From: Actinopolyspora erythraea
GTDB taxonomy: Bacteria > Actinomycetota > Actinomycetes > Mycobacteriales > Pseudonocardiaceae
Length of the DNA stretch: 64,000 nucleotides
Reading direction: 5' to 3'
Assembly (NCBI RefSeq): GCF_002263515.1
Contig: NZ_CP022752.1
Span: 1,984,001-2,048,000 of the forward strand
Every line of letters begins with the position of its first letter. Within the stretch, counting starts at the first letter, position 1. The translations under genes were made by a program, and so were the position numbers. Positions 1 to 64,000 of this stretch are shown piece by piece. A model generated the notes under the pieces. The model made no database searches. It was not told the origin of the DNA and saw only the letters and a list, made by a program, of their open reading frames with translations.

Positions 1-321
1 GACGGCGCGTTCGTGCGTGGCCGCCAGCACGACGGGAGGAGCCACCCCGGCGCGGTACGCCTCCAGCCAGCGGGAGGCGCAGACGCACCAGCGGTCGCCC
101 GGCTGCAGGCCGGGGAAACCGAACTGGGGCAGCGCGGCCGTGAGGTCGTTGCCCGACTCGCGCTGCTGTTCCAGGAACTCCTTGGTGACCACCGCGCACA
201 CCGAGTGGTTTCCGGTGTCCTCCGGTCCGCTCGCGCAGCAACCGTCGCGGTAGAAGCCTGTCAGGGGATCGGTTCCGCACTCTTCGAGGGGCTCGCCGAG
301 GACGTTGCGCTCGTTGCTCAT
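1..321 (-). CDS. DUF2237 family protein (partial, 3' end outside window)
   Basis: Reading the minus strand from the ATG at 321 gives 107 residues open to the window edge, so the C-terminus is missing. The sequence starts MSNERNVLGEPLEEC and contains DPLTGFYRDGCC, GPEDTGNHSVCAVV, FGFPGLQPGDRWCVCASRW and PPVVLAATHE. This is the conserved core of DUF2237 as I know the family: small (about 120 residues), cysteine-rich, soluble, of unknown function. The several conserved cysteines suggest metal or redox chemistry, which is inference only. It is transcribed away from the GH25 gene; the 257 bases between them would hold both promoters. Family assignment is strong; no function is claimed. Confidence 0.85.
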   Translation of the reverse strand, partial: MSNERNVLGEPLEECGTDPLTGFYRDGCCASGPEDTGNHSVCAVVTKEFLEQQRESGNDLTAALPQFGFPGLQPGDRWCVCASRWLEAYRAGVAPPVVLAATHERAV

Positions 322-578
322 ACCCCCAGGATGGCAGCCGACGCGACATGGATCACCGGTGCTTCGGAACTCCGGCGACGGGGGATAGGCTCGTCGTGGT
401 GTGGTTCGGACCTCGCTGCCGCCGTTCCACGGCGACGAGCGTCGACGCGGCGAATCGATTTGGACACGTGGAGTGACGTATCGGTTCGTCGGCTACTACC
501 TACGGGGGCAATCTAGGTAGTCGTGTACGTGTTTTCCGGTGGTTACGTGCACGCTGAGTGCTGGGAGTCTGGGGACTC

Positions 579-2030
579 GTGAATACCCCCGGCCAATACA
601 ACCCCGAAGAAGACCCCCGTGAACCGGTCGGCTCTTCCGAGTCGGCAGACGCCACCGAGCGTCGAGCGAACCCGGAGCGCCCCCCGAACGCACCGGGTGC
701 TTCCACCGGTTGGCAGCGCGCCGCGCGCGGAACCGAGCGGTTCGCGCGTGACACCGCCGACCGGCTGCGCCCAGTCGCGCGTCGAACCACCGACCGGATC
801 GTTCGGTGGTTGCGGCGAGTACTGGCCACATTGGCGGCGTTGTCCGAACGTGTGGTGCGTCGGGCGGCTCCGTACGCGCGGCGCGCGCACGAGCGGCTGA
901 TCCCCGCCATCGAGAGCGCGCAGCGCCGAATCGCCCCGCTCTTGCGGCGCGTGTGGCAGCGGCTCTCCCCGACGGTCGAACGTGTCCGGCGGCGCCTCTC
1001 CCCCGCCGTGCGGCGGGTCCGCGCCGAACTCGAACCCCGGCTGGCCAAGCTGCGCGCGAAGCTGCCGGAGAGCTCCGCCCGGCACCGTGCTTCGGTGCGC
1101 AGTCGTTCGGTACAGCTGACCGCGGCTGTCGCCGCGTTCGGTGTGCTGGCGATCATCGTCGGTACGGCCGGCCCCGACACCGGCGAGCGGACGACCCCCG
1201 CCGCTCACACCGTCGAACTGCGTTCCCCCGACCAGGCGCAGTCCGAGCAGGGCGCCGATTCGGACTCCGGTCAGAGCGGGACGGGGCAGGACTCCTCCTC
1301 GTCGGAGGGGAAGCGGGACAAGGCCCTGGGGGCCACCCCGGAGCCCGGGAGCGGCCCGCACTCGGACAGCGCCCCGTCGAAGCACGAGGTCGACATACCG
1401 CCGAACGCGCACGGCATCGACGTTTCCAACCACAACGGCCCCATCGACTGGAACCAGGTGGCCGCCTCGGGTGAGCACTACGCCTTCGTGCTGGCCACCG
1501 ACGGTGGGAACTTCACCAACCCGATGTTCCAGCAGCAGTTCAACGGTGCCAAGAACGCGGGCATGCTCGCCGGTGCCTACCACTTCGGCAGGCCGAACGG
1601 TTCCGCTGTCGCGCAGGCGGACCGGCTGATGGACACCATGGGGACCATCAACGACGGACGCACCCTGCCTCCGGTGCTGGACCTGGAGGTCTCGCCCAAC
1701 ACCGGTGGTTGCTACGGCAAGACCCCGGGGCAGATGCACGCCTGGACGCAGACCTTCCTGGACCGCGTCAAGTCCAGGACCGGGGACGAGGCCATCGTCT
1801 ACGCCAACCCCTCGTTCTGGAGCACCTGCATGGCGGGCTCGCAGGCCTTCTCCGAGCACCCGCTCTGGCTGGCTTCCTACGGGGTCCCCCAGCCGAGCAT
1901 GTTCGGTGGTTGGAACGCCTACTCGTTCTGGCAGTACACCGAAAAGGGGAGCGTGCCCGGCATAACCGGCCCGGTGGACAGGAACCTGTTCCAGGGCAGC
2001 GGGGCCGATCTGCTCAAGCTCGCCCGGTGA
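579..2030 (+). CDS. Membrane-anchored GH25 family lysozyme (N-acetylmuramidase)
   Basis: About 483 residues in three parts. The first ~175 residues are very arginine-rich and helical, with repeated RR pairs, and look cytoplasmic or nucleic-acid/anionic-lipid binding. A single hydrophobic segment around residues 177-199 (AAVAAFGVLAIIVGTAG) should anchor the protein. A Ser/Gly/Gln-rich linker follows, then the GH25 domain from about residue 276 to the end. GH25 marks are HGIDVSNHNG at its start, PVLDLEV with the catalytic acid, a Trp/Tyr-rich end (FWQYTEKG) and PVDRNLF. The domain would lie outside the membrane and cleave the MurNAc-GlcNAc bond of peptidoglycan. The start is uncertain: GTG 579 is chosen over GTG 558 because purine-rich sequence precedes it. 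No operon partner; a strong hairpin follows the stop. Confidence 0.85.
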   Translation: MNTPGQYNPEEDPREPVGSSESADATERRANPERPPNAPGASTGWQRAARGTERFARDTADRLRPVARRTTDRIVRWLRRVLATLAALSERVVRRAAPYARRAHERLIPAIESAQRRIAPLLRRVWQRLSPTVERVRRRLSPAVRRVRAELEPRLAKLRAKLPESSARHRASVRSRSVQLTAAVAAFGVLAIIVGTAGPDTGERTTPAAHTVELRSPDQAQSEQGADSDSGQSGTGQDSSSSEGKRDKALGATPEPGSGPHSDSAPSKHEVDIPPNAHGIDVSNHNGPIDWNQVAASGEHYAFVLATDGGNFTNPMFQQQFNGAKNAGMLAGAYHFGRPNGSAVAQADRLMDTMGTINDGRTLPPVLDLEVSPNTGGCYGKTPGQMHAWTQTFLDRVKSRTGDEAIVYANPSFWSTCMAGSQAFSEHPLWLASYGVPQPSMFGGWNAYSFWQYTEKGSVPGITGPVDRNLFQGSGADLLKLAR

Positions 2031-2064
2031 GCCCCACCGCGCGCTCGATGACGAGCGACCGGTG

Positions 2065-2102
2065 ACGCGGGGGCGTCCACCCGAGGGTGGGCGCCCCCGC
2101 GT
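2065..2102 (+). terminator. Strong hairpin after GH25 gene
   Basis: Arms ACGCGGGGGCG and CGCCCCCGCGT pair perfectly, and an inner CCACCC/GGGTGG pairing extends the stem nearly to the loop. It starts 35 bases after the GH25 stop. There is no T-run, as is common for actinomycete terminators. Confidence 0.75.
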
Positions 2103-2298
2103 TCGTGTTCGGCGGTTTCGGGGAGTCCCGCCCGTCTTACCCCGATATGCTGTACGCAGCAGTTTCGGTTTTGCTTTCGGTGTTGTGGCCAGGAGGGTGA
2201 TCGGTGCGAGTTACCACCGGGTAAGCTTGCGCGGAGCCGGAACCGAACCATGTTCGGCCCGTTCGTTCCGCGCTGCTCCGAAGGGCGTGAGGTGAGTC

Positions 2299-3537
2299 GT
2301 GCGAATTGCGCTGCTGTCCTACCGAAGCAAGCCGCACAGCGGCGGACAGGGGATCTACGTGCGCCGCCTCAGCAGCGGGCTCGCCGAACTGGGCCACGAG
2401 GTCGAGGTCTTCTCGGGGCAGCCCTACCCGGAACTGGACGACGGAGTGCGGTTGACCCGCGTTCCCAGCCTCGACCTCTACCGCGAGCCGGACCCGTTCC
2501 GCACCCCGCACCCCCGGGAGCTGCGCGGCCCGCTCGACCTGGCCGAACTGGGGATCATGTGGTCGGCGGGGTTCCCCGAACCGCTCACGTTCAGCCTGCG
2601 CGCCGCGCGGATACTGCGCGCCCGGGCCGAGGAGTTCGACGTCGTGCACGACAACCAGTCCCTCGGCTACGGCCTGCTCGGACTGCGCCGAGCCGGAGTT
2701 CCACTGGTGGCCACCGTGCACCACCCCATCACCCACGACCGCCGCGTGGAGCTGGCCGCCGCCAAGGGGTGGCGCAAGCTCGGCGTCCGCCGCTGGTACG
2801 GGTTCCTGCGGATGCAGCGGCGGGTGGCCCGCCGGATACCGCGTGTGCTGACGGTCTCCGAGTCCTCGGCCGACGACATCGTGCGCGACTTCGCCGTCGA
2901 CCGGCGAAACCTGCGGATCGTCCCGCTGGGGGTGGACCCCGAGGTCTTCCGGCCCCCCACCCGCCCCAGAGTGCCGGGTCGGATCGTGGCCATGGCCAGC
3001 GCCGACACCCCGATGAAGGGAATAGGCACCCTGCTGGAGGCGGTGGCCAAGCTGCGTACCGAACGAGCGGTGGAACTGGTGCTGGTCGCCAGGCCGACCC
3101 CCGGTGGGCCCACCGAACGGCTGATCGATGAACTGGCCATCGGGGACGTGGTCCGCACCGTCAGCGGACTCACCGACGCGCGGCTCGCCGAGCTGTTCGG
3201 TTCCGCCGAGATCGCCTGCGTCCCCTCGCTTTACGAGGGCTTCTCGTTGCCGACCGTGGAGGCCATGGCCTGCGGTACCCCACTGGTGGCCAGCAGGGCG
3301 GGCGCCATCCCCGAAGTGGTGGGGGCCGACGGCACCACCGCCGAACTCGTGCCCCCCGGTGACGCCGAAGCGCTCGCCGCCGGGTTGGGAGCGCTGTTCG
3401 ACGCCCCCGAACGCAGGGCCGCGCTGGGGGCGGCGGGCAGGCAGCGGGTGCTCACGCACTACAGCTGGTCCTCGGTGGCCGCGGCCACGGTCGACTGCTA
3501 CGCCGAGGCGATCGAAGCAAGCAGGAAAGGGCGGTGA
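2299..3537 (+). CDS. GT4 family glycosyltransferase
   Basis: 412 residues, GTG start at 2299. The N-terminal Rossmann half has the GT-B glycine loop (KPHSGGQGIYVRRL), as in many GT4 enzymes. The C-terminal half has the donor-binding region with the EX7E motif: E313 in YEGF and E321 at the end of SLPTVE, followed by AMACGTPLVAS. GT4 enzymes are retaining and use nucleotide-sugar donors; donor and acceptor cannot be read from the sequence. No membrane segment is seen. It is followed after four bases by a methyltransferase and then by a toroid protein in an overlapping run, so the three are probably co-transcribed and make or modify one glycoconjugate (inference). Confidence 0.88.
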   Translation: MRIALLSYRSKPHSGGQGIYVRRLSSGLAELGHEVEVFSGQPYPELDDGVRLTRVPSLDLYREPDPFRTPHPRELRGPLDLAELGIMWSAGFPEPLTFSLRAARILRARAEEFDVVHDNQSLGYGLLGLRRAGVPLVATVHHPITHDRRVELAAAKGWRKLGVRRWYGFLRMQRRVARRIPRVLTVSESSADDIVRDFAVDRRNLRIVPLGVDPEVFRPPTRPRVPGRIVAMASADTPMKGIGTLLEAVAKLRTERAVELVLVARPTPGGPTERLIDELAIGDVVRTVSGLTDARLAELFGSAEIACVPSLYEGFSLPTVEAMACGTPLVASRAGAIPEVVGADGTTAELVPPGDAEALAAGLGALFDAPERRAALGAAGRQRVLTHYSWSSVAAATVDCYAEAIEASRKGR

Positions 3538-3541
3538 AGCG

Positions 3542-4259
3542 TTGCTGACGGTGGATTTCGACACGCTCGGGGTACGAGCCGGTCAGCGGGTTCTGGATCT
3601 GGGGTGTGGCGCGGGGCGCCACGCCTTCGAGCTGTACCGGCGGGGGCTTCGTGTGGTGGCCTTCGACCACGACGAAGCCGAGCTGACCGAGGTGTCCGCC
3701 ATGTTCACCGCCATGGAGCAGGCGGGTGAGGTGCCGGAGGGCGCCGAGGCCACCACCGTGCGGGGCGACGTGCTCGACCTGCCGTTTCCGGACGAGTCCT
3801 TCGACCACGTGATCGCCTCGGAGGTGATGGAGCACATCCCCGAGGACGACAAGGCGATGCACGAGCTGGTGCGGGTCCTCAAACCGGGAGGGCGGGTGTC
3901 GGTCACCGTCCCCAGCCGGTTTCCCGAGCGGATCTGCTGGGCGCTCTCCGAGGAGTACCACCGCGTCGAGGGCGGCCACGTCCGGATCTACGACAGGCGA
4001 CAGCTGTTCGGCAGGCTGCGGGCCGCCGGGCTGCGGCCGGTGCACCACCACTACGCCCACGCGCTGCACTCGCCGTACTGGTGGCTGAAGTGCGCGGTGG
4101 GGGTGAACCGCACCGACCACCCGCTGCCCCGGCTGTACCACCGCCTGCTGGTGTGGGACATGCTCAAGGCGCCCTGGATCACCAGGAGCCTGGAGCGGGC
4201 GCTCAACCCGTTGCTGGGCAAGAGCATCGTCACCTACCTCTACAAGCCGGGGGCGACCG

Positions 4260-4267
<8 letters not shown>
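3542..4267 (+). CDS. Class I SAM-dependent methyltransferase (Methyltransf_11 type)
   Basis: About 241 residues. Motif I is VLDLGCGAGRHAFEL near residue 19, followed by an acidic residue in VVAFDHDEAELTE, then GDVLDLPFPDESFDHVIASEVMEHI and the LKPGGRVSVTVPSR strand. The C-terminal third is rich in Trp, Tyr and His (HHHYAHALHSPYWWLK), as in methyltransferases acting on lipid or glycan acceptors. The start is uncertain: TTG 3542 sits 4 bases after the GT4 stop, with GTG 3551 as the alternative. The next gene overlaps its stop, which suggests translational coupling. The target is probably the product of the preceding glycosyltransferase or a precursor of it (inference). Confidence 0.85.
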
Positions 4268-6777
<2,510 letters not shown>

Positions 6778-7421
6778 CCCGTTCGGCCTCGGTGGTCGAA
6801 ACACGCCCCGTGGTCGCTGCCCGGTTCGCCCTCCGGGCGGTTCGAGGAATTCCTCCCGGAACGGCAACACGGTTTTCGGGTGGGAGTGTGGTTTTCTGCC
6901 CGCTGGGCCGATCCGCGGTCGCGAAAAAGTGTCGGGTTCCGCTTATTCGTAGGGTGATTCACCTGTTCGGAGCGTGTGGCGGCGTGGTTCGGAAACTCGG
7001 TTCCCTTTCCGTTCGATTGTCCGGTTCTTCTGGAGTCCGGCGCTTTCCCGGTTCTTGGGGGACAAGGTGGTTTCCGGGGTGAACCGGCCGGGGAAGGCGT
7101 GTGTTCGTCTCCCGGTCACACCGAGAGGATGAGTCCGTCTCCCGAGCGGTCCAGTCATCGGGGCGTCTTCGTGGGGCAGTTGGACGCTGGGGCGGTGGGT
7201 CTGGGGCGGGGTGCGGCCGAGCCTGCTCGGGTTCGGTGCGCTCCGTCAGCAGCTCGCCCTCGGGGCTGGTTCGACTCCGTTCATCCGTACCCGAAAGTCC
7301 CGTGATTTCACCGTTGGTCGGGATCCCGGTGGAGTTGTCATTCGCGTGACAACAAGATCGTCGGTCGTGCGCATCCGAATGCGCGTTGTGTCCGTTTTGA
7401 ATTCCGTGGTTCGCGGTTGTC
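6778..7421. other. Intergenic stretch, no gene seen
   Basis: About 640 bases between the acetyltransferase stop and the promoter region of the acyl-AMP ligase. The reading frames here give low-complexity, arginine/serine-rich translations without recognisable motifs. A small GCCCGG/CCGGGC hairpin at 6819-6838 could end the acetyltransferase transcript. GC content is visibly lower than in flanking genes, as in regulatory DNA. Confidence 0.6.
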
Positions 7422-7450
7422 TTGACACCGGACGTGCGGCGTGAAAAATT
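7422..7450 (+). promoter_or_regulatory. Candidate promoter of the acyl-AMP ligase-PKS operon
   Basis: A consensus -35 hexamer TTGACA (7422-7427) is followed after 17 bases by AAAATT (7445-7450), a weaker -10 matching three of six consensus positions. The start codon at 7536 lies 86 bases downstream, giving a leader of about 80 bases. Spacing is ideal; the -10 is imperfect. Confidence 0.5.
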
Positions 7451-7535
7451 CTGCCCGTCGTGGGATTCGGAATTCTCGGTTTTTCGCGTTGTTCGCTGTC
7501 GGGGATCGAGTTCCTCCGCAGCGTGGGAAGGTCTT

Positions 7536-9305
7536 ATGGAATCAACGACCGCGGAGTTCGCGTCGCAGTGTGGTGGGCAGAGCCTGACCGAGTGTCTGGA
7601 CCGCTCCGCGAGGGAGCGACCGGACGCGACCGCGATCACCTTCGTCGACTACGAGGCGAGCGGGGACGGCCTGGCCAGGTCGCTGACCGTCGCCGAACTG
7701 CACCGCCGGGTCCGTGCGGTGGCGTCGTGGACGGCACACCACTGCGGACCGGGGGAGCGGGTGGCGATCCTCGCCCCGCAGGGGATCGACTACGTGGTCG
7801 GCTTCCTGGGAGCCATCCGGGCCGGGACGATAGCCGTCCCGTTGTTCCAGCCCGACATGCCCGGTCAGCGGGGCAGGCTCGCGGCCGTGCTCGACGACTG
7901 CGAACCGGCCGGCGTGCTCACCACCAAGGAGGTGTTCGGCCGGGTCCGCGAGGTACTCGGGCAGCGTGGCTTCGGTGCGCCTCCCGAATGCCTGGCGGTC
8001 GACGCCCCCCAGGAGGACTGGTTCCCCGAGCGACTCCCCGCCCCGGTGTCGGCGGACGATGTCGCCTATCTGCAGTACACCTCCGGTTCCACTCGTGTGC
8101 CCGCTGGCGTGCGGATCACCCACGCCAACGTGGTCGCCAACGCCCGGCAGGCCCTGTCCGCCTACTTCGGTGACCGCGTCGAGGGCGGCGCCGCCGTCAG
8201 CTGGTTGCCGTTGTTCCACGACATGGGGCTGGTGCTCTCCGTGGCGGCGCCCGTGGTGGGCGGAATCAGATCCGTGCTCATGGATCCCACCGCGTTCCTG
8301 CGGCGGCCGGGTCGCTGGCTGCACCAGCTCTCGGCGAACCCGCGCTGCATCACGGCCGCCCCCAACTTCGCCTTCGACTACACCGCGGCCAGGGTGACCG
8401 AGCGTGAGAAGAGCCGCACGAGGCTGGACCGGGTGATCTCGATGATCAACGGCAGCGAGCCGGTGCGGCCGTCGACGGTGGAGCGGTTCAACCGGGCCTT
8501 CGAATCCTGTGGTCTGCGGCCGGAGGCGCACCGTTCCTCGTTCGGGCTCGCGGAGGCGACGGTGTTCGTTTCCACCACCCCGGCCGGTTCCCCGCCACGG
8601 AGCGTTCGATTCGACCGGGATTCCCTCGGGAAGGGGATCGCCGTGGCCGCGGCGGGGAACGCCACCTCGAGCACGCTGGTCTCCTGCGGTCGGCCGCTCG
8701 GGCAGCGGGTCGCGATCGTCGACCCCGAGTCGCACCACCGACTCCCCGACACGACCGTGGGCGAGATCTGGGTGCACGGACCCAACACCGGACAGGGCTA
8801 CTGGAACCGGACGGGCCCGGAGGAGGGCGAGGTCTTCCGGGCGAGGCTGCGCGACCCCGGGGAACTGCCGGAAACCGGATGGCTGCGCACCGGGGACCTC
8901 GGCGTGCGCTACGAGGACGAACTGTTCGTGACGGGAAGGATCAAGGACCTGATCGTCCTCGACGGCCGGAACCACTACCCGCAGGACCTCGAACAGACGG
9001 TGGAACTGCACCCCGCGGTGCGCAAGCACCACACCGCGGCGTTCGCGGTCACCGTCGACGAGACCGAACGAGTGGTGGTGGCCGCCGAGTACTCCCGGTC
9101 GCTGCCGCCCGAACAACGGGACTCCCCCGAAATCAGCGCTGCCCTGCGCGGTGAGATCGCCGCCGCGCACGGCGTGCGGGTGCACGAGGTGCTGCTGCTC
9201 GAACCGGACACCGTTCCCCGCACTTCGAGCGGCAAGGTGGCGCGCGCCGCCTGCAGGCAGCACTACCTGGACGGCGAGTTGGGCCCGGAGAACACACATG
9301 ACTGA
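7536..9305 (+). CDS. Fatty acyl-AMP ligase (FadD32-like FAAL)
   Basis: 589 residues from ATG 7536, preceded by GGGAAGG. The adenylation motif YLQYTSGSTRVPAGV is of FAAL type and close to my memory of FadD32. Further motifs: WLPLFHDMGL, ITAAPNFAFDY, INGSEPVRPSTVERF, SSFGLAEATVFV, TGWLRTGDLG, GRIKDLIVLDGRNHYPQDLE and the C-terminal lysine region PRTSSGKVARAACR. FAALs activate a free fatty acid as acyl-AMP and pass it to an acyl carrier domain, not to CoA. The acceptor is very likely the N-terminal ACP of the PKS encoded next, whose ATG at 9298 overlaps this gene's stop by 8 bases. The pair corresponds to FadD32-Pks13 in mycobacteria (inference from order and motifs). Confidence 0.9.
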   Translation: MESTTAEFASQCGGQSLTECLDRSARERPDATAITFVDYEASGDGLARSLTVAELHRRVRAVASWTAHHCGPGERVAILAPQGIDYVVGFLGAIRAGTIAVPLFQPDMPGQRGRLAAVLDDCEPAGVLTTKEVFGRVREVLGQRGFGAPPECLAVDAPQEDWFPERLPAPVSADDVAYLQYTSGSTRVPAGVRITHANVVANARQALSAYFGDRVEGGAAVSWLPLFHDMGLVLSVAAPVVGGIRSVLMDPTAFLRRPGRWLHQLSANPRCITAAPNFAFDYTAARVTEREKSRTRLDRVISMINGSEPVRPSTVERFNRAFESCGLRPEAHRSSFGLAEATVFVSTTPAGSPPRSVRFDRDSLGKGIAVAAAGNATSSTLVSCGRPLGQRVAIVDPESHHRLPDTTVGEIWVHGPNTGQGYWNRTGPEEGEVFRARLRDPGELPETGWLRTGDLGVRYEDELFVTGRIKDLIVLDGRNHYPQDLEQTVELHPAVRKHHTAAFAVTVDETERVVVAAEYSRSLPPEQRDSPEISAALRGEIAAAHGVRVHEVLLLEPDTVPRTSSGKVARAACRQHYLDGELGPENTHD

Positions 9306-12300
9306 GCACTCGGAGCTCGGCGAGTGGCTGGTGCACCGCATCGCCGAACGCGCCGGCCTGAACCCCGCGCGGATCGAAACCGACAGACCGTTCGACGAGT
9401 TCGGACTCTCCTCCCGCGACGTCGTGGAGCTGTCCGGCGAACTGGAAACCCTGCTGGACAGGTCGCTTCCCACTACGCTGCTGTGGGAGTTCCCGACGAT
9501 CGAGCGGTTGACCGAGGCACTGACCGGCATCGGTTCCAGCACCTCCACGGCGCCCGGCCCCGCCCCCGGTGAACCGATCGCGGTCGTCGGCCTCGGCTGC
9601 CGCTTCCCGGGAGCGACCGGTCCGGAACGCTTCTGGGAGCTGTTGTGCTCCGGCACCGACGCCGTCGGAACGGTCCCCCCGGAGCGCTGGCGGGACTTCG
9701 CTCCCGGGCAGCGGATCGTGCTGGACGAACTTCCCACCTCCGGCGGGTACCTGGACGACGTCGCCGCCTTCGACGCGGAGTTCTTCGAGATCTCCCCGCG
9801 CGAGGCAGAGGTCATGGACCCGCAGCAGCGGTTGCTGCTCGAAGTGAGTTGGGAGGCGTTGGAGCACGCGGGGGTGGTGCCCGAGCGGTTGCGCGGTTCG
9901 GACACCGGCGTCTTCGTCGGGGCCTCCTCGACCGAGTACAGCCACCTGACCACGAGGGACCTCGGATCGGTCGACGCGTGGACCGGTACGGGCGGTGCCA
10001 TGAGCGTGATCGCCAACCGCCTGTCGTACCTGTTGGATCTGCGCGGGCCGAGCATGGCCGTGGACACCGCGTGCTCCTCCTCGCTGGTCGCGCTGCACCA
10101 GGCGTGCGCGAGCCTGCGTTCGGGGGAGAGCCGCACCGCCCTGGCCGGTGGGGTCAACCTCCTGCTGTCCCCAGCGGTCACGGCCAACTTCCACAGCGCC
10201 GGCGCGCTCGCGGCCGACGGGCGGTGCAAACCCTTCGACGCGGCCGCCGACGGCATAGTCCGAGGCGAGGGGTGCGGCGTCGTCGTGCTCAAGCCGCTGT
10301 CCGAGGCCAACCGGGACGGTGACCGGGTGCACGCGGTCATCCGCGGTTCGGCGGTCAACTCGGACGGTCGTTCCAACGGGCTGATGGCGCCGAACCCCTC
10401 GGCCCAGGTGGAGCTGCTGCGTTCGGCCTACTCCGCCGCCGAGCTCGATCCGGGCGTGGTGGACTACGTGGAGGCCCACGGGACGGGAACCCTGCTGGGG
10501 GACCCCATCGAGGCGTCCGCGCTGGGAACCGTGCTGGGGGCCGCGCGCACGTCCGACCGGCCACTGCTGCTCGGTTCGGTCAAGTCCAACCTGGGGCACC
10601 TGGAGGCCGCGGCGGGCATCGCCGGGATCATCAAGGTCGTGCTGGCGATGCGGCACGGTCGGTTGCCAGCCACGCCGCACTACCGCACCCCCAATCCCCA
10701 CATCTCCTTCGAGCGGGAGGGGTTGCGGGTGGTGGAGTCGCCCCGTCGCTGGCCGGAGTACTCCGGCGTCGCCCGCGCGGGGGTGTCCGGTTTCGGCTTC
10801 GGCGGGACCAACGCGCACGTGGCCCTGGAGTCCTGGCCGGAAGCACCCGTCGGTGCGGACGAGGACACCGGACCGCACACGCTGTTCCTGTCCGGTGACA
10901 CCGAATCGCGGCTGCGGCAGACGGCGGCACGGTTGGCCGAACGGCTGCGGGACCCGGGACAGCACGACACGTCCCTCACCGACATCGCCCACACCCTGCT
11001 GCGCCACCGCGGCCAGCGGTGGCGACGCGGTGCGGTGGTGGGGCGGGACCGCGCGCACCTCGCCGAGGGGCTGGACGCGCTCGCCACCGGGGACACCGCC
11101 GCCGGGGTGGTGCGTGGCCACACCGGGGCAGGCAGCGCCCCTGTCTGGGTGTTCTCCGGCTACGGCTCGCAGTGGCCGGGGATGTGCCGCGAACTGTTGC
11201 GCGACGAACCCGCCTTCGCGGAGTCACTGCGGCGGAACGACACCGAGTTCCGAGCCGTGGCCGGATTCTCGTTGTACGAGGCGCTGGCAGCGGGCGAGGA
11301 GCTGCACGGGTTGTACCGGACCCAGCTCGGGCTGTTCGGTACCCAGCTCGCGCTCGCGGAGCTGTGGCGTTCCCGGGGAGCGAGTCCGGGAGCCGTCATC
11401 GGGCACTCCATGGGTGAGGTGGCCGCAGCCGTGGTCGCCGGAGCTCTGGACCACGGATCCGGGTTGCGGGTCATGGCGACCCGAACCGGGCTGCTGGCCG
11501 AGATGGAGTCCTCCGGTGGGGGAGCGATGGCGGTGCTGGAGGGTTCGCCGGAGGAGGTCGACGAACTGGCCGACTGGTTCCCCGGTGTGGTGGTGGCCGT
11601 GCACACCTCCTCCCGGCGGTGCACGGTGGCGGGCCCGGCCGACGAGGTCGAGCTGATAGCCGGGCACTTCCTGCGGCACGACCGCGTGGCGCGGGTGCTC
11701 GACGTCTCCGGGGCGGGGCACACCGCCGCCGTGGATCCGCTGCTGGACAGGTTGCGCGCCGAGCTCGCCGACCTCGCGCCCGCCGTGCCGGGAACCACCG
11801 TGTACAGCACGGTCGAGCGGGACCCGGCGTGGGTCCCTGCGTTCGACGCCGACTACTGGGCGCGGAACCTGCGCCACCCGGTGCTGTTGGACCGGGCCGT
11901 GCGGGCGGCGGTGGCCGACGGGTTCGACACCTTCGTCGAGGTGTCCCCGCACCCGATAGTCACGGGCGGGATCGAGGAGTCGGTCCTGGACTCCGGGGCG
12001 CGGGAACCGGTACTGGTGTTCACCTCCCGGCGGGACAGCGACGAGACGGCCACCTTCCGCGAGAACCTCGCCCGGCTGTACGTCAACGGACGGATCCCCG
12101 AACCGCTCGGGTACCCGACGGGCGAGATCGCCGAGCTGCCGCTACCGGTCTGGCAGCACGAGCGGTACTGGACCCCCGTGGACAGGACGAGCGCGACGTC
12201 GGGAGAGCACCGGCTGCTGGGGCACCACGTGGAACTGCCGGACGGGCGGCACGCCTGGCAGGGCGAGATCGGGACGAACTCGCTTCCCTGGCTGGGTGAC

Positions 12301-15300
12301 CACCGGGTGCACGACACACCGGTCCTGGCCGGTACCGCCTGGCTGGAGATGGCGCTGGCCGCCGCGGGCCGGGCGCTGGGCGTCGAACCGGACCGCCTGG
12401 TGGTCGGCGGGCTCGAACTGCGGGACATGCTCGTGCTCGCCCCGGAGCTGACGGTCACCACGGTGGCAACACCCCATGACGCCGGGGTGACCGTCGAGCT
12501 GCACGGCCGGTCCACCGCGGGCGGTTGGCAGCGCCACGCCGTCGCCGAGGTGTCGCTCGCTTCGTCCGAGGAGCCCGCGCACGAAGAGCTGGTCCGGGGG
12601 GGTGAGTCCGGTCGGGACGGGACCGAACCCGTGCGGTTGTACCCCGCGCTGCGCGCGGCCGGGCAGGAGTACGGCCCGGCCTTCCGTCCCGTGCGGCGGG
12701 CGAGCGCCGGGGAGGGTACGGCGGTGGCGGAACTCGCGTTGCCCGCCGAGGCGGGCAGCTCGCTGGAGTTCCTCGCGCATCCGGTGCTCACCGACGGCTG
12801 CCTGCAGACCCTGGTCGCGGCGGCGATCGGGACGAACGGGCCCGCGGGGGTCGAGCTCTTCGTGCCCGTGGAGTTGCGGCAGGTGCGGCTGTTCCGCCGG
12901 GTCCCCTCCCGGGTCCGTTGCCACGGTGCGCTGGCCACGACCTCGACCGGGCCGGAGGTGACCGGATCGCTGTTCGTTACCGACGAGCACGACCGTGCGG
13001 TGCTGCGGATCGGCCTGGTCAGAGCCCGTCGCATGGGCGCCACTCCGGTACCGCGCGACTCGTCCGGAGCGGGGCTGCGGCTCTGCTGGGAGGACTCCTC
13101 CGCACCGGATCCGGAGCGAGGGGACGGGGACTGGTTGCTGTTCGGCGAGTCCGCCGAGCTGGCCGAACGGCTGCGAGGTCGTGGACGGCGAGTCACCCGT
13201 GCCGCGCCGGGCGAGGACGGCGGGCTGCCGGAGCGGTTCGACGAGGTGGAGCGGTTCCTGCGCGAAGCCACCGCTCCCGCCGGGGTGGTGGTCGCCGTCG
13301 AAGGGGCGGTGGAGACCCTCGACGAGTGGTTCGCGGCGGCCCGGCGGCGGCTGCCGCGACTGGCCGGGTTGCTGCGCGTGCTGGCCGAGCACGACGGTCC
13401 TCCCGTCAGGCTGTGGCTGGTCAGCCCTTCGCCCGCCGGTGCTGAACTGCGGGCGCTGGTTCGGGTGCTGACGTTCGAACATCCCCGCGCACGCGTCTCG
13501 CTGCTGGAGGGGGCGGAGGCGGACTCGCTGGCCGACGAGCTGTGCGCCGACACCCCCGAGGACGACGTTCACCGGGACGGGCGAGGTCGCCGAGTGGCCA
13601 GGCTGCGCCGGGTCCCGCTGGAACGGGCGGAGACCACCACCGCGGTGCGCCCGGAGGCCTACGTCATCACCGGTGGGCTGGGCGGGCTCGGCTACACCTT
13701 CGCCAGGTGGCTGGCCGAACGAGGTGCCGCGCGTGTGGTGCTCAACGGCAGGAGCGATCCCTCCGGGGCTGTCGAGGACGACATCGAACGGCTCCGCCGG
13801 GCCGGAACCGAGGTGCTCGTGGTGACCGGCGACATCGGGGAGCGGGGAACGGCCGAACGGCTGGTGAACGCCGCCACCTCGGGCGGAACCGCGCTGGGGG
13901 GTGTGCTGCACGCGGCGGGGGCGCTGGACGACGGTCCCTTCACCGAAACGACCGAGGAGGCCGTGGAACGGATCTGGCACGCCAAGGTCCAAGGCGGCCT
14001 GCGGCTGCACGAGGCCACCCTGCGGTTCACCCCGGACTGGTGGGTCGCCTTCTCCTCGGCCGCGGCGCTGCTCGGGTCGCCGGGGCAGGCCGCCTACGCC
14101 ACCGCCAACGCCGCGCTGGACGACCTGGTGCGGTGGCGTCGTGAGCTGGGCCTGCCGGGGACCAGTGTGCAGTGGGGAGTGTGGGGCGAGGTGGGGGCGG
14201 CCAGCGAGACGTTCACCGGTGTGCTCCGCCCGTTGTCCACCGAGACCGGGACCGAGGCGTTCGAGGCGGTGCTGGGGGAGGACGAACCGGTGACGGGAGT
14301 CGCCTGGCTCGACGCGCACCAGGCGGGCCGGACGTTCCCGGAGCTGACCGCGCGCCCGTTCTTCCGGCACGTGGTGGGCGAGCCATCCGCTCCGGCGGAC
14401 GGGGTGGACCCGGAACGGCTGCGCGAGCTCGAACCGGAGGAGGCGCTGCGCACGGTGACTTCTACCCTGGCACGGCTGCTTGGGGAGATCATCGGCACGG
14501 CGGCGGGCGATGTGGACCCCGAACGCCCGCTCACCTCGTTCGGGCTCGACTCGCTGATGGCCATGCGGGCGCGCAACGCGGTGGAGCGCGAGTTCGGCAC
14601 CAGCGTCGCCCCGGCCGTGCTGCTGCGCGGGTGCACCACGAGCGAGCTGGCGGCGCGACTGCTCACCGCTCTCGGAATCGACGGTGCTCCGCCGTCCACC
14701 CCTTCCACCGAGACACCGCCCTGGCGCGAGGTCGGGCCGAGGGACGCCACCGAACGCTGGCTGGCCCACCTGTGGCGCGAAGTGCTGGGACTGGAGCACG
14801 TGGGGGTGGAGTGGGACTTCTACCGGCTGGGTGGTGACGAGGTCCTGGCGGAGAAGGTCGCCTCGGCCGTCCGGGAACGACTCGGCACCGAGGTCCCCGG
14901 GCTGTTCGAACGGCCCACGATCGAACGGATGGCGGATCTCGTCCGTGAGCCGTTCGAGACCTCCGAAGGCCCCGTTCGCACGCTCCGCGCAGGCGGGAGC
15001 GCCACCCCGTTGTTCCTGTTTCACCCGGCGGGTGGGCCCACCAGCGTGTACCAACCCCTGATCGAGCGGCTCGGCGAGGAGCAGCCCTGCTACGGCATGG
15101 AGCGGCTGGACCAGTACGACACCGTTCCGGAGAAGGCCGCCCACTACACGAGCCTGATCCGTGAGATCCAACCCGACGGGCCCTACCGCCTGGGTGGCTG
15201 GTCCTTCGGCGGGTGCCTGGCCTTCGAGACGGCACGGCAGCTGGCCGATCGGGGAGCCGAGGTGGAGGTGGTGGTGCTCATCGACTCCATCCTGCCGCTG

Positions 15301-15795
15301 CCCGCGCCGGAGCTCTCCGAAGGGGAACTGGTCACCGGGCGTTTCCGCCGGTTCGTCGAGCACATCGAGCACACCTACGGGGTCCCGCTCCCGGTCTCGA
15401 CCGAGGAACTGGCGGAGTTCGACGAGCACGAGCAGATGCGGCGCGTCATGGCGGCGTTGGCGGACGAGGAGCTCGGCATCGGCGAGGGAGTGCTGCGACA
15501 CCAGTACACCTCCTACGTGGACGCCAGGATCGCGGAGCGCTACGAGCCCGGTCGCTACGAAGGTCCCGTGGTGCTCTACCGCGCCGAGGAGGCCGAGAGC
15601 ACCACCACCGCGCTCGACCCCCGCTACCTGCGTACGGACGACGCGCTCGGCTGGGACGAGTTCGTCGACGACCTGGAGGTCGTGCGGGTGCCCGGTGATC
15701 ACCTCTCGATGATCGACCCACCCCACGTCGATGTCATGGGCGATCACCTCGGCCGACTGCTCGGCACCGGCGACAGCGGCGAAGGCAGGGAGTGA
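9298..15795 (+). CDS. Type I polyketide synthase, Pks13-like condensase with added DH and KR
   Basis: 2165 residues. Order: ACP (GLSS, Ser39); KS (Cys259 in DTACSSS, His394, His434); AT (Ser704 in GHSMGE, His808 in SGAGH); DH (His1002; Asp1166 in DGCLQ); KR (TGGLGGLG 1458-1465, LDD 1543-1545 as in B-type KRs, Tyr1600); ACP (Ser1752 in FGLDSL); an NRPS-like carrier with Asp-Glu at 1847-1848 where the phosphopantetheine Ser should be; thioesterase (Ser1969 in GWSFGG, Asp1996, His2135). The TE resembles that of Pks13 (HPAGG, then a TSY region) and its triad spacing of 27 and 166 equals Pks13 Ser1533/Asp1560/His1699. No ER domain. Predicted role: condense the acyl chain loaded by the upstream ligase with a carboxyacyl-CoA, reduce and perhaps dehydrate the beta-keto group, and release by TE. 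The product is probably an alpha-branched lipid (inference). Confidence 0.92.
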   Translation: MTEHSELGEWLVHRIAERAGLNPARIETDRPFDEFGLSSRDVVELSGELETLLDRSLPTTLLWEFPTIERLTEALTGIGSSTSTAPGPAPGEPIAVVGLGCRFPGATGPERFWELLCSGTDAVGTVPPERWRDFAPGQRIVLDELPTSGGYLDDVAAFDAEFFEISPREAEVMDPQQRLLLEVSWEALEHAGVVPERLRGSDTGVFVGASSTEYSHLTTRDLGSVDAWTGTGGAMSVIANRLSYLLDLRGPSMAVDTACSSSLVALHQACASLRSGESRTALAGGVNLLLSPAVTANFHSAGALAADGRCKPFDAAADGIVRGEGCGVVVLKPLSEANRDGDRVHAVIRGSAVNSDGRSNGLMAPNPSAQVELLRSAYSAAELDPGVVDYVEAHGTGTLLGDPIEASALGTVLGAARTSDRPLLLGSVKSNLGHLEAAAGIAGIIKVVLAMRHGRLPATPHYRTPNPHISFEREGLRVVESPRRWPEYSGVARAGVSGFGFGGTNAHVALESWPEAPVGADEDTGPHTLFLSGDTESRLRQTAARLAERLRDPGQHDTSLTDIAHTLLRHRGQRWRRGAVVGRDRAHLAEGLDALATGDTAAGVVRGHTGAGSAPVWVFSGYGSQWPGMCRELLRDEPAFAESLRRNDTEFRAVAGFSLYEALAAGEELHGLYRTQLGLFGTQLALAELWRSRGASPGAVIGHSMGEVAAAVVAGALDHGSGLRVMATRTGLLAEMESSGGGAMAVLEGSPEEVDELADWFPGVVVAVHTSSRRCTVAGPADEVELIAGHFLRHDRVARVLDVSGAGHTAAVDPLLDRLRAELADLAPAVPGTTVYSTVERDPAWVPAFDADYWARNLRHPVLLDRAVRAAVADGFDTFVEVSPHPIVTGGIEESVLDSGAREPVLVFTSRRDSDETATFRENLARLYVNGRIPEPLGYPTGEIAELPLPVWQHERYWTPVDRTSATSGEHRLLGHHVELPDGRHAWQGEIGTNSLPWLGDHRVHDTPVLAGTAWLEMALAAAGRALGVEPDRLVVGGLELRDMLVLAPELTVTTVATPHDAGVTVELHGRSTAGGWQRHAVAEVSLASSEEPAHEELVRGGESGRDGTEPVRLYPALRAAGQEYGPAFRPVRRASAGEGTAVAELALPAEAGSSLEFLAHPVLTDGCLQTLVAAAIGTNGPAGVELFVPVELRQVRLFRRVPSRVRCHGALATTSTGPEVTGSLFVTDEHDRAVLRIGLVRARRMGATPVPRDSSGAGLRLCWEDSSAPDPERGDGDWLLFGESAELAERLRGRGRRVTRAAPGEDGGLPERFDEVERFLREATAPAGVVVAVEGAVETLDEWFAAARRRLPRLAGLLRVLAEHDGPPVRLWLVSPSPAGAELRALVRVLTFEHPRARVSLLEGAEADSLADELCADTPEDDVHRDGRGRRVARLRRVPLERAETTTAVRPEAYVITGGLGGLGYTFARWLAERGAARVVLNGRSDPSGAVEDDIERLRRAGTEVLVVTGDIGERGTAERLVNAATSGGTALGGVLHAAGALDDGPFTETTEEAVERIWHAKVQGGLRLHEATLRFTPDWWVAFSSAAALLGSPGQAAYATANAALDDLVRWRRELGLPGTSVQWGVWGEVGAASETFTGVLRPLSTETGTEAFEAVLGEDEPVTGVAWLDAHQAGRTFPELTARPFFRHVVGEPSAPADGVDPERLRELEPEEALRTVTSTLARLLGEIIGTAAGDVDPERPLTSFGLDSLMAMRARNAVEREFGTSVAPAVLLRGCTTSELAARLLTALGIDGAPPSTPSTETPPWREVGPRDATERWLAHLWREVLGLEHVGVEWDFYRLGGDEVLAEKVASAVRERLGTEVPGLFERPTIERMADLVREPFETSEGPVRTLRAGGSATPLFLFHPAGGPTSVYQPLIERLGEEQPCYGMERLDQYDTVPEKAAHYTSLIREIQPDGPYRLGGWSFGGCLAFETARQLADRGAEVEVVVLIDSILPLPAPELSEGELVTGRFRRFVEHIEHTYGVPLPVSTEELAEFDEHEQMRRVMAALADEELGIGEGVLRHQYTSYVDARIAERYEPGRYEGPVVLYRAEEAESTTTALDPRYLRTDDALGWDEFVDDLEVVRVPGDHLSMIDPPHVDVMGDHLGRLLGTGDSGEGRE

Positions 15796-15801
15796 TCCAC
15801 G

Positions 15802-17373
15802 ATGGCCGACGAACCCCGTGGCACGGCGGAACGCATCGACGATCTCGAACGCAGGCGCGCCGAAGCGGTCTCCGAGGCCGACGAGGCGGCGGCGGCCAAG
15901 CAGCATCCCAGGGGCAAGCACACCGCCCGGGAACGCATCCGGCTGCTGGTGGACGAGGGCTCGTTCGTCGAGGTGGGCGAGTTCGCGCTGCGTCGCGGCG
16001 CCTCGTTCGGTGCCGAGGGGACCCCTCCCCACGGCGACGGCGTGGTGACCGGATACGCCACGGTGGACGGCAGGCGGGTCTGCCTCTTCTCGCACGACTT
16101 CACCACTTTCGGCGGAAGCATGGGAGAGGTCTTCGGGGAGAAGGTCCTCAGGATCATGGACATGGCCATGAAAGCGGGCTGTCCCGTCATCGGCATCAAC
16201 GACTCCGGTGGGGCACGGATCCAGGAGGGGGTCGTCTCGCTCGCCTACTACGCGGAACTGAGCAGGCGCAACTCCAAGGCGTCCGGCGTGGTGCCCCAGA
16301 TATCGGTGATCATGGGGCCGTGCGCCGGTGGTGCCGTCTACACACCCGCACTGACCGATTTCACCGTGATGGTGGACCGGACCTCGCGCATGTTCGTCAC
16401 CGGCCCCGACGTGGTCCGCTCCGTGACGGGGGAGAGCGTCTCGGCCGAGGAGCTCGGCGGGGCGGAGGTCAACGGCAGCGTCTCCGGCAACGCCCACTAC
16501 GTCGCCTCGGACGAGGCCGACGCGTTCGACTGGGTCCGCGCCCTGCTGACTTTTCTGCCCCCCAACAACCTGACCGCCCCGCCCGAGTGCCCGGCAGCGG
16601 AGACGGCCGTTCCCGCCACCGACCTCGACGCCGTGGTACCCGATTCCCCCAACCGGTCCTACGACATGCGACGGGTGCTGGCGGCCGTGCTCGACGAGGG
16701 GGAGCTGCTGGAGGTGCACTCCGCGTTCGCGCCCAACATCCTGTGCGGTTTCGGCAGGCTGGGAGGGCACAGCGTGGGCGTGGTCGCGAACCAGCCGCTG
16801 TGGCAGTCGGGGATAATCGACATCGACGCCTCCGAGAAGGCCGCGCGTTTCGTGCGGTTCTGCGACGCGTTCAACATCCCCCTGCTCACCTTCGCCGACG
16901 TTCCCGGCTACCTCCCCGGCAGGGAGCAGGAGCAGCGGGGCGTCATCAGACGCGGCGCCAAGCTGATCTACGCCTATTCGGAGGCCACCGTTCCCAAGAT
17001 CACGGTGGTGACCAGGAAGGCCTACGGTGGTGGCTACGCCGTGATGGGGTCCAAGCACCTCGGCGCCGACGTCAACCTGGCCTGGCCCACCGCCGAGATA
17101 GCGGTCATGGGCGCGGAGGGGGCGGTCGAGCTGCTGCACCGCGACGAGCTGTCCGAGGCCGCCGCCAACGGGGTCCGCGACACGGTGCGGGCGAAACTCG
17201 TGGCGGAGTACCGCGCCACCATGACGACCCCTTACGTGGCCGCCGAGCGCGGGTACGTGGATTCGGTGATCAGACCGTCCCGGACACGTGAACGGTTGGT
17301 CGAGGCGTTGCGGATGCTCGAGGCCAAACGGGAGGAGTCCCCGCCGAAGAAGCACAGCACGATGCCGCTGTGA
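15802..17373 (+). CDS. Acyl-CoA carboxylase beta subunit (carboxyltransferase, AccD/PccB family)
   Basis: 523 residues, ATG six bases after the PKS stop, with GGGAG upstream. Biotin-dependent carboxyltransferase marks: HPRGKHTARERIRLLVDEGSF, INDSGGARIQEGV, MGPCAGGAVYTPALTDF, then in the second half DIDASEKAARFVRFCDAFN, FADVPGYLPGREQE, AYGGGYAVMGSKHLG and the family-typical end KKHSTMPL. It transfers carboxylate from biotin on a separate alpha subunit, not in this window, to acyl-CoA. Position after the ligase and PKS matches accD4 after fadD32-pks13 in mycobacteria, where it supplies a carboxylated long-chain extender. Whether this one takes long chains or propionyl-CoA cannot be told from the sequence. 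Confidence 0.92.
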   Translation: MADEPRGTAERIDDLERRRAEAVSEADEAAAAKQHPRGKHTARERIRLLVDEGSFVEVGEFALRRGASFGAEGTPPHGDGVVTGYATVDGRRVCLFSHDFTTFGGSMGEVFGEKVLRIMDMAMKAGCPVIGINDSGGARIQEGVVSLAYYAELSRRNSKASGVVPQISVIMGPCAGGAVYTPALTDFTVMVDRTSRMFVTGPDVVRSVTGESVSAEELGGAEVNGSVSGNAHYVASDEADAFDWVRALLTFLPPNNLTAPPECPAAETAVPATDLDAVVPDSPNRSYDMRRVLAAVLDEGELLEVHSAFAPNILCGFGRLGGHSVGVVANQPLWQSGIIDIDASEKAARFVRFCDAFNIPLLTFADVPGYLPGREQEQRGVIRRGAKLIYAYSEATVPKITVVTRKAYGGGYAVMGSKHLGADVNLAWPTAEIAVMGAEGAVELLHRDELSEAAANGVRDTVRAKLVAEYRATMTTPYVAAERGYVDSVIRPSRTRERLVEALRMLEAKREESPPKKHSTMPL

Positions 17374-17626
17374 CCGCTGCCGTCGTTGTCCCGCTGCCGT
17401 CGTGGCCCCTGCCACCGTGCCCCGCTGCCGCCACCGGAGGGCCCGCTCGTCTCCGAACCGCCGCTCGGAGGCGAGGCGGGACCCCGGTGGCCTCGCGGCA
17501 CGGTCCTCGACGAGCGTCCGGTGCTTTCTCGGGAAGTCGACGTCGGGTCCGCGAGTCCGCCCGGGGTTGAGAGCCCGCCGGGGTCGATCCCGCCTCTTCC
17601 CGAACGGGTCGGCCGGAAAGATTCGT

Positions 17627-18859
17627 TCAGTCGGCCAGCCAGTCCTCGGTGTCACCGGAGAGCATGTTCGAGGCCCGCAGCACTATCTCCATGTCGAAGC
17701 GTGATTCCGGGTCGTGCAGTGCCTCGCCGAACAGCTCGTCGAGCTGCCGCAACCGGTAGCGAACCGTCTGCGGGTGCACCCGTAGACGCTGGGCGATCTC
17801 GGGAGCGCCGCCGCGGGTCTGCAGCCAGCTCAGCAGGGTGGCGGCCAGTCGGGCGCGTTGTTTCGGGCGCAGTCCGTTCAGGGGGGACAGTCGTTGTCTG
17901 GCCAGTTCCTTGATCAGGTGTTCGTCCTGCAGCAGCAGGATGCTGGAGAGGTCCTCGTGGCAGCGGTTGACGTGCTGGTCCGGCCACACGCCCGAGCGGA
18001 TCAGCCCCATCATCCTGCGGCACCAGCGCAGCGATTTGCCCGCCTGGTCGAGCGGGACCGGTGAACCGACGACCACCCGCCATCCGGCAAGCTCCGTCTC
18101 CCAGTCGATCTCGTCAGGTTCCCCGCGGTCGCTGGGCAACAGCACGTGCGGCTCGACGCACTCCAGATCGACCAGGGCGTTCCAGCGCGACAGCGGGTTG
18201 TTGGTTCTGGTGTGGGGCTCGTCGTACCGCTCCAGCGCCGCCACGGTCACCTGGCGCGGGAGGTGCCACTGCGCGGTGACCGCGGATTCCTCGATGACCC
18301 GTTGTGCGGGTTGCGGCTCCGAGACCAGCAGTTCCAGCAGTCGCCTGCGCCTGCGTGCCAGGGTTCCGGCCGCGCGTGCCTGCGCGGCGGCGTAGCCTTC
18401 CACCGCCAGGGCGGTCAGTTCGTCGATGTGCGCGAAGATCGCCTCACCGAGCAGCAGCGTGGTGCGCGGTGCCAGGCGTATCCGCTCGCCGATGCCCGCG
18501 ACCCGTCGCCACGCCAGCCGGGCACCGATCCGGTAGGCGGCCTGCAGGCTGTCGAGGCTGCGCCCTTCCCGCATCTCGGCCTTGCCCAGTGCGCGATGTA
18601 CCTCGGCGCAGCGCCGCGGCGGTGTACCGGGGTCGGCGATCCGGTCGACGAACCTGGTCAGCGCTTCCTCGATGCCGCGCCGTATCGCGTGCACGTAGTG
18701 CTGGTCCATCGGGCGGGCGTACTCGGGGATCCGCCGCTGGATCTCGGTGAGGATCTGGGTCGCCAGGCTCGGGATCTCGGGGCGCAACAGGGTCGCGAGA
18801 TTGTCGGGGAGCGCTGCCCACAGTCTGGTGGACTCGGTATTGTTGGCCAGTCTCGGCAT
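17627..18859 (-). CDS. PucR-type transcriptional regulator
   Basis: 410 residues; the ATG at 18859 is preceded by GGGAGGG. The C-terminus carries the PucR helix-turn-helix: TLLSWLQTRGGAPEIAQ, then RLRVHPQTVRYRLRQLDEL. The middle (residues ~150-330) resembles the GGDEF-like/CdaR-type ligand region, and the N-terminal ~130 residues are helical with a conserved look (LRPEIPSLATQILTEI). Members of this group include FasR, the activator of fatty-acid synthesis genes in Streptomyces. It faces the carboxylase gene tail to tail, so it is not part of that operon. Adjacency makes control of the lipid locus or of fatty-acid supply a fair guess only. Confidence 0.82.
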   Translation of the reverse strand: MPRLANNTESTRLWAALPDNLATLLRPEIPSLATQILTEIQRRIPEYARPMDQHYVHAIRRGIEEALTRFVDRIADPGTPPRRCAEVHRALGKAEMREGRSLDSLQAAYRIGARLAWRRVAGIGERIRLAPRTTLLLGEAIFAHIDELTALAVEGYAAAQARAAGTLARRRRRLLELLVSEPQPAQRVIEESAVTAQWHLPRQVTVAALERYDEPHTRTNNPLSRWNALVDLECVEPHVLLPSDRGEPDEIDWETELAGWRVVVGSPVPLDQAGKSLRWCRRMMGLIRSGVWPDQHVNRCHEDLSSILLLQDEHLIKELARQRLSPLNGLRPKQRARLAATLLSWLQTRGGAPEIAQRLRVHPQTVRYRLRQLDELFGEALHDPESRFDMEIVLRASNMLSGDTEDWLAD

Positions 18860-19214
18860 AACCCTCCCTCGTGGAACGGAGGCGAGGAGAACCGGTTCGT
18901 GAACACGGTTCTTGCTCCGTGTTTCGTGCTACTGATGAGTAATCACTCTAGTGACAGATTCCCAGGGTGCTTAATAGCCCGTTCGGGTGAGGACGTTGTT
19001 CCGATTATTGGCGATATGTGACATCCGGGCTGATTCGGGATCGGTTCGATTTTTTCCATGGTCGGAAAAAATGTGCATTTGCAGGCGCACGAAGAGGATC
19101 GTCACGAGCTGCCGTGGAGCAGATCGATACCGTCACCGCTGTTCACGAGCACTGCCGCCGGATGGTCCGGGGGCGAGGAGCCGTGTTCCGGTGAACCGGA
19201 CCGGTGGGACGGGA
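18860..19214. promoter_or_regulatory. 355-base regulatory gap with two inverted repeats
   Basis: No gene seen. Nearest the PucR gene is the palindrome TCACT-CT-AGTGA (18943-18954), 84 bases upstream of its start, a candidate autoregulatory operator. Further away is an AT-rich perfect inverted repeat, ATTTTTTCC-6-GGAAAAAAT (19049-19072), which stands out in this GC-rich sequence. The stretch also contains the 3' side of the metallo-beta-lactamase-fold gene, so one repeat could be its terminator. Confidence 0.5.
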
Positions 19215-20042
19215 CTAGCCAAGGTGGTCGTACGCGCCGTTGACCCATTCGACATAGCGCGCCGCCGAACGCCGCACCGCGTTTTTCGCGTCGCCGTGCA
19301 CCGTTCTGCCCGTCAGGGCGTGCAGCCTTTCGAATTCGTAGGGTTCGAGCCGCTCGACTATCCGCCGCACCAGCCGCGCCGACAGCGGGATCTGGTTGGG
19401 GTAGCTGCGCATGAACGTCACCCGGCCCGCGGCGGCCACGGGCATCACGGTGTCACCGACCAGCAGGCTGCCCGTACCCTCGCCGCCGTCGGCGATGTGG
19501 GCCACGGCGGAACCCGGAAAATGCCCTCCCACCTCGACCAGGGTCACCCCCGGCAGCACTCGTTCGGTGTCCCGCCACTGCCTGATCACCGGGTCGGTGC
19601 GTCGGACCCATTGCTCGTCCGCCGCGTGCACCAGCACCGGCGGACGTTCGAACAGGTGGCTCAGCCCCACCTGCGTGCCGTACATGTGGGGGTGGCTGGC
19701 CACGACGACCGCTATGCCGCCGAGCTCCTCGATCCTGTCGAGCAGCGCCCGGTCGAGGTGGTTCGGCGGGTCCCACAGCAGGTTGCCCTCTCGCGTGCGC
19801 ACCAGGTACGTCCACTGCCCGATGGCGAAGGCGGGCTCCCCGCGGAAGCGGTGGATGTTCGGCTCCGGGCGCTCGTGCCGCAGCTGCTGGCCACCGGCGG
19901 CGAGCTCGGCCGCCGTGGTCCACCACTGTCCCGACTCGGGGACCCACTGCCGCTCGTCGGCGCAGATCACACAGGTCGACTCCGGTGGTCGCTCGGAATC
20001 GGGGTGCTCCACGCCGCAGGTGCCGCAGATCCAGACCGTCAC
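19215..20042 (-). CDS. Metallo-beta-lactamase-fold protein with N-terminal zinc ribbon
   Basis: About 275 residues from GTG 20042. Residues ~5-30 form a zinc ribbon: CGTCGVEHPD followed by CVIC, two CxxC pairs. The rest is a metallo-beta-lactamase fold: DPPNHLDRALLDRIEELGG, VVVASHPHMYG in place of the usual HxHxDH, VEVGGHFPGSAVAH, LLVGDTVM with the bridging aspartate, and PLSARLVRRIVERLEPYEFERLHAL. The altered motif keeps two histidines and lacks the following Asp-His, so metal use may differ. Function unknown; hydrolase is the general expectation. It is divergent from the cupin gene, with a shared 148-base promoter region. Confidence 0.75.
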   Translation of the reverse strand: MTVWICGTCGVEHPDSERPPESTCVICADERQWVPESGQWWTTAAELAAGGQQLRHERPEPNIHRFRGEPAFAIGQWTYLVRTREGNLLWDPPNHLDRALLDRIEELGGIAVVVASHPHMYGTQVGLSHLFERPPVLVHAADEQWVRRTDPVIRQWRDTERVLPGVTLVEVGGHFPGSAVAHIADGGEGTGSLLVGDTVMPVAAAGRVTFMRSYPNQIPLSARLVRRIVERLEPYEFERLHALTGRTVHGDAKNAVRRSAARYVEWVNGAYDHLG

Positions 20043-20190
20043 GCCACAACCGTATTCGGCCGGTGACGCCCTCGCAGTCGAAACGCGCTGCTCCCGTGGC
20101 GGAACTCGCTCTCCCCAGACTCGCGAGTCGTGCGGTATCGGTCGCCCGAAACCGCTCGATCCGAGGGGGCCGCCGTGCCAGACTCCGGAC

Positions 20191-20562
20191 ATGAGCGATC
20201 AACCGGTGGATATCGCCGATAAGCTGTCCCGCGTTTCCGAGCACTGGACGCCCAAGGTCGTGGCACGGCTCAACGACTACGAGATCAAGGTGGTCAAGGT
20301 CCAGGGCGAGTTCGTCTGGCACTCCCACGAGGACACCGACGAGCTGTTCCTGGTCGTCGACGGTGAACTGACCATCCAGCTGCCCGACGGCGACGTTCGG
20401 CTGCGTCCCGGGCAGTTGTACGTCGTTCCTCGCGGGGTGCGGCACTGCCCCGTGGCCGAGGGGGAGGTGCACGCGGTTCTCATGGAGCCGCGAGGAGTGG
20501 TCAACACCGGTGACGCGGCGGACAGCTCGCTGACGGCGTCCTACGACGACTCGTTGGCCTGA
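20191..20562 (+). CDS. Small cupin-domain protein
   Basis: 123 residues from ATG 20191. A single cupin_2 barrel: WHSHEDTDELFLVVDGELTI is cupin motif 1 with its metal-binding His, His and Glu, and PGQLYVVPRGVRHCP is motif 2 with the last His. Such small single-barrel proteins bind a metal and act as isomerases, dioxygenases or sensors; no specific role can be set. It is the only plus-strand gene between two minus-strand neighbours, reading tail to tail into the YdeI-like gene. Confidence 0.82.
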   Translation: MSDQPVDIADKLSRVSEHWTPKVVARLNDYEIKVVKVQGEFVWHSHEDTDELFLVVDGELTIQLPDGDVRLRPGQLYVVPRGVRHCPVAEGEVHAVLMEPRGVVNTGDAADSSLTASYDDSLA

Positions 20563-20612
20563 GCGGCGGGACCCCCGGAACCACGCGGAAGGCGGTGGGG
20601 TGATCCGGTTCT

Positions 20613-21188
20613 TCAGTGCAACCTGCGGTGCTCGGCCAGCATGGCGACGAACCGCGAGATCCGGCGAGCGCGGGTGTCGGCGCGTTTGGCCTCGGCCACC
20701 CGGTGCAGGATCGCGTACCGGTTCTGGCTGTCGAGGTTGTCGAAGAACTCCCTGGCCGTCGGGTCGGCGTCCAGTTCACGCCGCAGGTCGTCGGGCACCG
20801 TGGCCGTGCGCTGCGGTTCGTAGGCCGCCTGCCACCTGCCGTCCTGCTTGGCCCTCTCGACCTCGCGGTGTCCGGGCTCGCGCATCCGTCCTTCCGCGAT
20901 GAGGCGCTCCGCGTTGTCCCGGTTGATCCGCGACCACTTGCTGCGGGACCTGCGCGGGGTGAAGCGCTGCAACCAGGAGCTGTCGTCGTAGGAGCGCTTG
21001 ACAGCGTCGATCCAGCCGAAGCACAGTGCCTCGTCCAGGGCTCGCGCGTAGGAGACGGAGGTCGTCGCCGCGTTCTTCTTCGCGATGCGCAGCCACACTC
21101 CCGTGGAGTCGTCGTGGTTCTCCGCCACCCAGTCCCGCCACTCCTCGCCGGAGGCGAATTCGAGCACCGGTTCGTTCTCGGCCGTCAT
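20613..21188 (-). CDS. YdeI/OmpD-associated family protein
   Basis: 191 residues from ATG 21188. Family marks are FASGEEWRDWVAENHDDSTGVWLRIAKK, SYARALDEALCFGWIDAVKRSYDD, RFTPRRSRSKWSRINRDNAERLI and DPTAREFFDNLDSQNRYAILH near the end. This matches the YdeI/OmpD-associated, bacteriocin-protection-like family by its WID and SxWSxxN blocks and its length. Biochemical activity is not established, as far as I know. A monocistronic gene, 31 bases from the DUF397 gene on the same strand. Confidence 0.85.
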   Translation of the reverse strand: MTAENEPVLEFASGEEWRDWVAENHDDSTGVWLRIAKKNAATTSVSYARALDEALCFGWIDAVKRSYDDSSWLQRFTPRRSRSKWSRINRDNAERLIAEGRMREPGHREVERAKQDGRWQAAYEPQRTATVPDDLRRELDADPTAREFFDNLDSQNRYAILHRVAEAKRADTRARRISRFVAMLAEHRRLH

Positions 21189-21219
21189 GCCCCGATCCAA
21201 CCAGAACCGGTTCCCGCTC

Positions 21220-21414
21220 TCAGTCGTGCTCCAGCACTCCCCGCCGCACCGCGTCCAGAAAGCTGCCCCAGCGCGAGCGGTCGAAGACCAGCACGCCGCC
21301 GTGCGGGTTCTTCGAGTCCCGCGCCGCCACGCCGCCGATGGGGTGGGCGACCTCGACGCAGTTGCCGCCCTGGTCCGAGCTATGGCTCGACCTACGCCAA
21401 TACAATGAATCCAC
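21220..21414 (-). CDS. DUF397 protein
   Basis: 64 residues from GTG 21414. The sequence has the whole DUF397 pattern: WRRSSHSSDQGGNCVEVA, VAARDSKNPHGGVLVF, then WGSFLDAVRRG. In actinomycetes DUF397 genes usually follow an XRE/DUF5753 regulator and form pairs involved in development (for example the bldB/whiJ-like systems). Here only the tail of such a regulator is left, ending 10 bases upstream, so this copy seems to have lost its partner. Confidence 0.85.
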   Translation of the reverse strand: MDSLYWRRSSHSSDQGGNCVEVAHPIGGVAARDSKNPHGGVLVFDRSRWGSFLDAVRRGVLEHD

Positions 21415-21424
21415 ATCGAATAAT

Positions 21425-21570
21425 TCAGTGCTCGTCGTCAGAGAACTCCTTCGCGGTGGCTCGGATCATGCTGACCGATTCGTCTGGTGGTAGGGCGAGG
21501 GCACAGAGGTGCTCGAAAGCCACGGTGTGACTTTCGATCGCGTGGGCTTCCTCGGTGTCTCCCGGAGGAA
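21425..21570 (-). pseudogene. C-terminal remnant of an XRE/DUF5753 regulator
   Basis: About 45 residues ending at the stop at 21425 (HTVAFEHLCALALPPDESV, then a helix to the stop) match the end of DUF5753, the ligand-like part of XRE regulators that pair with DUF397 proteins. No helix-turn-helix or main DUF5753 part is found upstream in any frame; the next sequence belongs to an unrelated gene. It looks like a 5'-deleted gene. The upstream edge is approximate. Confidence 0.6.
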
Positions 21571-21736
21571 CGTGTCGCCGCCGCGGATTCGTGCATGACG
21601 ACGCGTTCACCGGTGCGTGGTCAGGAGAAGTTCGGGCCGGGGCGGAAGGAACCTTTCGGGGACTCGTCCCCTCGTTCCACGGTGCTCTTGACCGCGCGGT
21701 TTCCCGGCCCTTCGGGGGTAACGAGGGGCGGGGTAC

Positions 21737-22159
21737 TCAGTCGTGCGGCTCGACGATCGGTGTGTTCTGCGCGGCGGCCAGCCACCACCGCCCGTCCCGT
21801 TCGATCAGGGTGTACAGCGCCATCTCGGAGAAGCCCGTCTCGTCGAGCGCCCGACGGCGGATGTGCGCGATCGCCACGCCGGGAGCCGGGGCAGTGACCC
21901 GCACGATCTCGAAGCGTGAGGGTGGCGCCGCCTCCGCCGCCATGAGCACGCGATGCGTGTCGAGCAGTTCCTCGACGTCGTCCAACGTCTCCCCGTAGGG
22001 ACTGCCCCACAGCACGTCCGCCGCGAAGTCGTTGTCGTAGAGCTCGGCGTCGTAGGTGTCCAGACCCCGTTGCAGCTGGGCGGTGAAGCGCTCCACCGCC
22101 TGTTCGGCCGCTTCCCGTACTGTCGGATCGTCCAGTCGTGGGCGGATCTTCGTGGTCAT
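21737..22159 (-). CDS. SnoaL/NTF2-like protein (SgcJ/EcaC or DUF4440 type)
   Basis: 140 residues from ATG 22159, with AAGGAG seven bases upstream. Opens with a helix (REAAEQAVERFTAQLQRGLD), then YDNDFAADVLWGSPYGE, a strand pattern ending ALYTLIERDGRWWLAAAQNT, typical of the NTF2-like cone fold of SgcJ/EcaC and DUF4440 proteins. These range from isomerases to non-catalytic binding proteins; no specific role is claimed. Divergent from the acetyltransferase across 286 bases. Confidence 0.75.
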   Translation of the reverse strand: MTTKIRPRLDDPTVREAAEQAVERFTAQLQRGLDTYDAELYDNDFAADVLWGSPYGETLDDVEELLDTHRVLMAAEAAPPSRFEIVRVTAPAPGVAIAHIRRRALDETGFSEMALYTLIERDGRWWLAAAQNTPIVEPHD

Positions 22160-22445
22160 TCGCTGCTCCTTCGAACGGAATCGAACCGAGGTTAGGACTT
22201 CGATCGAACTGGAAGTCAATCTTGGGGACGGCGGGACGGTCGGCAGCATCGGCGAATCGGGGGTCAGGTCGTTCACGCCGGTCAGGCTGTCGTCGTGTTC
22301 TCCTCTTTCGGATCGCCGCCACTTCAGCACGGCGGGTTTCCGCCACGACTCGTTTCCCGGGGCTCCGGAGGGGAGTGGAGCGCCCAGTGGGATGCTCCGA
22401 GAAGGGGGTACGAGTTTTCGGTTCACGCTGAGGAGGGGCATCACG

Positions 22446-23150
22446 ATGGCCGACTACGACGCGGAGGTACTCGACGATCCGGTCGGCGAGTCGCTGCGCG
22501 GGCACCACGCGCAGCTGGCCCGTCGAGTCGGCCGGGCCGTCACCTACCAGCCGGAGGTCGCCACCTTCTGCGCCCTGCCCACCGCTCCGGGACCTGCGGC
22601 GTGGGCGGACCTGGCGCGTCTGCTCGGCCCCGAGGGACTGGCCGACATGTTCAGCTGCCCGGCGGATCCGCCCGCCGACTGGGAGCCGGTCTTCTCGCTG
22701 GAAGGTCTCCAGATGATCCGGCCCGGTGGGGGTCGAGCCGAGCACGCCGCTGCCGAAAGCGACCGGGCCGTGGTGGAGCTGGGGGCGGACGATGTCCCGG
22801 AGATGCTCGACCTCACCGCGCGGACCGCTCCGGGGCCGTTCCGTCCCCGGACCCACGAACTCGGTACCTACCTGGGGGTTCGGGAGAACGGCGCTCTGGT
22901 CGCGATGGCGGGTGAACGGCTCCGCCCACGGGGTTGGACCGAGATCAGCGCGGTCTGCACCGCTCCCGAGGCGCGCGGGCGGGGGCATGCTGCTCGGCTG
23001 GTGCGCGCGCTGGTCGCGCGTATCGAGTCTAGGGACGAGCGTCCGTTCCTGCACGCGGTCGCGTCCAACACCGGTGCTGTCGCGCTCTACGAGCGGCTCG
23101 GTTTCGTGGTCCGCAAGCCGGTGACCTTCCGCGGCTTCCGGACGCCGTGA
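22446..23150 (+). CDS. GNAT N-acetyltransferase (FR47-like)
   Basis: 234 residues from ATG 22446. The catalytic GNAT part is in the C-terminal half: ELGTYLGVRENGALVAMAGER, WTEISAVCTAPEARGRGHAARL (acetyl-CoA loop with RGRGHA) and NTGAVALYERLGFVVRK. The N-terminal half is a second, degenerate domain, as in FR47-type proteins. The acceptor is unknown. Followed by the tRNA-Pro region on the other strand; the long hairpin at 23188-23244 may end both transcripts. Confidence 0.85.
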   Translation: MADYDAEVLDDPVGESLRGHHAQLARRVGRAVTYQPEVATFCALPTAPGPAAWADLARLLGPEGLADMFSCPADPPADWEPVFSLEGLQMIRPGGGRAEHAAAESDRAVVELGADDVPEMLDLTARTAPGPFRPRTHELGTYLGVRENGALVAMAGERLRPRGWTEISAVCTAPEARGRGHAARLVRALVARIESRDERPFLHAVASNTGAVALYERLGFVVRKPVTFRGFRTP

Positions 23151-23187
23151 CGTGCCTGCCCGGACCGACACCGCTGTGGGCGCGAGA

Positions 23188-23244
23188 CAACGACGAAGCC
23201 CGCTGATCCGACACGAGGTGTCGGATCAACGGGCTTCGTCGTTG
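23188..23244. terminator. Long near-perfect hairpin shared by acetyltransferase gene and tRNA-Pro
   Basis: CAACGACGAAGCCCG pairs with CGGGCTTCGTCGTTG, then TGATCCGACAC with GTGTCGGATCA, with one mismatch between, and loop GAG. The ~27-bp stem begins right at the encoded CCA end of the tRNA on the minus strand and follows the acetyltransferase stop by 37 bases on the plus strand, so it should act in both directions. Confidence 0.8.
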
Positions 23245-23319
23245 GTCGGGACGGCGGGATTCGAACCCACGACCCCCTGACCCCCAGTCAGGTGCGCTAC
23301 CAAGCTGCGCCACGTCCCG
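23243..23319 (-). tRNA. tRNA-Pro (anticodon GGG)
   Basis: Read on the minus strand, the 7-base acceptor arms CGGGACG and CGTCCCG pair, the D arm is GCGCAGCTTGGTAGCGC, the anticodon arm CCTGA-CTGGGGG-TCAGG gives GGG in the loop, and the T arm contains GGTTCGAATCC. Discriminator A and a genome-encoded CCA follow. Confidence 0.97.
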
Positions 23320-23439
23320 TTTCCTGCTGAACTGTGATCAGCTTACACCACCTCTCACGGCCCCGGAAAACGGGGGTGGTGCTCGTGCCCGCCCCGCCGA
23401 TCACGAGCGCTTCCTCGGGGGAGGGCTATCGTCGAGGTG

Positions 23440-23826
23440 ATGGGCAAGCACCGACCCAACGCCCCGCAGTGGGTCTGGTACACGTTCGGCGGCAAGCTAC
23501 CCGCTCACCTGGCCGAGTGGGTGCTGCACGACGTGACCTGCCGTACCTGGGTGCTTCGCCACCTCCTCCGGGCGCTGACACAGCTCGCCCCCTTCTGCGT
23601 GGTGGTGCTGTTGCTGCCCGGCCCGCTCCACATCCGGCTTTCCTCCCTGGCGCTCGGCCTGCTCGTGGGACTGTTCTACTCGATCAGCGCCATGGGGGAG
23701 AGCTGCGAACACCGCGTGATCAAGCACGGCTACCCGCCGGGAATCGGGCGCGAGACCCGTGCGATGTACCGCGAGGTCCGCAGGGCCACCAGGAACGAGA
23801 CCCGCAGGCGTCGACCACCCGAATGA
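23440..23826 (+). CDS. DUF5313 family small membrane protein
   Basis: 128 residues from ATG 23440 (GTG 23437 is possible). Begins RPNAPQWVWYTFGGKLP and has EWVLHDVTCRTWVLRHLLR, two hydrophobic segments (APFCVVVLLLPGPL and LALGLLVGLFYSISA), then EHRVIKHGYPPG and a basic tail. This fits the actinobacterial DUF5313 family: two transmembrane helices, short soluble ends, unknown function. Stands between the tRNA and an aminotransferase gene with no clear operon partner. Confidence 0.8.
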   Translation: MGKHRPNAPQWVWYTFGGKLPAHLAEWVLHDVTCRTWVLRHLLRALTQLAPFCVVVLLLPGPLHIRLSSLALGLLVGLFYSISAMGESCEHRVIKHGYPPGIGRETRAMYREVRRATRNETRRRRPPE

Positions 23827-23952
23827 ACTCGCGTCCGGCCGCTCGACGCGCCGCCCCGGTATTGCCGCGCCCCCGCTTCGCCCATAGGTTCGACATCGCG
23901 CTGGTCCGAAAAGGTGGTCCGGCCGCACCCGGCGGCGCGGAGGATGGGAGCG

Positions 23953-25278
23953 ATGATGAACACCGAGGCTGGCTTCGACCACGGCGGGGAGCACGCGCGG
24001 CTGGCGCGGCGGCGCGCCGCCGTGATGCCGTCCTGGCTATCGACCATGTACTCCGAACCGATCGACATCGAGAGCGGGTCGGGCCGGCACGTGTGGGACG
24101 CGGAGGGCAACCGCTACCTCGACTTCTTCGGCGGCATCCTCACGACCATGACCGGGCACGCCGTACCGGAAGTGACCAAGGCGGTGTCCGAGCAGGCGGG
24201 CAGGATCCTGCACTCCTCGACGTTGTACCTGAACCGGCCGATGGTGGAGCTGGCCGAGCGGATCGCCGAGCTGTCGGGCCTGGACGACCCGAGGGTCTTC
24301 TTCACCACGAGCGGAACCGAGGCCAACGACACCGCCCTGCTGCTGGCCACGGGCTACCGTTCCTCCAACCAGATCCTGGCGCTGCGCAACAGCTACCACG
24401 GCCGTTCGTTCGCCTCGCTGGCCGTGACCGGCAACCGGAGCTGGTCACCGAGCAGCCTGTCGCCGGTGCAGACCAGCTACGTCCACGGCACCCGCAGGCG
24501 CGGCACTATGCTGGAGGGGTTGGCCGACGAGGAGTTCACCGAGGCCTGTGTACGCGACCTGGAGGACACGCTCGACCAGCTCCACGGCAACGTGGCGTGC
24601 CTGATCGCCGAGCCGATCCAGGGAGTCGGCGGTTTCGCGGCGCCCCCCGACGGCCTGTTCGCGCGCTTCAGGGAAGTGCTCGACCGGCACGGCATCCTCT
24701 GGATCAGCGATGAGGTGCAGACCGGCTGGGGGCGCACTGGCGAGCACTTCTGGGGCTGGCAGGCGCACGCCGACAACGGGCCTCCGGACGTCGTCACCTT
24801 CGCCAAGGGCATCGGTAACGGCCTGCCGATAGCCGGGGTCGTCGCCCGGGGCGAGGTCATGGACAGCGTGGCGGCGAACTCGATCTCCACTTTCGGGGGA
24901 AGCCCGCTGACGGCCGCCGGTGCGCTGGCCAACCTCGACTACCACCAGCGTCACGACCTGCAGGGGAACGCGCGGCGGGCCGGTGCGGTACTGCGCGCCG
25001 AACTCCGGGAGGCGGAGTCCCTGGCCTCGGTGGGCGGGATCCGGGGTAAGGGCCTGATGCTCGGGGTGGAGCTCGTGCGTTCCGACGGCGGTCCCGCTCC
25101 CGAGACGGCGGCCGTGGTCACCGAACGGGCGCGCGAGCGCGGTCTGCTGATCGGCAAGGGAGGACTGGAGGGCAATGTGCTGCGCGTCGCACCTCCGTTG
25201 AGCGTCACCGAGGAGGAAGCGGTCGAAGGTGCCCGTGCGCTGGTCGACGCGCTGCGTGCCGCCGACTCGTCCGCGTGA
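23953..25278 (+). CDS. Class III PLP-dependent aminotransferase (AGXT2-like)
   Basis: About 441 residues; ATG 23953 or 23956, with GGGAG just upstream. Fold-type I class III marks: HVWDAEGNRYLDFFGGI, HSSTLYLNRPMVELAERI, VFFTTSGTEANDTALLLA, NSYHGRSFASLAVTG, CLIAEPIQGVGG, LWISDEVQTGWGRTG (PLP Asp), VVTFAKGIGNGLPIAG (Schiff-base Lys) and STFGGSPL. The pattern is nearest to alanine-glyoxylate aminotransferase 2 and related omega-amino-acid transaminases. The amino donor cannot be read from the sequence. A single gene with no pathway partners beside it. Confidence 0.88.
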   Translation: MMNTEAGFDHGGEHARLARRRAAVMPSWLSTMYSEPIDIESGSGRHVWDAEGNRYLDFFGGILTTMTGHAVPEVTKAVSEQAGRILHSSTLYLNRPMVELAERIAELSGLDDPRVFFTTSGTEANDTALLLATGYRSSNQILALRNSYHGRSFASLAVTGNRSWSPSSLSPVQTSYVHGTRRRGTMLEGLADEEFTEACVRDLEDTLDQLHGNVACLIAEPIQGVGGFAAPPDGLFARFREVLDRHGILWISDEVQTGWGRTGEHFWGWQAHADNGPPDVVTFAKGIGNGLPIAGVVARGEVMDSVAANSISTFGGSPLTAAGALANLDYHQRHDLQGNARRAGAVLRAELREAESLASVGGIRGKGLMLGVELVRSDGGPAPETAAVVTERARERGLLIGKGGLEGNVLRVAPPLSVTEEEAVEGARALVDALRAADSSA

Positions 25279-25488
25279 TCCCGGCGCCCGAGCGAGGCCG
25301 GTGAATGTTCCCGGGCGTGGGAGGAGCGGTTCTCCCCGGCAGCTAGGCTGTTGTTGGGTGGGACGGCACGCTAAGGCGCGGCTGCCCGCACCCCGCGACG
25401 CTCGGAATCAGACTCCGCGCCGGGGTCCACGACCGAAGATCCGATCACGGTCGGTGGGCACGGCACGGACCGGACGAGAAGGCCACCT

Positions 25489-26151
25489 TTGACACGATCC
25501 TCGCAGTCCCGCCCCGGTGCTCCCGGTGTCGCCGGGCTCGCATCGCGCGGCAGCACGATGCTGTCCGAGTACCGTACTTTCGTGACCCGCGCGGTGCGCG
25601 AACCCTCCACCGTCGGTGCCGTCCTGCCCAGCTCGCCGGTGCTGGCCAGGGAGATGGCCGCCATCGTGCCGAGCACCGAACAGCCGGTGGTCGTCGAGCT
25701 GGGGCCCGGAACCGGCGCGCTCAGTGGAGCCATCGCCGAACGTGTCCCCGAGGGAGGCCGTCACATCGCCGTGGAGGTCGATCCCGGCATGTGCGAGCAC
25801 CTGCGCACCACCGCGCCCTGGCTGGAGGTCGTGCGGGGGGACGCGATGCGGCTGGGCGAACTGCTCGTCGAGAACGGGGTCGACTCGGTGGACGCCGTGG
25901 TCAGCGGGCTGCCGTGGTCGCTGTTCACCGCCGAGTCGCAGCGGCGGATCCTGCGTGAGGTCGGCTCCGTGCTCGCCCCGGGCGGCGGGTTCACCACCAT
26001 CGCCTACGCGCACGCACTCGGAATGTCCGGTGCCCGGCGGTTCCGCAGCCGGCTGGAGGCCGCGTTCGACGAAGTGATCACCACACGTACCGTGTGGCGC
26101 AACGTCCCTCCCGCCCGAACCTACGTCTGCCGCAGGCCCGTGGTGGCCTGA
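25489..26151 (+). CDS. PmtA-like phospholipid N-methyltransferase (COG3963 type)
   Basis: 220 residues from TTG 25489, preceded by AGAAGG; ATG 25558 is a possible shorter start. Motif I is VVVELGPGTGALSGAI, then HIAVEVDPGMCEHLR, VVRGDAMRLGE, DAVVSGLPWSLF and the strand PGGGFTTIAYAH. ELGPGTG with SGLP is what I know from the Sinorhizobium-type PmtA that methylates phosphatidylethanolamine to phosphatidylcholine. The nearest alternative is a KsgA-like rRNA dimethyltransferase, but the NxPY motif of those enzymes is absent. Actinopolyspora is described as having phosphatidylcholine, so a PC role fits (inference). Confidence 0.68.
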   Translation: MTRSSQSRPGAPGVAGLASRGSTMLSEYRTFVTRAVREPSTVGAVLPSSPVLAREMAAIVPSTEQPVVVELGPGTGALSGAIAERVPEGGRHIAVEVDPGMCEHLRTTAPWLEVVRGDAMRLGELLVENGVDSVDAVVSGLPWSLFTAESQRRILREVGSVLAPGGGFTTIAYAHALGMSGARRFRSRLEAAFDEVITTRTVWRNVPPARTYVCRRPVVA

Positions 26152-26170
26152 GCGCCGCTCTGCGGGAGGC

Positions 26171-26200
26171 GCCCCGGATCACGCGGTCCGGATCCGGGGC
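26171..26200. terminator. Convergent terminator hairpin
   Basis: Perfect 10-bp arms GCCCCGGATC and GATCCGGGGC with a 10-base loop, 19 bases after the methyltransferase stop and overlapping the stop of the minus-strand GT39 gene. It can end both transcripts. Confidence 0.7.
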
Positions 26201-27714
26201 CACAGTTCGGACCAGCTCAGCTCGGGCTCCGTGTGGAGCGTGACAGCGACTCCGCGCGCGATGTTGACCACGTCGTGCTCGGTGCGCACGGTGTCCAGCT
26301 GTTCTCGTTCTCCGAAGTAGGGTGCCAGTGGCTGCTCGCTGCCGACGTAGAGCATCGCCCTCGCCGAGTCGGGCGGGGCACCGAAGAACCAGTAGCCCCG
26401 GTGCGGGCTGTAGACCCGGGGGAGCCCGAGCTCCCGCCCGTGCACGTCCAGCGCCGCCGCGGTCGGGTAGCTCTCCGCGACCACCACGGTGTCCTCGCGG
26501 AGTTCGGCGGGCAGCCCGCGGTAGGCGGCCGCGGTGGTGCGCGCCAGTTCCGGCCAGCCCGTCTCGTACATCCTGCTGTAGTTGGTCAGTTCCGGATGGG
26601 CGGCCAGCAGCGGCAGGGGGTAGATCGGCAGCAGCGCGATAGGCAGCAGCGCCGACAACGGGTAGGCCACCCAGGGGACCCACCTTCCCCGGTTGTTCCC
26701 GCGCCGCTCCCGGCGGTGCCGCAGCCCGACGGCCCCGGCCGCGAACAGCAGCCCGAACAGTCCCGCCGGATAGTTCGGCCTGCCGCTGGCGACGACGAAG
26801 AACAGCACCAGGCCCACCACCGTCCAACCGAGGAAGCGGTACCGGGCCAGTTCGGGGGATCGCAGCAGTTGCCACAGGCCGTAGCAGCACAGCACGGCTC
26901 CCACCACGACGCCGGAGAACAACAGCGCGTTCGGCACGAACAGCCAGCGCCGCGTCTCGCTCGCCACCACCGCCCCCATGTCCAGGGCGGGCCATCCGTT
27001 CCGGTGTTGCCACAGCAGGGTCGGCGCGGCCGTGCCCAGGACGAGACCCGCGCCGCCCCACAGGGCGGGACGGCGCAGCATCCGGCGCGGTCCCACGGCG
27101 GCAACGGACGAGAGCACGGCCACGCCCAACAGCACCACCTGGAACTTGGTCTGCACCCCCACGGCGGCGACCGCGCTCGCGGCCCACAGCAGCCGGTCCC
27201 TTCGCACTCCGGTGTGGTGCAGGCGGGTCCAGCGGATCAACAGCCACAGGACCACCCCCCACTCCAGCGGGGCCAGCGTCGCCGCCGCCAACCAGTGCCC
27301 GCTGAGCAGCAGCCACGGCGAGACCGCGTAGGCGGCGGCTGCCAGGGTCTGCGCGCGACGATCACCACCGAGCTCCCTGGCGATCAGTGCGGTGAGCAGG
27401 ATTCCGGCCGCGGTCACCAGGGCCGGGACGATCCGGAACACCAGCAGCGACCCGGGTGCCACCGCATCGGCCCACCGGGCCAGCAACGGGACCAGGGGTT
27501 GCTGGTCCATGTAGCCCCAGTCCAGGTAGTACTTGCCCGCCGCGAGGAAGTACAGCTCGTCGGAGAGATAGCCGTAGCGTCCGCTGAGCAGCAGCAACAA
27601 CACCGCGGTGGTGCCGGCGAGCAGCAGTACCGGCACTCGTGCCAGCGGGGCGGCGGAGCTCGTCGCGCGCTGTCGCACGTCGTGCTGTTCGACGGCGGGT
27701 AAGAAGGCGGGCAC
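26179..27714 (-). CDS. GT39-family (ArnT/PMT-like) polytopic glycosyltransferase
   Basis: 511 residues, ATG 27714. A first transmembrane helix (VPVLLLAGTTAVLLLLLSG) is followed by an extracytoplasmic loop with acidic GT-C residues, YLSDELYFLAAGKYYLDWGYMDQQPLVPLLAR; about ten more hydrophobic segments follow, then a soluble C-terminal domain of about 130 residues (ETGWPELARTTAAAYRGL onward). This is the GT39 pattern: transfer from polyprenyl-phosphate sugar to an acceptor on the outer face of the membrane. The substrate is unknown. Divergent from the TetR gene, 128 bases away, which may control it. Confidence 0.83.
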   Translation of the reverse strand: MPAFLPAVEQHDVRQRATSSAAPLARVPVLLLAGTTAVLLLLLSGRYGYLSDELYFLAAGKYYLDWGYMDQQPLVPLLARWADAVAPGSLLVFRIVPALVTAAGILLTALIARELGGDRRAQTLAAAAYAVSPWLLLSGHWLAAATLAPLEWGVVLWLLIRWTRLHHTGVRRDRLLWAASAVAAVGVQTKFQVVLLGVAVLSSVAAVGPRRMLRRPALWGGAGLVLGTAAPTLLWQHRNGWPALDMGAVVASETRRWLFVPNALLFSGVVVGAVLCCYGLWQLLRSPELARYRFLGWTVVGLVLFFVVASGRPNYPAGLFGLLFAAGAVGLRHRRERRGNNRGRWVPWVAYPLSALLPIALLPIYPLPLLAAHPELTNYSRMYETGWPELARTTAAAYRGLPAELREDTVVVAESYPTAAALDVHGRELGLPRVYSPHRGYWFFGAPPDSARAMLYVGSEQPLAPYFGEREQLDTVRTEHDVVNIARGVAVTLHTEPELSWSELWPRIRTA

Positions 27715-27842
27715 TGACTCTCCTCCCGGTGAGCTCGACCCCGATCAGCTTAGGCACCCGTTCGGGACAGCACGGCGGGCTGGTCCGCACGTTGCGGGCG
27801 GAGGCGTGGAGCTCCCGGCGAACTCGCGTTCGCGGCCGGACA

Positions 27843-28472
27843 ATGTCGGTGATGACCGGTGGGAATCGGGTGAGCAGGGGACAGCGCGGTTCGGAGCGCA
27901 GGGCGGAGCTGCTGTCCATAGCCGCGGAGATGTTCGCGGTTCGGGGGTTCGCGGCCACCACGGTGCGTGAGATAGCCGACGAGGCCGGGATCCTGTCCGG
28001 CAGTCTCTACCACCACTTCGAGTCGAAGGAGGCGATGGTCGACGAGATCCTGCGCGGCTACCTGAGCGCCCAGCTCGAACGCTTCCGGCGAGTGGTCGAA
28101 GCCGGTTACGGGCCTTATACGACGGTGGGTGAGCTGATCCACGAGTCGTTCGCGGCGCTGCACCGTCACCGCTGGGCCATGGCGATCCTGCACAACGAGG
28201 CGGGGCGCCTCGCCGAGTTCGACAGGTTCGGCTACATCGGGTCCGCGAACCGGGAGTTCGAGCGCGTCTGGGTCCGGGTACTGCGGGAGGGGCAACGAAG
28301 CGGGGTGTTTCGCGCGGAGCTCAGTCCTCGGCTGGCACACCGCTTCATCAGGGACTCCGTCGCCGCCTCGGTGCGTTGGTACAACCCGAGCGGGCGCATG
28401 AGCGTCCAGGGGATCGCCGAGCAGTACACCCGCATCTTCCGCGACGGCATGGCCGCTCCGGGAGGGGAGTGA
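27843..28472 (+). CDS. TetR family regulator, KstR2-like
   Basis: About 209 residues from ATG 27843 (ATG 27852 possible). The helix-turn-helix is ELLSIAAEMFAVRGFAATTVREIA followed by EAGILSGSLYHHFESKEAMVDEIL; the ligand half has RFGYIGSANREFERVW and HRFIRDSVAASVRWYNPSG. Both halves resemble mycobacterial KstR2, which represses late sterol-catabolism genes and senses a CoA thioester of ring-degradation products. None of those genes is nearby, so either the regulon is elsewhere or the protein serves another acyl-CoA pathway. It is divergent from the GT39 gene. Confidence 0.82.
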   Translation: MSVMTGGNRVSRGQRGSERRAELLSIAAEMFAVRGFAATTVREIADEAGILSGSLYHHFESKEAMVDEILRGYLSAQLERFRRVVEAGYGPYTTVGELIHESFAALHRHRWAMAILHNEAGRLAEFDRFGYIGSANREFERVWVRVLREGQRSGVFRAELSPRLAHRFIRDSVAASVRWYNPSGRMSVQGIAEQYTRIFRDGMAAPGGE

Positions 28473-29280
28473 CGCCGGAGACTTCCGGAACCGTTCCCCG
28501 CGCCGGGAATGGCAGCACCGTGTCCCGGATCGTGGGAAAATCGGCACGAGTGCTCCCCTGTGGGGTGGTGATCGCGAGTGCCGCACCGTGACGCGGAAAC
28601 GGCGGAAACGAAGTATGGCCGAAGTCACATTCATCGTTTCGTGGCTGTTTCGGGAATTCGGAACTGCGATCAGGTATTTCCCGGAAACGACGAGTCCGGC
28701 GGCGAATGTCCGTCCCCGCCGGAATTTCCCCGTGGCGGAGTGCGGCCCCTCGGTCCGTGCTCGGCGGTGAGTGCCGCGAGCGCGGCGTCCCCCACCGCGG
28801 TCAGCCGCCCGGGCCGGTCACCGGACGGTCCGGGCACGGGGCGCGTCGCCCCGGAGACGCGCAACCGTGCTCGTGCGCTCGTTCCCGAGGCCGCGGCGTG
28901 GCTCTCCTCAATTCCGGTGAGCGGGATCCCCTCCGGGACACCGCTCTTTTCGGGCCTCCTCTGGTGAGCGGCCAACGAGGCGGGGCGCCGGCCGCCGGTG
29001 CGGTGCTTCTCGGGGTTTCCCGTCCGCGTGGAGGGCGTTCGGGCGGTGTGCGGGGGTGTTTCCGATTCTTCCGTCGAATGCGGTTCTTCTTTCGTTCGCC
29101 AGGAAGAATGTCCCTCGCGGAACGGAATACGACGACTGCCGAACTCGTTGTACCGCGAGTATGCTGCGGGCGGGCCGCGACTTGATCGCCGGACGCGGTC
29201 CACGGTACGAACAGCGGCGGTGGACGAGTGGCCCATTCCGCGATGGGTGCTTCCTCGCACGGTGAAAGGGAACTGGTCAA
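28473..29280. other. About 800 bases without a recognisable gene
   Basis: Between the TetR stop and korA. Translations in all six frames are short or rich in Arg/Ser/Pro without known motifs. GC content drops in several places (for example 28590-28680). It should hold the korAB promoter; the last bases before korA contain GAAAGGGAA as the ribosome binding site. Nothing else can be supported. Confidence 0.6.
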
Positions 29281-31185
29281 GTGGTGGCGACGAACGGGCA
29301 GCGGACGGAGTCCGGTCCTGAGGAACAGCAGCCGGACACGCTGCGCAAGGTGAACCGTGTCGTGATCCGGTTCGCCGGGGACTCCGGTGACGGTATGCAG
29401 TTGACCGGCGACCGGTTCACCTCGGAGGCGGCCGCGTTCGGCAACGACCTGGCGACGCTGCCGAACTACCCGGCCGAGATCCGCGCCCCAGCCGGGACCC
29501 TGCCGGGCGTGTCGAGCTTTCAGCTGCACTTCGCCGACTACGACATCCTCACCCCGGGCGACCGGCCGGACGTGCTGGTGGCGATGAACCCGGCGGCGCT
29601 CAAGGCCAACCTCGGCGACCTCCCGGCCGGGGCGACCGTGGTGGTCAACACCGACGAGTTCACCAAGCGGAACCTGAAGAAGGTGGGCTACGAGCAGTCC
29701 CCGCTGGAGACCGACGAACTGGACCGGTTCACGGTCCACCGGGTCGCGATGAGCGAACTCACCAAGGGGGCCGTGGCCGAGACGGGGCTGACCCGCAAGG
29801 AGGCCGAGCGCTGCAAGAACATGTTCGCGCTCGGGCTGTTGTCCTGGATGTACCACCGTCCCACCGACAACACCGAGCGTTTCCTGCGCGAGAAGTTCGC
29901 AGGTAAGCCCCAGGTCGCGGAGGCGAACCTGCTGGCGTTCCGGGCGGGGTGGAACTACGGGGAAACCACTGAGTCGTTCGCCGTGGCCTACGAGGTCGAG
30001 CCAGCCAGCCTGCCCGAAGGTACCTACCGGCAGGTCACCGGCAACCTCGCCCTGGCCTACGGTCTGGTGGCGGCGGGGCAGCGCAGCGAGCTGCCGGTGT
30101 TCCTCGGCAGCTATCCGATCACTCCGGCCTCGGACGTGCTGCACGAGATGGCCAAGCACAAGAACTTCGGCGTGACCACCTTCCAGGCCGAGGACGAGAT
30201 CGCGGGAGTGGGAGCGGCGCTGGGGGCTTCCTTCGGCGGTTCCCTCGGGGTGACGACCACCTCCGGGCCGGGGCTGGCGCTGAAGTCCGAGACGATCGGA
30301 CTGGCTGTGGCCCTGGAGCTGCCGATGCTGATCTGCGACATCCAGCGCGGCGGCCCCTCGACGGGACTGCCGACCAAGACCGAGCAGGCCGATCTGCTGC
30401 AGGCGCTGTACGGACGCAACGGCGAGTCACCGGTGCCGGTGCTGGCGCCGCGCTCCCCCTCGGACTGCTTCGACATCGCCATGGACGCCGCGCGGATCGC
30501 GCTGACCTACCGCACCCCGGTGCTGCTGTTGTCGGACGGAGCCACCGCCAACGGTTCCGAGCCCTGGCTGATCCCGGACGTGTCCGAACTCCCGGACCTG
30601 CGCGTGAGCTTCGCCGACTCCCCCAACGCCCCGGACGGTTCCGAGGAGTTCTGGCCCTACCAACGTGACCCGCGGACCCTGGCGCGCGAGTGGGCGGTCC
30701 CCGGTACCCCCGGCCTGGAGCACCGGGTCGGGGGCCTGGAGAAGCTGGACGGCAAGGGCAGCATCTCCTACGACCCGGACAACCACGACGCGATGGTGCG
30801 GCTCCGGCAGCGCAGGATCGACGGCATCGAGGTGCCCGACGTGTCGGTCGAGGACCCGGACGGGGACGCCCGGGTCCTGGTGCTCGGATGGGGCTCGTCC
30901 TACGGGCCGATCGGTGCCGCCTGCCGCAGGTTGCGGGCGCGCGGCATGTCGGTCGCCCAGACGCACCTGCGGCACCTCAACCCCATGCCGGGCAACCTCG
31001 GTGAGGTACTGCGCCGTTATGACAGGGTCGTGGTGCCGGAGATGAACATGGGGCAGCTTGCGATGCTGCTGCGGTCGCGGTACCTGGTGGACGCCCAGTC
31101 CTACACCAAGGTGGCGGGCCTGCCGTTCCAGGCCGAGGAGTTGGAAAACGTGCTGTCCGATGTGGTGCAGGGAGTCGAGCTGTGA
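29281..31185 (+). CDS. korA: 2-oxoacid:ferredoxin oxidoreductase, alpha (gamma-alpha fusion) subunit
   Basis: 634 residues, GTG 29281 with AAGGGA upstream. The N-terminal ~200 residues are the gamma domain (VVIRFAGDSGDGMQLTGDRF). The alpha domain follows with VFLGSYPITPASDVLHEMA, TFQAEDEIAGVGAALGASF, TTTSGPGLALKSE, QRGGPSTGLPTKTEQADL and a C-terminal domain ending in RVVVPEMNMGQLAMLLRSRYLVDA. With KorB it forms the thiamine-diphosphate enzyme that converts 2-oxoglutarate (or another 2-oxoacid) to acyl-CoA with reduction of ferredoxin, bypassing the 2-oxoglutarate dehydrogenase step. GTG of korB overlaps its stop by 4 bases. No ferredoxin gene lies beside it. Confidence 0.92.
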   Translation: MVATNGQRTESGPEEQQPDTLRKVNRVVIRFAGDSGDGMQLTGDRFTSEAAAFGNDLATLPNYPAEIRAPAGTLPGVSSFQLHFADYDILTPGDRPDVLVAMNPAALKANLGDLPAGATVVVNTDEFTKRNLKKVGYEQSPLETDELDRFTVHRVAMSELTKGAVAETGLTRKEAERCKNMFALGLLSWMYHRPTDNTERFLREKFAGKPQVAEANLLAFRAGWNYGETTESFAVAYEVEPASLPEGTYRQVTGNLALAYGLVAAGQRSELPVFLGSYPITPASDVLHEMAKHKNFGVTTFQAEDEIAGVGAALGASFGGSLGVTTTSGPGLALKSETIGLAVALELPMLICDIQRGGPSTGLPTKTEQADLLQALYGRNGESPVPVLAPRSPSDCFDIAMDAARIALTYRTPVLLLSDGATANGSEPWLIPDVSELPDLRVSFADSPNAPDGSEEFWPYQRDPRTLAREWAVPGTPGLEHRVGGLEKLDGKGSISYDPDNHDAMVRLRQRRIDGIEVPDVSVEDPDGDARVLVLGWGSSYGPIGAACRRLRARGMSVAQTHLRHLNPMPGNLGEVLRRYDRVVVPEMNMGQLAMLLRSRYLVDAQSYTKVAGLPFQAEELENVLSDVVQGVEL

Positions 31186-32243
31186 CGACGAATCTGGGAC
31201 TTCCCACGATGGGTGGGCTGGCCGGGGTACCCGCCGCCGACGAGGAGTACTCGGCCAAGGACTTCACCAGCGACCAGGAGGTCCGCTGGTGCCCCGGATG
31301 CGGCGACTACGCCGTGCTGGCCGCGGTGCGCGGTTTCCTGCCTGAGCTCGGCATCAAGCGGGAGAACACCGTGTTCGTCTCCGGGATCGGCTGCTCGGCC
31401 CGCTTCCCCTACTACATGAACACCTACGGGATGCACTCCATCCACGGCCGGGCCCCGACCATCGCCACCGGTCTGGCGACCACGCGCCCCGACCTGTCGG
31501 TGTGGGTGGTCACCGGCGACGGCGACGGGCTGTCCATCGGCGGCAACCACCTGATCCACGCGTTGCGGCGCAACGTCAACATCACCGTCCTGCTGTTCAA
31601 CAACAGGATCTACGGGTTGACCAAGGGGCAGTACTCGCCGACCTCGGACCAGGGCATGGTCACCAAGTCCACCCCGGCCGGCTCCGTGGACACCCCGTTC
31701 AACCCGGTCTCGCTCGCGCTGGGAGCCGAGGCCAGTTTCGTGGCCCGCACCCTGGACTCCGACCGCGCACACCTGACCGAGACCCTGCGGGCCGCGGCCC
31801 AGCACCGCGGTTCGGCGCTGGTGGAGATCTACCAGAACTGCCCCATCTTCAACGACGGTGCCTTCGACGTGCTCAAGGACGCCGACGAGAAGCAGCGCAG
31901 GCTGATCCAGCTGCGACACGGCGAGCCCGTCACGTTCGGACCGGAGGACGAGCGCTTCGGGGTGGTTCGTGACGAGCGGGGCGAGCTCCGGGTGGCCAAG
32001 CTCACCGAGGTGGACGAACGGGACCTCGTGGTGCACGACGCCCAGCGCGCCGACACCTCCCACGCCTTCGCCCTCTCGCGGCTCGGCGGCCAGGACCTCG
32101 ATCCCACCGTGACCGGCGTCTTCCGCGCCGTCGATCGCCCCACCTACGACGACCAGGCCAGGCAGCAGCTCGACGAGGCCGCCCAGCAACGTCCCGCCGA
32201 CCTGCAACAGCTGCTCACCGGGCGCGACACCTGGACAATCTGA
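31182..32243 (+). CDS. korB: 2-oxoacid:ferredoxin oxidoreductase, beta subunit
   Basis: 353 residues. TPP and [4Fe-4S] subunit: VRWCPGCGDYAVLAAVR gives two of the cluster cysteines, SGIGCSARFPYYMNTYG a third, VVTGDGDGLSIGGNHLIHA is the TPP-binding GDG region, and FNNRIYGLTKGQYSPTS the magnesium-binding NN part. YQNCPIFND follows. The GTG start overlaps the korA stop, so the subunits should be made in equal amounts. A short palindrome (GAGGGATCCCTC, 32265-32276) follows the stop. Confidence 0.93.
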   Translation: MTTNLGLPTMGGLAGVPAADEEYSAKDFTSDQEVRWCPGCGDYAVLAAVRGFLPELGIKRENTVFVSGIGCSARFPYYMNTYGMHSIHGRAPTIATGLATTRPDLSVWVVTGDGDGLSIGGNHLIHALRRNVNITVLLFNNRIYGLTKGQYSPTSDQGMVTKSTPAGSVDTPFNPVSLALGAEASFVARTLDSDRAHLTETLRAAAQHRGSALVEIYQNCPIFNDGAFDVLKDADEKQRRLIQLRHGEPVTFGPEDERFGVVRDERGELRVAKLTEVDERDLVVHDAQRADTSHAFALSRLGGQDLDPTVTGVFRAVDRPTYDDQARQQLDEAAQQRPADLQQLLTGRDTWTI

Positions 32244-32333
32244 GGTAGTTCCGATACCCGTCTTGAGGGATCCCTCCCGGCGGGGGACCGGTTACCGTCG
32301 ACTCCGCGCGAGTGGTCGTAGCGGGGGAGGACG

Positions 32334-33074
32334 ATGATCGGCTCGGAACTGGCGGGCGTTGATCAGCGGTTGTCCGGCGGCGCGCCGCCGGTGCTGATGT
32401 ATCACTCCGTGCAGGACTACGTGACCGACCCCTACCGGGTGACGGTTCGTCCGGAGCGGTTCGCGCGGCAGCTGCGCTGGTTGCGGCTGCGCGGCTGGAC
32501 CGGCGTGGGGGTGGGGGAGTTGCTGCGCGCCCACCGGCGGGGACGTGCCCGGGGACTCGTGGGACTCACCTTCGACGACGGCTACGCCGACTTCGACGAC
32601 ACCGTGGTGGCGGTGCTGCGCGAGCACGGTTTCACGGCCACGGTGTTCGTGCTCGCCCACCGGCTCGGCGGATACAACACCTGGGACGGTGACGGTCCGC
32701 GCAAGTCACTGATGAACGCCGAGCAGGTTCGGCGGGTCGCACGGCAGGGCATGGAGATCGGATCGCACGGTCTGCTGCACCGTCCGCTCTCCGGAGTTCC
32801 GCACACCGAGATGGTCGACGAGGTGCACCGGAGCCGCGCCGAACTCACCGAGCTGCTGGGGTTCGCCGTGGAGGGGTTCTGCTATCCCTACGGCGACCTC
32901 GACCGGCGGACGATGCGGGAGGTCGACCAGGCCGGCTACTCCTACGCCTGCGCGGTGCGGCCGGACTCGCTGGCGTGTGGACTCGCCATACCGCGTATCC
33001 ACGTGGGCGACCGTGACAACGAGCTCCGGCTGGAAGCCAAGAGGTGGCGCGCACGACTGCGTCCCGCCCGGTGA
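32334..33074 (+). CDS. Polysaccharide deacetylase (CE4/NodB domain)
   Basis: 246 residues from ATG 32334, with GGGGGAGG upstream. NodB motifs: LTFDDGYADF (catalytic Asp and metal Asp), GSHGLLHRPLS (the metal histidines) and FCYPYGDLD. PVLMYHSV near the start is typical of the PgaB/IcaB-like branch. No signal peptide is seen, so either it acts inside the cell or on a lipid-linked intermediate, or it leaves by another route. Enzymes of this family remove N-acetyl groups from GlcNAc or similar residues. It is the first gene of the exopolysaccharide run; 207 bases separate it from the next gene. Confidence 0.85.
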   Translation: MIGSELAGVDQRLSGGAPPVLMYHSVQDYVTDPYRVTVRPERFARQLRWLRLRGWTGVGVGELLRAHRRGRARGLVGLTFDDGYADFDDTVVAVLREHGFTATVFVLAHRLGGYNTWDGDGPRKSLMNAEQVRRVARQGMEIGSHGLLHRPLSGVPHTEMVDEVHRSRAELTELLGFAVEGFCYPYGDLDRRTMREVDQAGYSYACAVRPDSLACGLAIPRIHVGDRDNELRLEAKRWRARLRPAR

Positions 33075-33281
33075 CCCCGGGACGCTTCTCGCGAGCGCCT
33101 TCGACCCGTCGAACCGGCAGAGCGGGAACGGCGGTCGAGAACCCGCGAACGTGTGCGGCACACCCTCCTGCCGAAGGGGTAGACGCTTTTCACCACTGCG
33201 GATGAGGAGAACGGAGCCCCTCCGGTGGGATGGTCGAACCGCGTCGGCAGCGATGCGGCACCGTCTATCCGGGGAGGAACC

Positions 33282-34649
33282 GTGGGGGAACTTCCGCTCT
33301 CACTGGCGGTCAACGGCCGGGAGTACGAGTTCAACGACCGGCTCGTGAGCTATTCGTCGATCAAGGGGACCGACAACGGCGTGGTGCCTTCCGCCCTGGG
33401 ATCGGTGGCGGTGGTCGGGCTGGGTTACGTCGGGCTGCCGACGGTGGTGGAGTTCCACGCCAAGGGGGTCGACGTGATCGGCGTGGACACGAGCCAGGAA
33501 CGGCTGCGAACCATACTGGACGGCGAGGTCGAGCTGGCCGAGTCCGACCGGGAAGCACTGCGCCACGGGCTCGGTAAGGGTGGGATCCGGCTCACTTCGG
33601 ACAGCGCTTCCCTCGGTGAGGCGGAGGCGATCGTCGTCTGCGTGCCCACACCGGTGCGCGAGGACGGCACTCCCGACCTGGCGGCACTGCGAGCAGCCTG
33701 CGCCGACGTGGCCGGGCATGCCCGTCCCGGTCAAACCGTGATCCTGACCTCGACCACCTACGTGGGTACCACGCGTGAACTGCTGGTCGAGCCCCTGCGG
33801 AGTCGCGGGTTGGTTCCGGGGCAGGACGTCCACGTGGCGTTCAGCGCCGAACGGATCGATCCGGGAAACCCCGACCACCGGCAACAGGACACGCCGCGTG
33901 TCGTCGGAGGGGTCACCGAGCGCTGTTCGGTCCTGGCCGCCGAGGTGATCAACCAGGTCACGGGATCCGTGTTCCTGGTCAGCTCACCGGAGGCCGCCGA
34001 GCTGACCAAGCTGTACGAGAACATATTCCGCGCGGTCACGCTCGCGCTGGCCAACGAGTTCGCCGAAGTGTGCCGCGAGCTGGAGCTGGATCCCATCGAG
34101 GTGACCCTGGCGGCGGGGACCAAACCGTACGGCTTCCTCGGAGGTTTCCCCGGGCCCGGGGTGGGCGGCCACTGCATTCCCTGCGATCCCTACTACCTAC
34201 TGTGGCAGCTGCGCGGCCAGGGCAGGTCGGCCCCCCTGCTGGAGCAGGTGATGCGCGTGATCCGGGACCGCCCGCAGCAGGTGGTCACGCGCGTCGCCGA
34301 ACTGCTGAAGGAGGCCGAGATCGGTGTGGAGCGTGCACGCGTCCTGGTGGTGGGGGTCAGTTACAAGGCCGGGGTGGCCGACTTGCGCGAGTCGCCGGCA
34401 CTGCCCATCCTGGCCGGGCTCGCGGACCTGGGGGCCGAGATCGGGTACTACGATCCGCTGGTTCCGCGAGTCCGGCTCCCCGACGGCACCGAGCTGACGA
34501 GCCGGGAGAGCCCTGCATCGGGGCAGTGGGACCTCGTGCTGGTGCACACGCCCCACCCGGGGTTCGACTACCGCTGGGTCGGCCGTTTTCCGCTCGTGCT
34601 CGATGCCACCTACCGGTTCGACCACGCACCACATCGCAGGCTCGTGTGA
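33282..34649 (+). CDS. Nucleotide-sugar dehydrogenase (UDP-ManNAc dehydrogenase-like)
   Basis: 455 residues from GTG 33282, chosen because GGAGG precedes it by four bases. A 40-residue extension without homology (ends KGTDNGVVPSALG) comes before the NAD-binding VAVVGLGYVGLPTVVEF. Middle and end motifs: TSTTYVGTTRELL, FSAERIDPGN, AAELTKLYENIFRAVTLALANE, GFPGPGVGGHCIPCDPYYL (catalytic Cys in GGHCIP, as in WecC-like enzymes rather than the GxxCFP of UDP-glucose dehydrogenases) and GVSYKAGVADLRESPAL. It oxidises C6 of a nucleotide sugar to a uronic acid in two NAD-dependent steps. The product probably supplies the polymer made by the neighbours and could be the carboxylate used by the next gene's ATP-grasp enzyme (inference). 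Confidence 0.88.
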   Translation: MGELPLSLAVNGREYEFNDRLVSYSSIKGTDNGVVPSALGSVAVVGLGYVGLPTVVEFHAKGVDVIGVDTSQERLRTILDGEVELAESDREALRHGLGKGGIRLTSDSASLGEAEAIVVCVPTPVREDGTPDLAALRAACADVAGHARPGQTVILTSTTYVGTTRELLVEPLRSRGLVPGQDVHVAFSAERIDPGNPDHRQQDTPRVVGGVTERCSVLAAEVINQVTGSVFLVSSPEAAELTKLYENIFRAVTLALANEFAEVCRELELDPIEVTLAAGTKPYGFLGGFPGPGVGGHCIPCDPYYLLWQLRGQGRSAPLLEQVMRVIRDRPQQVVTRVAELLKEAEIGVERARVLVVGVSYKAGVADLRESPALPILAGLADLGAEIGYYDPLVPRVRLPDGTELTSRESPASGQWDLVLVHTPHPGFDYRWVGRFPLVLDATYRFDHAPHRRLV

Positions 34650-34660
34650 GGGAGGGCGCC

Positions 34661-36013
34661 GTGCGCGGTCCACGGAACACACCTTCGCCCGCGGCCGGGG
34701 CGTTCGACACCACCACGCCCGCCGTGGTGCTCAAACTGGACAGCAACCCGCTGCACCACGGTGGTCTCGGGATCATCCGAGGCCTGGGAAGGCTGGGTGT
34801 GCCGGTCTACGGTGTCTGCGAGGACCCGCTCGCGCCCGCGGCGCACTCCCGCTACCTGCACGGCCGCTGGCAGTGGCGCGCCGGTGCGGGCACCGAACCG
34901 GACGTCGTGGACGGGCTGGCGCGGATCGCCGAACGGCTCGGCGGGCCCACCGTGGTGTTGCCCACCGACGACGCGGGGGCGCTCCTGCTGGCCGAGCGCG
35001 CCGCCGAACTGCACCCCTGGCTGCTGTTCCCGCGTCCCCCGGCCGACCTGCCGAGGAAACTGGCGGGCAAGGACTCGCTGTACCGGCTCTGCCGTGCCCA
35101 CGGCGTGCCCGGCCCCGTTACCGAGACGGTCACCACCTGGCCCAGGGCACGCGCGTTCGCGGCTTCGGTCGGTTATCCGCTGGTGGCGAAGCTCGCCACT
35201 CCCTGGCTTCGGCGGGGTTCGCGGGTGCCGAGTACCAGCTTGGTGCACACCCCGAACCAACTCGCCGAACTGCATCGTGCGGCGGGGCAACCGATCGTGC
35301 TGCAGGAGTTCCTGCCCCGCGTCCCCGAGGGGGTGGGACGGGGACAGGACTGGTTCCTCCACGGCTACCTGACCGACGACCCGACGCGGAGTCCGGTGTG
35401 CACCGGCATCAAGGAACGCTCCTACCCGTCCTCGGCCGGTCTGACCAGCTTCGGCCGTTGGGTGGTCAACGACGAGATCGAGCGGAGTGCCACCGAGCTG
35501 CTGAGAAGCACCGGTTTCCGCGGCATCGTCGACATGGACTGGCGTTGGGACCCCAGGGACGACCGGTACAAACTGCTCGACTGCAACCCCCGGCTGGGTG
35601 CCCAGTTCCGGCTGTTCAGTGACTGGGCCGGAATCGACCTGGCGGTGGTCGCCTACCTCGATCTGACCGGCCAGCGGGTGCCGTACATAGCCCACGGCCC
35701 CGAACGCCGGTTCGTGGTGGAGAACTACGACCCGCTGGCCGCGTTCGACGGGTGGCGCAGCGGTCGCCTAGGAGTCCGGGAATGGGTCGACTCGCTGCGT
35801 GGCACCGAGGAACCTGCCTGGTTCGCACGGGACGACCTGGCTCCGTTCGGACTGATGTGCCTGCGCATGGGGTGGCGAGCGCTGTCGCGCCGGATTCCGC
35901 TGCCACGAAGGACACAGCGGGCGCGGCCCCCCGAGTTCCACACCGGACGTGCCGGGAACCGGCAGGAGATCTCGGTCCGGCCACCGAACCGAACGAACCG
36001 AGTACCGAGTTGA
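34661..36013 (+). CDS. ATP-grasp family ligase (carboxylate-amine ligase type)
   Basis: About 450 residues; GTG 34661 is favoured by GGGAGGG five bases upstream, and GTG 34646, overlapping the previous stop, is possible. N-terminal part: LKLDSNPLHHGGLGIIRGL, then a pre-ATP-grasp lobe (VVLPTDDAGALLLAERAA). ATP-grasp core: KDSLYRLCRAHGVPGP, YPLVAKLATP with the ATP lysine, VLQEFLP, GIVDMDWRWDPR and KLLDCNPRLGAQFRLF with the metal-binding Asn. Members join a carboxylate to an amine with ATP. In this cluster the likely carboxylate is the uronic acid made by the preceding dehydrogenase or an amino acid attached to a sugar (inference). No membrane segment. Confidence 0.78.
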   Translation: MRGPRNTPSPAAGAFDTTTPAVVLKLDSNPLHHGGLGIIRGLGRLGVPVYGVCEDPLAPAAHSRYLHGRWQWRAGAGTEPDVVDGLARIAERLGGPTVVLPTDDAGALLLAERAAELHPWLLFPRPPADLPRKLAGKDSLYRLCRAHGVPGPVTETVTTWPRARAFAASVGYPLVAKLATPWLRRGSRVPSTSLVHTPNQLAELHRAAGQPIVLQEFLPRVPEGVGRGQDWFLHGYLTDDPTRSPVCTGIKERSYPSSAGLTSFGRWVVNDEIERSATELLRSTGFRGIVDMDWRWDPRDDRYKLLDCNPRLGAQFRLFSDWAGIDLAVVAYLDLTGQRVPYIAHGPERRFVVENYDPLAAFDGWRSGRLGVREWVDSLRGTEEPAWFARDDLAPFGLMCLRMGWRALSRRIPLPRRTQRARPPEFHTGRAGNRQEISVRPPNRTNRVPS

Positions 36014-36025
36014 GGGGGTCCAACG

Positions 36026-37255
36026 ATGAACGAAACAGTCGACGTCGCCATTGTCGGAGCGGGGCCGTACGGACTGTCGCTGGCGGCCCACCTGCGAGCG
36101 GCCGGCGTGAGCCACCGGCAGTTCGGCGTGCCGCTCAACCTGTGGCGCACCGCCATGCCACGGGGGATGTACCTCAAGTCGCAGGGATTCGCCTGCAGCC
36201 TCTCGGATCCCCACGCCAGCCATACGCTCGAGAAGTTCTGCCGGGAAACGGGGCGGGCCTACGCCGACATCGGGATCCCGGTCTCGCTGGACACCTTCCT
36301 GGAGTACGGGACCTGGTTCGAGCGCAACCAGGCACCCGACGTGGAACAGGTGCTGGTCGACGACGTCCGTCGAGTCGGTGATCACTACGAGGTCGAGCTG
36401 ACCGATGGCAGGAGCGCCACCGCCCGGAACGTCGTGATCGCCACCGGGGTGGAGCACTTCGCCCGGGTGCCCGACGTGCTGGCCCAGCTACCCGCCCACC
36501 TGGCATCGCACAGCAGCGCGCACGTGGACCTGGGGGTCTTCCGCGACCGCGAGGTGGCCGTCGTCGGATCCGGACAGTCCGCACTGGAAACCGCCGCCCT
36601 GCTGCGCGAGTCCGGGGCTTCGGTCCGGATCATCGCCCGGTCCGGTCGCATCGTGTGGAACGGTCTGCCTCCCACCGAGGACAGGTCACTGCGCCGGAGG
36701 CTCCGCGAACCCGAGGCCGGGCTCGGTACCGGCTGGGCGACGTGGTTCTACTCCGAACATCCCGAGTTGTTCCGCAGGCTGCCGGTGGCGACGAGGGTGA
36801 GGCTGGCCCGTACGGCGCTGGGGCCCGCCGGGGCCTGGTGGCTGCGGGACCGCGTGGACGGACGCATCCCGATGTTGTTGGACCGGCAGCTGGACTGGGC
36901 GGATCCGACGGGGGATCGGGTGCGACTGGGACTGCGTCGAGGCGGGGAGACCTCCACGCTTTCGCTGGATCACGTCATCAGCGCCACCGGCTACCGGCCG
37001 GATCTGGGGCGGTTGCCCTTCCTCAACCCCGAACTGCGCGGCAGGGTGGGCACGCTGGACCGTGCGCCGAGGGTCGACGCCGCGTACCAGTCCACCGTGC
37101 CGGGGCTGTTCTTCGTCGGCCCCGCTGTCGCTGCCACGTTCGGACCGGTGATGCGGTTCGTCTACGGCGCCGACCACGCCGCGCGTGCCGTGACGGGGCG
37201 GGTCGCGCCAGCCAGGGAACGTCGTGCGTTCGTTCTGCCGGGGGTGGGCAGATGA
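36026..37255 (+). CDS. FAD/NAD(P)-dependent oxidoreductase, flavin monooxygenase-like
   Basis: 409 residues from ATG 36026. FAD-binding GxGxxG in VDVAIVGAGPYGLSLAAHL; the NADP-binding loop is VAVVGSGQSALETAALL; DHVISATGYRPDLGRLPFL is the FATGY-like motif of SidA/FMO-type monooxygenases; the end PGLFFVGPAVAATFGPVMRF closes the FAD site. Size and motif order fit N-hydroxylating or Baeyer-Villiger-like flavoproteins, but the exact reaction is unknown. It sits between an ATP-grasp ligase and the sugar transferase, ATGA-coupled to the latter, so it most likely modifies the amine or sugar of the same polymer. This is an unusual companion for an exopolysaccharide gene set. Confidence 0.78.
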   Translation: MNETVDVAIVGAGPYGLSLAAHLRAAGVSHRQFGVPLNLWRTAMPRGMYLKSQGFACSLSDPHASHTLEKFCRETGRAYADIGIPVSLDTFLEYGTWFERNQAPDVEQVLVDDVRRVGDHYEVELTDGRSATARNVVIATGVEHFARVPDVLAQLPAHLASHSSAHVDLGVFRDREVAVVGSGQSALETAALLRESGASVRIIARSGRIVWNGLPPTEDRSLRRRLREPEAGLGTGWATWFYSEHPELFRRLPVATRVRLARTALGPAGAWWLRDRVDGRIPMLLDRQLDWADPTGDRVRLGLRRGGETSTLSLDHVISATGYRPDLGRLPFLNPELRGRVGTLDRAPRVDAAYQSTVPGLFFVGPAVAATFGPVMRFVYGADHAARAVTGRVAPARERRAFVLPGVGR

Positions 37256-38781
37256 ACTGGCAACCGGTCCGCGAACCGCACCGGGCGGTGCCCCTGCCGC
37301 GGGAGCCCGATCCGTGGGGGACGCGACGTCCCGGCGGGTCCGTCGAGCCCTTCGCGGGGTCAGGAGCAGGGGCAGCGCCGTTCGGTGGCTGGACGCCGTC
37401 GCTGCTCGCCTGGCTGTTCCCCTCGACCGACCTGCTCGTGCTCTGCGTGGTGACGCTCGCGCTGGGGTTTCTCGGTCCCGCCGCCGCGATCTACGTGCCC
37501 GCCGTGCTGCTGGTGCTGGCCGTTCGCGGGGCACAGCGGCTTCCGCTGTGCGGGCGGGTCTCCGACCGGGTCGGGAGCCTGGTCGCCGCGTCGGGGCTGC
37601 CCCTGCTGGTGCTGCTCGCCTGGGTACCGGCATCCCGGGTGCTGCTGCTGGGGGGCTGCTCGGCAGCCGGTCTGTTGTTCGGCAGGCTGCTGACCGTGGT
37701 GGTGCTGCGCCACGCGCACGGCAGGGGGAGGCTGGTCGAGTCGGTGGTGATAGTCGGGCGTGACGGCGCCGCACGGGACCTGGCCCGCGCCCTGACGGAA
37801 CATCGTGCGCCGGGGCTGCGGTTCGTGGGATTCCTCGACCACCGGGGCCCGGCGGAGGCGCCGGGGGGAGAGGTGTTGGCGGCCCCGGCGGAACTGGCCG
37901 AGGTCCTCCGGAGGTACCACGTCACCCGGGTGCTGCTGTGCTGCACCGACGAGACGAGTCCCGGCATCACTGAGGTGGTGCGTCGCTGCCGCTCCCCGAA
38001 GGTCGACATCTGCGTCCTGCCCCGGTTGCCCGGACTGGGACTCGCCGCGTCGCGGACCTCGATGGACGAGGTCTGGGGGATACCGCTGCTGCCACTGCGT
38101 CAGGGTGCGGGCGCGGCCGGGGGACGTCTCGCCAAGCGGGCGTTCGACCTGCTGCTCGCGCCGGTGCTGTTGTTGCTGGCGCTGCCGGTGTTGCTGTCGC
38201 TGGGCGTCGCGGTGCGTTCCCGGAACCCGGCCGCGTTCTTCCGGCAGGAGCGGATCACCAGAGCAGGTGCCCTCACCCGCGTAACAAAACTACGTACCGT
38301 GACTGACAGTGGTCACGACGCCTGGACGCCGACCCCTCACCAGTGTGATCGCCTGGGTAACTGGCTACGCGGTAATCACCTCGACGAGTTACCACAGCTC
38401 TGGAGCGTGCTGCGGGGAGAGATGTCCCTGGTGGGACCGCGTCCCGAGCGGCCGTACTACGCGGTGCGGTTCGCCGCCGCGATCCCGGGCTACGCGGACC
38501 GACACCGCGTCGCGGGAGGTCTCACCGGCTGGGCGCAGGTCCACGGGCTGCACGGTGACACCTCGATCGTCGAGCGGGCCCGTTTCGACAACCAGTACGT
38601 CGAGTACTGGTCACCGTGGCTGGATCTGGTCATCCTCGCGCGCACGGCGGGTGTCGTGCTCACGGGAATCCTCGGATCCCGGCGCAATCGGCAAGGGGGG
38701 AATGGTGCGAGTCCTACACGTGATAACCGGTCTGGGAATAGGTGGAGCCGAGCTGCAACTCCACGAACTGGTACGTCGTAG
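37252..38781 (+). CDS. Polyprenyl-phosphate sugar-1-phosphate transferase (exopolysaccharide initiation)
   Basis: 509 residues. The N-terminal part has about four hydrophobic helices (residues ~45-150), then a Rossmann-like domain (VVIVGRDGAARDLARAL), a last transmembrane segment (LLLAPVLLLLALPVLLSL) and the bacterial sugar transferase domain with RVTKLRTVTDS, LDELPQLWSVLRGEMSLVGPRPE and HRVAGGLTGWAQVHG. It moves a sugar-1-phosphate from a nucleotide sugar to undecaprenyl phosphate, the first membrane step. The core at 38276-38402 uses many codons ending in A/T, including TTA at 38389-38391, unlike the rest of the gene. The end overlaps the next gene by 80 bases. Confidence 0.9.
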   Translation: MNWQPVREPHRAVPLPREPDPWGTRRPGGSVEPFAGSGAGAAPFGGWTPSLLAWLFPSTDLLVLCVVTLALGFLGPAAAIYVPAVLLVLAVRGAQRLPLCGRVSDRVGSLVAASGLPLLVLLAWVPASRVLLLGGCSAAGLLFGRLLTVVVLRHAHGRGRLVESVVIVGRDGAARDLARALTEHRAPGLRFVGFLDHRGPAEAPGGEVLAAPAELAEVLRRYHVTRVLLCCTDETSPGITEVVRRCRSPKVDICVLPRLPGLGLAASRTSMDEVWGIPLLPLRQGAGAAGGRLAKRAFDLLLAPVLLLLALPVLLSLGVAVRSRNPAAFFRQERITRAGALTRVTKLRTVTDSGHDAWTPTPHQCDRLGNWLRGNHLDELPQLWSVLRGEMSLVGPRPERPYYAVRFAAAIPGYADRHRVAGGLTGWAQVHGLHGDTSIVERARFDNQYVEYWSPWLDLVILARTAGVVLTGILGSRRNRQGGNGASPTRDNRSGNRWSRAATPRTGTS

Positions 38782-39856
38782 CGGGCACGACTGCGAGGTC
38801 GTGACGCTGTACAACGCGGGCGAGGTCGCGAAGATGATCTCCGAGGCGGGGGTGGCGGTCCACGACCTCGGCATGAGCAGCAACACCGAACTCGGTGCGC
38901 TGTTCCGGCTTCGCTCCCTGATGCGCGACGGCGGGTTCGACGCCGTGCACACCCACCTCTACCGGTCCTGCGTCTACGGGCGCGTCGCGGCGCGGTTGGC
39001 CAGGGTTCCCGTGGTGGTCGCCAGCGAGCACTCCATCGGCGAGACCCACCTCGAACGCAGACGCATGACCACGGGCGTGCGAATGCTGTACCTGGGCAGC
39101 GACCTGTTCTCCGACACCACGATCGCGGTCTCGGACACCGTGGCCACCCGGTTGCGCCGTTGGGGAGTCCCGGAGCGCAAGCTCCGCGTCATCCCGAACG
39201 GGCTCGACTTCGACAGGGTGGCCTTCGATCCGGCCGCCCGTGCGCGGACCAGGGAGGAGCTCAGTCTCTCTGAACGGCACCGGGTGGTGGGAGCGCTCGG
39301 CAGGCTCGACCCGAACAAGCGGTTCGACCTGCTGATCGAGTCCGCCGCGCCGTTGCTGGACGAGGGGACCCGGCTGCTGCTGGTGGGCGACGGTCCCGAC
39401 CGGCAGCGGCTGGAGGAGCTGGTGGCGGCCCACGGCGTCTCGGACCGCGTGATCTTCGCGGGAAAGCGCAGTGACGTGGCCGCCGTGCTGTCCGCGCTGG
39501 ACCTTTTCGTCGCCTGCTCCGAACAGGAGACCTTCGGGTTGTCCGTGCTGGAAGCCCTGGCCAACGGCCTGGTGGCGCTCTACACCACGTGCCCGGCACT
39601 GGACGGCGTGGACACCGACCGTGCGCTTGAGGTGGCGGGTGAGGTCGGCTCCCTGCGCACCGCCCTGCGGGGCGAGCTGGCCGCTGCCCGCCCACGGGCC
39701 CAGGTTCCCGCGCTGCGGGAGCTCTACGGAATGGACGCGGTGACCGAACGCATCGACCAACTCTACGAGGACCTGCTGGCCGCTCGGCGCGGCGGACGAC
39801 GCGCTCGGCAGCGCGGCGCCCTGGAGGACACCGCAGGCTCGGGGGTGAACCGATGA
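38702..39856 (+). CDS. GT4 family glycosyltransferase
   Basis: 384 residues from ATG 38702, directly after GGGGGG (GTG 38705 also possible). GT-B fold: VLHVITGLGIGGAELQLHELV at the N-terminus (glycine loop), VVVASEHSIGETH, then ALGRLDPNKRFDLLIES, LLLVGDGPDRQRLEELV and SEQETFGLSVLEAL carrying the EX7E motif. Retaining transfer of a sugar from a nucleotide donor to a lipid-linked intermediate is expected. It begins inside the sugar transferase gene and its stop overlaps the epimerase start (ATGA), so all three are made from one message. Confidence 0.9.
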   Translation: MVRVLHVITGLGIGGAELQLHELVRRSGHDCEVVTLYNAGEVAKMISEAGVAVHDLGMSSNTELGALFRLRSLMRDGGFDAVHTHLYRSCVYGRVAARLARVPVVVASEHSIGETHLERRRMTTGVRMLYLGSDLFSDTTIAVSDTVATRLRRWGVPERKLRVIPNGLDFDRVAFDPAARARTREELSLSERHRVVGALGRLDPNKRFDLLIESAAPLLDEGTRLLLVGDGPDRQRLEELVAAHGVSDRVIFAGKRSDVAAVLSALDLFVACSEQETFGLSVLEALANGLVALYTTCPALDGVDTDRALEVAGEVGSLRTALRGELAAARPRAQVPALRELYGMDAVTERIDQLYEDLLAARRGGRRARQRGALEDTAGSGVNR

Positions 39857-40860
39857 GAGCGCTGGTCACCGGAGCAGCGGGGTTCGTGGGATCGCACCTG
39901 GTACGACATCTGCTCGCCGCCGGGGAGACGGTCGTGGGGCTGGACGACGGCAGTACCGGCGACTGGGAGAACCTGGCCGGTGTGGCCCGGCACGAACGGC
40001 TGCGCCTGGTTCGGGGCAGCGTCGTCGAGCAGGACACGGTGGAGCGTGCCGTCGAGGGCTGCGACGTGGTGTTCCACCTGGCCGCGGCGGTCGGCGCCTT
40101 CGTGATCCGCGACCGCACCCTGGAGAGCCTGCTCACCAACATCCACGGAACCCACCAGGTGCTGCGAGCCGCCCACCGGAACCGCAGTCGCGTGCTGATC
40201 GCTTCCACCAGCGAGATCTACGGCAGGAACGACAAGATCGGCCTCACCGAGGAGGACGACAGGATCGTGGGTTCGCCGTTGAAGTCCCGGTGGTCCTATT
40301 CGGAGGCCAAGGCCGTCGACGAGAGCATGACCAGGTCCTACGTCGACGAACACGGCCTGTGGGCCGTCATCGTCCGGCTGTTCAACACGGTCGGGCCCGG
40401 ACAGAGCGGTCGCTACGGCATGGTGCTGCCACGTTTCGTGTCCATGGCGCTTCGCGGGCACCCGCTGACGGTGTTCGGCACCGGTGAGCAGATCCGCTGC
40501 TTCTGCCACGTGGACGACGTGGTTCCCGCGCTGGCCGCCCTGGTGCGCAGCGAGCCCGCCAGGGGACGTGCGGTGAACCTCGGCAGCACCGAACAGGTGT
40601 CGATCGAGGAGCTCGCCCGCCGAGTGATCGCGACCACCGGTTCACCCAGCGACATCGTGCACAGCCCCTACGAGGCGGTGTACGGATCCGGCTACGAGGA
40701 CATGCTGCGCCGGGTTCCCGACTGCTCACTGGCACGGGACCTGGTCGGTTTCCGCCCCGAACACGACCTGGACTCGATCATCAGGTCGATCGTGGACGAG
40801 CATACCCGTGCGGGCAGGAGCGGTACCACCGTGGCTTCCGGCCGGGCGGACACCGGCTGA
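39853..40860 (+). CDS. NAD-dependent epimerase/dehydratase (extended SDR)
   Basis: 335 residues. NAD-binding RALVTGAAGFVGSHLVRHLL, then DVVFHLAAAVGAFVI, IASTSEIYGRND, the active-site YSEAK in SRWSYSEAKAVDE, VRLFNTVGPGQSG, GTGEQIRCFCHVDDVV and EELARRVI. The pattern fits nucleotide-sugar epimerases, dehydratases and decarboxylases (GalE/UXS/GMD group). Exact reaction not readable; UDP-sugar epimerisation or UDP-glucuronate decarboxylation are the main options. It supplies a donor sugar for the polymer. Confidence 0.87.
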   Translation: MRALVTGAAGFVGSHLVRHLLAAGETVVGLDDGSTGDWENLAGVARHERLRLVRGSVVEQDTVERAVEGCDVVFHLAAAVGAFVIRDRTLESLLTNIHGTHQVLRAAHRNRSRVLIASTSEIYGRNDKIGLTEEDDRIVGSPLKSRWSYSEAKAVDESMTRSYVDEHGLWAVIVRLFNTVGPGQSGRYGMVLPRFVSMALRGHPLTVFGTGEQIRCFCHVDDVVPALAALVRSEPARGRAVNLGSTEQVSIEELARRVIATTGSPSDIVHSPYEAVYGSGYEDMLRRVPDCSLARDLVGFRPEHDLDSIIRSIVDEHTRAGRSGTTVASGRADTG

Positions 40861-40881
40861 GACGAGGATTGGGGCACGCTC

Positions 40882-42033
40882 ATGCGTGAGAAACCCGGAG
40901 CCCGGCGACGGTTCAGCCCGTTCGGAACGAGGACGCGGCGCTTCACCCTGGTGGCCGGCGCGGCGGTGCTCTGTCTGGCGTTGGTGCTGGTGGTGCTTTC
41001 CGTGCGACCCGATCCCGTCCCGCGTCCCGCCTCCGACTCCAGGGAGGTGGTGGCCGCCCTGCCGTTCTGGAACTTCGAGGACGGCACCTCGGCGCTGCTG
41101 AGTCACACCGAGGCGTTCACCGAGGTCTCTCCCTGGATGTACGGGCTCGACCCGCGGGGACGTGTCGTCAGCCAGATACCGTCCGACCGAGCGGGCCAGA
41201 CCCGCGCGGCCATGAACTCCCTGCGCGGCACGGAGCTGCGGTTCACTCCCAGCATCGCGAACATGACCCACGGTGCCTGGTCCTACGACTCGGTCGCGCC
41301 CCTGCTGCACGACCCCGAACGACGGAAGCGGCACGTGCGCGAGATCGTCGATCTCGTACTGTCCAACGACTACGCGGGCATCGACATCGACTACGAGGAA
41401 CTCAGGGCCGAGGATCGCGAGGAGTTCACCGCACTGGTCCGGGAGCTGGCCGAGGCCCTGCACACCCACGACAGAACCCTGTCGGTGGCGCTGTTCGCCA
41501 AGGCCAGCGAACGCGGTTACGACGAACGCAACGCCGCACAGGACTACGCGGCCATCGGGCGTGCCGCCGACCAGGTACGCCTGATGGGCTACGACCGGCA
41601 CTGGTCGACCTCTCCGCCGGGACCCGTGGCACCGGTGGACTGGATCCGAGACGTACTCGCCTACGCGCGCGAGACGATACCCCCCGACAAGATCGTGCTC
41701 GGTGTCCCGCTCTACGGGTACGACTGGTCGGAGGGGAAGGGGCAACCGGTGACCTGGGGCGAGGCCACGCGCATCGCGCAACGGCACGACGTGCGCGTCA
41801 GGTTCGACGAGGAAAGTCGGAGTCCGTGGTTTCCCTACACCGATTCGGACGGGACACGGCACGAGGTGTGGTTCGAGAACTCGGCCAGTTCACGGGCCAA
41901 GTTCGAGATGGCCGACCGGGCGGGCATCGGCGGTGTCTACCTGTGGATGTACGGCCCAGCCGATCCCGCCACCTGGCCACGACTCCGCGAGAGCTTTCCG
42001 GTAGCACGTCGTTCCGGCAGGCGGCGGGGATGA
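40882..42033 (+). CDS. GH18 family glycosidase, membrane-anchored or secreted
   Basis: 383 residues from ATG 40882. A basic start (RRFSPFGTRTRRF) precedes a hydrophobic segment (LVAGAAVLCLALVLVVLSV, residues ~24-42), an anchor or uncleaved signal. The GH18 barrel follows: AALPFWNFEDG, LRFTPSIANMTHG, YAGIDIDYEEL with the catalytic DxDxE (Asp168, Asp170, Glu172), VRLMGYDRHW, VLGVPLYGYDW and GIGGVYLWMYGPAD. Closest type is the YaaH/chitinase-like branch that cuts beta-1,4-linked N-acetylhexosamine chains. Beside a deacetylase and a processive GT2 it may trim or release the polymer at the cell surface (inference). Confidence 0.87.
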   Translation: MREKPGARRRFSPFGTRTRRFTLVAGAAVLCLALVLVVLSVRPDPVPRPASDSREVVAALPFWNFEDGTSALLSHTEAFTEVSPWMYGLDPRGRVVSQIPSDRAGQTRAAMNSLRGTELRFTPSIANMTHGAWSYDSVAPLLHDPERRKRHVREIVDLVLSNDYAGIDIDYEELRAEDREEFTALVRELAEALHTHDRTLSVALFAKASERGYDERNAAQDYAAIGRAADQVRLMGYDRHWSTSPPGPVAPVDWIRDVLAYARETIPPDKIVLGVPLYGYDWSEGKGQPVTWGEATRIAQRHDVRVRFDEESRSPWFPYTDSDGTRHEVWFENSASSRAKFEMADRAGIGGVYLWMYGPADPATWPRLRESFPVARRSGRRRG

Positions 42034-42119
42034 CGACGATCCGTGCGGTCCCGTTCGCGCTCGCCGGACCGGTTCGGCCCGCCCGGGTCGGCACCCTCGG
42101 GCACTGAGGAGGTGACCAG

Positions 42120-43547
42120 GTGGTTCCTTGGTGGCTTGTGGCCGTGCTGGTGTTCGGGACGAACTTCATCCTCTGGGGAGGTGTGGGGTTGCTCCGGGCG
42201 GCCACGACGAGCTGCGCCGCCGCGTGCCGCCGGACGCGGCGGTGGTTGCGGTACCGGCGCCGCTCGCTCACGCGACGCCCCGTGCGGGGATTCGGGTGCT
42301 TTCCCACCGACATCGAGGTCCGCGGAGGGCGTCCGGGGAACGAACCTCCGTTCGGCACCGACCGCGTCGCGGTGCTCATGGCCGCCCACAACGAGGAGCT
42401 CGTGATCACCGAAAGCCTGGAGTCGGTCACCGAGCTCGTCCCCCGGGGCAATGTGCACGTGGTCTCGGACGGTTCGACGGACCGCACCGTCGAACTCGCG
42501 GAGCGTGCGGGGGTGAACGTGATCAGCACCTGGAGCAACGTGGGCAAGGCCGGGGCGCTGCGGCAGGCGATCGAACGTTTCCGGATCGTCGAACGCTATC
42601 CGGCCGTGCTGCTGCTGGACGCCGACACCCGGCTCGACAGGAACTACTTCCGGGCGGCACTGCCCTTGTTCGCCAACCCCGGGATCGTCGCGGTCGCCGG
42701 TTTCGTGCGCACCGACTGGGACCGGGAGGGGATGTCCTGGCTGGGCAAATTGCTGGTCTGCCACAGACAGCGGATCTACGCGCTGGGGCAGTACCTGCTC
42801 AAGTTCGGACAGACGTGGCCGAAGTGCAATGCCACGCACATCGTTCCCGGCTTCGCCAGCATGTACCGCACCTCCGTGCTGCCGCACATCGAGATGAACC
42901 CACCGGGACTGGTCATCGAGGACTTCAACATGACTTTCGAGGTGTACCAGAAACGCCTCGGCAAAGTCGGTTTCACTCCGGCCGCGGTGGCGGTGACCCA
43001 GGACCCCGACAACCTGCGCGACTACGTCCGCCAGACCAGGCGCTGGGCCCTGGGCTGGTGGCAGACCGTGCGCAGACACCGGCCCAGGGCCAACCTGTTC
43101 ACCTGCATGGTCTCGCTGCTGCTGTTCGAACTGCTGACCAGCAGCCTGCTGATGGTCGCGTTGCCGCTGGTTCTCGTGCTGCTGCTGCTTCCGCTGCTGG
43201 TCCCGGCCACGACCGAGTTGCTGGTGCTGGGCCCACTGCACGAGACCCTGTCGACGTACGTGAGCCTGTTCTCGCTGCTGCTCGGGGTGGTGGCGGTGGA
43301 TCTGCTGCTGACCCTGCTGGTGGCGGTGGCGCAGCGCAGGGCCAGGTTCCTCGCCTTCGGCGTGTTCTTCCTCGCGTTGCGGTTTCTGGACGCCGCCCTG
43401 TCGCTGTACACCCTGCCGATGGCCTGGCTGACCAGGTCCACGGGACGCTGGCGAAGCCCGGGGCGCCGTACACCGGGGGTGGAACCGGTGGAGTCACCTC
43501 CTTCGACCGAACCCGATGTGACCACTTCGAGCGGGTCCGGTGGCTGA
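42120..43547 (+). CDS. Processive GT2 glycosyltransferase, membrane (PgaC/cellulose-synthase-like)
   Basis: 475 residues from GTG 42120 with GAGGAGG upstream. One N-terminal helix (WWLVAVLVFGTNFILWG), a cytoplasmic GT-A domain with the motifs VAVLMAAHNEE, VVSDGSTDRT, LLLDADTRLD (DxD), VIEDFNMTFEVY (ED) and QTRRWALGWW (Q/RxxRW), then several C-terminal helices (FELLTSSLLMVALPLVLVLLLL onward). This motif set marks polymerising enzymes that extrude beta-linked chains, such as poly-GlcNAc, hyaluronan or cellulose synthases. It can make and export a polymer alone, which may explain why no flippase or polymerase gene is present. Confidence 0.88.
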   Translation: MVPWWLVAVLVFGTNFILWGGVGLLRAATTSCAAACRRTRRWLRYRRRSLTRRPVRGFGCFPTDIEVRGGRPGNEPPFGTDRVAVLMAAHNEELVITESLESVTELVPRGNVHVVSDGSTDRTVELAERAGVNVISTWSNVGKAGALRQAIERFRIVERYPAVLLLDADTRLDRNYFRAALPLFANPGIVAVAGFVRTDWDREGMSWLGKLLVCHRQRIYALGQYLLKFGQTWPKCNATHIVPGFASMYRTSVLPHIEMNPPGLVIEDFNMTFEVYQKRLGKVGFTPAAVAVTQDPDNLRDYVRQTRRWALGWWQTVRRHRPRANLFTCMVSLLLFELLTSSLLMVALPLVLVLLLLPLLVPATTELLVLGPLHETLSTYVSLFSLLLGVVAVDLLLTLLVAVAQRRARFLAFGVFFLALRFLDAALSLYTLPMAWLTRSTGRWRSPGRRTPGVEPVESPPSTEPDVTTSSGSGG

Positions 43548-43681
43548 CCGGTTCTCCCCCAGGACTGGCGGGAACTCGCGCGGAACGCGTCACGTCACGG
43601 CTCCGCACTGCGTGGTCCGCGGAGCTGCTGGAGAATCCGCCGGTGTGGGGCGGTAGTCGTGTTCGTCGTTCTGGGGGGATC

Positions 43682-44377
43682 ATGCTGCGCCTGTTACTCG
43701 TGGGCGAACAGCGCATGTTCGTCGAGGCTCTCTCGCAGTACCTGTGCACCGAGCCGGACCTGTGGGTGGCCGACAGCGCCGACCGCGCCGACGCGGAACT
43801 GGCCGAGCGGATCCGCAAGGCCAGGCCGGACGTGATGGTGGTCGATCTCGCGGTGCTGGGCGACCGTGTTCACGAAGTGTTGCGAAGACTCGACGAGAGC
43901 TGCCCCTCGGTCCGGATCGTGGTGCTGGCCTCCACGGTCAGTCCGGAGCTCGCCGTTGAGGCGGCGCGCGCGGGGACGGCCGCCTGGTTGCCCAAGGAGC
44001 GCGGGGTCACCGAGCTGGTCGAGATCATCAGGGACGCCGCTCGGGGGAACGCCTGGTATCCCCCCGAAGTGCTCGGTACCGTGTTGCACGCTCTGCGCCA
44101 GGACGTCCGGCTCGCGAGCACCCGGGACGATCCGCTGGCGGCGCTCAGCGAACGCGAGCGTGAGGTGCTGGCGGCCATGGCGGAAGGCAAGCGCGGTTGG
44201 CAGATAGCAGCCGAGCTGTTCATCTCGGTACAGACGGTTCGCAAGCACACCAGGGGCGTTCTCACCAAGCTCAACGTGCACAGCCAGCTCGAAGCGGTGA
44301 TGCTAGCCCGGTCGGCGGGCTCGCTGCCCGAGCCCTCGGGCGCCACCGTACGTGCGCTGCCCCGGAAGACGGTATGA
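43682..44377 (+). CDS. LuxR/NarL-type response regulator, orphan, with early TTA codon
   Basis: 231 residues. Receiver: LLLVGEQRMFVEAL (the usual acidic pair DD reads Glu9-Gln10), PDVMVVDLAV with the likely phosphate-accepting Asp55, and TAAWLPKE with the conserved Lys. HTH: ALSEREREVLAAMAEGKRGWQIA, then TVRKHTRGVLTKLNVHSQLEAV. No histidine kinase is nearby. Codon 5 is TTA (43694-43696), a codon that in Streptomyces requires the bldA tRNA and often sits in regulators of development. The next gene starts within its stop (ATGA), so it is expressed with the downstream GT4. It likely controls the exopolysaccharide cluster (inference). Confidence 0.87.
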   Translation: MLRLLLVGEQRMFVEALSQYLCTEPDLWVADSADRADAELAERIRKARPDVMVVDLAVLGDRVHEVLRRLDESCPSVRIVVLASTVSPELAVEAARAGTAAWLPKERGVTELVEIIRDAARGNAWYPPEVLGTVLHALRQDVRLASTRDDPLAALSEREREVLAAMAEGKRGWQIAAELFISVQTVRKHTRGVLTKLNVHSQLEAVMLARSAGSLPEPSGATVRALPRKTV

Positions 44378-45504
44378 GTGATCCCCCGCGAGTGGCCACC
44401 GTCATCACGCGGTTGGAAGGCGGGGCGGGAGTGGTGGTGCTGCGGTGTGCCGTCGCGTTGCGAGAGGATTCGTGTCCCGTCACCGTCGTCACCGGCGCTC
44501 ACGGGCCGCTGGTGCGACGGGCGGAGCGCGCCGGGGTCGAGGTGGTCGTGGAACCGGCGCTGCGCAAGCCGATCGCGCCCTGGTGGGACCTGTTCGCGTT
44601 GTTCAGACTCGTCAGGCTGTTCTCCCGCAGCGGGTTCGACATCGTCCACACGCACACCGCCAAGGCGGGAGCGCTCGGAAGGGTGGCCGCGCGGCTGTCG
44701 GCCGTCCCGCGAGTGGTGCACACCTACCACGGGTTCCCGTTCCACCGGTTTCAGCGGCGAGTGACGCGACGCTTCTACGTGGCCGTCGAACGCCTGCTGG
44801 GCAGAGTCACCGACAACGTGCTCTGCGTGGGGGACGGGGTGGCGGGGGAGGCCGTCCGGCTCGGTCTGGCGTCCCCGAACCGGATCCGCAGCGTCGGCGT
44901 CCCGGTCCCGCTCGACGTCCCACTCGCGGACACCGCGAGTCGGCGACGTGCCCGTCGCGAACTCGGTGTCCCCGAGGACTGTCTGCTCGTGGGGGCGGTC
45001 GGCAGGCTGACCTACCAGAAAGCCCCCGAGGACCTCGTCGACGCGCTGGTCAGGTTGCCGCGCCGGGACTTCCGAGGGATCTGGATCGGTACGGGGGAAC
45101 GCGAACGGGAGGTCGCGCGGTTGGTGCGCGAGAGGCTCGGTGACCGTTTCGTGTTCGCGGGCCAGCGCTCGGACGTCACCGAGCTGCTCCCCGCCCTCGA
45201 CGTGTTCGTGCTGCCCAGCAGGTACGAGGGACTGCCACTGGCGGTCATCGAGGCTATGCAGTGTGGTCTCCCGGTCGTGGCCACGGCCGTCAACGCCGTT
45301 CCCGACCTCGTCGTGACGGGACGGACCGGCGTGCTGGTACCGCCCCGGCGTCCGGACCTGCTGGCCGAAGCGGTCGCCGGACTGCTCGACGATCCCACCA
45401 AGCGGGCCAGGATGGGACGCGCGGGCCGTCGCCGCATCGAGCGTGACAGGTTCGGAATCGACGCCGTGCTGGGTGAGCTGCGCTCCGTTTACGGCGGGGA
45501 ATGA
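44374..45504 (+). CDS. GT4 family glycosyltransferase
   Basis: 376 residues from ATG 44374. GT-B motifs: VATVITRLEGGAGVVVLRCA (glycine loop), HTHTAKAGALGRVAAR, VVHTYHGFPFH, GAVGRLTYQKAPEDLVDAL, FVFAGQRSDVTELLPALDVF and RYEGLPLAVIEAMQCGLPVV with EX7E. The HTHxxKAG/VHTYHG pattern is common in exopolysaccharide and capsule GT4 enzymes. Its start overlaps the response regulator stop; the 260 bases after it hold the promoter of the second regulator. Confidence 0.9.
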   Translation: MSDPPRVATVITRLEGGAGVVVLRCAVALREDSCPVTVVTGAHGPLVRRAERAGVEVVVEPALRKPIAPWWDLFALFRLVRLFSRSGFDIVHTHTAKAGALGRVAARLSAVPRVVHTYHGFPFHRFQRRVTRRFYVAVERLLGRVTDNVLCVGDGVAGEAVRLGLASPNRIRSVGVPVPLDVPLADTASRRRARRELGVPEDCLLVGAVGRLTYQKAPEDLVDALVRLPRRDFRGIWIGTGEREREVARLVRERLGDRFVFAGQRSDVTELLPALDVFVLPSRYEGLPLAVIEAMQCGLPVVATAVNAVPDLVVTGRTGVLVPPRRPDLLAEAVAGLLDDPTKRARMGRAGRRRIERDRFGIDAVLGELRSVYGGE

Positions 45505-45764
45505 ATGGTTACTACTCTGTGTTTACACCTTGCGACAGAAAGTGCGCGTTTCCGGCGGGGCGGGTATAACACCAGTGTGGCGAGTGTCGCGCTTTTTCGA
45601 GCACGACCTGGCGAGAGGCGTTCCGGACTCCGCCGAACGGGGCTCCCGTGGAAGCGTGAGGGCGTGTCCACGTCGTTCGGTTCGGGGCTGTGAGGTGTGA
45701 TCACGCTCCGAGGTTGGCGGTGCACGGGTACGGCGGGCTCACGAGTTGGCTGCTAGGGGGAACG

Positions 45765-46433
45765 ATGGCTGACCTGGTGCTGGGGGACGATCACACCGTT
45801 TTCGTGGATGCGCTGGTGACCGTGCTCCCACAACGGGGGCTCAACGTGCTGGACACCGCGGACAGCATCACCGGGACAGTGCGCAGCGTGCGACGCAACA
45901 AGCCCGACGTCTGCGTGCTGGAGAGGTTCTTCACCGACGGTGACTCACTGGACCGCATGGACGAGATCGTGGCGGCCGGAGGACCACGAATGCGCGTGCT
46001 GCTGCTCACGGCCGACTCCGATGCCGCGGCCATGCGTCGTGCGATGCGTGCGGGAGCGATCGGTTACGTCACCAAGATGTGCGGAGTCACCGCCCTGGTG
46101 GAGGCCGTGGGAAAGGCCGCCATGGGGGAACCGGTCACCAGACTACCCCGCTTCCCCGACGGTCGCGCGAGCACTGTGAGCGCGAGGACCGCACGTGCGC
46201 CCGCACCGCTGCGGATGTCGCTGACTCCCCGAGAGCACGACTGCCTGCGGCTGCTCGTCGCCGGGGCCCGCACCACCACGATGGCCAACCGCCTCGGGGT
46301 TTCCAGCACGACGGTGCGAACCCACGTGCAGGCGCTGCTGAGCAAACTGGGGGTGCACTCCCGGCTGGAGGCGGCCACTTTCGCGGTGCGGTACAGCCTG
46401 TTGGATCCCCCCGAGGGGGATCCGTCGTGGTAG
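45765..46433 (+). CDS. LuxR/NarL-type response regulator with Glu in place of the phospho-Asp
   Basis: 222 residues from ATG 45765. The receiver keeps the acidic pair in LVLGDDHTVFVDAL and the Lys of GYVTKMCG, but the PDVxxxD position reads KPDVCVLERFF, with Glu53 where the phosphorylated Asp is expected. Output domain: SLTPREHDCLRLLVAGARTTTMANRLG, then STTVRTHVQALLSKLGVHSRLEAA. Glu at this position often mimics a phosphorylated receiver, so the protein may be active without a kinase (inference). No kinase gene is near. A terminator hairpin overlaps the 3' end. Confidence 0.88.
   Translation: MADLVLGDDHTVFVDALVTVLPQRGLNVLDTADSITGTVRSVRRNKPDVCVLERFFTDGDSLDRMDEIVAAGGPRMRVLLLTADSDAAAMRRAMRAGAIGYVTKMCGVTALVEAVGKAAMGEPVTRLPRFPDGRASTVSARTARAPAPLRMSLTPREHDCLRLLVAGARTTTMANRLGVSSTTVRTHVQALLSKLGVHSRLEAATFAVRYSLLDPPEGDPSW
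46403..46423 (+). terminator. Hairpin at the end of the exopolysaccharide cluster
   Basis: Perfect 9-bp arms GGATCCCCC and GGGGGATCC with a 3-base loop, lying in the last codons of the response regulator gene, whose stop is at 46431-46433. Confidence 0.65.
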
Positions 46434-48213
46434 TTCGTCGTTCGAGCACGGCGTTCGACCGCGCCGCTGCGGGAGGAGGGCGACGCCGAACTGGTGAGCA
46501 CGCGGCGCGTCCATCCCGAGGTCCGGTTCACGGGCGGGCTCGGAGTGGTGTGAGGACACCGTGCCCGGACAGCCGCGCCCGACGCGTCACGGGCCGATCT
46601 CCCGCAGGAGAGCTCGTATCCCCTCGGCTCTCGGGACCGAGATCTGGGTGATCGGCCCAGAGCTTTCCGGATCCCGCCTCCCCGGGAAGTGAGTTCGTCC
46701 TCGGGTCGCCTCGGGTGCGCCGGTGCGGTGGAGCTCCGGGCACTTCGGGCGGTGGCGCAGAACTCGGAGATCTCCCGTCGTGCCCCGCGCCGCACGGACG
46801 GTGCGCTTTTCCGACACCCGGAGTCGTTCGGCGGAACCGACGGTTTCGTCCTCCCGCCGTGCCCCTCTCCAGCGGTACCGGAAGAGCTCGGGCGGTGAGC
46901 TCCTCCTAGAGCCCGGTGCGCGTACTGACCGTGTTCTGAACGCACCGCCAGGCCGGCATCACACCTCGAACCTTCTCTCCTGTCCGTTTCCGTGTCCCGC
47001 CGTTCGCTGCGCGAGGTAGGGTTTGAGCGGGATTCCCACCGCGGGAACGGTGCCGCCGGGGATTCCGTGTCATCCCAGAAGGGGTTCTGTCGTGTCAGGG
47101 AGTTCGTTCCGGCGATGACGGCGATGACGGCGATGACACCGGTCGCGGCTACTCGCGCTCCCCGTTTTTTCCGGAAGCTGCTGCCGATCCGGCGGGAGTC
47201 CGTTGTTCCTCTTTCCTGAGTGGGGGCACCCGAAGATGGCGCACATCTCGCTCGCCGAGGATCAGGACGAGACCACAGGCGCCGTCGCGGGAGACCGTCG
47301 CGCGACTGATGCACCCGAACCGTCCGCCGTGAGGGGCACACAACGCACAACAACCCGTGGCGAGGACGCATCCCCATGCGGCTTCCCCGACGCACCGGTC
47401 GGTCAGGTGGTTTTCCCCGCGGGGATTGCCGAAACCGCAGCTGAGTTCGGCAATCAGCGGAGGATTCGGCGAGGGGCGAGGCCACCTTCCGGTGCCGTCG
47501 GGAACGTTCCGTTGACCCGGTACGTGACCGTGGGGTCGTAGCCCGGGACAGTGTGCCTCGGTCAGCGCCCGTTCAGTGTCCCAGCGGGAGGCTCCTCGCT
47601 TCGGTGCGCTCATCGATACGCCCGTTGACCGAAGAACACGACCGCCTCTTCCGGGAAGTCCTCGGCTTCGACAGCGGCACCGGTGTCCTTCCCACGTGGA
47701 ACAAATATCAGAAACGAGGAAGGGGCCCGTTGATTCGAATGGATTTTTCGCCGCGGTGTCAATTTGTGTCGGGATTCGAATGCGGCACAAGGGGTGTGGC
47801 CGGTTGTGGACAGTCCGGCCGTGAAGAAACTGTTTCCGCGTTGCGGGGAAAACGGCGAAGTGCGGTCTCGTCGATTCCGCCAAGCGGGCGATCACCGCTG
47901 CCTGCGATCCGTGGGGACAGCCGGCTCGCCCGGAGGGCGGACCACTCCGGGCCGTCGCGGGGGCCGTACGGCCTTTTCGGACCGTGCGCACCCCCTGGAA
48001 GACGGATGTCCGACCGGGCCCCTCCTGGAAATCGGCGAGACCGGGGCCGCGCTGTGGCCGTGACGTCGACGAGCGGGGGAGCGCGTCGTGGGGGTCGGTG
48101 GGATCCGTTCGGTGTCGTCTCCGCTCGTGTGATCTCGTCGGTGGCCCGGACACCGCGGCGGGATGACCCCGACCGCGCGCCCTCCGGGCCCCGGACGGGC
48201 GCGCGGTCGCCGA
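46434..48213. other. About 1.8 kb with no convincing gene
   Basis: Frames on both strands give translations of mostly Arg, Pro, Ser and Gly with no known motif. Two local features: a 9-base unit GGCGATGAC repeated three times in tandem (47111-47137), and AT-richer patches near 47700-47770. It may be a decayed region or long regulatory DNA. The longest minus-strand frame (47149-48153) was considered and rejected. Confidence 0.55.
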
Positions 48214-48262
48214 GCCACCGGTTCACGTACGCCAGCCCGAGCATCTCAGCGGAACCGGTGGC
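48214..48262 (-). terminator. Candidate terminator after the aldose epimerase-like gene
   Basis: Perfect 10-bp arms GCCACCGGTT (48214-48223) and AACCGGTGGC (48253-48262), starting 12 bases after the stop on the minus strand. The 29-base loop is long, so the call is moderate. Confidence 0.45.
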
Positions 48263-48274
48263 GCCCTCTCGACG

Positions 48275-49345
48275 TCAGCCGAGCACCCGCAACCCCCAGG
48301 TCGCGGTGTGCCGCTGCCCCGGCCGCAGCACGAGCACGGACTCACCCGTCACGAAAGCGTTCGGCGGGCAGGTGTTCGGTTCCACCGTGATCCCCGAACG
48401 GGCCGGTTGCGGACGCCGCTCACTGGGAGCGTCGTCGGTGTAGACCTGCAGGTAGTCGTAGGAGCCGTCCACCCACAGCAGCACGTCGGCGCCGGCGGTG
48501 CCTCCGAACCGGACGGTGGCGTTGCCCCACCCGTCCCGCGAAAGGCCGGTGAACGCCGTGTCCATCCTGGTGGAACCTATGGTGCGACCGTCGCGGAAGT
48601 CGTACTCGGTTCCCGAGACCGACGCGGTACCCGTCGGAATGAGCCGGTCGTTGGTGCGGTAGTAGGTCTTGGCGGGCAGCCGGAGCTCCATGCCGTCGGT
48701 GCCGCCCGGCCCAGCCGCTATGTAGGTGTGGTTGGCCCACCCCACGGGAGCCCGGTCGTCGCCGGTGTTCTCGGCGGTGAGGGTGCACCGTGGGCCGTGT
48801 CGGTCGAGGGTGTACTCGACCAGGAACTCCATCCGGAACGGGTAGCCGTACTGCGGGTGCAGCAGGTACCGCAGCGTCACGCTGTCGGAGCGGCGGCGCA
48901 CCGGCTCCCACTCGACGAAGTTCATCAGTCCGTGCAGCGCCGACTGCCTGGACGGTTCGTTGATCGGTACCTGGAACCGCTCTCCGTCGAACTCGTAGCT
49001 GCCCTGGTCGATCCGGTTGGGCCAGGGCAGGATGGTCTTGCCCTGGAACCCCTCCCCGACGTCGTCCGGCGGATGGGTCAACAGCATCTCGGTGCCCGCC
49101 ACCTGCCAGGACAGCAGGGACGCCGCTACTCCGCCAACCACGGCGCGGTGGTGGCCCGAACGGAGCTCGTAGAGCCTGCCGCTGGCGGTCTGCTCGGCAC
49201 GGTCGTGCCCGGCAGGGCGGTGTCCGCGCCCGGTCGACCGTGCCGCGGCTGTGGTGCCCAGCGCGGCGGTGGCGGTCGTAGCGGTGAGGGTTGTCAACGC
49301 GCCGCGCCTGCTCCAGGCGCGTCCCGTGGATCCGGCGTCGTTCAT
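48275..49345 (-). CDS. Tat-exported aldose 1-epimerase-like protein
   Basis: 356 residues from ATG 49345, preceded by AAGGA. Twin-arginine signal: SRRGALTTLTATTATAALG, then AAARS. Aldose 1-epimerase (galactose mutarotase) fold: AVVGGVAASLLSWQVAG, ILPWPNRIDQGSYEFDG, SALHGLMNFVEWEP (first catalytic His), VGWANHTYIAAGPGG (second His), TEYDFRDGRTIGSTRMDTAF and GITVEPNTCPPNAF (catalytic Glu). These interconvert anomers of free sugars; here it would act outside the membrane. It follows the GH2 gene on the same strand after 229 bases, and could mutarotate the sugar that enzyme releases (inference). Confidence 0.85.
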   Translation of the reverse strand: MNDAGSTGRAWSRRGALTTLTATTATAALGTTAAARSTGRGHRPAGHDRAEQTASGRLYELRSGHHRAVVGGVAASLLSWQVAGTEMLLTHPPDDVGEGFQGKTILPWPNRIDQGSYEFDGERFQVPINEPSRQSALHGLMNFVEWEPVRRRSDSVTLRYLLHPQYGYPFRMEFLVEYTLDRHGPRCTLTAENTGDDRAPVGWANHTYIAAGPGGTDGMELRLPAKTYYRTNDRLIPTGTASVSGTEYDFRDGRTIGSTRMDTAFTGLSRDGWGNATVRFGGTAGADVLLWVDGSYDYLQVYTDDAPSERRPQPARSGITVEPNTCPPNAFVTGESVLVLRPGQRHTATWGLRVLG

Positions 49346-49520
49346 GGGAGTCCTTTCCGCGTGAACCCCTGATCCCGTCCCGCGGCTCCCCGGACCCGGC
49401 TCCCCACCGGAACCGGCCCCGTGGCCTGTGACGGTGAACCGCTGGGCAGTGGAACGGAGCTGGTGGACCCGCCCGGCGGGATCACCGGGTTCTGTCGGGT
49501 ACGTCGTTGCCCGGTTCGTG

Positions 49521-49559
49521 GCGCCGGGTGGACGACAGCGTGGTTCGCCCACCCGGCGC
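49521..49559 (-). terminator. Hairpin after the GH2 gene
   Basis: Perfect 11-bp arms GCGCCGGGTGG and CCACCCGGCGC with a 17-base loop, beginning 15 bases after the GH2 stop on the minus strand. It separates the GH2 gene from the downstream epimerase-like gene. Confidence 0.6.
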
Positions 49560-49574
49560 GCGGTGATCAGCGGG

Positions 49575-51428
49575 TTACGGGGTACCGGCGTCGATGATCG
49601 CCTCGTTGTCCGCTCGAACCGAGGCGACATCCGGTTTGGTGATCTTCCGGTCGTAGGTCATCAGACCGTTGACCTCGTTCTCCACGTCGGAGACCTGGGT
49701 GTAGACCGCGGCCGAGAGCCCGTTCCGCTCGATCGTGCCGATCAGGGACTCGCTGAGCTGGCCGTAGCGTTCGGTGAGTCGTGCGCGGCTGTCGGTCATC
49801 TCGTAGGCGCTCGGTTCGCCCGGCCACAGGTGTCCCCGCTCGACCAGGCCGAGGCCGCCGTACTCACCGTTGACCGCCGCGCGCTCGGCGGTCGCCCGCG
49901 GTGTTCCCGGCCCCACGTAGGTGTGGTCGTCGTAGATGTCACCCACCCCGGTGTCCGGCAGCGAGTTGCAGCAGTTCACTCCGCTGGAGGCGTCGACCAG
50001 CCTGCTCGGGTCCAGCCGCTCGATCCTCTCGGTGATCCTGGCGGTGTCGAACTCGCCCCAGCCCTCGTTGAACGGGACCCAGGTCACCAGCGAGGTCACG
50101 CTGTCGAGCTGGTCGACGATGGCCGTGGTCTCGGCCTCGAACCTGGACCGCGCCCCCTCGGACGGAGCGCCGTTGGTGCCGCCGGTCCGGGCCGTCAGGG
50201 AGGGCATGTCCTGCCAGACCAGGATGCCCAGCCGGTCGGCCCAGTAGTACCAGCGCTTCGGAGCGACCTTGATGTGCTTGCGCAGCATGTTGAAGCCCAT
50301 CCGCTTGGCCCGCTCGATGTCGTGGCGCATGGCTTCGTCGGTGGGTGGGGTGTGCAACCCGTCCGGCCAGAACCCCTGGTCCAGCATTCCCTGCTGGAAC
50401 AGGATCTTTCCGTTGAGGGCGATGCGCTGTCTGCCCCGCGAGTCCTCGACCAGTCCCGTCGAGCGCATGCCCGCGTAGCTGTCGACCCTGTCGAGCTCGC
50501 CTCCCTCGGCGTCCAGTAGACGCACGGTCAGGTCGTAGAGGTAGGGATCGTCGGGGCTCCACGTCCTCGGGTCGGGAACCGGGGCCTCGATCGCCGCCCC
50601 CGCCTCCGTGGTGGTTGTCGACACCACCTCGCCGTTCGGGCGTGAGACCACCGTCTCCACGTCGGCGGTGTCCGGCCCGCTGATCTCCGGAGCGAGGTGG
50701 AAGGTCTCGGAGTCCAGGCGCGGCGTGATGTTCAGCTCCGTGAGGTGGGTCCGCGAGACCGGCTCGATCCACACGGTCCGCCAGATCCCGGAGGAGCCGG
50801 TGTAGAAGATGCCGCCGGGGGTGTCGGTCTGCTTGCCGATCGGGTGCTCGCCCCGTTCGTTGGTGTCCTCGGCGGCCACCGTGACCTGTTGCCGCGAGCC
50901 AGGCCGCAGCGCGTCGGTGACGTCGATCGTGAACGAGGTGTAGCCGCCCCGGTGCGAGCCGACACGTTCACCGTTGACCCAGACCGTCGCCTCCTGGTCG
51001 ACGGCGCCGAAGTGCAGCAGGAGCTCGTCGTCGCGCCACTCCGAAGGCAGCTCGAAACTCCGCCGGTAGAGCATGTGGTCGTCGTGGCGCTGGATGCCGG
51101 AAAGCCCCGACTCCACCGGGTAGGGGACCAGGATCCGCTCGCCCAACTGCCCCTGCCGCTCCGGAGGGGTGGTTCCGCCCGCGTACTCCCATTCGCCGTT
51201 CAGGTTCTTCCAGCGGTCTCGTCTCAGCTGGGGGCGGGGGTACTCGGGCAGCGCGTTGTCCGGCCCCACCTGTTCCGTCCACGGGGTGGTCAGTGGTGGT
51301 TCGGCCGGTTCCCACCCTTTCAGGGGGTGGGCTGCCGCCGCCGGTGCGGTACCCAGTGCGAGCGCGGCGGCCATCGAGAGGACACCGAGGTGTCTCACCG
51401 CCGGGCGGCGCGATGGTCGGGACTGCAT
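49575..51428 (-). CDS. Secreted GH2 family glycosidase (beta-galactosidase/glucuronidase-like)
   Basis: 617 residues from ATG 51428, with GAGGAGG upstream. A signal peptide is likely: RRPAVRHLGVLSMAAALALG followed by an AAAA cleavage region. GH2 architecture: sugar-binding jelly-roll (RILVPYPVESGLSGIQRHDD, VWVNGERVGSHRGGYTSF, HPIGKQTDTPGGIFYTGSSG), a beta-sandwich, then the catalytic barrel with NMLRKHIKVAP, WYYWADRLGILVWQDMP, WVPFNEGWGEFD (acid/base Glu) and AVNGEYGG (nucleophile Glu). Substrate could be a beta-galactoside, glucuronide or mannoside; not decidable by eye. It and the epimerase-like protein form an exported sugar-processing pair. Confidence 0.88.
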   Translation of the reverse strand: MQSRPSRRPAVRHLGVLSMAAALALGTAPAAAAHPLKGWEPAEPPLTTPWTEQVGPDNALPEYPRPQLRRDRWKNLNGEWEYAGGTTPPERQGQLGERILVPYPVESGLSGIQRHDDHMLYRRSFELPSEWRDDELLLHFGAVDQEATVWVNGERVGSHRGGYTSFTIDVTDALRPGSRQQVTVAAEDTNERGEHPIGKQTDTPGGIFYTGSSGIWRTVWIEPVSRTHLTELNITPRLDSETFHLAPEISGPDTADVETVVSRPNGEVVSTTTTEAGAAIEAPVPDPRTWSPDDPYLYDLTVRLLDAEGGELDRVDSYAGMRSTGLVEDSRGRQRIALNGKILFQQGMLDQGFWPDGLHTPPTDEAMRHDIERAKRMGFNMLRKHIKVAPKRWYYWADRLGILVWQDMPSLTARTGGTNGAPSEGARSRFEAETTAIVDQLDSVTSLVTWVPFNEGWGEFDTARITERIERLDPSRLVDASSGVNCCNSLPDTGVGDIYDDHTYVGPGTPRATAERAAVNGEYGGLGLVERGHLWPGEPSAYEMTDSRARLTERYGQLSESLIGTIERNGLSAAVYTQVSDVENEVNGLMTYDRKITKPDVASVRADNEAIIDAGTP

Positions 51429-52705
51429 CGATCCTCCTCACACGGCATGGGGTGATCCGCGTCCGCGGCGAGTGCCCGGATCGTCACGGGCGAGCACATA
51501 TGACCACAAATAGCAACACAACCGGACTTAAATCACCATTAACGAACATTAATGAGCAAGGACGCGGCTCACGTCAACACCGGTGCGCCAGATTGCTCCT
51601 TCCGACGTAACTCTGTGCGTCCAAGGGAGGCCGCATCGTCAGTATGTCGCGTGTTCCGTGACGAGCCGCGCGGGACGCGCCGAGTCGGCGGGCGGCGGCG
51701 AAAGGCGTTGGTGAAGTGGAGCGGTCACGGACCGGCGGGAGGTGTCCGGCCTCGCAACGCCGTCTCTCGCGGGCGCCGCGGCGAGTGTTGTGCGTCGCGC
51801 GACAGCGGGGCGGTGCGGCCTTCCTGGGCCGGGGATCGATCCGTCCCGGGCTTCTCGGGCTGCCCACGTGGATGCTCCAGGGTGGGACGTGTCGCCTCCG
51901 CCCCTTGGGTGCCGTCGGGGCGTCTCCCGTGGCCGCACGACCCCTGGACGGCGGAACAAGAATCCAGCACAATCGATTATCCTGATTGTCGACAATAATA
52001 AAGTGGAAAAAGGACCGTTTTCGAGGATCGGGGGAAGCGTGCTCGGCAAGTCGGTGAGGCATTGATCATCATTCTTGTCGAAAAATGGCCCTGACCTGGA
52101 CCGACGGGGTGTTCTTCATCCATGAGTGGGGTATCACACCTCGGCCGTGGTGTGGGGCGTAACATCCGGGGTCCCGCCGTCGATGGAAGGGGCACAGGGG
52201 GAATAGAGAATGGGCGCGACCCCGCGGTCGAGTTGTTCATTTCATCGGATCGAACCCTTGCATTGTTCGCGCCGGCTGTGGTATGTGGCGCACGCGCATT
52301 GTACTAGATCTTCGGCGTGATTGCCTTTGCCGGATCGTGACTCGCCGGGCGAAAAACGGAATTACTCCTGGTGAGAGTGTATTTTTTTACCCAGGGTAAC
52401 TGCGCGAATCACGCGATCATCCTATTTGTATGATTAGGGTCACAGCTGAATGTGCTTGCATTTTTCGTGAATGCGAATAAGTTGGGTTCTCGGCGTACGG
52501 AATCTGCGTCGGGATCGGGCGGCAAAGGTGCCGACCGAGTGTGCTGACCGGTGCTAGTGCGCGGCCCGTTTGTCCGGCTGCCCGCACCGGTGCGGTGTGC
52601 CCCTTGTGCGAGGTACCCGGCGCGCCCGTGAGGGCTCGGGGCGGCGAATTCGCCGCGGTTCCGAGCGATGCAGTGGCGCTTGACCAACGCGAGTGGGAGC
52701 TGAGT
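51429..52705. promoter_or_regulatory. Long divergent regulatory gap upstream of the betaine gene
   Basis: No convincing gene in 1.28 kb. The half nearest the betaine gene is AT-richer than its surroundings. Seen: a perfect palindrome ATTGTCGACAAT (51985-51996), shaped like GntR-family operators; a perfect inverted repeat TTACCC-A-GGGTAA (52387-52399); and other AT-rich patches up to 52480. The 5' leader of the methyltransferase gene would lie in the last part. Confidence 0.55.
52375..52399 (+). promoter_or_regulatory. Candidate sigma-B-like promoter with overlapping inverted repeat
   Basis: GAGT (52375-52378), 15 bases, then GGGTAA (52394-52399) resembles the GNNT-N14-16-GGGTAC/T element that I recall for Streptomyces SigB, an osmotic-stress sigma factor. 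The GGGTAA is also the right arm of TTACCC-A-GGGTAA (52387-52399). The start codon is ~300 bases downstream, so a long leader would follow. Weak evidence. Confidence 0.3.
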
Positions 52706-54403
52706 ATGACCAAGAGCGTGGACGATCTTGCCCATGGTGACCAGGGGCCGAACGATCAGGACCCGGTGCACCTCGAGGAGCAGGCGTTCGGCGACAATCC
52801 GTTGGAAGTACGCGACACTGATCACTACACCCAGGAGTACGTCGGCGGTTTCGTCGACAAGTGGGACGATCTGATCGACTGGAAGGCCCGCTACGAGAGC
52901 GAGGGAACCTTCTTCATCGATCAATTGCGTGCGCGCGGTGTCAAGACTGTGCTGGACGCGGCCACCGGGACCGGTTTTCACTCCGTCCGGTTGCTCGAAG
53001 AGGGGTTTGAGACCGTCAGCGCGGACGGCAGCCCGCAGATGCTGGCCAAGGCCTTCAGTAACGGACTGGAGTACGGCGGCCACATCCTGCGCGTGGTCAA
53101 CGCGGACTGGCGCTGGCTCAACCGCGACGTGCACGGCGAATACGACGCGATCATTTGCCTGGGTAACTCCTTCACCCACCTGTTCTCGGAGCGGGACCGC
53201 CGCAAGACGCTGGCCGAGTTCTACGCGATGCTCAAGCACGACGGTGTTCTGATCATCGATCAGCGTAACTACGATTCCATTCTGGACACCGGTTTCTCCA
53301 GCAAGCACACCTATTACTACGCTGGTGAGGACGTCTCCGCCGAGCCGGACCACATCGACGACGGTCTGGCGCGGTTCAAGTACACGTTCCCGGACAAGTC
53401 CGAATTCTTCCTGAACATGTACCCGCTGCGGAAGGACTACATGCGGCGGCTCATGCGGGAGGTCGGCTTCCAGCGGATTGACACCTACGGTGACTTTCAG
53501 GAAACCTACGGTGACACGGAGCCGGACTTCTTCATCCACGTGGCGGAGAAGACCTACCGCACCGAGGACGAGTTCCTGGACATGTACTCCAACGCGGTGC
53601 ACACCGCGCGGGACTACTACAACTCCGAGGACGCGGACAACTTCTACTACCACGTCTGGGGGGGCAACGACATCCACGTCGGGCTCTACCAGACCCCGCA
53701 GGAGGACATCGCCGCCGCGAGCGAGCGCACGGTCCAGCGGATGGCGAGCAAGGTCGACATCGACGCCAACACCACCATCCTGGACCTGGGTGCCGGTTAC
53801 GGCGGTGCCGCGCGCTACCTGGCGCGCACCTACGGCTGCAAGGTGACCTGCCTCAACCTCAGCGAGGTGGAGAACCAGCGCAACCGCGAGATCAGCCGGG
53901 CGGAGGGACTCGATCACCTCATCGAGGTGGCCGACGGCTCGTTCGAGGACATTCCCTACCAGGACAACGCCTTCGACATCGTCTGGTCGCAGGACTCCTT
54001 CCTGCACAGCGGTGACCGCACCAGGGTGATGGAGGAGATCTCCAGGGTCCTCAAGCCCAGGGGCTCGGTGCTGTTCACCGATCCGATGGCCGCCGACTCG
54101 GCCGAGAAGAGTGCTCTCGGGCCGATCCTGGACCGGCTGCACCTGGATTCGCTCGGGTCCCCCGGCTTCTACCGCAAGGAGCTGACCAGGCTCGGGCTGC
54201 AGAACGTCGAGTTCGAGGACCTCAGCGAGTACCTGCCGCTGCACTACGGCCGGGTACTGGAAGTACTGGAAAGCCGGGAGAACGAACTCGCCGACTTCAT
54301 CGGCGAGGAATACCGGACTCGCATGAAGACCGGCCTGCGCAACTGGGTGCAGGGCGGAAATGGCGGGAACCTTGCCTGGGGCATCATCCACGCCAAGGCA
54401 TGA
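52706..54403 (+). CDS. Fused glycine/sarcosine/dimethylglycine N-methyltransferase (betaine synthesis)
   Basis: 565 residues from ATG 52706, with GGGAG eight bases upstream. Two complete methyltransferase modules. The first (residues ~30-280) has VLDAATGTGFHSVRLL, NGLEYGGHILRVVNADWRW and ICLGNSFTHLFSE, as in glycine-sarcosine methyltransferase. The second (residues ~320-560) has ILDLGAGYGGAARYLA, CLNLSEVENQRNREI and WSQDSFLHSGDR, as in sarcosine-dimethylglycine methyltransferase. The fusion converts glycine through sarcosine and dimethylglycine to betaine with three SAM. Architecture and length match the enzyme published from Actinopolyspora halophila. In other known organisms the two are usually separate. 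metK follows after 57 bases without a terminator, so they are probably one transcript. Confidence 0.96.
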   Translation: MTKSVDDLAHGDQGPNDQDPVHLEEQAFGDNPLEVRDTDHYTQEYVGGFVDKWDDLIDWKARYESEGTFFIDQLRARGVKTVLDAATGTGFHSVRLLEEGFETVSADGSPQMLAKAFSNGLEYGGHILRVVNADWRWLNRDVHGEYDAIICLGNSFTHLFSERDRRKTLAEFYAMLKHDGVLIIDQRNYDSILDTGFSSKHTYYYAGEDVSAEPDHIDDGLARFKYTFPDKSEFFLNMYPLRKDYMRRLMREVGFQRIDTYGDFQETYGDTEPDFFIHVAEKTYRTEDEFLDMYSNAVHTARDYYNSEDADNFYYHVWGGNDIHVGLYQTPQEDIAAASERTVQRMASKVDIDANTTILDLGAGYGGAARYLARTYGCKVTCLNLSEVENQRNREISRAEGLDHLIEVADGSFEDIPYQDNAFDIVWSQDSFLHSGDRTRVMEEISRVLKPRGSVLFTDPMAADSAEKSALGPILDRLHLDSLGSPGFYRKELTRLGLQNVEFEDLSEYLPLHYGRVLEVLESRENELADFIGEEYRTRMKTGLRNWVQGGNGGNLAWGIIHAKA

Positions 54404-54460
54404 CAGGCCGTCGAGTACGAAGAATAATCGAAGCAACAAGCAGTGAGGTGAAGATCAGCC

Positions 54461-55663
54461 GTGACTGAGATGAACCGCAGGTTGTTCACCAGTGAGTCCG
54501 TGACCGAGGGCCACCCGGACAAGATGGCCGACTCGATCAGTGACGCGATCCTGGACGCGATGCTGGCGCAGGACCCGCGTTCGCGTGTGGCGATGGAGAC
54601 CATGATCACCACGGGCCAGGTACACCTGGCCGGTGAGGTCACCACCGCCGCCGACGTGGACCTGCCCGCGATCGTGCGGGAGAAGGTCCTGGAGATCGGG
54701 TACGACAACTCGGCCAAGGGCTTCGACGGCAACTCCTGCGGCATCAACGTCTCGATCGACGCGCAGTCGCCGGACATCGGTCAGGGTGTCGACAGCGCGC
54801 ACGAGTCCCGTGTCGAGGGTGTCATCGACGAGATCGCCCAGCAGGGTGCCGGTGACCAGGGGCTCATGTTCGGCTACGCCTCGAACGAGACCGACGAGCT
54901 GATGCCGCTGCCGATCGCCCTGGCGCACCGCATGTCCCGCAGGCTCACCAGGGTCCGCAACGAGGGTGTGCTGCCCTACCTGCGTGCCGACGGCAAGACC
55001 CAGGTGACGGTCGAGTACGCCGGGGACCAGCCCGTCCGGCTGGACACCGCCGTGCTGTCCACGCAGCACGCCAGCGACATCGACCTCGACGCCATGCTGG
55101 CGCCCGACATCCGCGAGCACGTCATCAACCCGGAGATCGAGCGCGTCGGGCTCGACACCACGGACCTGCGCCTGCTGGTGAATCCGACGGGTCGGTTCGT
55201 CACGGGTGGTCCGATGGGTGACTGTGGTCTGACGGGCCGCAAGATCATTGTGGATACCTATGGTGGTATGGCGCGGCACGGTGGTGGCGCGTTCTCGGGT
55301 AAGGACCCGTCGAAGGTGGACCGGTCGGCGGCGTACGCGACTCGGTGGGTGGCCAAGAACGCGGTGGCCGCGGGGTTGGCGAACCGGATCGAGGTGCAGA
55401 CGGCGTACGCGATCGGTAAGGCGGCTCCGGTGGGGCTGTTCGTGGAGACGTTCGGGACCGAGAACGTGGATCCGGTCAAGATTCAGGCGGCGATCAACGA
55501 GGTGTTCGATCTGCGGCCGGCGGCGATCATCCGGGATCTGGATCTGTTGCGGCCGATCTACGCGCCGACGGCGGCCTACGGGCACTTCGGGCGTACGGAT
55601 GTGGACCTGCCCTGGGAACGCACCGACCGCGTCGAGGCCCTGAAGAGCGCCGCGGGCCTCTGA
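54461..55663 (+). CDS. metK: S-adenosylmethionine synthase
   Basis: 400 residues from GTG 54461. Family marks: [102 protein letters not shown] split across the metal and phosphate site, and [15 protein letters not shown]. Makes SAM from methionine and ATP. Directly after the betaine methyltransferase, which uses three SAM per betaine, so it looks dedicated to that pathway. Whether a second metK exists elsewhere cannot be seen here. A 16-bp hairpin follows. Confidence 0.96.
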
Positions 55664-55688
55664 CAGCCGAATACGCGACGTGTCGCCG

Positions 55689-55727
55689 ACGCCGCGGGGC
55701 GCGGGAAGTTTCCGCGCCCCGCGGCGT
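55689..55727 (+). terminator. Perfect 16-bp hairpin between metK and adoK
   Basis: Arms ACGCCGCGGGGCGCGG and CCGCGCCCCGCGGCGT with a 7-base loop, 25 bases after the metK stop and 85 bases before adoK. No T-run. It may be a terminator, a partial terminator or an RNA-processing site that sets the level of the downstream recycling genes. Confidence 0.65.
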
Positions 55728-55811
55728 GGCGAGCAAAGCCAGGTTCGCTCATCCACGACCGCGGGCCGGTGTCCGGACACCGACGCCGGCCCTGGTGAAG
55801 GAGTTTTCCCA

Positions 55812-56786
55812 GTGCAAATTGCGGTGACCGGTTCAATCGCCACCGACCATCTGATGTCCTTCCCGGGCAAGATCGCCGACCAGCTCATCGCCGATCGGCT
55901 CGACCAGGTCTCGCTCTCCTTTCTCGTCAACCAGCTCGAGGTGCGCCGGGGCGGCGTCGCGGGCAACATCACCTTCGGCCTCGGCCAGCTCGGCGTGAAA
56001 CCGCTGCTGGTGGGCGCGGTCGGTGAGGACTTCGCCGATTACCGTGCGTGGCTGGACCGGCACGGCGTGGACACCAGTGCGGTCCACACCTCCAAGACGG
56101 CGCACACCGCGCGCTTCACCTGCACCACCGACGAGAGCCAGAACCAGATCGCCTCGTTCTACCCGGGCGCCATGTCCGAGGCCAGCGAGATCGAGCTCAA
56201 GCCCATCTCCGACCGGGTGGGCGGCCTGGACCTCGTGGTGGTCTCGGCCAACGACCCGGAGGCGATGCTGCGCCACAGCCAGGAGTGCCGCGACCGCGGT
56301 TTCGACTTCATCGCGGACCCGGGCCAGCAGCTCGCCCTGATGGACGGGCCGCAGATCCGTAAGCTGGTGGAGGGTGCCAAGTACCTGTTCACCAACGAGT
56401 ACGAGCACAGCCTGCTGCTGCAGAGCACCGGCATGTCGCACGCGGAGGTGCTCGACCAGGTCGGCATGTGGGTCACCTCGCTCGGTGAGAACGGTGTGCG
56501 CATCGAGTCCAAGTCGGCGGAGACGGTCGAGATCGCCCCGGTCAAGCCCAAGCAGGTCGGCGACCCCACGGGCGTGGGCGACGCGCTGCGCGCGGGCTTC
56601 CTCGCCGGGTTGGCCAACGGGCTGGGCCTGGAGCGTTCCATCCAGCTCGGGTGCACCCTGGCGACCACATCCCTGGAAACCGACGGGCCGCAGGAGTACG
56701 AGGTCGAGAAGGGCTCGTTCGTTTCGAGGTTCGCCGAGGCCTACGGCAAGCAGGCCGCGGGCGAAATCGAATCTGTGCTTCGCTGA
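55812..56786 (+). CDS. adoK: Adenosine kinase (PfkB family)
   Basis: 324 residues from GTG 55812, with AAGGAG upstream. Matches the mycobacterial AdoK pattern and length: IAVTGSIATDHLMSFPG, VSLSFLVNQLEVRRGGVAGN, HTARFTCTTDESQNQIASFY, FIADPGQQLALM, YLFTNEYEHSLLL and QVGDPTGVGDALRAGF with the catalytic Asp. Converts adenosine released by S-adenosylhomocysteine hydrolase to AMP, pulling that reversible reaction forward. This fits its place between metK and metH-ahcY. PfkB sugar kinases are the alternative, but motifs favour adenosine. Confidence 0.9.
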   Translation: MQIAVTGSIATDHLMSFPGKIADQLIADRLDQVSLSFLVNQLEVRRGGVAGNITFGLGQLGVKPLLVGAVGEDFADYRAWLDRHGVDTSAVHTSKTAHTARFTCTTDESQNQIASFYPGAMSEASEIELKPISDRVGGLDLVVVSANDPEAMLRHSQECRDRGFDFIADPGQQLALMDGPQIRKLVEGAKYLFTNEYEHSLLLQSTGMSHAEVLDQVGMWVTSLGENGVRIESKSAETVEIAPVKPKQVGDPTGVGDALRAGFLAGLANGLGLERSIQLGCTLATTSLETDGPQEYEVEKGSFVSRFAEAYGKQAAGEIESVLR

Positions 56787-56806
56787 AGCGTTCGGAAGGC
56801 AGCGTG

Positions 56807-59800
56807 ATGACGAAACAGGAAGAATCGGGCCGTCGGGACAACGACCCGAGCGGGTTTCTCACGGCCATCGCCGAACGTGTGCTCGTCGGGGACGGCGGCA
56901 TGGGTACGGCGCTGCAGGAGCACGACCTGACCCTGGAGGACTTCAACAACCTCGAAGGTTGCAACGAGATCCTCAACGAGACGCGCCCCGACGTCGTGCG
57001 CTCGGTCTACCGGGGCTTCCTGAAGAACGGCTCGGACGCCATCGAGTCGAACACGTTCGGCTGTAACCTGCCGAACCTCGGTGAGTACGGGATCGAGGAC
57101 AGGATCCGGGACCTCGCCGAGAAGGGTGTGGCGCTGGCCAGGGAGTGCTGCGACGAGTACTCCACGCCGGACAAGCCGCGCTTCGTGCTGGGGTCGATGG
57201 GGCCGGGAACCAAGCTGCCCACCCTGGGACACGCGCCGTACGCCGACCTGCGCGACGCCTACTACCAGCAGGTACTGGGCATGCTCGACGGCGGCGTCGA
57301 CGTGATCCTCGTGGAGACCTCGCAGGACCTGCTGCAGACCAAGGCGTCCATCATCGCGGCCAAGCGCGCGATGGCCACGAAGCAGAAGTGGGTGCCGATC
57401 ATCGCCCACGTCACCGTGGAGCAGACCGGCACCATGCTGGTCGGTTCCGAAATCGGTGCGGCGCTTACCGCGCTGGAGCCGCTCGGCATCGACATGATCG
57501 GCATGAACTGCGCGACCGGGCCCGCGGAGATGAGCGAGCACCTGCGGGTGCTGGCCGACCACGCGCGGGTGCCGATCTCGGTCATGCCCAACGCCGGTCT
57601 GCCGGAACTGGGCCCCAACGGCGCGGTGTACCCGCTGCAGCCCGCCGAGCTCGCCGAGGCGCTGGTCGACTTCGCCAACAACTACGGTGCGCGGCTGGTC
57701 GGCGGTTGCTGCGGTGTGACCGGTGAGCACGTTCGTCAGGTCTCCGAGGCCGTCTCGGGGCTCAATCCCCCCGAGCGGAACCCCGAGATCGTTCCGTCGA
57801 TCTCGTCGGTGTACCAGTCCATCCCGTTCGAGCAGGAAGCCTCGATCCTCAACGTGGGTGAGCGCACCAACGCCAACGGGTCCAAGGCGTTCCGCGAGGC
57901 GATGCTGGAGGGGCGCTACGAGGACTGCGTCGAGATAGCCAAGGGGCAGACCCGCGAGGGCGCGCACATGCTCGACCTGTGCGTGGACTATGTGGGTCGC
58001 GACGGCACCCACGACATGCGTGAGCTCGCCTCCCGGCTGGCCACGGCCTCGACGCTGCCGGTCATGGTGGACTCCACCGAGGCCGACGTCATCGAGGTCG
58101 GCCTGGAGCACCTCGGTGGTCGGTGCGCGATCAACTCGATCAACTACGAGGACGGCACCGAGGAGGGCGGTCGGTACGACCGCGTCATGAAGATGGCCGT
58201 CGAGCACGGTGCCACCGTGGTGTGCACCTGCATCGACGAGGAGGGCCAGGCCCGGACCGCGGAGTGGAAGCTGCGGGTGGCCGAGCGGATCATCGAGGAC
58301 CTCACCCAGAACTGGGGCCTGGACAAGTCCGCGATCATCATCGACCCCCTGGTCTTCCCGATCACCACCGGTCAGGAGGAGGTCCGCCAGGACGCGATCG
58401 AGACGATCAACGCGATCCGGGAGCTCAAGACGCGGCACCCGGAGGTGCAGACCACGCTGGGTCTGTCGAACGTCTCCTTCGGTCTCAACGCCGCGGCACG
58501 CCAGGTGCTCAACTCGGTGTTCCTCAACGAGTGCCGGGACGCGGGGCTGGACAGCGCCATCCTGCACGCGTCCAAGATCCTGCCGATGAACAAGATCGAC
58601 GAGGAGGCGCGCCAGGTCGCGCTGGACCTCGTCTACGACCGGCGGACCGAGGCCACCGAGACCGAGGAGGCCTACGACCCGCTGCAGAAGCTGATGGCCC
58701 TGTTCGAGGGCAAGTCGGCCGAGACGAGCGGCTCGTCCAAGGCCGAGGAGCTGGCGGCCCTGCCGTTGTTCGAGCGGCTGGAGCAGCGCATCGTCGACGG
58801 CGAGAAGAACGGCCTGGAGGCCGATCTCGACGAGGCGATGAAGGAGAAGAAGCCGCTCGAGATCGTCAACGACACGTTGCTGTCGGGGATGAAGACGGTC
58901 GGGGACCTCTTCGGTGCGGGCCAGATGCAGCTGCCCTTCGTGCTGCAGGCCGCCGAGATCATGAAGACCGCGGTGGCCCACCTCGAGCCGCACATGGAGA
59001 AGGAGGACTCCGGCGGTAAGGGCAGGCTGCTGCTGGCCACGGTCAAGGGCGATGTGCACGACATCGGCAAGAACCTGGTCGACATCATCGTGTCCAACAA
59101 CGGCTACGAGGTGGTCAACATCGGCATCAAGCAGCCGATCAACACCATCCTCGAGGAGGCCGAGAAGCACAACGTCGACGCGATCGGCATGTCCGGGCTG
59201 CTGGTGAAGTCCACGGTCATCATGAAGGACAACCTGGCGGAGATGAACTCCAGGGGAATCGCGGAGAAGTACCCCGTCCTGCTGGGCGGTGCGGCTCTGA
59301 CGAGGTCCTTCGTCGAGAACGATCTCGACGAGATGTACCAGGGCGACGTGCGCTACGCCAAGGACGCCTTCGAGGGGCTCAAGCTCATGGACCGCATCAT
59401 GCAGTCCAAGCGCGGCGAGTCCCCGAGGAGGACGAGGCCGAGAAGGCCAAGAAGGCCGAGCGCAAGGCCAGGCGCGAGCGCTCCAACCGGATCGCGGAGA
59501 AGCGCAAGGCCGAGCAGGAGCCGGAACCGGACGAGCGCGACGACAGCGTCCGCTCCGACGTCGACCCGAACGTGCCGGTGCCGACGCCGCCGTTCTGGGG
59601 CCCCAAGGTCGTCAAGGGCCTGTCCAGCAACGAGTACCTAGCGCTGCTCGACGAACGTGCCACGTTCTTCGGTCAGTGGGGACTGCGCGGAGCCAAGAAG
59701 GGCCAGGGGCCCAGCTACGAGGAGCTCGTCGAGAGCGACGGTCGTCCCCGGCTGCGCGCCTGGATGGACGAGCTCGCGACCAAGGGCATCCTGCAGCACG

Positions 59801-60411
59801 CGGCGTTGGTGTACGGTTACTTCCCGTGCGTGTCCGAGGGCAACGACCTGATCGTGCTCGACAAGGACTCCCCGGACGCCCCGGAACGGTTCCGGTTCAA
59901 CTTCCCGAGGCAGAAGCGGGACCGCAGGCTGTGCCTGGCGGACTTCTACCGCTCCAAGGAGAAGGCCGAGGCCACCGGGCAGGTGGACGTGCTGCCGTTG
60001 CAGCTGGTCACGATGGGCCAGCCCATCGCCGACTACGCCAACGAGCTGTTCGCCGCCGACGCCTACCGGGACTACCTGGAGATCCACGGGCTCGGTGTGC
60101 AGCTCACCGAGGCGATGGCCGAGTACTGGCACCGCCGCATCCGCAGTGAGCTGCAGTGGTCCTCCGGTGAGACGGTCGCCTCCGAGGACCCGGAGAACGT
60201 CGAGGAGTTCTTCAAGCTCGGCTACCGAGGGGCCCGGTTCTCGCTCGGCTACGGTGCTTGCCCCGACCTGGAGGACCGCGCCAAGATCGTCGAGCTGCTG
60301 GGCGCGGAGAACATCGGCGTGGAGCTCTCGGAGGAGTACCAGCTCCACCCCGAGCAGTCCACCGATGCCATCGTCGCGGTCCACCCCGAGGCCAAGTACT
60401 TCAACACCTGA
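56807..60411 (+). CDS. metH: Cobalamin-dependent methionine synthase, interrupted by a one-base frameshift
   Basis: From ATG 56807 the first frame gives the homocysteine domain (VLVGDGGMGTALQEHDL, zinc cysteines in GMNCATG and GGCCGVTGEH), the pterin domain (ILNVGERTNANGSKAFREAM, MLDLCVDYVGRDG), and the cobalamin domain with cap and DxHxxG (Asp749, His751, Gly754 in KGDVHDIGKN). At the C run 59421-59424 the frame is lost: the given frame runs to a stop at 59641 (944 residues, basic nonsense tail). One extra base restores a charged linker (EEDEAEKAKKAERKARRERS) and the SAM-dependent reactivation domain to 60411, total ~1201 residues, the usual MetH size. So this is a sequencing/assembly error, a real mutation, or a split enzyme; GTG 59572 could start the last domain separately. 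Confidence 0.93.
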
Positions 60412-60472
60412 CAGGCGGCAGGCGCGACACTGGCCGAAAGCTGCCCGATAGAGAAAACGAGGAAGGGAAAAC

Positions 60473-61936
<1,464 letters not shown>

Positions 61937-61968
61937 TCCGGTTCGGTCGGCACCAGAGTGCCGTGCGG

Positions 61969-61999
61969 GGGTGACCACCGCCGAACGTGGTGGTCACCC
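61969..61999 (+). terminator. First hairpin after ahcY
   Basis: 11-bp arms GGGTGACCACC and GGTGGTCACCC with a 9-base loop, 32 bases after the ahcY stop. First of two stacked hairpins. Confidence 0.6.
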
Positions 62000-62011
62000 T
62001 CCTACCGAGGG

Positions 62012-62071
62012 AACCCCGCGCCCTCGCCCCACCCGGTGCACCCCGGGTGGGGCCAGTGGCGCGGGGTTTTT
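62012..62071 (+). terminator. Rho-independent terminator between ahcY and metF
   Basis: Outer arms AACCCCGCGCC and GGCGCGGGGTT, inner arms CCCCACCC and GGGTGGGG, then TTTTT. One of the few terminators here with a T-run. metF begins 38 bases later, so it must have its own promoter within or beside this element, or be reached by read-through. Confidence 0.85.
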
Positions 62072-62108
62072 ACCGAGCCGGTGATGACACAGTCAAGGAG
62101 GTCAGAAC

Positions 62109-63002
62109 GTGACCCGGGTCGTGGACCGGCTACAGCCGGGCAGGACCGTGTTCTCGGTGGAGTTCTTCCCGCCGCGCAACGACGACGAAGAGCAGATCCT
62201 CTGGAAGACCGTGCGCGAGCTGGAACCGCTGGACCCCGCCTACGTGTCCGTTACTTACGGAGCGGGCGGCTCCAGCAGGGACCGCACGATTCGCACGGTC
62301 GGGCGCATAGCCCAGGAAACCACCATGCTGCCGATGGCCCACCTGACCGGTGTGGACCACTCCAAGGACGAGCTCCGGCACGTCGTCGGATCGCTGGCGA
62401 ACGAGGGGATCCGGAACATCCTGGCGATCCGGGGGGACCCGCCGGGCGATCCGATGGGGGAGTGGATCCCGCACCCGGACGGGATCCTCTACGCCGACGA
62501 GCTGGTTCGGCTGGTTCGTTCCTGCGGCGACTTCTCCGTGGGGGTGGCGGCGTTCCCGCACATGCACCCGCGCTCGACGGACATCGAGACCGAGACCGAT
62601 CACCTGGTCAACAAGATCAGAGCCGGGTCGGACTTCGCCGTGGCGCAGCTGTTCCTGCAGCCCGAGTACTTCCTGCGGCTGCGCGACCGGCTGGCTGCCC
62701 GCGACTGCCACGTCCCGATCCTGCCGGGGGTGATGCCGATCACCACCCCGAAGGTGTTGAGCAAGTTCCAGCACCTGGCCGGTGTGCCCGTGCCCGCCGA
62801 GGTCTCCAACGTGCTCGACCCGTTGGCCGACGACCCCGAGGCGTTCCGCGCGGCTGGGATCGAGCTGAGCACCAGGCTGTGCGAGCGGTTGATCTCCGAA
62901 GGGGTTCCCGGTTTGCACTTCTACAGCCTCAACCGGGCCAAGGCCACCCGTGAGGTGGTGGACAACCTCGGTCTGGCCGAGGCTGTCCCGCAGCCCGCCT
63001 GA
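62109..63002 (+). CDS. metF: Methylenetetrahydrofolate reductase
   Basis: 297 residues from GTG 62109, AAGGAGG upstream. TIM-barrel flavoprotein motifs: VFSVEFFPPRNDDEEQ, YVSVTYGAGGSSRDRT, PMAHLTGVDHSKDEL, NILAIRGDPPGDP, VGVAAFPHMHPRS, GSDFAVAQLFLQPEYF and PGLHFYSLNRAKATREV. Makes 5-methyltetrahydrofolate, the methyl donor of MetH. With metH, ahcY, adoK and metK it completes the methyl supply for betaine. Confidence 0.94.
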   Translation: MTRVVDRLQPGRTVFSVEFFPPRNDDEEQILWKTVRELEPLDPAYVSVTYGAGGSSRDRTIRTVGRIAQETTMLPMAHLTGVDHSKDELRHVVGSLANEGIRNILAIRGDPPGDPMGEWIPHPDGILYADELVRLVRSCGDFSVGVAAFPHMHPRSTDIETETDHLVNKIRAGSDFAVAQLFLQPEYFLRLRDRLAARDCHVPILPGVMPITTPKVLSKFQHLAGVPVPAEVSNVLDPLADDPEAFRAAGIELSTRLCERLISEGVPGLHFYSLNRAKATREVVDNLGLAEAVPQPA

Positions 63003-63025
63003 TCCGTCGCGGTCGCGAGTCCTCC

Positions 63026-63058
63026 GGTGCCGCCGTCCCCTTCCGGGGCGGCGGCACC
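63026..63058 (+). terminator. Terminator after metF
   Basis: Arms GGTGCCGCCG and CGGCGGCACC with an inner CCCC/GGGG pair and a 4-base loop, then TT, 23 bases after the metF stop. Confidence 0.75.
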
Positions 63059-63308
63059 TTCGTTCACGCCCCGCTCGGGCCTCGCCGAGCCCGGCGGAGT
63101 TCGCCACCCCAGCACCGGGCCGCGTTCGCGGTCGGCGGTGCGGGCTCCCCTCGGTGGGGGAGTGACATCGAACACCCGGCGTGCTCGCCCGTGTGCCTCA
63201 AGTGATCGCCGTTTCGTGGTCAGCTCCCGTCGGTCCCGCGATCACGTGCCGGTTACCCGCCCGCTGTTCCATCGGGGAGTTCCCGGAAACCGACACGGGA
63301 GTATTCCG
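63059..63308. other. Intergenic region before the PhoX gene
   Basis: Nothing gene-like is seen. Between the metF terminator and the PhoX start it should hold that gene's promoter, which I could not identify. Sequence is mostly GC-rich. Confidence 0.5.
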
Positions 63309-64000
63309 ATGACCAGTGAGTCCAACCCGTCCGCGTCCCACCTCAACCGACGCCGTTTCCTCGCCGCCACCGGCCTGGTAGGCGCCACCGGAGCCCTGCA
63401 GGCGCTGATGAGCAACACCGCCGCGGCGGCGGGACCCGGTCGTGGTGACCGGAGCGTCCGCGCCGCGGCCAACGGTGGTTACGGTGCCCTGCGACCCGCC
63501 CCGCCCGACGGGGAGCTCCTGTTGCCCGCCGGGTTCTCCTACGTGGCGTTCGGCGAGACGGGCAGCACGATGCGGGACGGTCTGCCCACTCCCTCGCGGC
63601 ACGACGGCATGGCGGCCTTCGCGGGGGAGGACGGGACCGTACGGCTGATCCGTAACCACGAGCAGAGCAACGGCTTCGCATTCGCCCAGCCGAGTTATGA
63701 CTCCTTCGGGGCGGGCGGTACGACCACGCTCGTTTTCGACCCGGCCCGGATGCGACTCGTCGAGTCCTTCGCCTCGCTGGCCGGAACGGTGCGCAACTGC
63801 GCGGGCGGTCCCACTCCGAACGGTTCCTGGCTGTCCTGCGAGGAGACCTTCACCGGCCTCGGCGAGAGCAGTCCGCACGGTTACGTGTTCGAGGTCCCGG
63901 TGGACGCCGAGGGGCCGGTCGATCCGGTTCCGTACCCGGCCATGGGACGCTTCACCCACGAAGCGGTCGCCGTGGACCCGGCCACCGGGATCGTCTACGA
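63309..64000 (+). CDS. PhoX/DUF839 family phosphatase, Tat-exported (partial, 3' end outside window)
   Basis: At least 230 residues from ATG 63309, open to the window edge. Twin-arginine signal: LNRRRFLAATGLVGATGAL and an AAAA cleavage area. DUF839/PhoX marks: PPDGELLLPAGFSYVAFGETG, TPSRHDGMAAFAGEDG, IRNHEQSN, GAGGTTTLVFDP, LAGTVRNCAGGPTPNGSWLSCEET and HGYVFEVPVDAEG, ending at a GRFTHEAVAVD strand. PhoX enzymes are calcium- and iron-dependent alkaline phosphatases; some DUF839 members have other roles. No operon link to metF. Confidence 0.88.
   Translation, partial: MTSESNPSASHLNRRRFLAATGLVGATGALQALMSNTAAAAGPGRGDRSVRAAANGGYGALRPAPPDGELLLPAGFSYVAFGETGSTMRDGLPTPSRHDGMAAFAGEDGTVRLIRNHEQSNGFAFAQPSYDSFGAGGTTTLVFDPARMRLVESFASLAGTVRNCAGGPTPNGSWLSCEETFTGLGESSPHGYVFEVPVDAEGPVDPVPYPAMGRFTHEAVAVDPATGIVY

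Follow-up and report, generated by a model that had tools for sequence, protein, structure and literature searches.

In this study, we found that a 64,000-nucleotide stretch of the Actinopolyspora erythraea genome (hereafter, the window) carries three co-directional genes, at positions 7536-17373 of the forward strand, that encode a fatty-acyl-AMP ligase (FAAL), a type I polyketide synthase (PKS) and an acyl-CoA carboxylase carboxyltransferase (AccD). We consider it likely that they belong to a mycolate-like synthesis-and-transfer system that would make an alpha-branched, beta-reduced acid, and that this system is homologous to fbp-fadD32-pks13-accD4 and probably ancestral to it in type. The genes, domains and catalytic residues (Table 1), the kinship with mycolate enzymes and the co-occurrence with a mycolyltransferase homologue were read directly from the sequences.

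Table 1. Features of the locus and associated genes (window positions unless stated otherwise)
Feature	Position	Strand	Basis
FAAL, FadD32-like, 589 aa	7536..9305	+	Pfam PF00501, NCBIfam models, FAAL tree
Type I PKS P0001, 2165 aa, ACP-KS-AT-DH-KR-ACP-psiACP-TE	9298..15795	+	domain searches
N-terminal ACP, Ser39, predicted to accept the acyl chain from the FAAL	9310..9522	+	Ser in 32/32 Pks13, 85/85 family
KS, Cys259, His394, His434	9571..10842	+	all three in 32/32 Pks13, 85/85 family; KS-AT trees
AT, Ser704, His808, Arg729, motif GAGH	11140..12102	+	alignment columns
DH, His1002, Asp1166; counterpart of Pks13 pseudo-DH	12175..13062	+	hhalign of Pks13 linker vs family DH
KR, Ser1586, Tyr1600, Asn1604, LDD motif	13615..14217	+	alignment columns
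C-terminal functional ACP, Ser1752	14440..14667	+	Ser in 32/32 Pks13, 85/85 family
psiACP without the serine, Glu1848 in its place	14731..14967	+	common to Pks13
Pks13-type TE, Ser1969, Asp1996, His2135	14983..15747	+	triad in 32/32 Pks13, 85/85 family
AccD, 523 aa	15802..17373	+	PF01039, 620 bits; AccD tree
PucR-type regulator (HTH_30)	17627..18859	-	PF13556
Mycolyltransferase homologue, PF00756, 365-aa open frame, secreted-looking N terminus (by eye)	1.125 Mb of own genome

A preliminary description of this DNA had proposed a FAAL, a Pks13-like PKS and an AccD, and Pfam searches agreed, with matches to AMP-binding in the first, to ketoacyl-synt, AT, PKS_DH_N, PS-DH, KR, three PP-binding stretches and thioesterase in the second, and to carboxyl transferase in the third. 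The locus was placed correctly; the FAAL start had been set at TTG 7422, and ATG 7536 is the better one. For the PKS, too, a better start was found, ATG 9298, which makes it overlap the last 8 bases of the FAAL gene. Among 80 related named loci, of which L109 belongs to Pks13, the cluster of the PucR-type regulator recurs in 30, the five named Actinopolyspora loci all being among these, and this protein may possibly regulate the locus. The nearer upstream genes (4260-5363, and a GNAT gene at 6217-6777) have cluster partners only within the five loci from Actinopolyspora. Genes for a glycosyltransferase and a methyltransferase also lie upstream (2299-4267), and the flanks of the related loci end short of them.

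We then counted catalytic residues by alignment columns in 32 Pks13 proteins and up to 85 PKSs of the family (74 for DH, 75 for KR and psiACP). Those of the KS, AT, ACP and TE domains are kept in every Pks13 and every family protein counted; the AT motif of Pks13 is GASH in 23/32 and GAGH in 9/32. The preliminary description was right about the N-terminal ACP and overlooked that the TE is preceded by a third ACP-like domain, one without the serine. This psiACP, described for Pks13 in excerpts of PMC9210659 and PMC9900942, lacks the serine in 32/32 Pks13 and 70/75 family members. The DH and KR that had been pointed out as additions relative to Pks13 are both present with their catalytic residues, which are also frequent in the family (DH: His 63/74, Asp 58/74; KR: Ser 73/75, Tyr 74/75, Asn 74/75). 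The window DH motif, HxxxDxxxxA, has one atypical residue, Ala where Pro is usual, and some relatives have an incomplete DH or none, so that dehydration may not happen. The LDD signature of a B-type KR was confirmed in the window. As a family-wide trait the LDD Asp was ruled out, since the first Asp occurs in just 21/75 family KRs.

The TE had previously been called Pks13-type, with its triad spaced as in Pks13. The triad residues are right, their spacing (27 and 139) is the same as in Ser1533/Asp1560/His1699 of Pks13 (excerpt of PMC5509550), and the seven best sequences in a PDB search with the TE were all Pks13, with an E-value of 1.2e-50 as against 1.9e-22 for the best entry other than Pks13. 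The NCBIfam Pks13 equivalog model NF040607 was the best-scoring model for the PKS, at 1402.9 bits and under its cut-off of 2100. The order N-terminal ACP, KS, AT, ACP, psiACP and Pks13-type TE is present in the window PKS as in Pks13. In KS-AT trees, from which near-copies had been thinned by choice beforehand (74 and 46 rows; L130 gave none), the window PKS and Pks13 came together, away from the modular modules of the same genome and from MAS-like and mycobacterial modular PKSs, which we took to be such from their domain order. A placement of the KS and TE among ordinary modular PKSs, raised in the preliminary description as what would speak against its reading, was thus seen neither in these trees nor, for the TE, in the sequence comparison above. 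The Pks13 rows formed a clade of their own (100) within the wider family, and the window KS-AT lay outside it. By sequence, the window PKS is therefore a member of a widespread family and not Pks13 itself.

The FAAL scored 579 bits with the fatty-acid--AMP ligase model PRK05850 (cut-off 775) and 544.6 bits with the FadD32 model NF038339 (cut-off 975), and FadD32 formed a separate clade in the FAAL tree (near-copies thinned by choice beforehand; 16 locus ids). In the AccD tree (similarly thinned; 14 locus ids), the locus AccD fell on the side of AccD4, that is, of the AccDs beside pks13, with an SH-aLRT of 87 and outside the AccD4 clade. The sister of both was a group that we took to be AccD5/PccB. 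Among the 80 related loci, AccD was recognized in 37 and FAAL in 56, and these are undercounts because only one long ORF was kept wherever ORFs overlap. The family was found in 45 of 150 genomes of the host's own family, and its loci extend far beyond Actinopolyspora, a spread that the preliminary description had missed.

These results bear on another reading, which we consider unlikely, namely that the product is a secreted short-branch sugar ester. In that case the AT would take methylmalonyl-CoA or a short alkylmalonyl-CoA supplied by a PccB-like AccD, the KR would give a 2-methyl-3-hydroxy acid, the TE would esterify glucose at C6 as in glucolypsin, and the mycolyltransferase homologue would serve secondary metabolism as a glycolipid acyltransferase. 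The sister position of the presumed AccD5/PccB group fits this, as do loci in Streptomyces, Frankia and Kibdelosporangium, in some of which, to our knowledge, arabinogalactan is not expected. According to an excerpt of PMC4365757, glucolypsin carries iso-branched C18 chains with a C2 methyl and a C3 hydroxyl on C6 of glucose, and the same source names Actinopolyspora sp. A18 as the maker of a surface-active compound whose structure was not determined. No glucolypsin gene cluster was found in our literature search, and therefore there was nothing for comparison. However, the locus AccD falls on the AccD4 side and not with the presumed AccD5, and the AT residues are as in Pks13. The GAGH motif and the AccD kinship leave the branch length unfixed, given that the presumed AccD5/PccB group is sister at an SH-aLRT of just 87.

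Next, we analyzed the mycolyltransferase homologue, which in the host genome lies directly downstream of an MFS gene (1.12 Mb) and 0.87 Mb from the PKS locus. With the Actinokineospora homologue (62% identical to that of the host) as the query, the best PDB match was PS1 (E 1.3e-49), followed by Cmt1 and Ag85A/B. Three alignment columns, which we took to be the Ser-Glu-His triad known from Ag85, hold Ser in 78/78 homologues and 30/31 proteins of mycolate producers, Glu in 71/78 and 30/31, and His in 78/78 and 30/31; regex motif counts were too strict and were dropped in favor of columns. In the tree (near-copies thinned by choice, 97 of 121 rows), the host enzyme and those of the PKS loci were on a separate side (99), with rows L142 and L150 among them.

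The homologue was present in 63 of the 80 named loci, and in 28 of 33 PKS matches hand-picked from the tops of the lists it was within 15 kb of the TE, the five distant cases all being Actinopolyspora. It occurred in 45/45 PKS-positive and 18/105 PKS-negative genomes of the host's family (p 5.9e-24), and in 22/23 and 14/327, respectively, of other genomes (p 2e-24), where the genomes of both sets are not independent; the one exception, G284, has the PKS and lacks the homologue. Because it is also found in PKS-negative genomes, the homologue must have other uses. Of six sampled Actinopolyspora genomes, the one without the PKS is also without the homologue. Within genera, KS identity correlated with mycolyltransferase identity (r 0.925; 0/2000 permutations as high). 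Of nine mycolate producers, seven have their best match to the homologue about 4-8 kb from pks13, and in the other two, G205 and G290, it is not beside that gene. Only 9/35 genomes of the mycolate family pass the E<1e-43 threshold set for the homologue, so that this threshold marks the homologue's clade and not all mycolyltransferases.

It is quite improbable, in our view, that the PKS is an ordinary enzyme of secondary metabolism whose Pks13-type TE was borrowed, and that the mycolyltransferase link is incidental or reflects decoration or self-resistance. The patchy distribution of the family, KS-AT groupings that cross genera like biosynthetic clusters, and the unreached Pks13 cut-off would suit it. 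However, homology to the mycolate locus is not limited to the TE but spans the FAAL, ACP, KS, AT, DH relic, ACP, psiACP, TE, AccD and mycolyltransferase, and co-inheritance with the latter is near-perfect.

The DH relic was found by hhalign: the Pks13 AT-ACP2 linker, with its post-AT part removed, matched the family DH with a probability of 97.0 (E 8.3e-11; single comparison), whereas 20 column-shuffled controls reached at most 0.4, the reversed control 1.35 and five other actinobacterial DHs 0.61. When the DH half was used as a single-sequence PDB query, Pks13 was not among the matches; the relic came to light only by profile-profile comparison. An excerpt of a 2024 study using cryo-EM and AlphaFold (PMC11649247) independently classes this linker as a pseudo-dehydratase that corresponds to the N-terminal half of a DH. 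In the careful KS-AT tree, Pks13 was nested above two DH+KR clades (93/93 and 98/97). When a placement of Pks13 as sister to the rest of the family was put to the AU test, p was 0.069, above the 5% rejection level, and FadD32 was sister and not nested in the FAAL tree (SH-aLRT 89; one long outgroup row), which counts against nested descent. From these comparisons, the mycolate condensase Pks13 is probably a stripped descendant of a DH+KR enzyme of this family, and not its template. The reverse, in which a Pks13-like ancestor gained the DH and KR by insertion and the linker is DH-like by chance or through general PKS architecture, could draw on the AU test and the FadD32 position but is largely refuted by the hhalign result, the independent pseudo-dehydratase assignment and the nesting, and we give it almost no weight.

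We infer each chemical step of the proposed mycolate-like system, and the role of its transporter, as follows. A fatty acid would be adenylated by the FAAL and passed via the N-terminal ACP to the KS, while a second acyl-CoA would be carboxylated by AccD (whose biotin subunit would be encoded elsewhere) and loaded by the AT on the C-terminal ACP. The KS would then perform a single decarboxylative Claisen condensation. The in-cis KR would reduce the beta-ketone, so that a separate CmrA-like reductase would not be needed, and the DH could dehydrate the product. The resulting acyl chain, alpha-branched and either beta-hydroxylated or alpha,beta-unsaturated, would be transferred by the TE onto a sugar or polyol. 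Export of this ester, in the host perhaps through the 1.12-Mb MFS protein, would follow, and the chain would then be passed to its final acceptor by the mycolyltransferase homologue, which looks secreted. It counts against such a system that in Actinopolyspora the homologue and the PKS locus are not linked and that MFS transporters are common.

If this proposal is true, then the condensation-and-transfer core would be older and wider than the mycolate order, and the family DH would be the likely source of the pseudo-DH of the drug target Pks13. According to a 2018 review (excerpt of PMC6194230), how exactly the mycomembrane arose is a mystery, and mycolic acids, with the exception of FAS-II, are found only past the mycolate-order node. 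An envelope or surface lipid family is predicted in many Pseudonocardiales, and no description of it was found in the literature searched, in line with the earlier remark that the lipid system is undescribed. Soil and salt-lake bacteria would be hosts in which the ancestral chemistry is directly testable. The host genome also encodes an Emb-type arabinosyltransferase (PF04602, E 3.1e-192), for which C. glutamicum alone was positive among 14 control genomes. A bolder and doubtful extension is that Actinopolyspora and many Pseudonocardiales carry an unseen mycolate-like lipid, a product of the DH+KR condensase, on arabinan or a trehalose-like sugar via a PS1-type transferase, as a proto-mycomembrane. 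Being alpha-branched and beta-reduced or alpha,beta-unsaturated, such a lipid would go unnoticed in the standard test for mycolic acids, and mycolic acids would have arisen by stripping of the DH and KR from a synthase of this kind.

Compared with Pks13/FadD32/AccD4, the locus shares the gene order, the ACP-KS-AT...ACP-psiACP-TE arrangement, the TE triad and its spacing, the AT Ser/His/Arg and G-A-(S/G)-H motif, and an AccD on the AccD4 side (outside the AccD4 clade), together with a mycolyltransferase homologue that is nearby in most relatives and elsewhere in the Actinopolyspora genome. It differs in that the window PKS has a full DH and an active-looking in-cis KR, whereas in Pks13 the half-DH is dead and no KR was detected, and in that the window proteins are under both NCBIfam cut-offs and the host group is described as lacking mycolic acids. 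The homologue resembles PS1/CmytA, Cmt1 and Ag85 in PF00756, in the same presumed Ser-Glu-His columns, in GTHSWPYW around the His and in a secreted-looking N terminus (by eye), but it lies on a separate side of the tree and has 365 aa, as against 490-697 aa at mycolate loci. MAS (mycocerosic acid synthase), the top overall PDB match of the full-length window PKS, shares KS-AT, DH and KR, whereas the MAS-like rows fall outside the window PKS family in the KS-AT trees. Unlike the window PKS, MAS is iterative with the order KS-AT-DH-ER-KR-ACP (excerpt of PMC9210659) and is without the N-terminal ACP, psiACP and TE. Finally, CmrA-dependent mycolate maturation would have in common with this system the beta-keto reduction of an alpha-branched acid, although here the PKS's own KR would carry it out, before release.

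The FAAL, Pks13-like PKS and AccD of the preliminary description, together with the added DH and KR domains, were all recovered by Pfam on one strand of the host genome, which consists of a single contig of 5.24 Mb. Pks13 was the top NCBIfam model for the PKS, P0001, at 1402.9 bits (below the cut-off of 2100), and the FadD32 model scored 544.6 bits on the FAAL (below the cut-off of 975). Among the matches listed, the closest relative of P0001 was the PKS of Actinopolyspora xinjiangensis (95% for the whole protein, 97% for ACP-TE). Elsewhere in the window, one gene row makes up a methyl cycle, and its 620-aa protein presumably resembles the fused glycine/sarcosine-dimethylglycine methyltransferase of betaine synthesis; in another part, two adjacent genes resemble those for the alpha and beta subunits of a 2-oxoacid:ferredoxin oxidoreductase.

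Genes of the window discussed in the text
Feature	Position	Strand	Content
FAAL	7536-9305	+	
Type I PKS (P0001)	9298-15795	+	2165 aa; Pfam ACP-KS-AT-DH-KR-ACP-third ACP-like-TE
AccD	15802-17373	+	
Pair of adjacent genes	29281-32243	+	POR/POR_N and TPP enzyme
Methyl-cycle row	52541-63002	+	620-aa protein with two methyltransferase stretches, then SAM synthetase, MetH-like methionine synthase, SAH hydrolase, MTHFR

We compared the family of related PKSs with a Pks13 set of 30 loci, taken from genomes of a single further family within the order, plus L123 and L109, the latter counted as Pks13 from its tree position. The Pks13 set (32/32) and the family (85/85) alike kept the KS Cys-His-His, the AT Ser-His-Arg, the serines of both ACPs and the TE triad, and the third ACP-like domain (psiACP) was without its serine in 32/32 and 70/75, respectively. 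The proposed Pks13-type TE is borne out by this triad and by the PDB, in which the seven best sequences for the window TE were all Pks13. The KS phylogeny suggested earlier, run here as KS-AT trees, grouped Pks13 with the window PKS family: with 74 rows, Pks13 formed a single clade within the DH+KR family, and in a careful tree of 46 rows the whole family had 98/93, while the forks setting Pks13 above two DH+KR clades had 93/93 and 98/97. An AU test did not reject Pks13 as sister of all others (p 0.069). In the FAAL tree, FadD32 came out as sister, so Pks13 may be either nested or sister.

The Pks13 linker between AT and ACP2 (163-203 residues in 31 sequences) was compared with the family by hhalign, each E-value applying to one single comparison. 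It matched the family AT-KR segment with a probability of 97.9 over 122 columns, versus 0.1 for the KR part, and still reached 97.0 after removal of the generic post-AT part; the controls gave at most 0.4 (20 column-shuffled), 1.35 (reversed) and 0.61 (five other actinobacterial DHs). Pks13 was gapped across the stretch where the family DH has its catalytic His. Loss is therefore the most likely direction, with Pks13 descending from a DH-bearing ancestor of the family type. That the ancestor also carried a KR would follow from the position of Pks13 inside the DH+KR family in the tree, and not from any relic. The available text of a 2024 cryo-EM study equates the linker region, as a pseudo-dehydratase, with the N-terminal DH half, and names no source for it (PMC11649247).

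An ACP-TE search (E up to 0.001; 8000 scored) gave 2044 matches, and among the best 120 the organisms, where named, were Actinopolyspora, Pseudonocardiales, one Streptomyces and one Parafrankia; all of those inspected had KR and DH in precomputed Pfam annotation. When named genomes were searched with a TE profile, at least 554 loci were confirmed; the best 80 of these were kept and came from Actinopolyspora, Saccharopolyspora, Amycolatopsis, Actinokineospora, Saccharothrix, Kibdelosporangium, Crossiella, Frankia and its kin, Streptosporangiaceae, Nocardiopsis, a few Streptomyces and Solirubrobacterales. Profiles built from 23 members detected both DH and KR in most family PKSs. Three FAAL-PKS-AccD loci of Solirubrobacterales/Patulibacter (L067, L075, L076) kept the DH with no KR detected, and their PKSs would need a reductase in trans; in L089, L108 and L110 the KR was detected and the DH was not. 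Seven loci from Streptomyces, Amycolatopsis and Actinomycetospora (L066, L084, L088, L093, L099, L102, L105) had neither domain detected; they share a Pks13-like minimal architecture and are separate from Pks13 in the KS-AT tree. Because DH-only, KR-only and neither-domain loci all occur, DH and KR were apparently lost repeatedly.

Clustering of the genes neighbouring the best 80 of at least 554 TE loci revealed a partner enzyme, a PF00756 mycolyltransferase homologue whose best PDB sequences were PS1, Cmt1 and Ag85. It was found near the PKS in 56 of these 80 loci by clustering and in 63 by direct search; an MFS transporter (43/80), a PucR-type regulator (30/80), a cutinase (10/80) and MMPL (8/80) also recurred. 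In seven of nine mycolate producers (G031, G118, G129, G266, G314, G361, G376), the best partner match lay about 4-8 kb from pks13, and in two it lay elsewhere. The partner tree divided mycolate-producer from PKS-locus enzymes with 99 on both sides (midpoint root), two further rows sitting on the PKS-locus side. Within genera, the KS and partner identities were correlated (r 0.925; 270 pairs, 210 from Amycolatopsis; 0/2000 permutations), which argues that the PKS, as represented by its KS, travels together with the partner.

The A. erythraea genome has one partner homologue, at 1,125,249, with 62% identity to the Actinokineospora query, and about 4 bases ahead of it is an MFS gene with relatives in other loci. 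Since this pair is apart from the PKS locus, the cassette is present in A. erythraea, split in two pieces. With thresholds set by eye at score-list gaps, and with related genomes not being independent, the PKS (TE E<1e-50) was found in 45 of 150 Pseudonocardiaceae genomes and the partner (E<1e-43) in 45/45 of these versus 18/105 others; in a class set of 350 (388 genomes minus 3 Pseudonocardiaceae and 35 of the mycolate family, only a few best candidates being scored per genome), the TE was found in 23 and the partner in 22/23 of those versus 14/327 others. Five of six Actinopolyspora genomes had PKS and partner, and the sixth (G463) had neither; none of its four AccD-type matches grouped with the locus AccDs in the AccD tree. 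One genome, G284 (locus L122), had FAAL-PKS-AccD and an MFS gene with no mycolyltransferase homologue found, the sole such case of 23. A close homologue also occurred without a family PKS in G133, G255, G363, G399, G405 and others, which would point to another use of the enzyme.

By analogy with the Pks13 route, the window steps would run in the order FAAL, ACP, KS, AccD, AT, TE; the published route covers these and a later CmrA reduction (PMC9900942). The KR catalytic residues of P0001 are intact, which makes a beta-hydroxy product likely. Its DH keeps His and Asp, and dehydration is possible, though not certain, because the DH has Asp at +4 (as PpsC does in the alignment) and Ala in place of Pro at +9. 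The window AccD falls on the AccD4 side of the tree (SH-aLRT 87), and this, with an AT motif common to Pks13, would favour a long branch; a sister AccD group, which we take to be AccD5/PccB, leaves room for a short one. The system also occurs in Streptomyces and Frankia, which are not known to carry arabinogalactan; this argues against arabinogalactan as sole acceptor. An Emb arabinosyltransferase gene was found in A. erythraea, in agreement with the Actinopolysporales envelope as portrayed in PMC6194230, with arabinogalactan and without mycolic acids.

The suggestion of an undescribed lipid system still holds, as we found no description of the PKS family, nor of the mycolyltransferase link outside the mycolate order, in the open-access literature, including the portions available of PMC12159101, PMC7413640 and PMC13324839. 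Apparently, the system is mycolate condensation and transfer in an older, self-reducing form.
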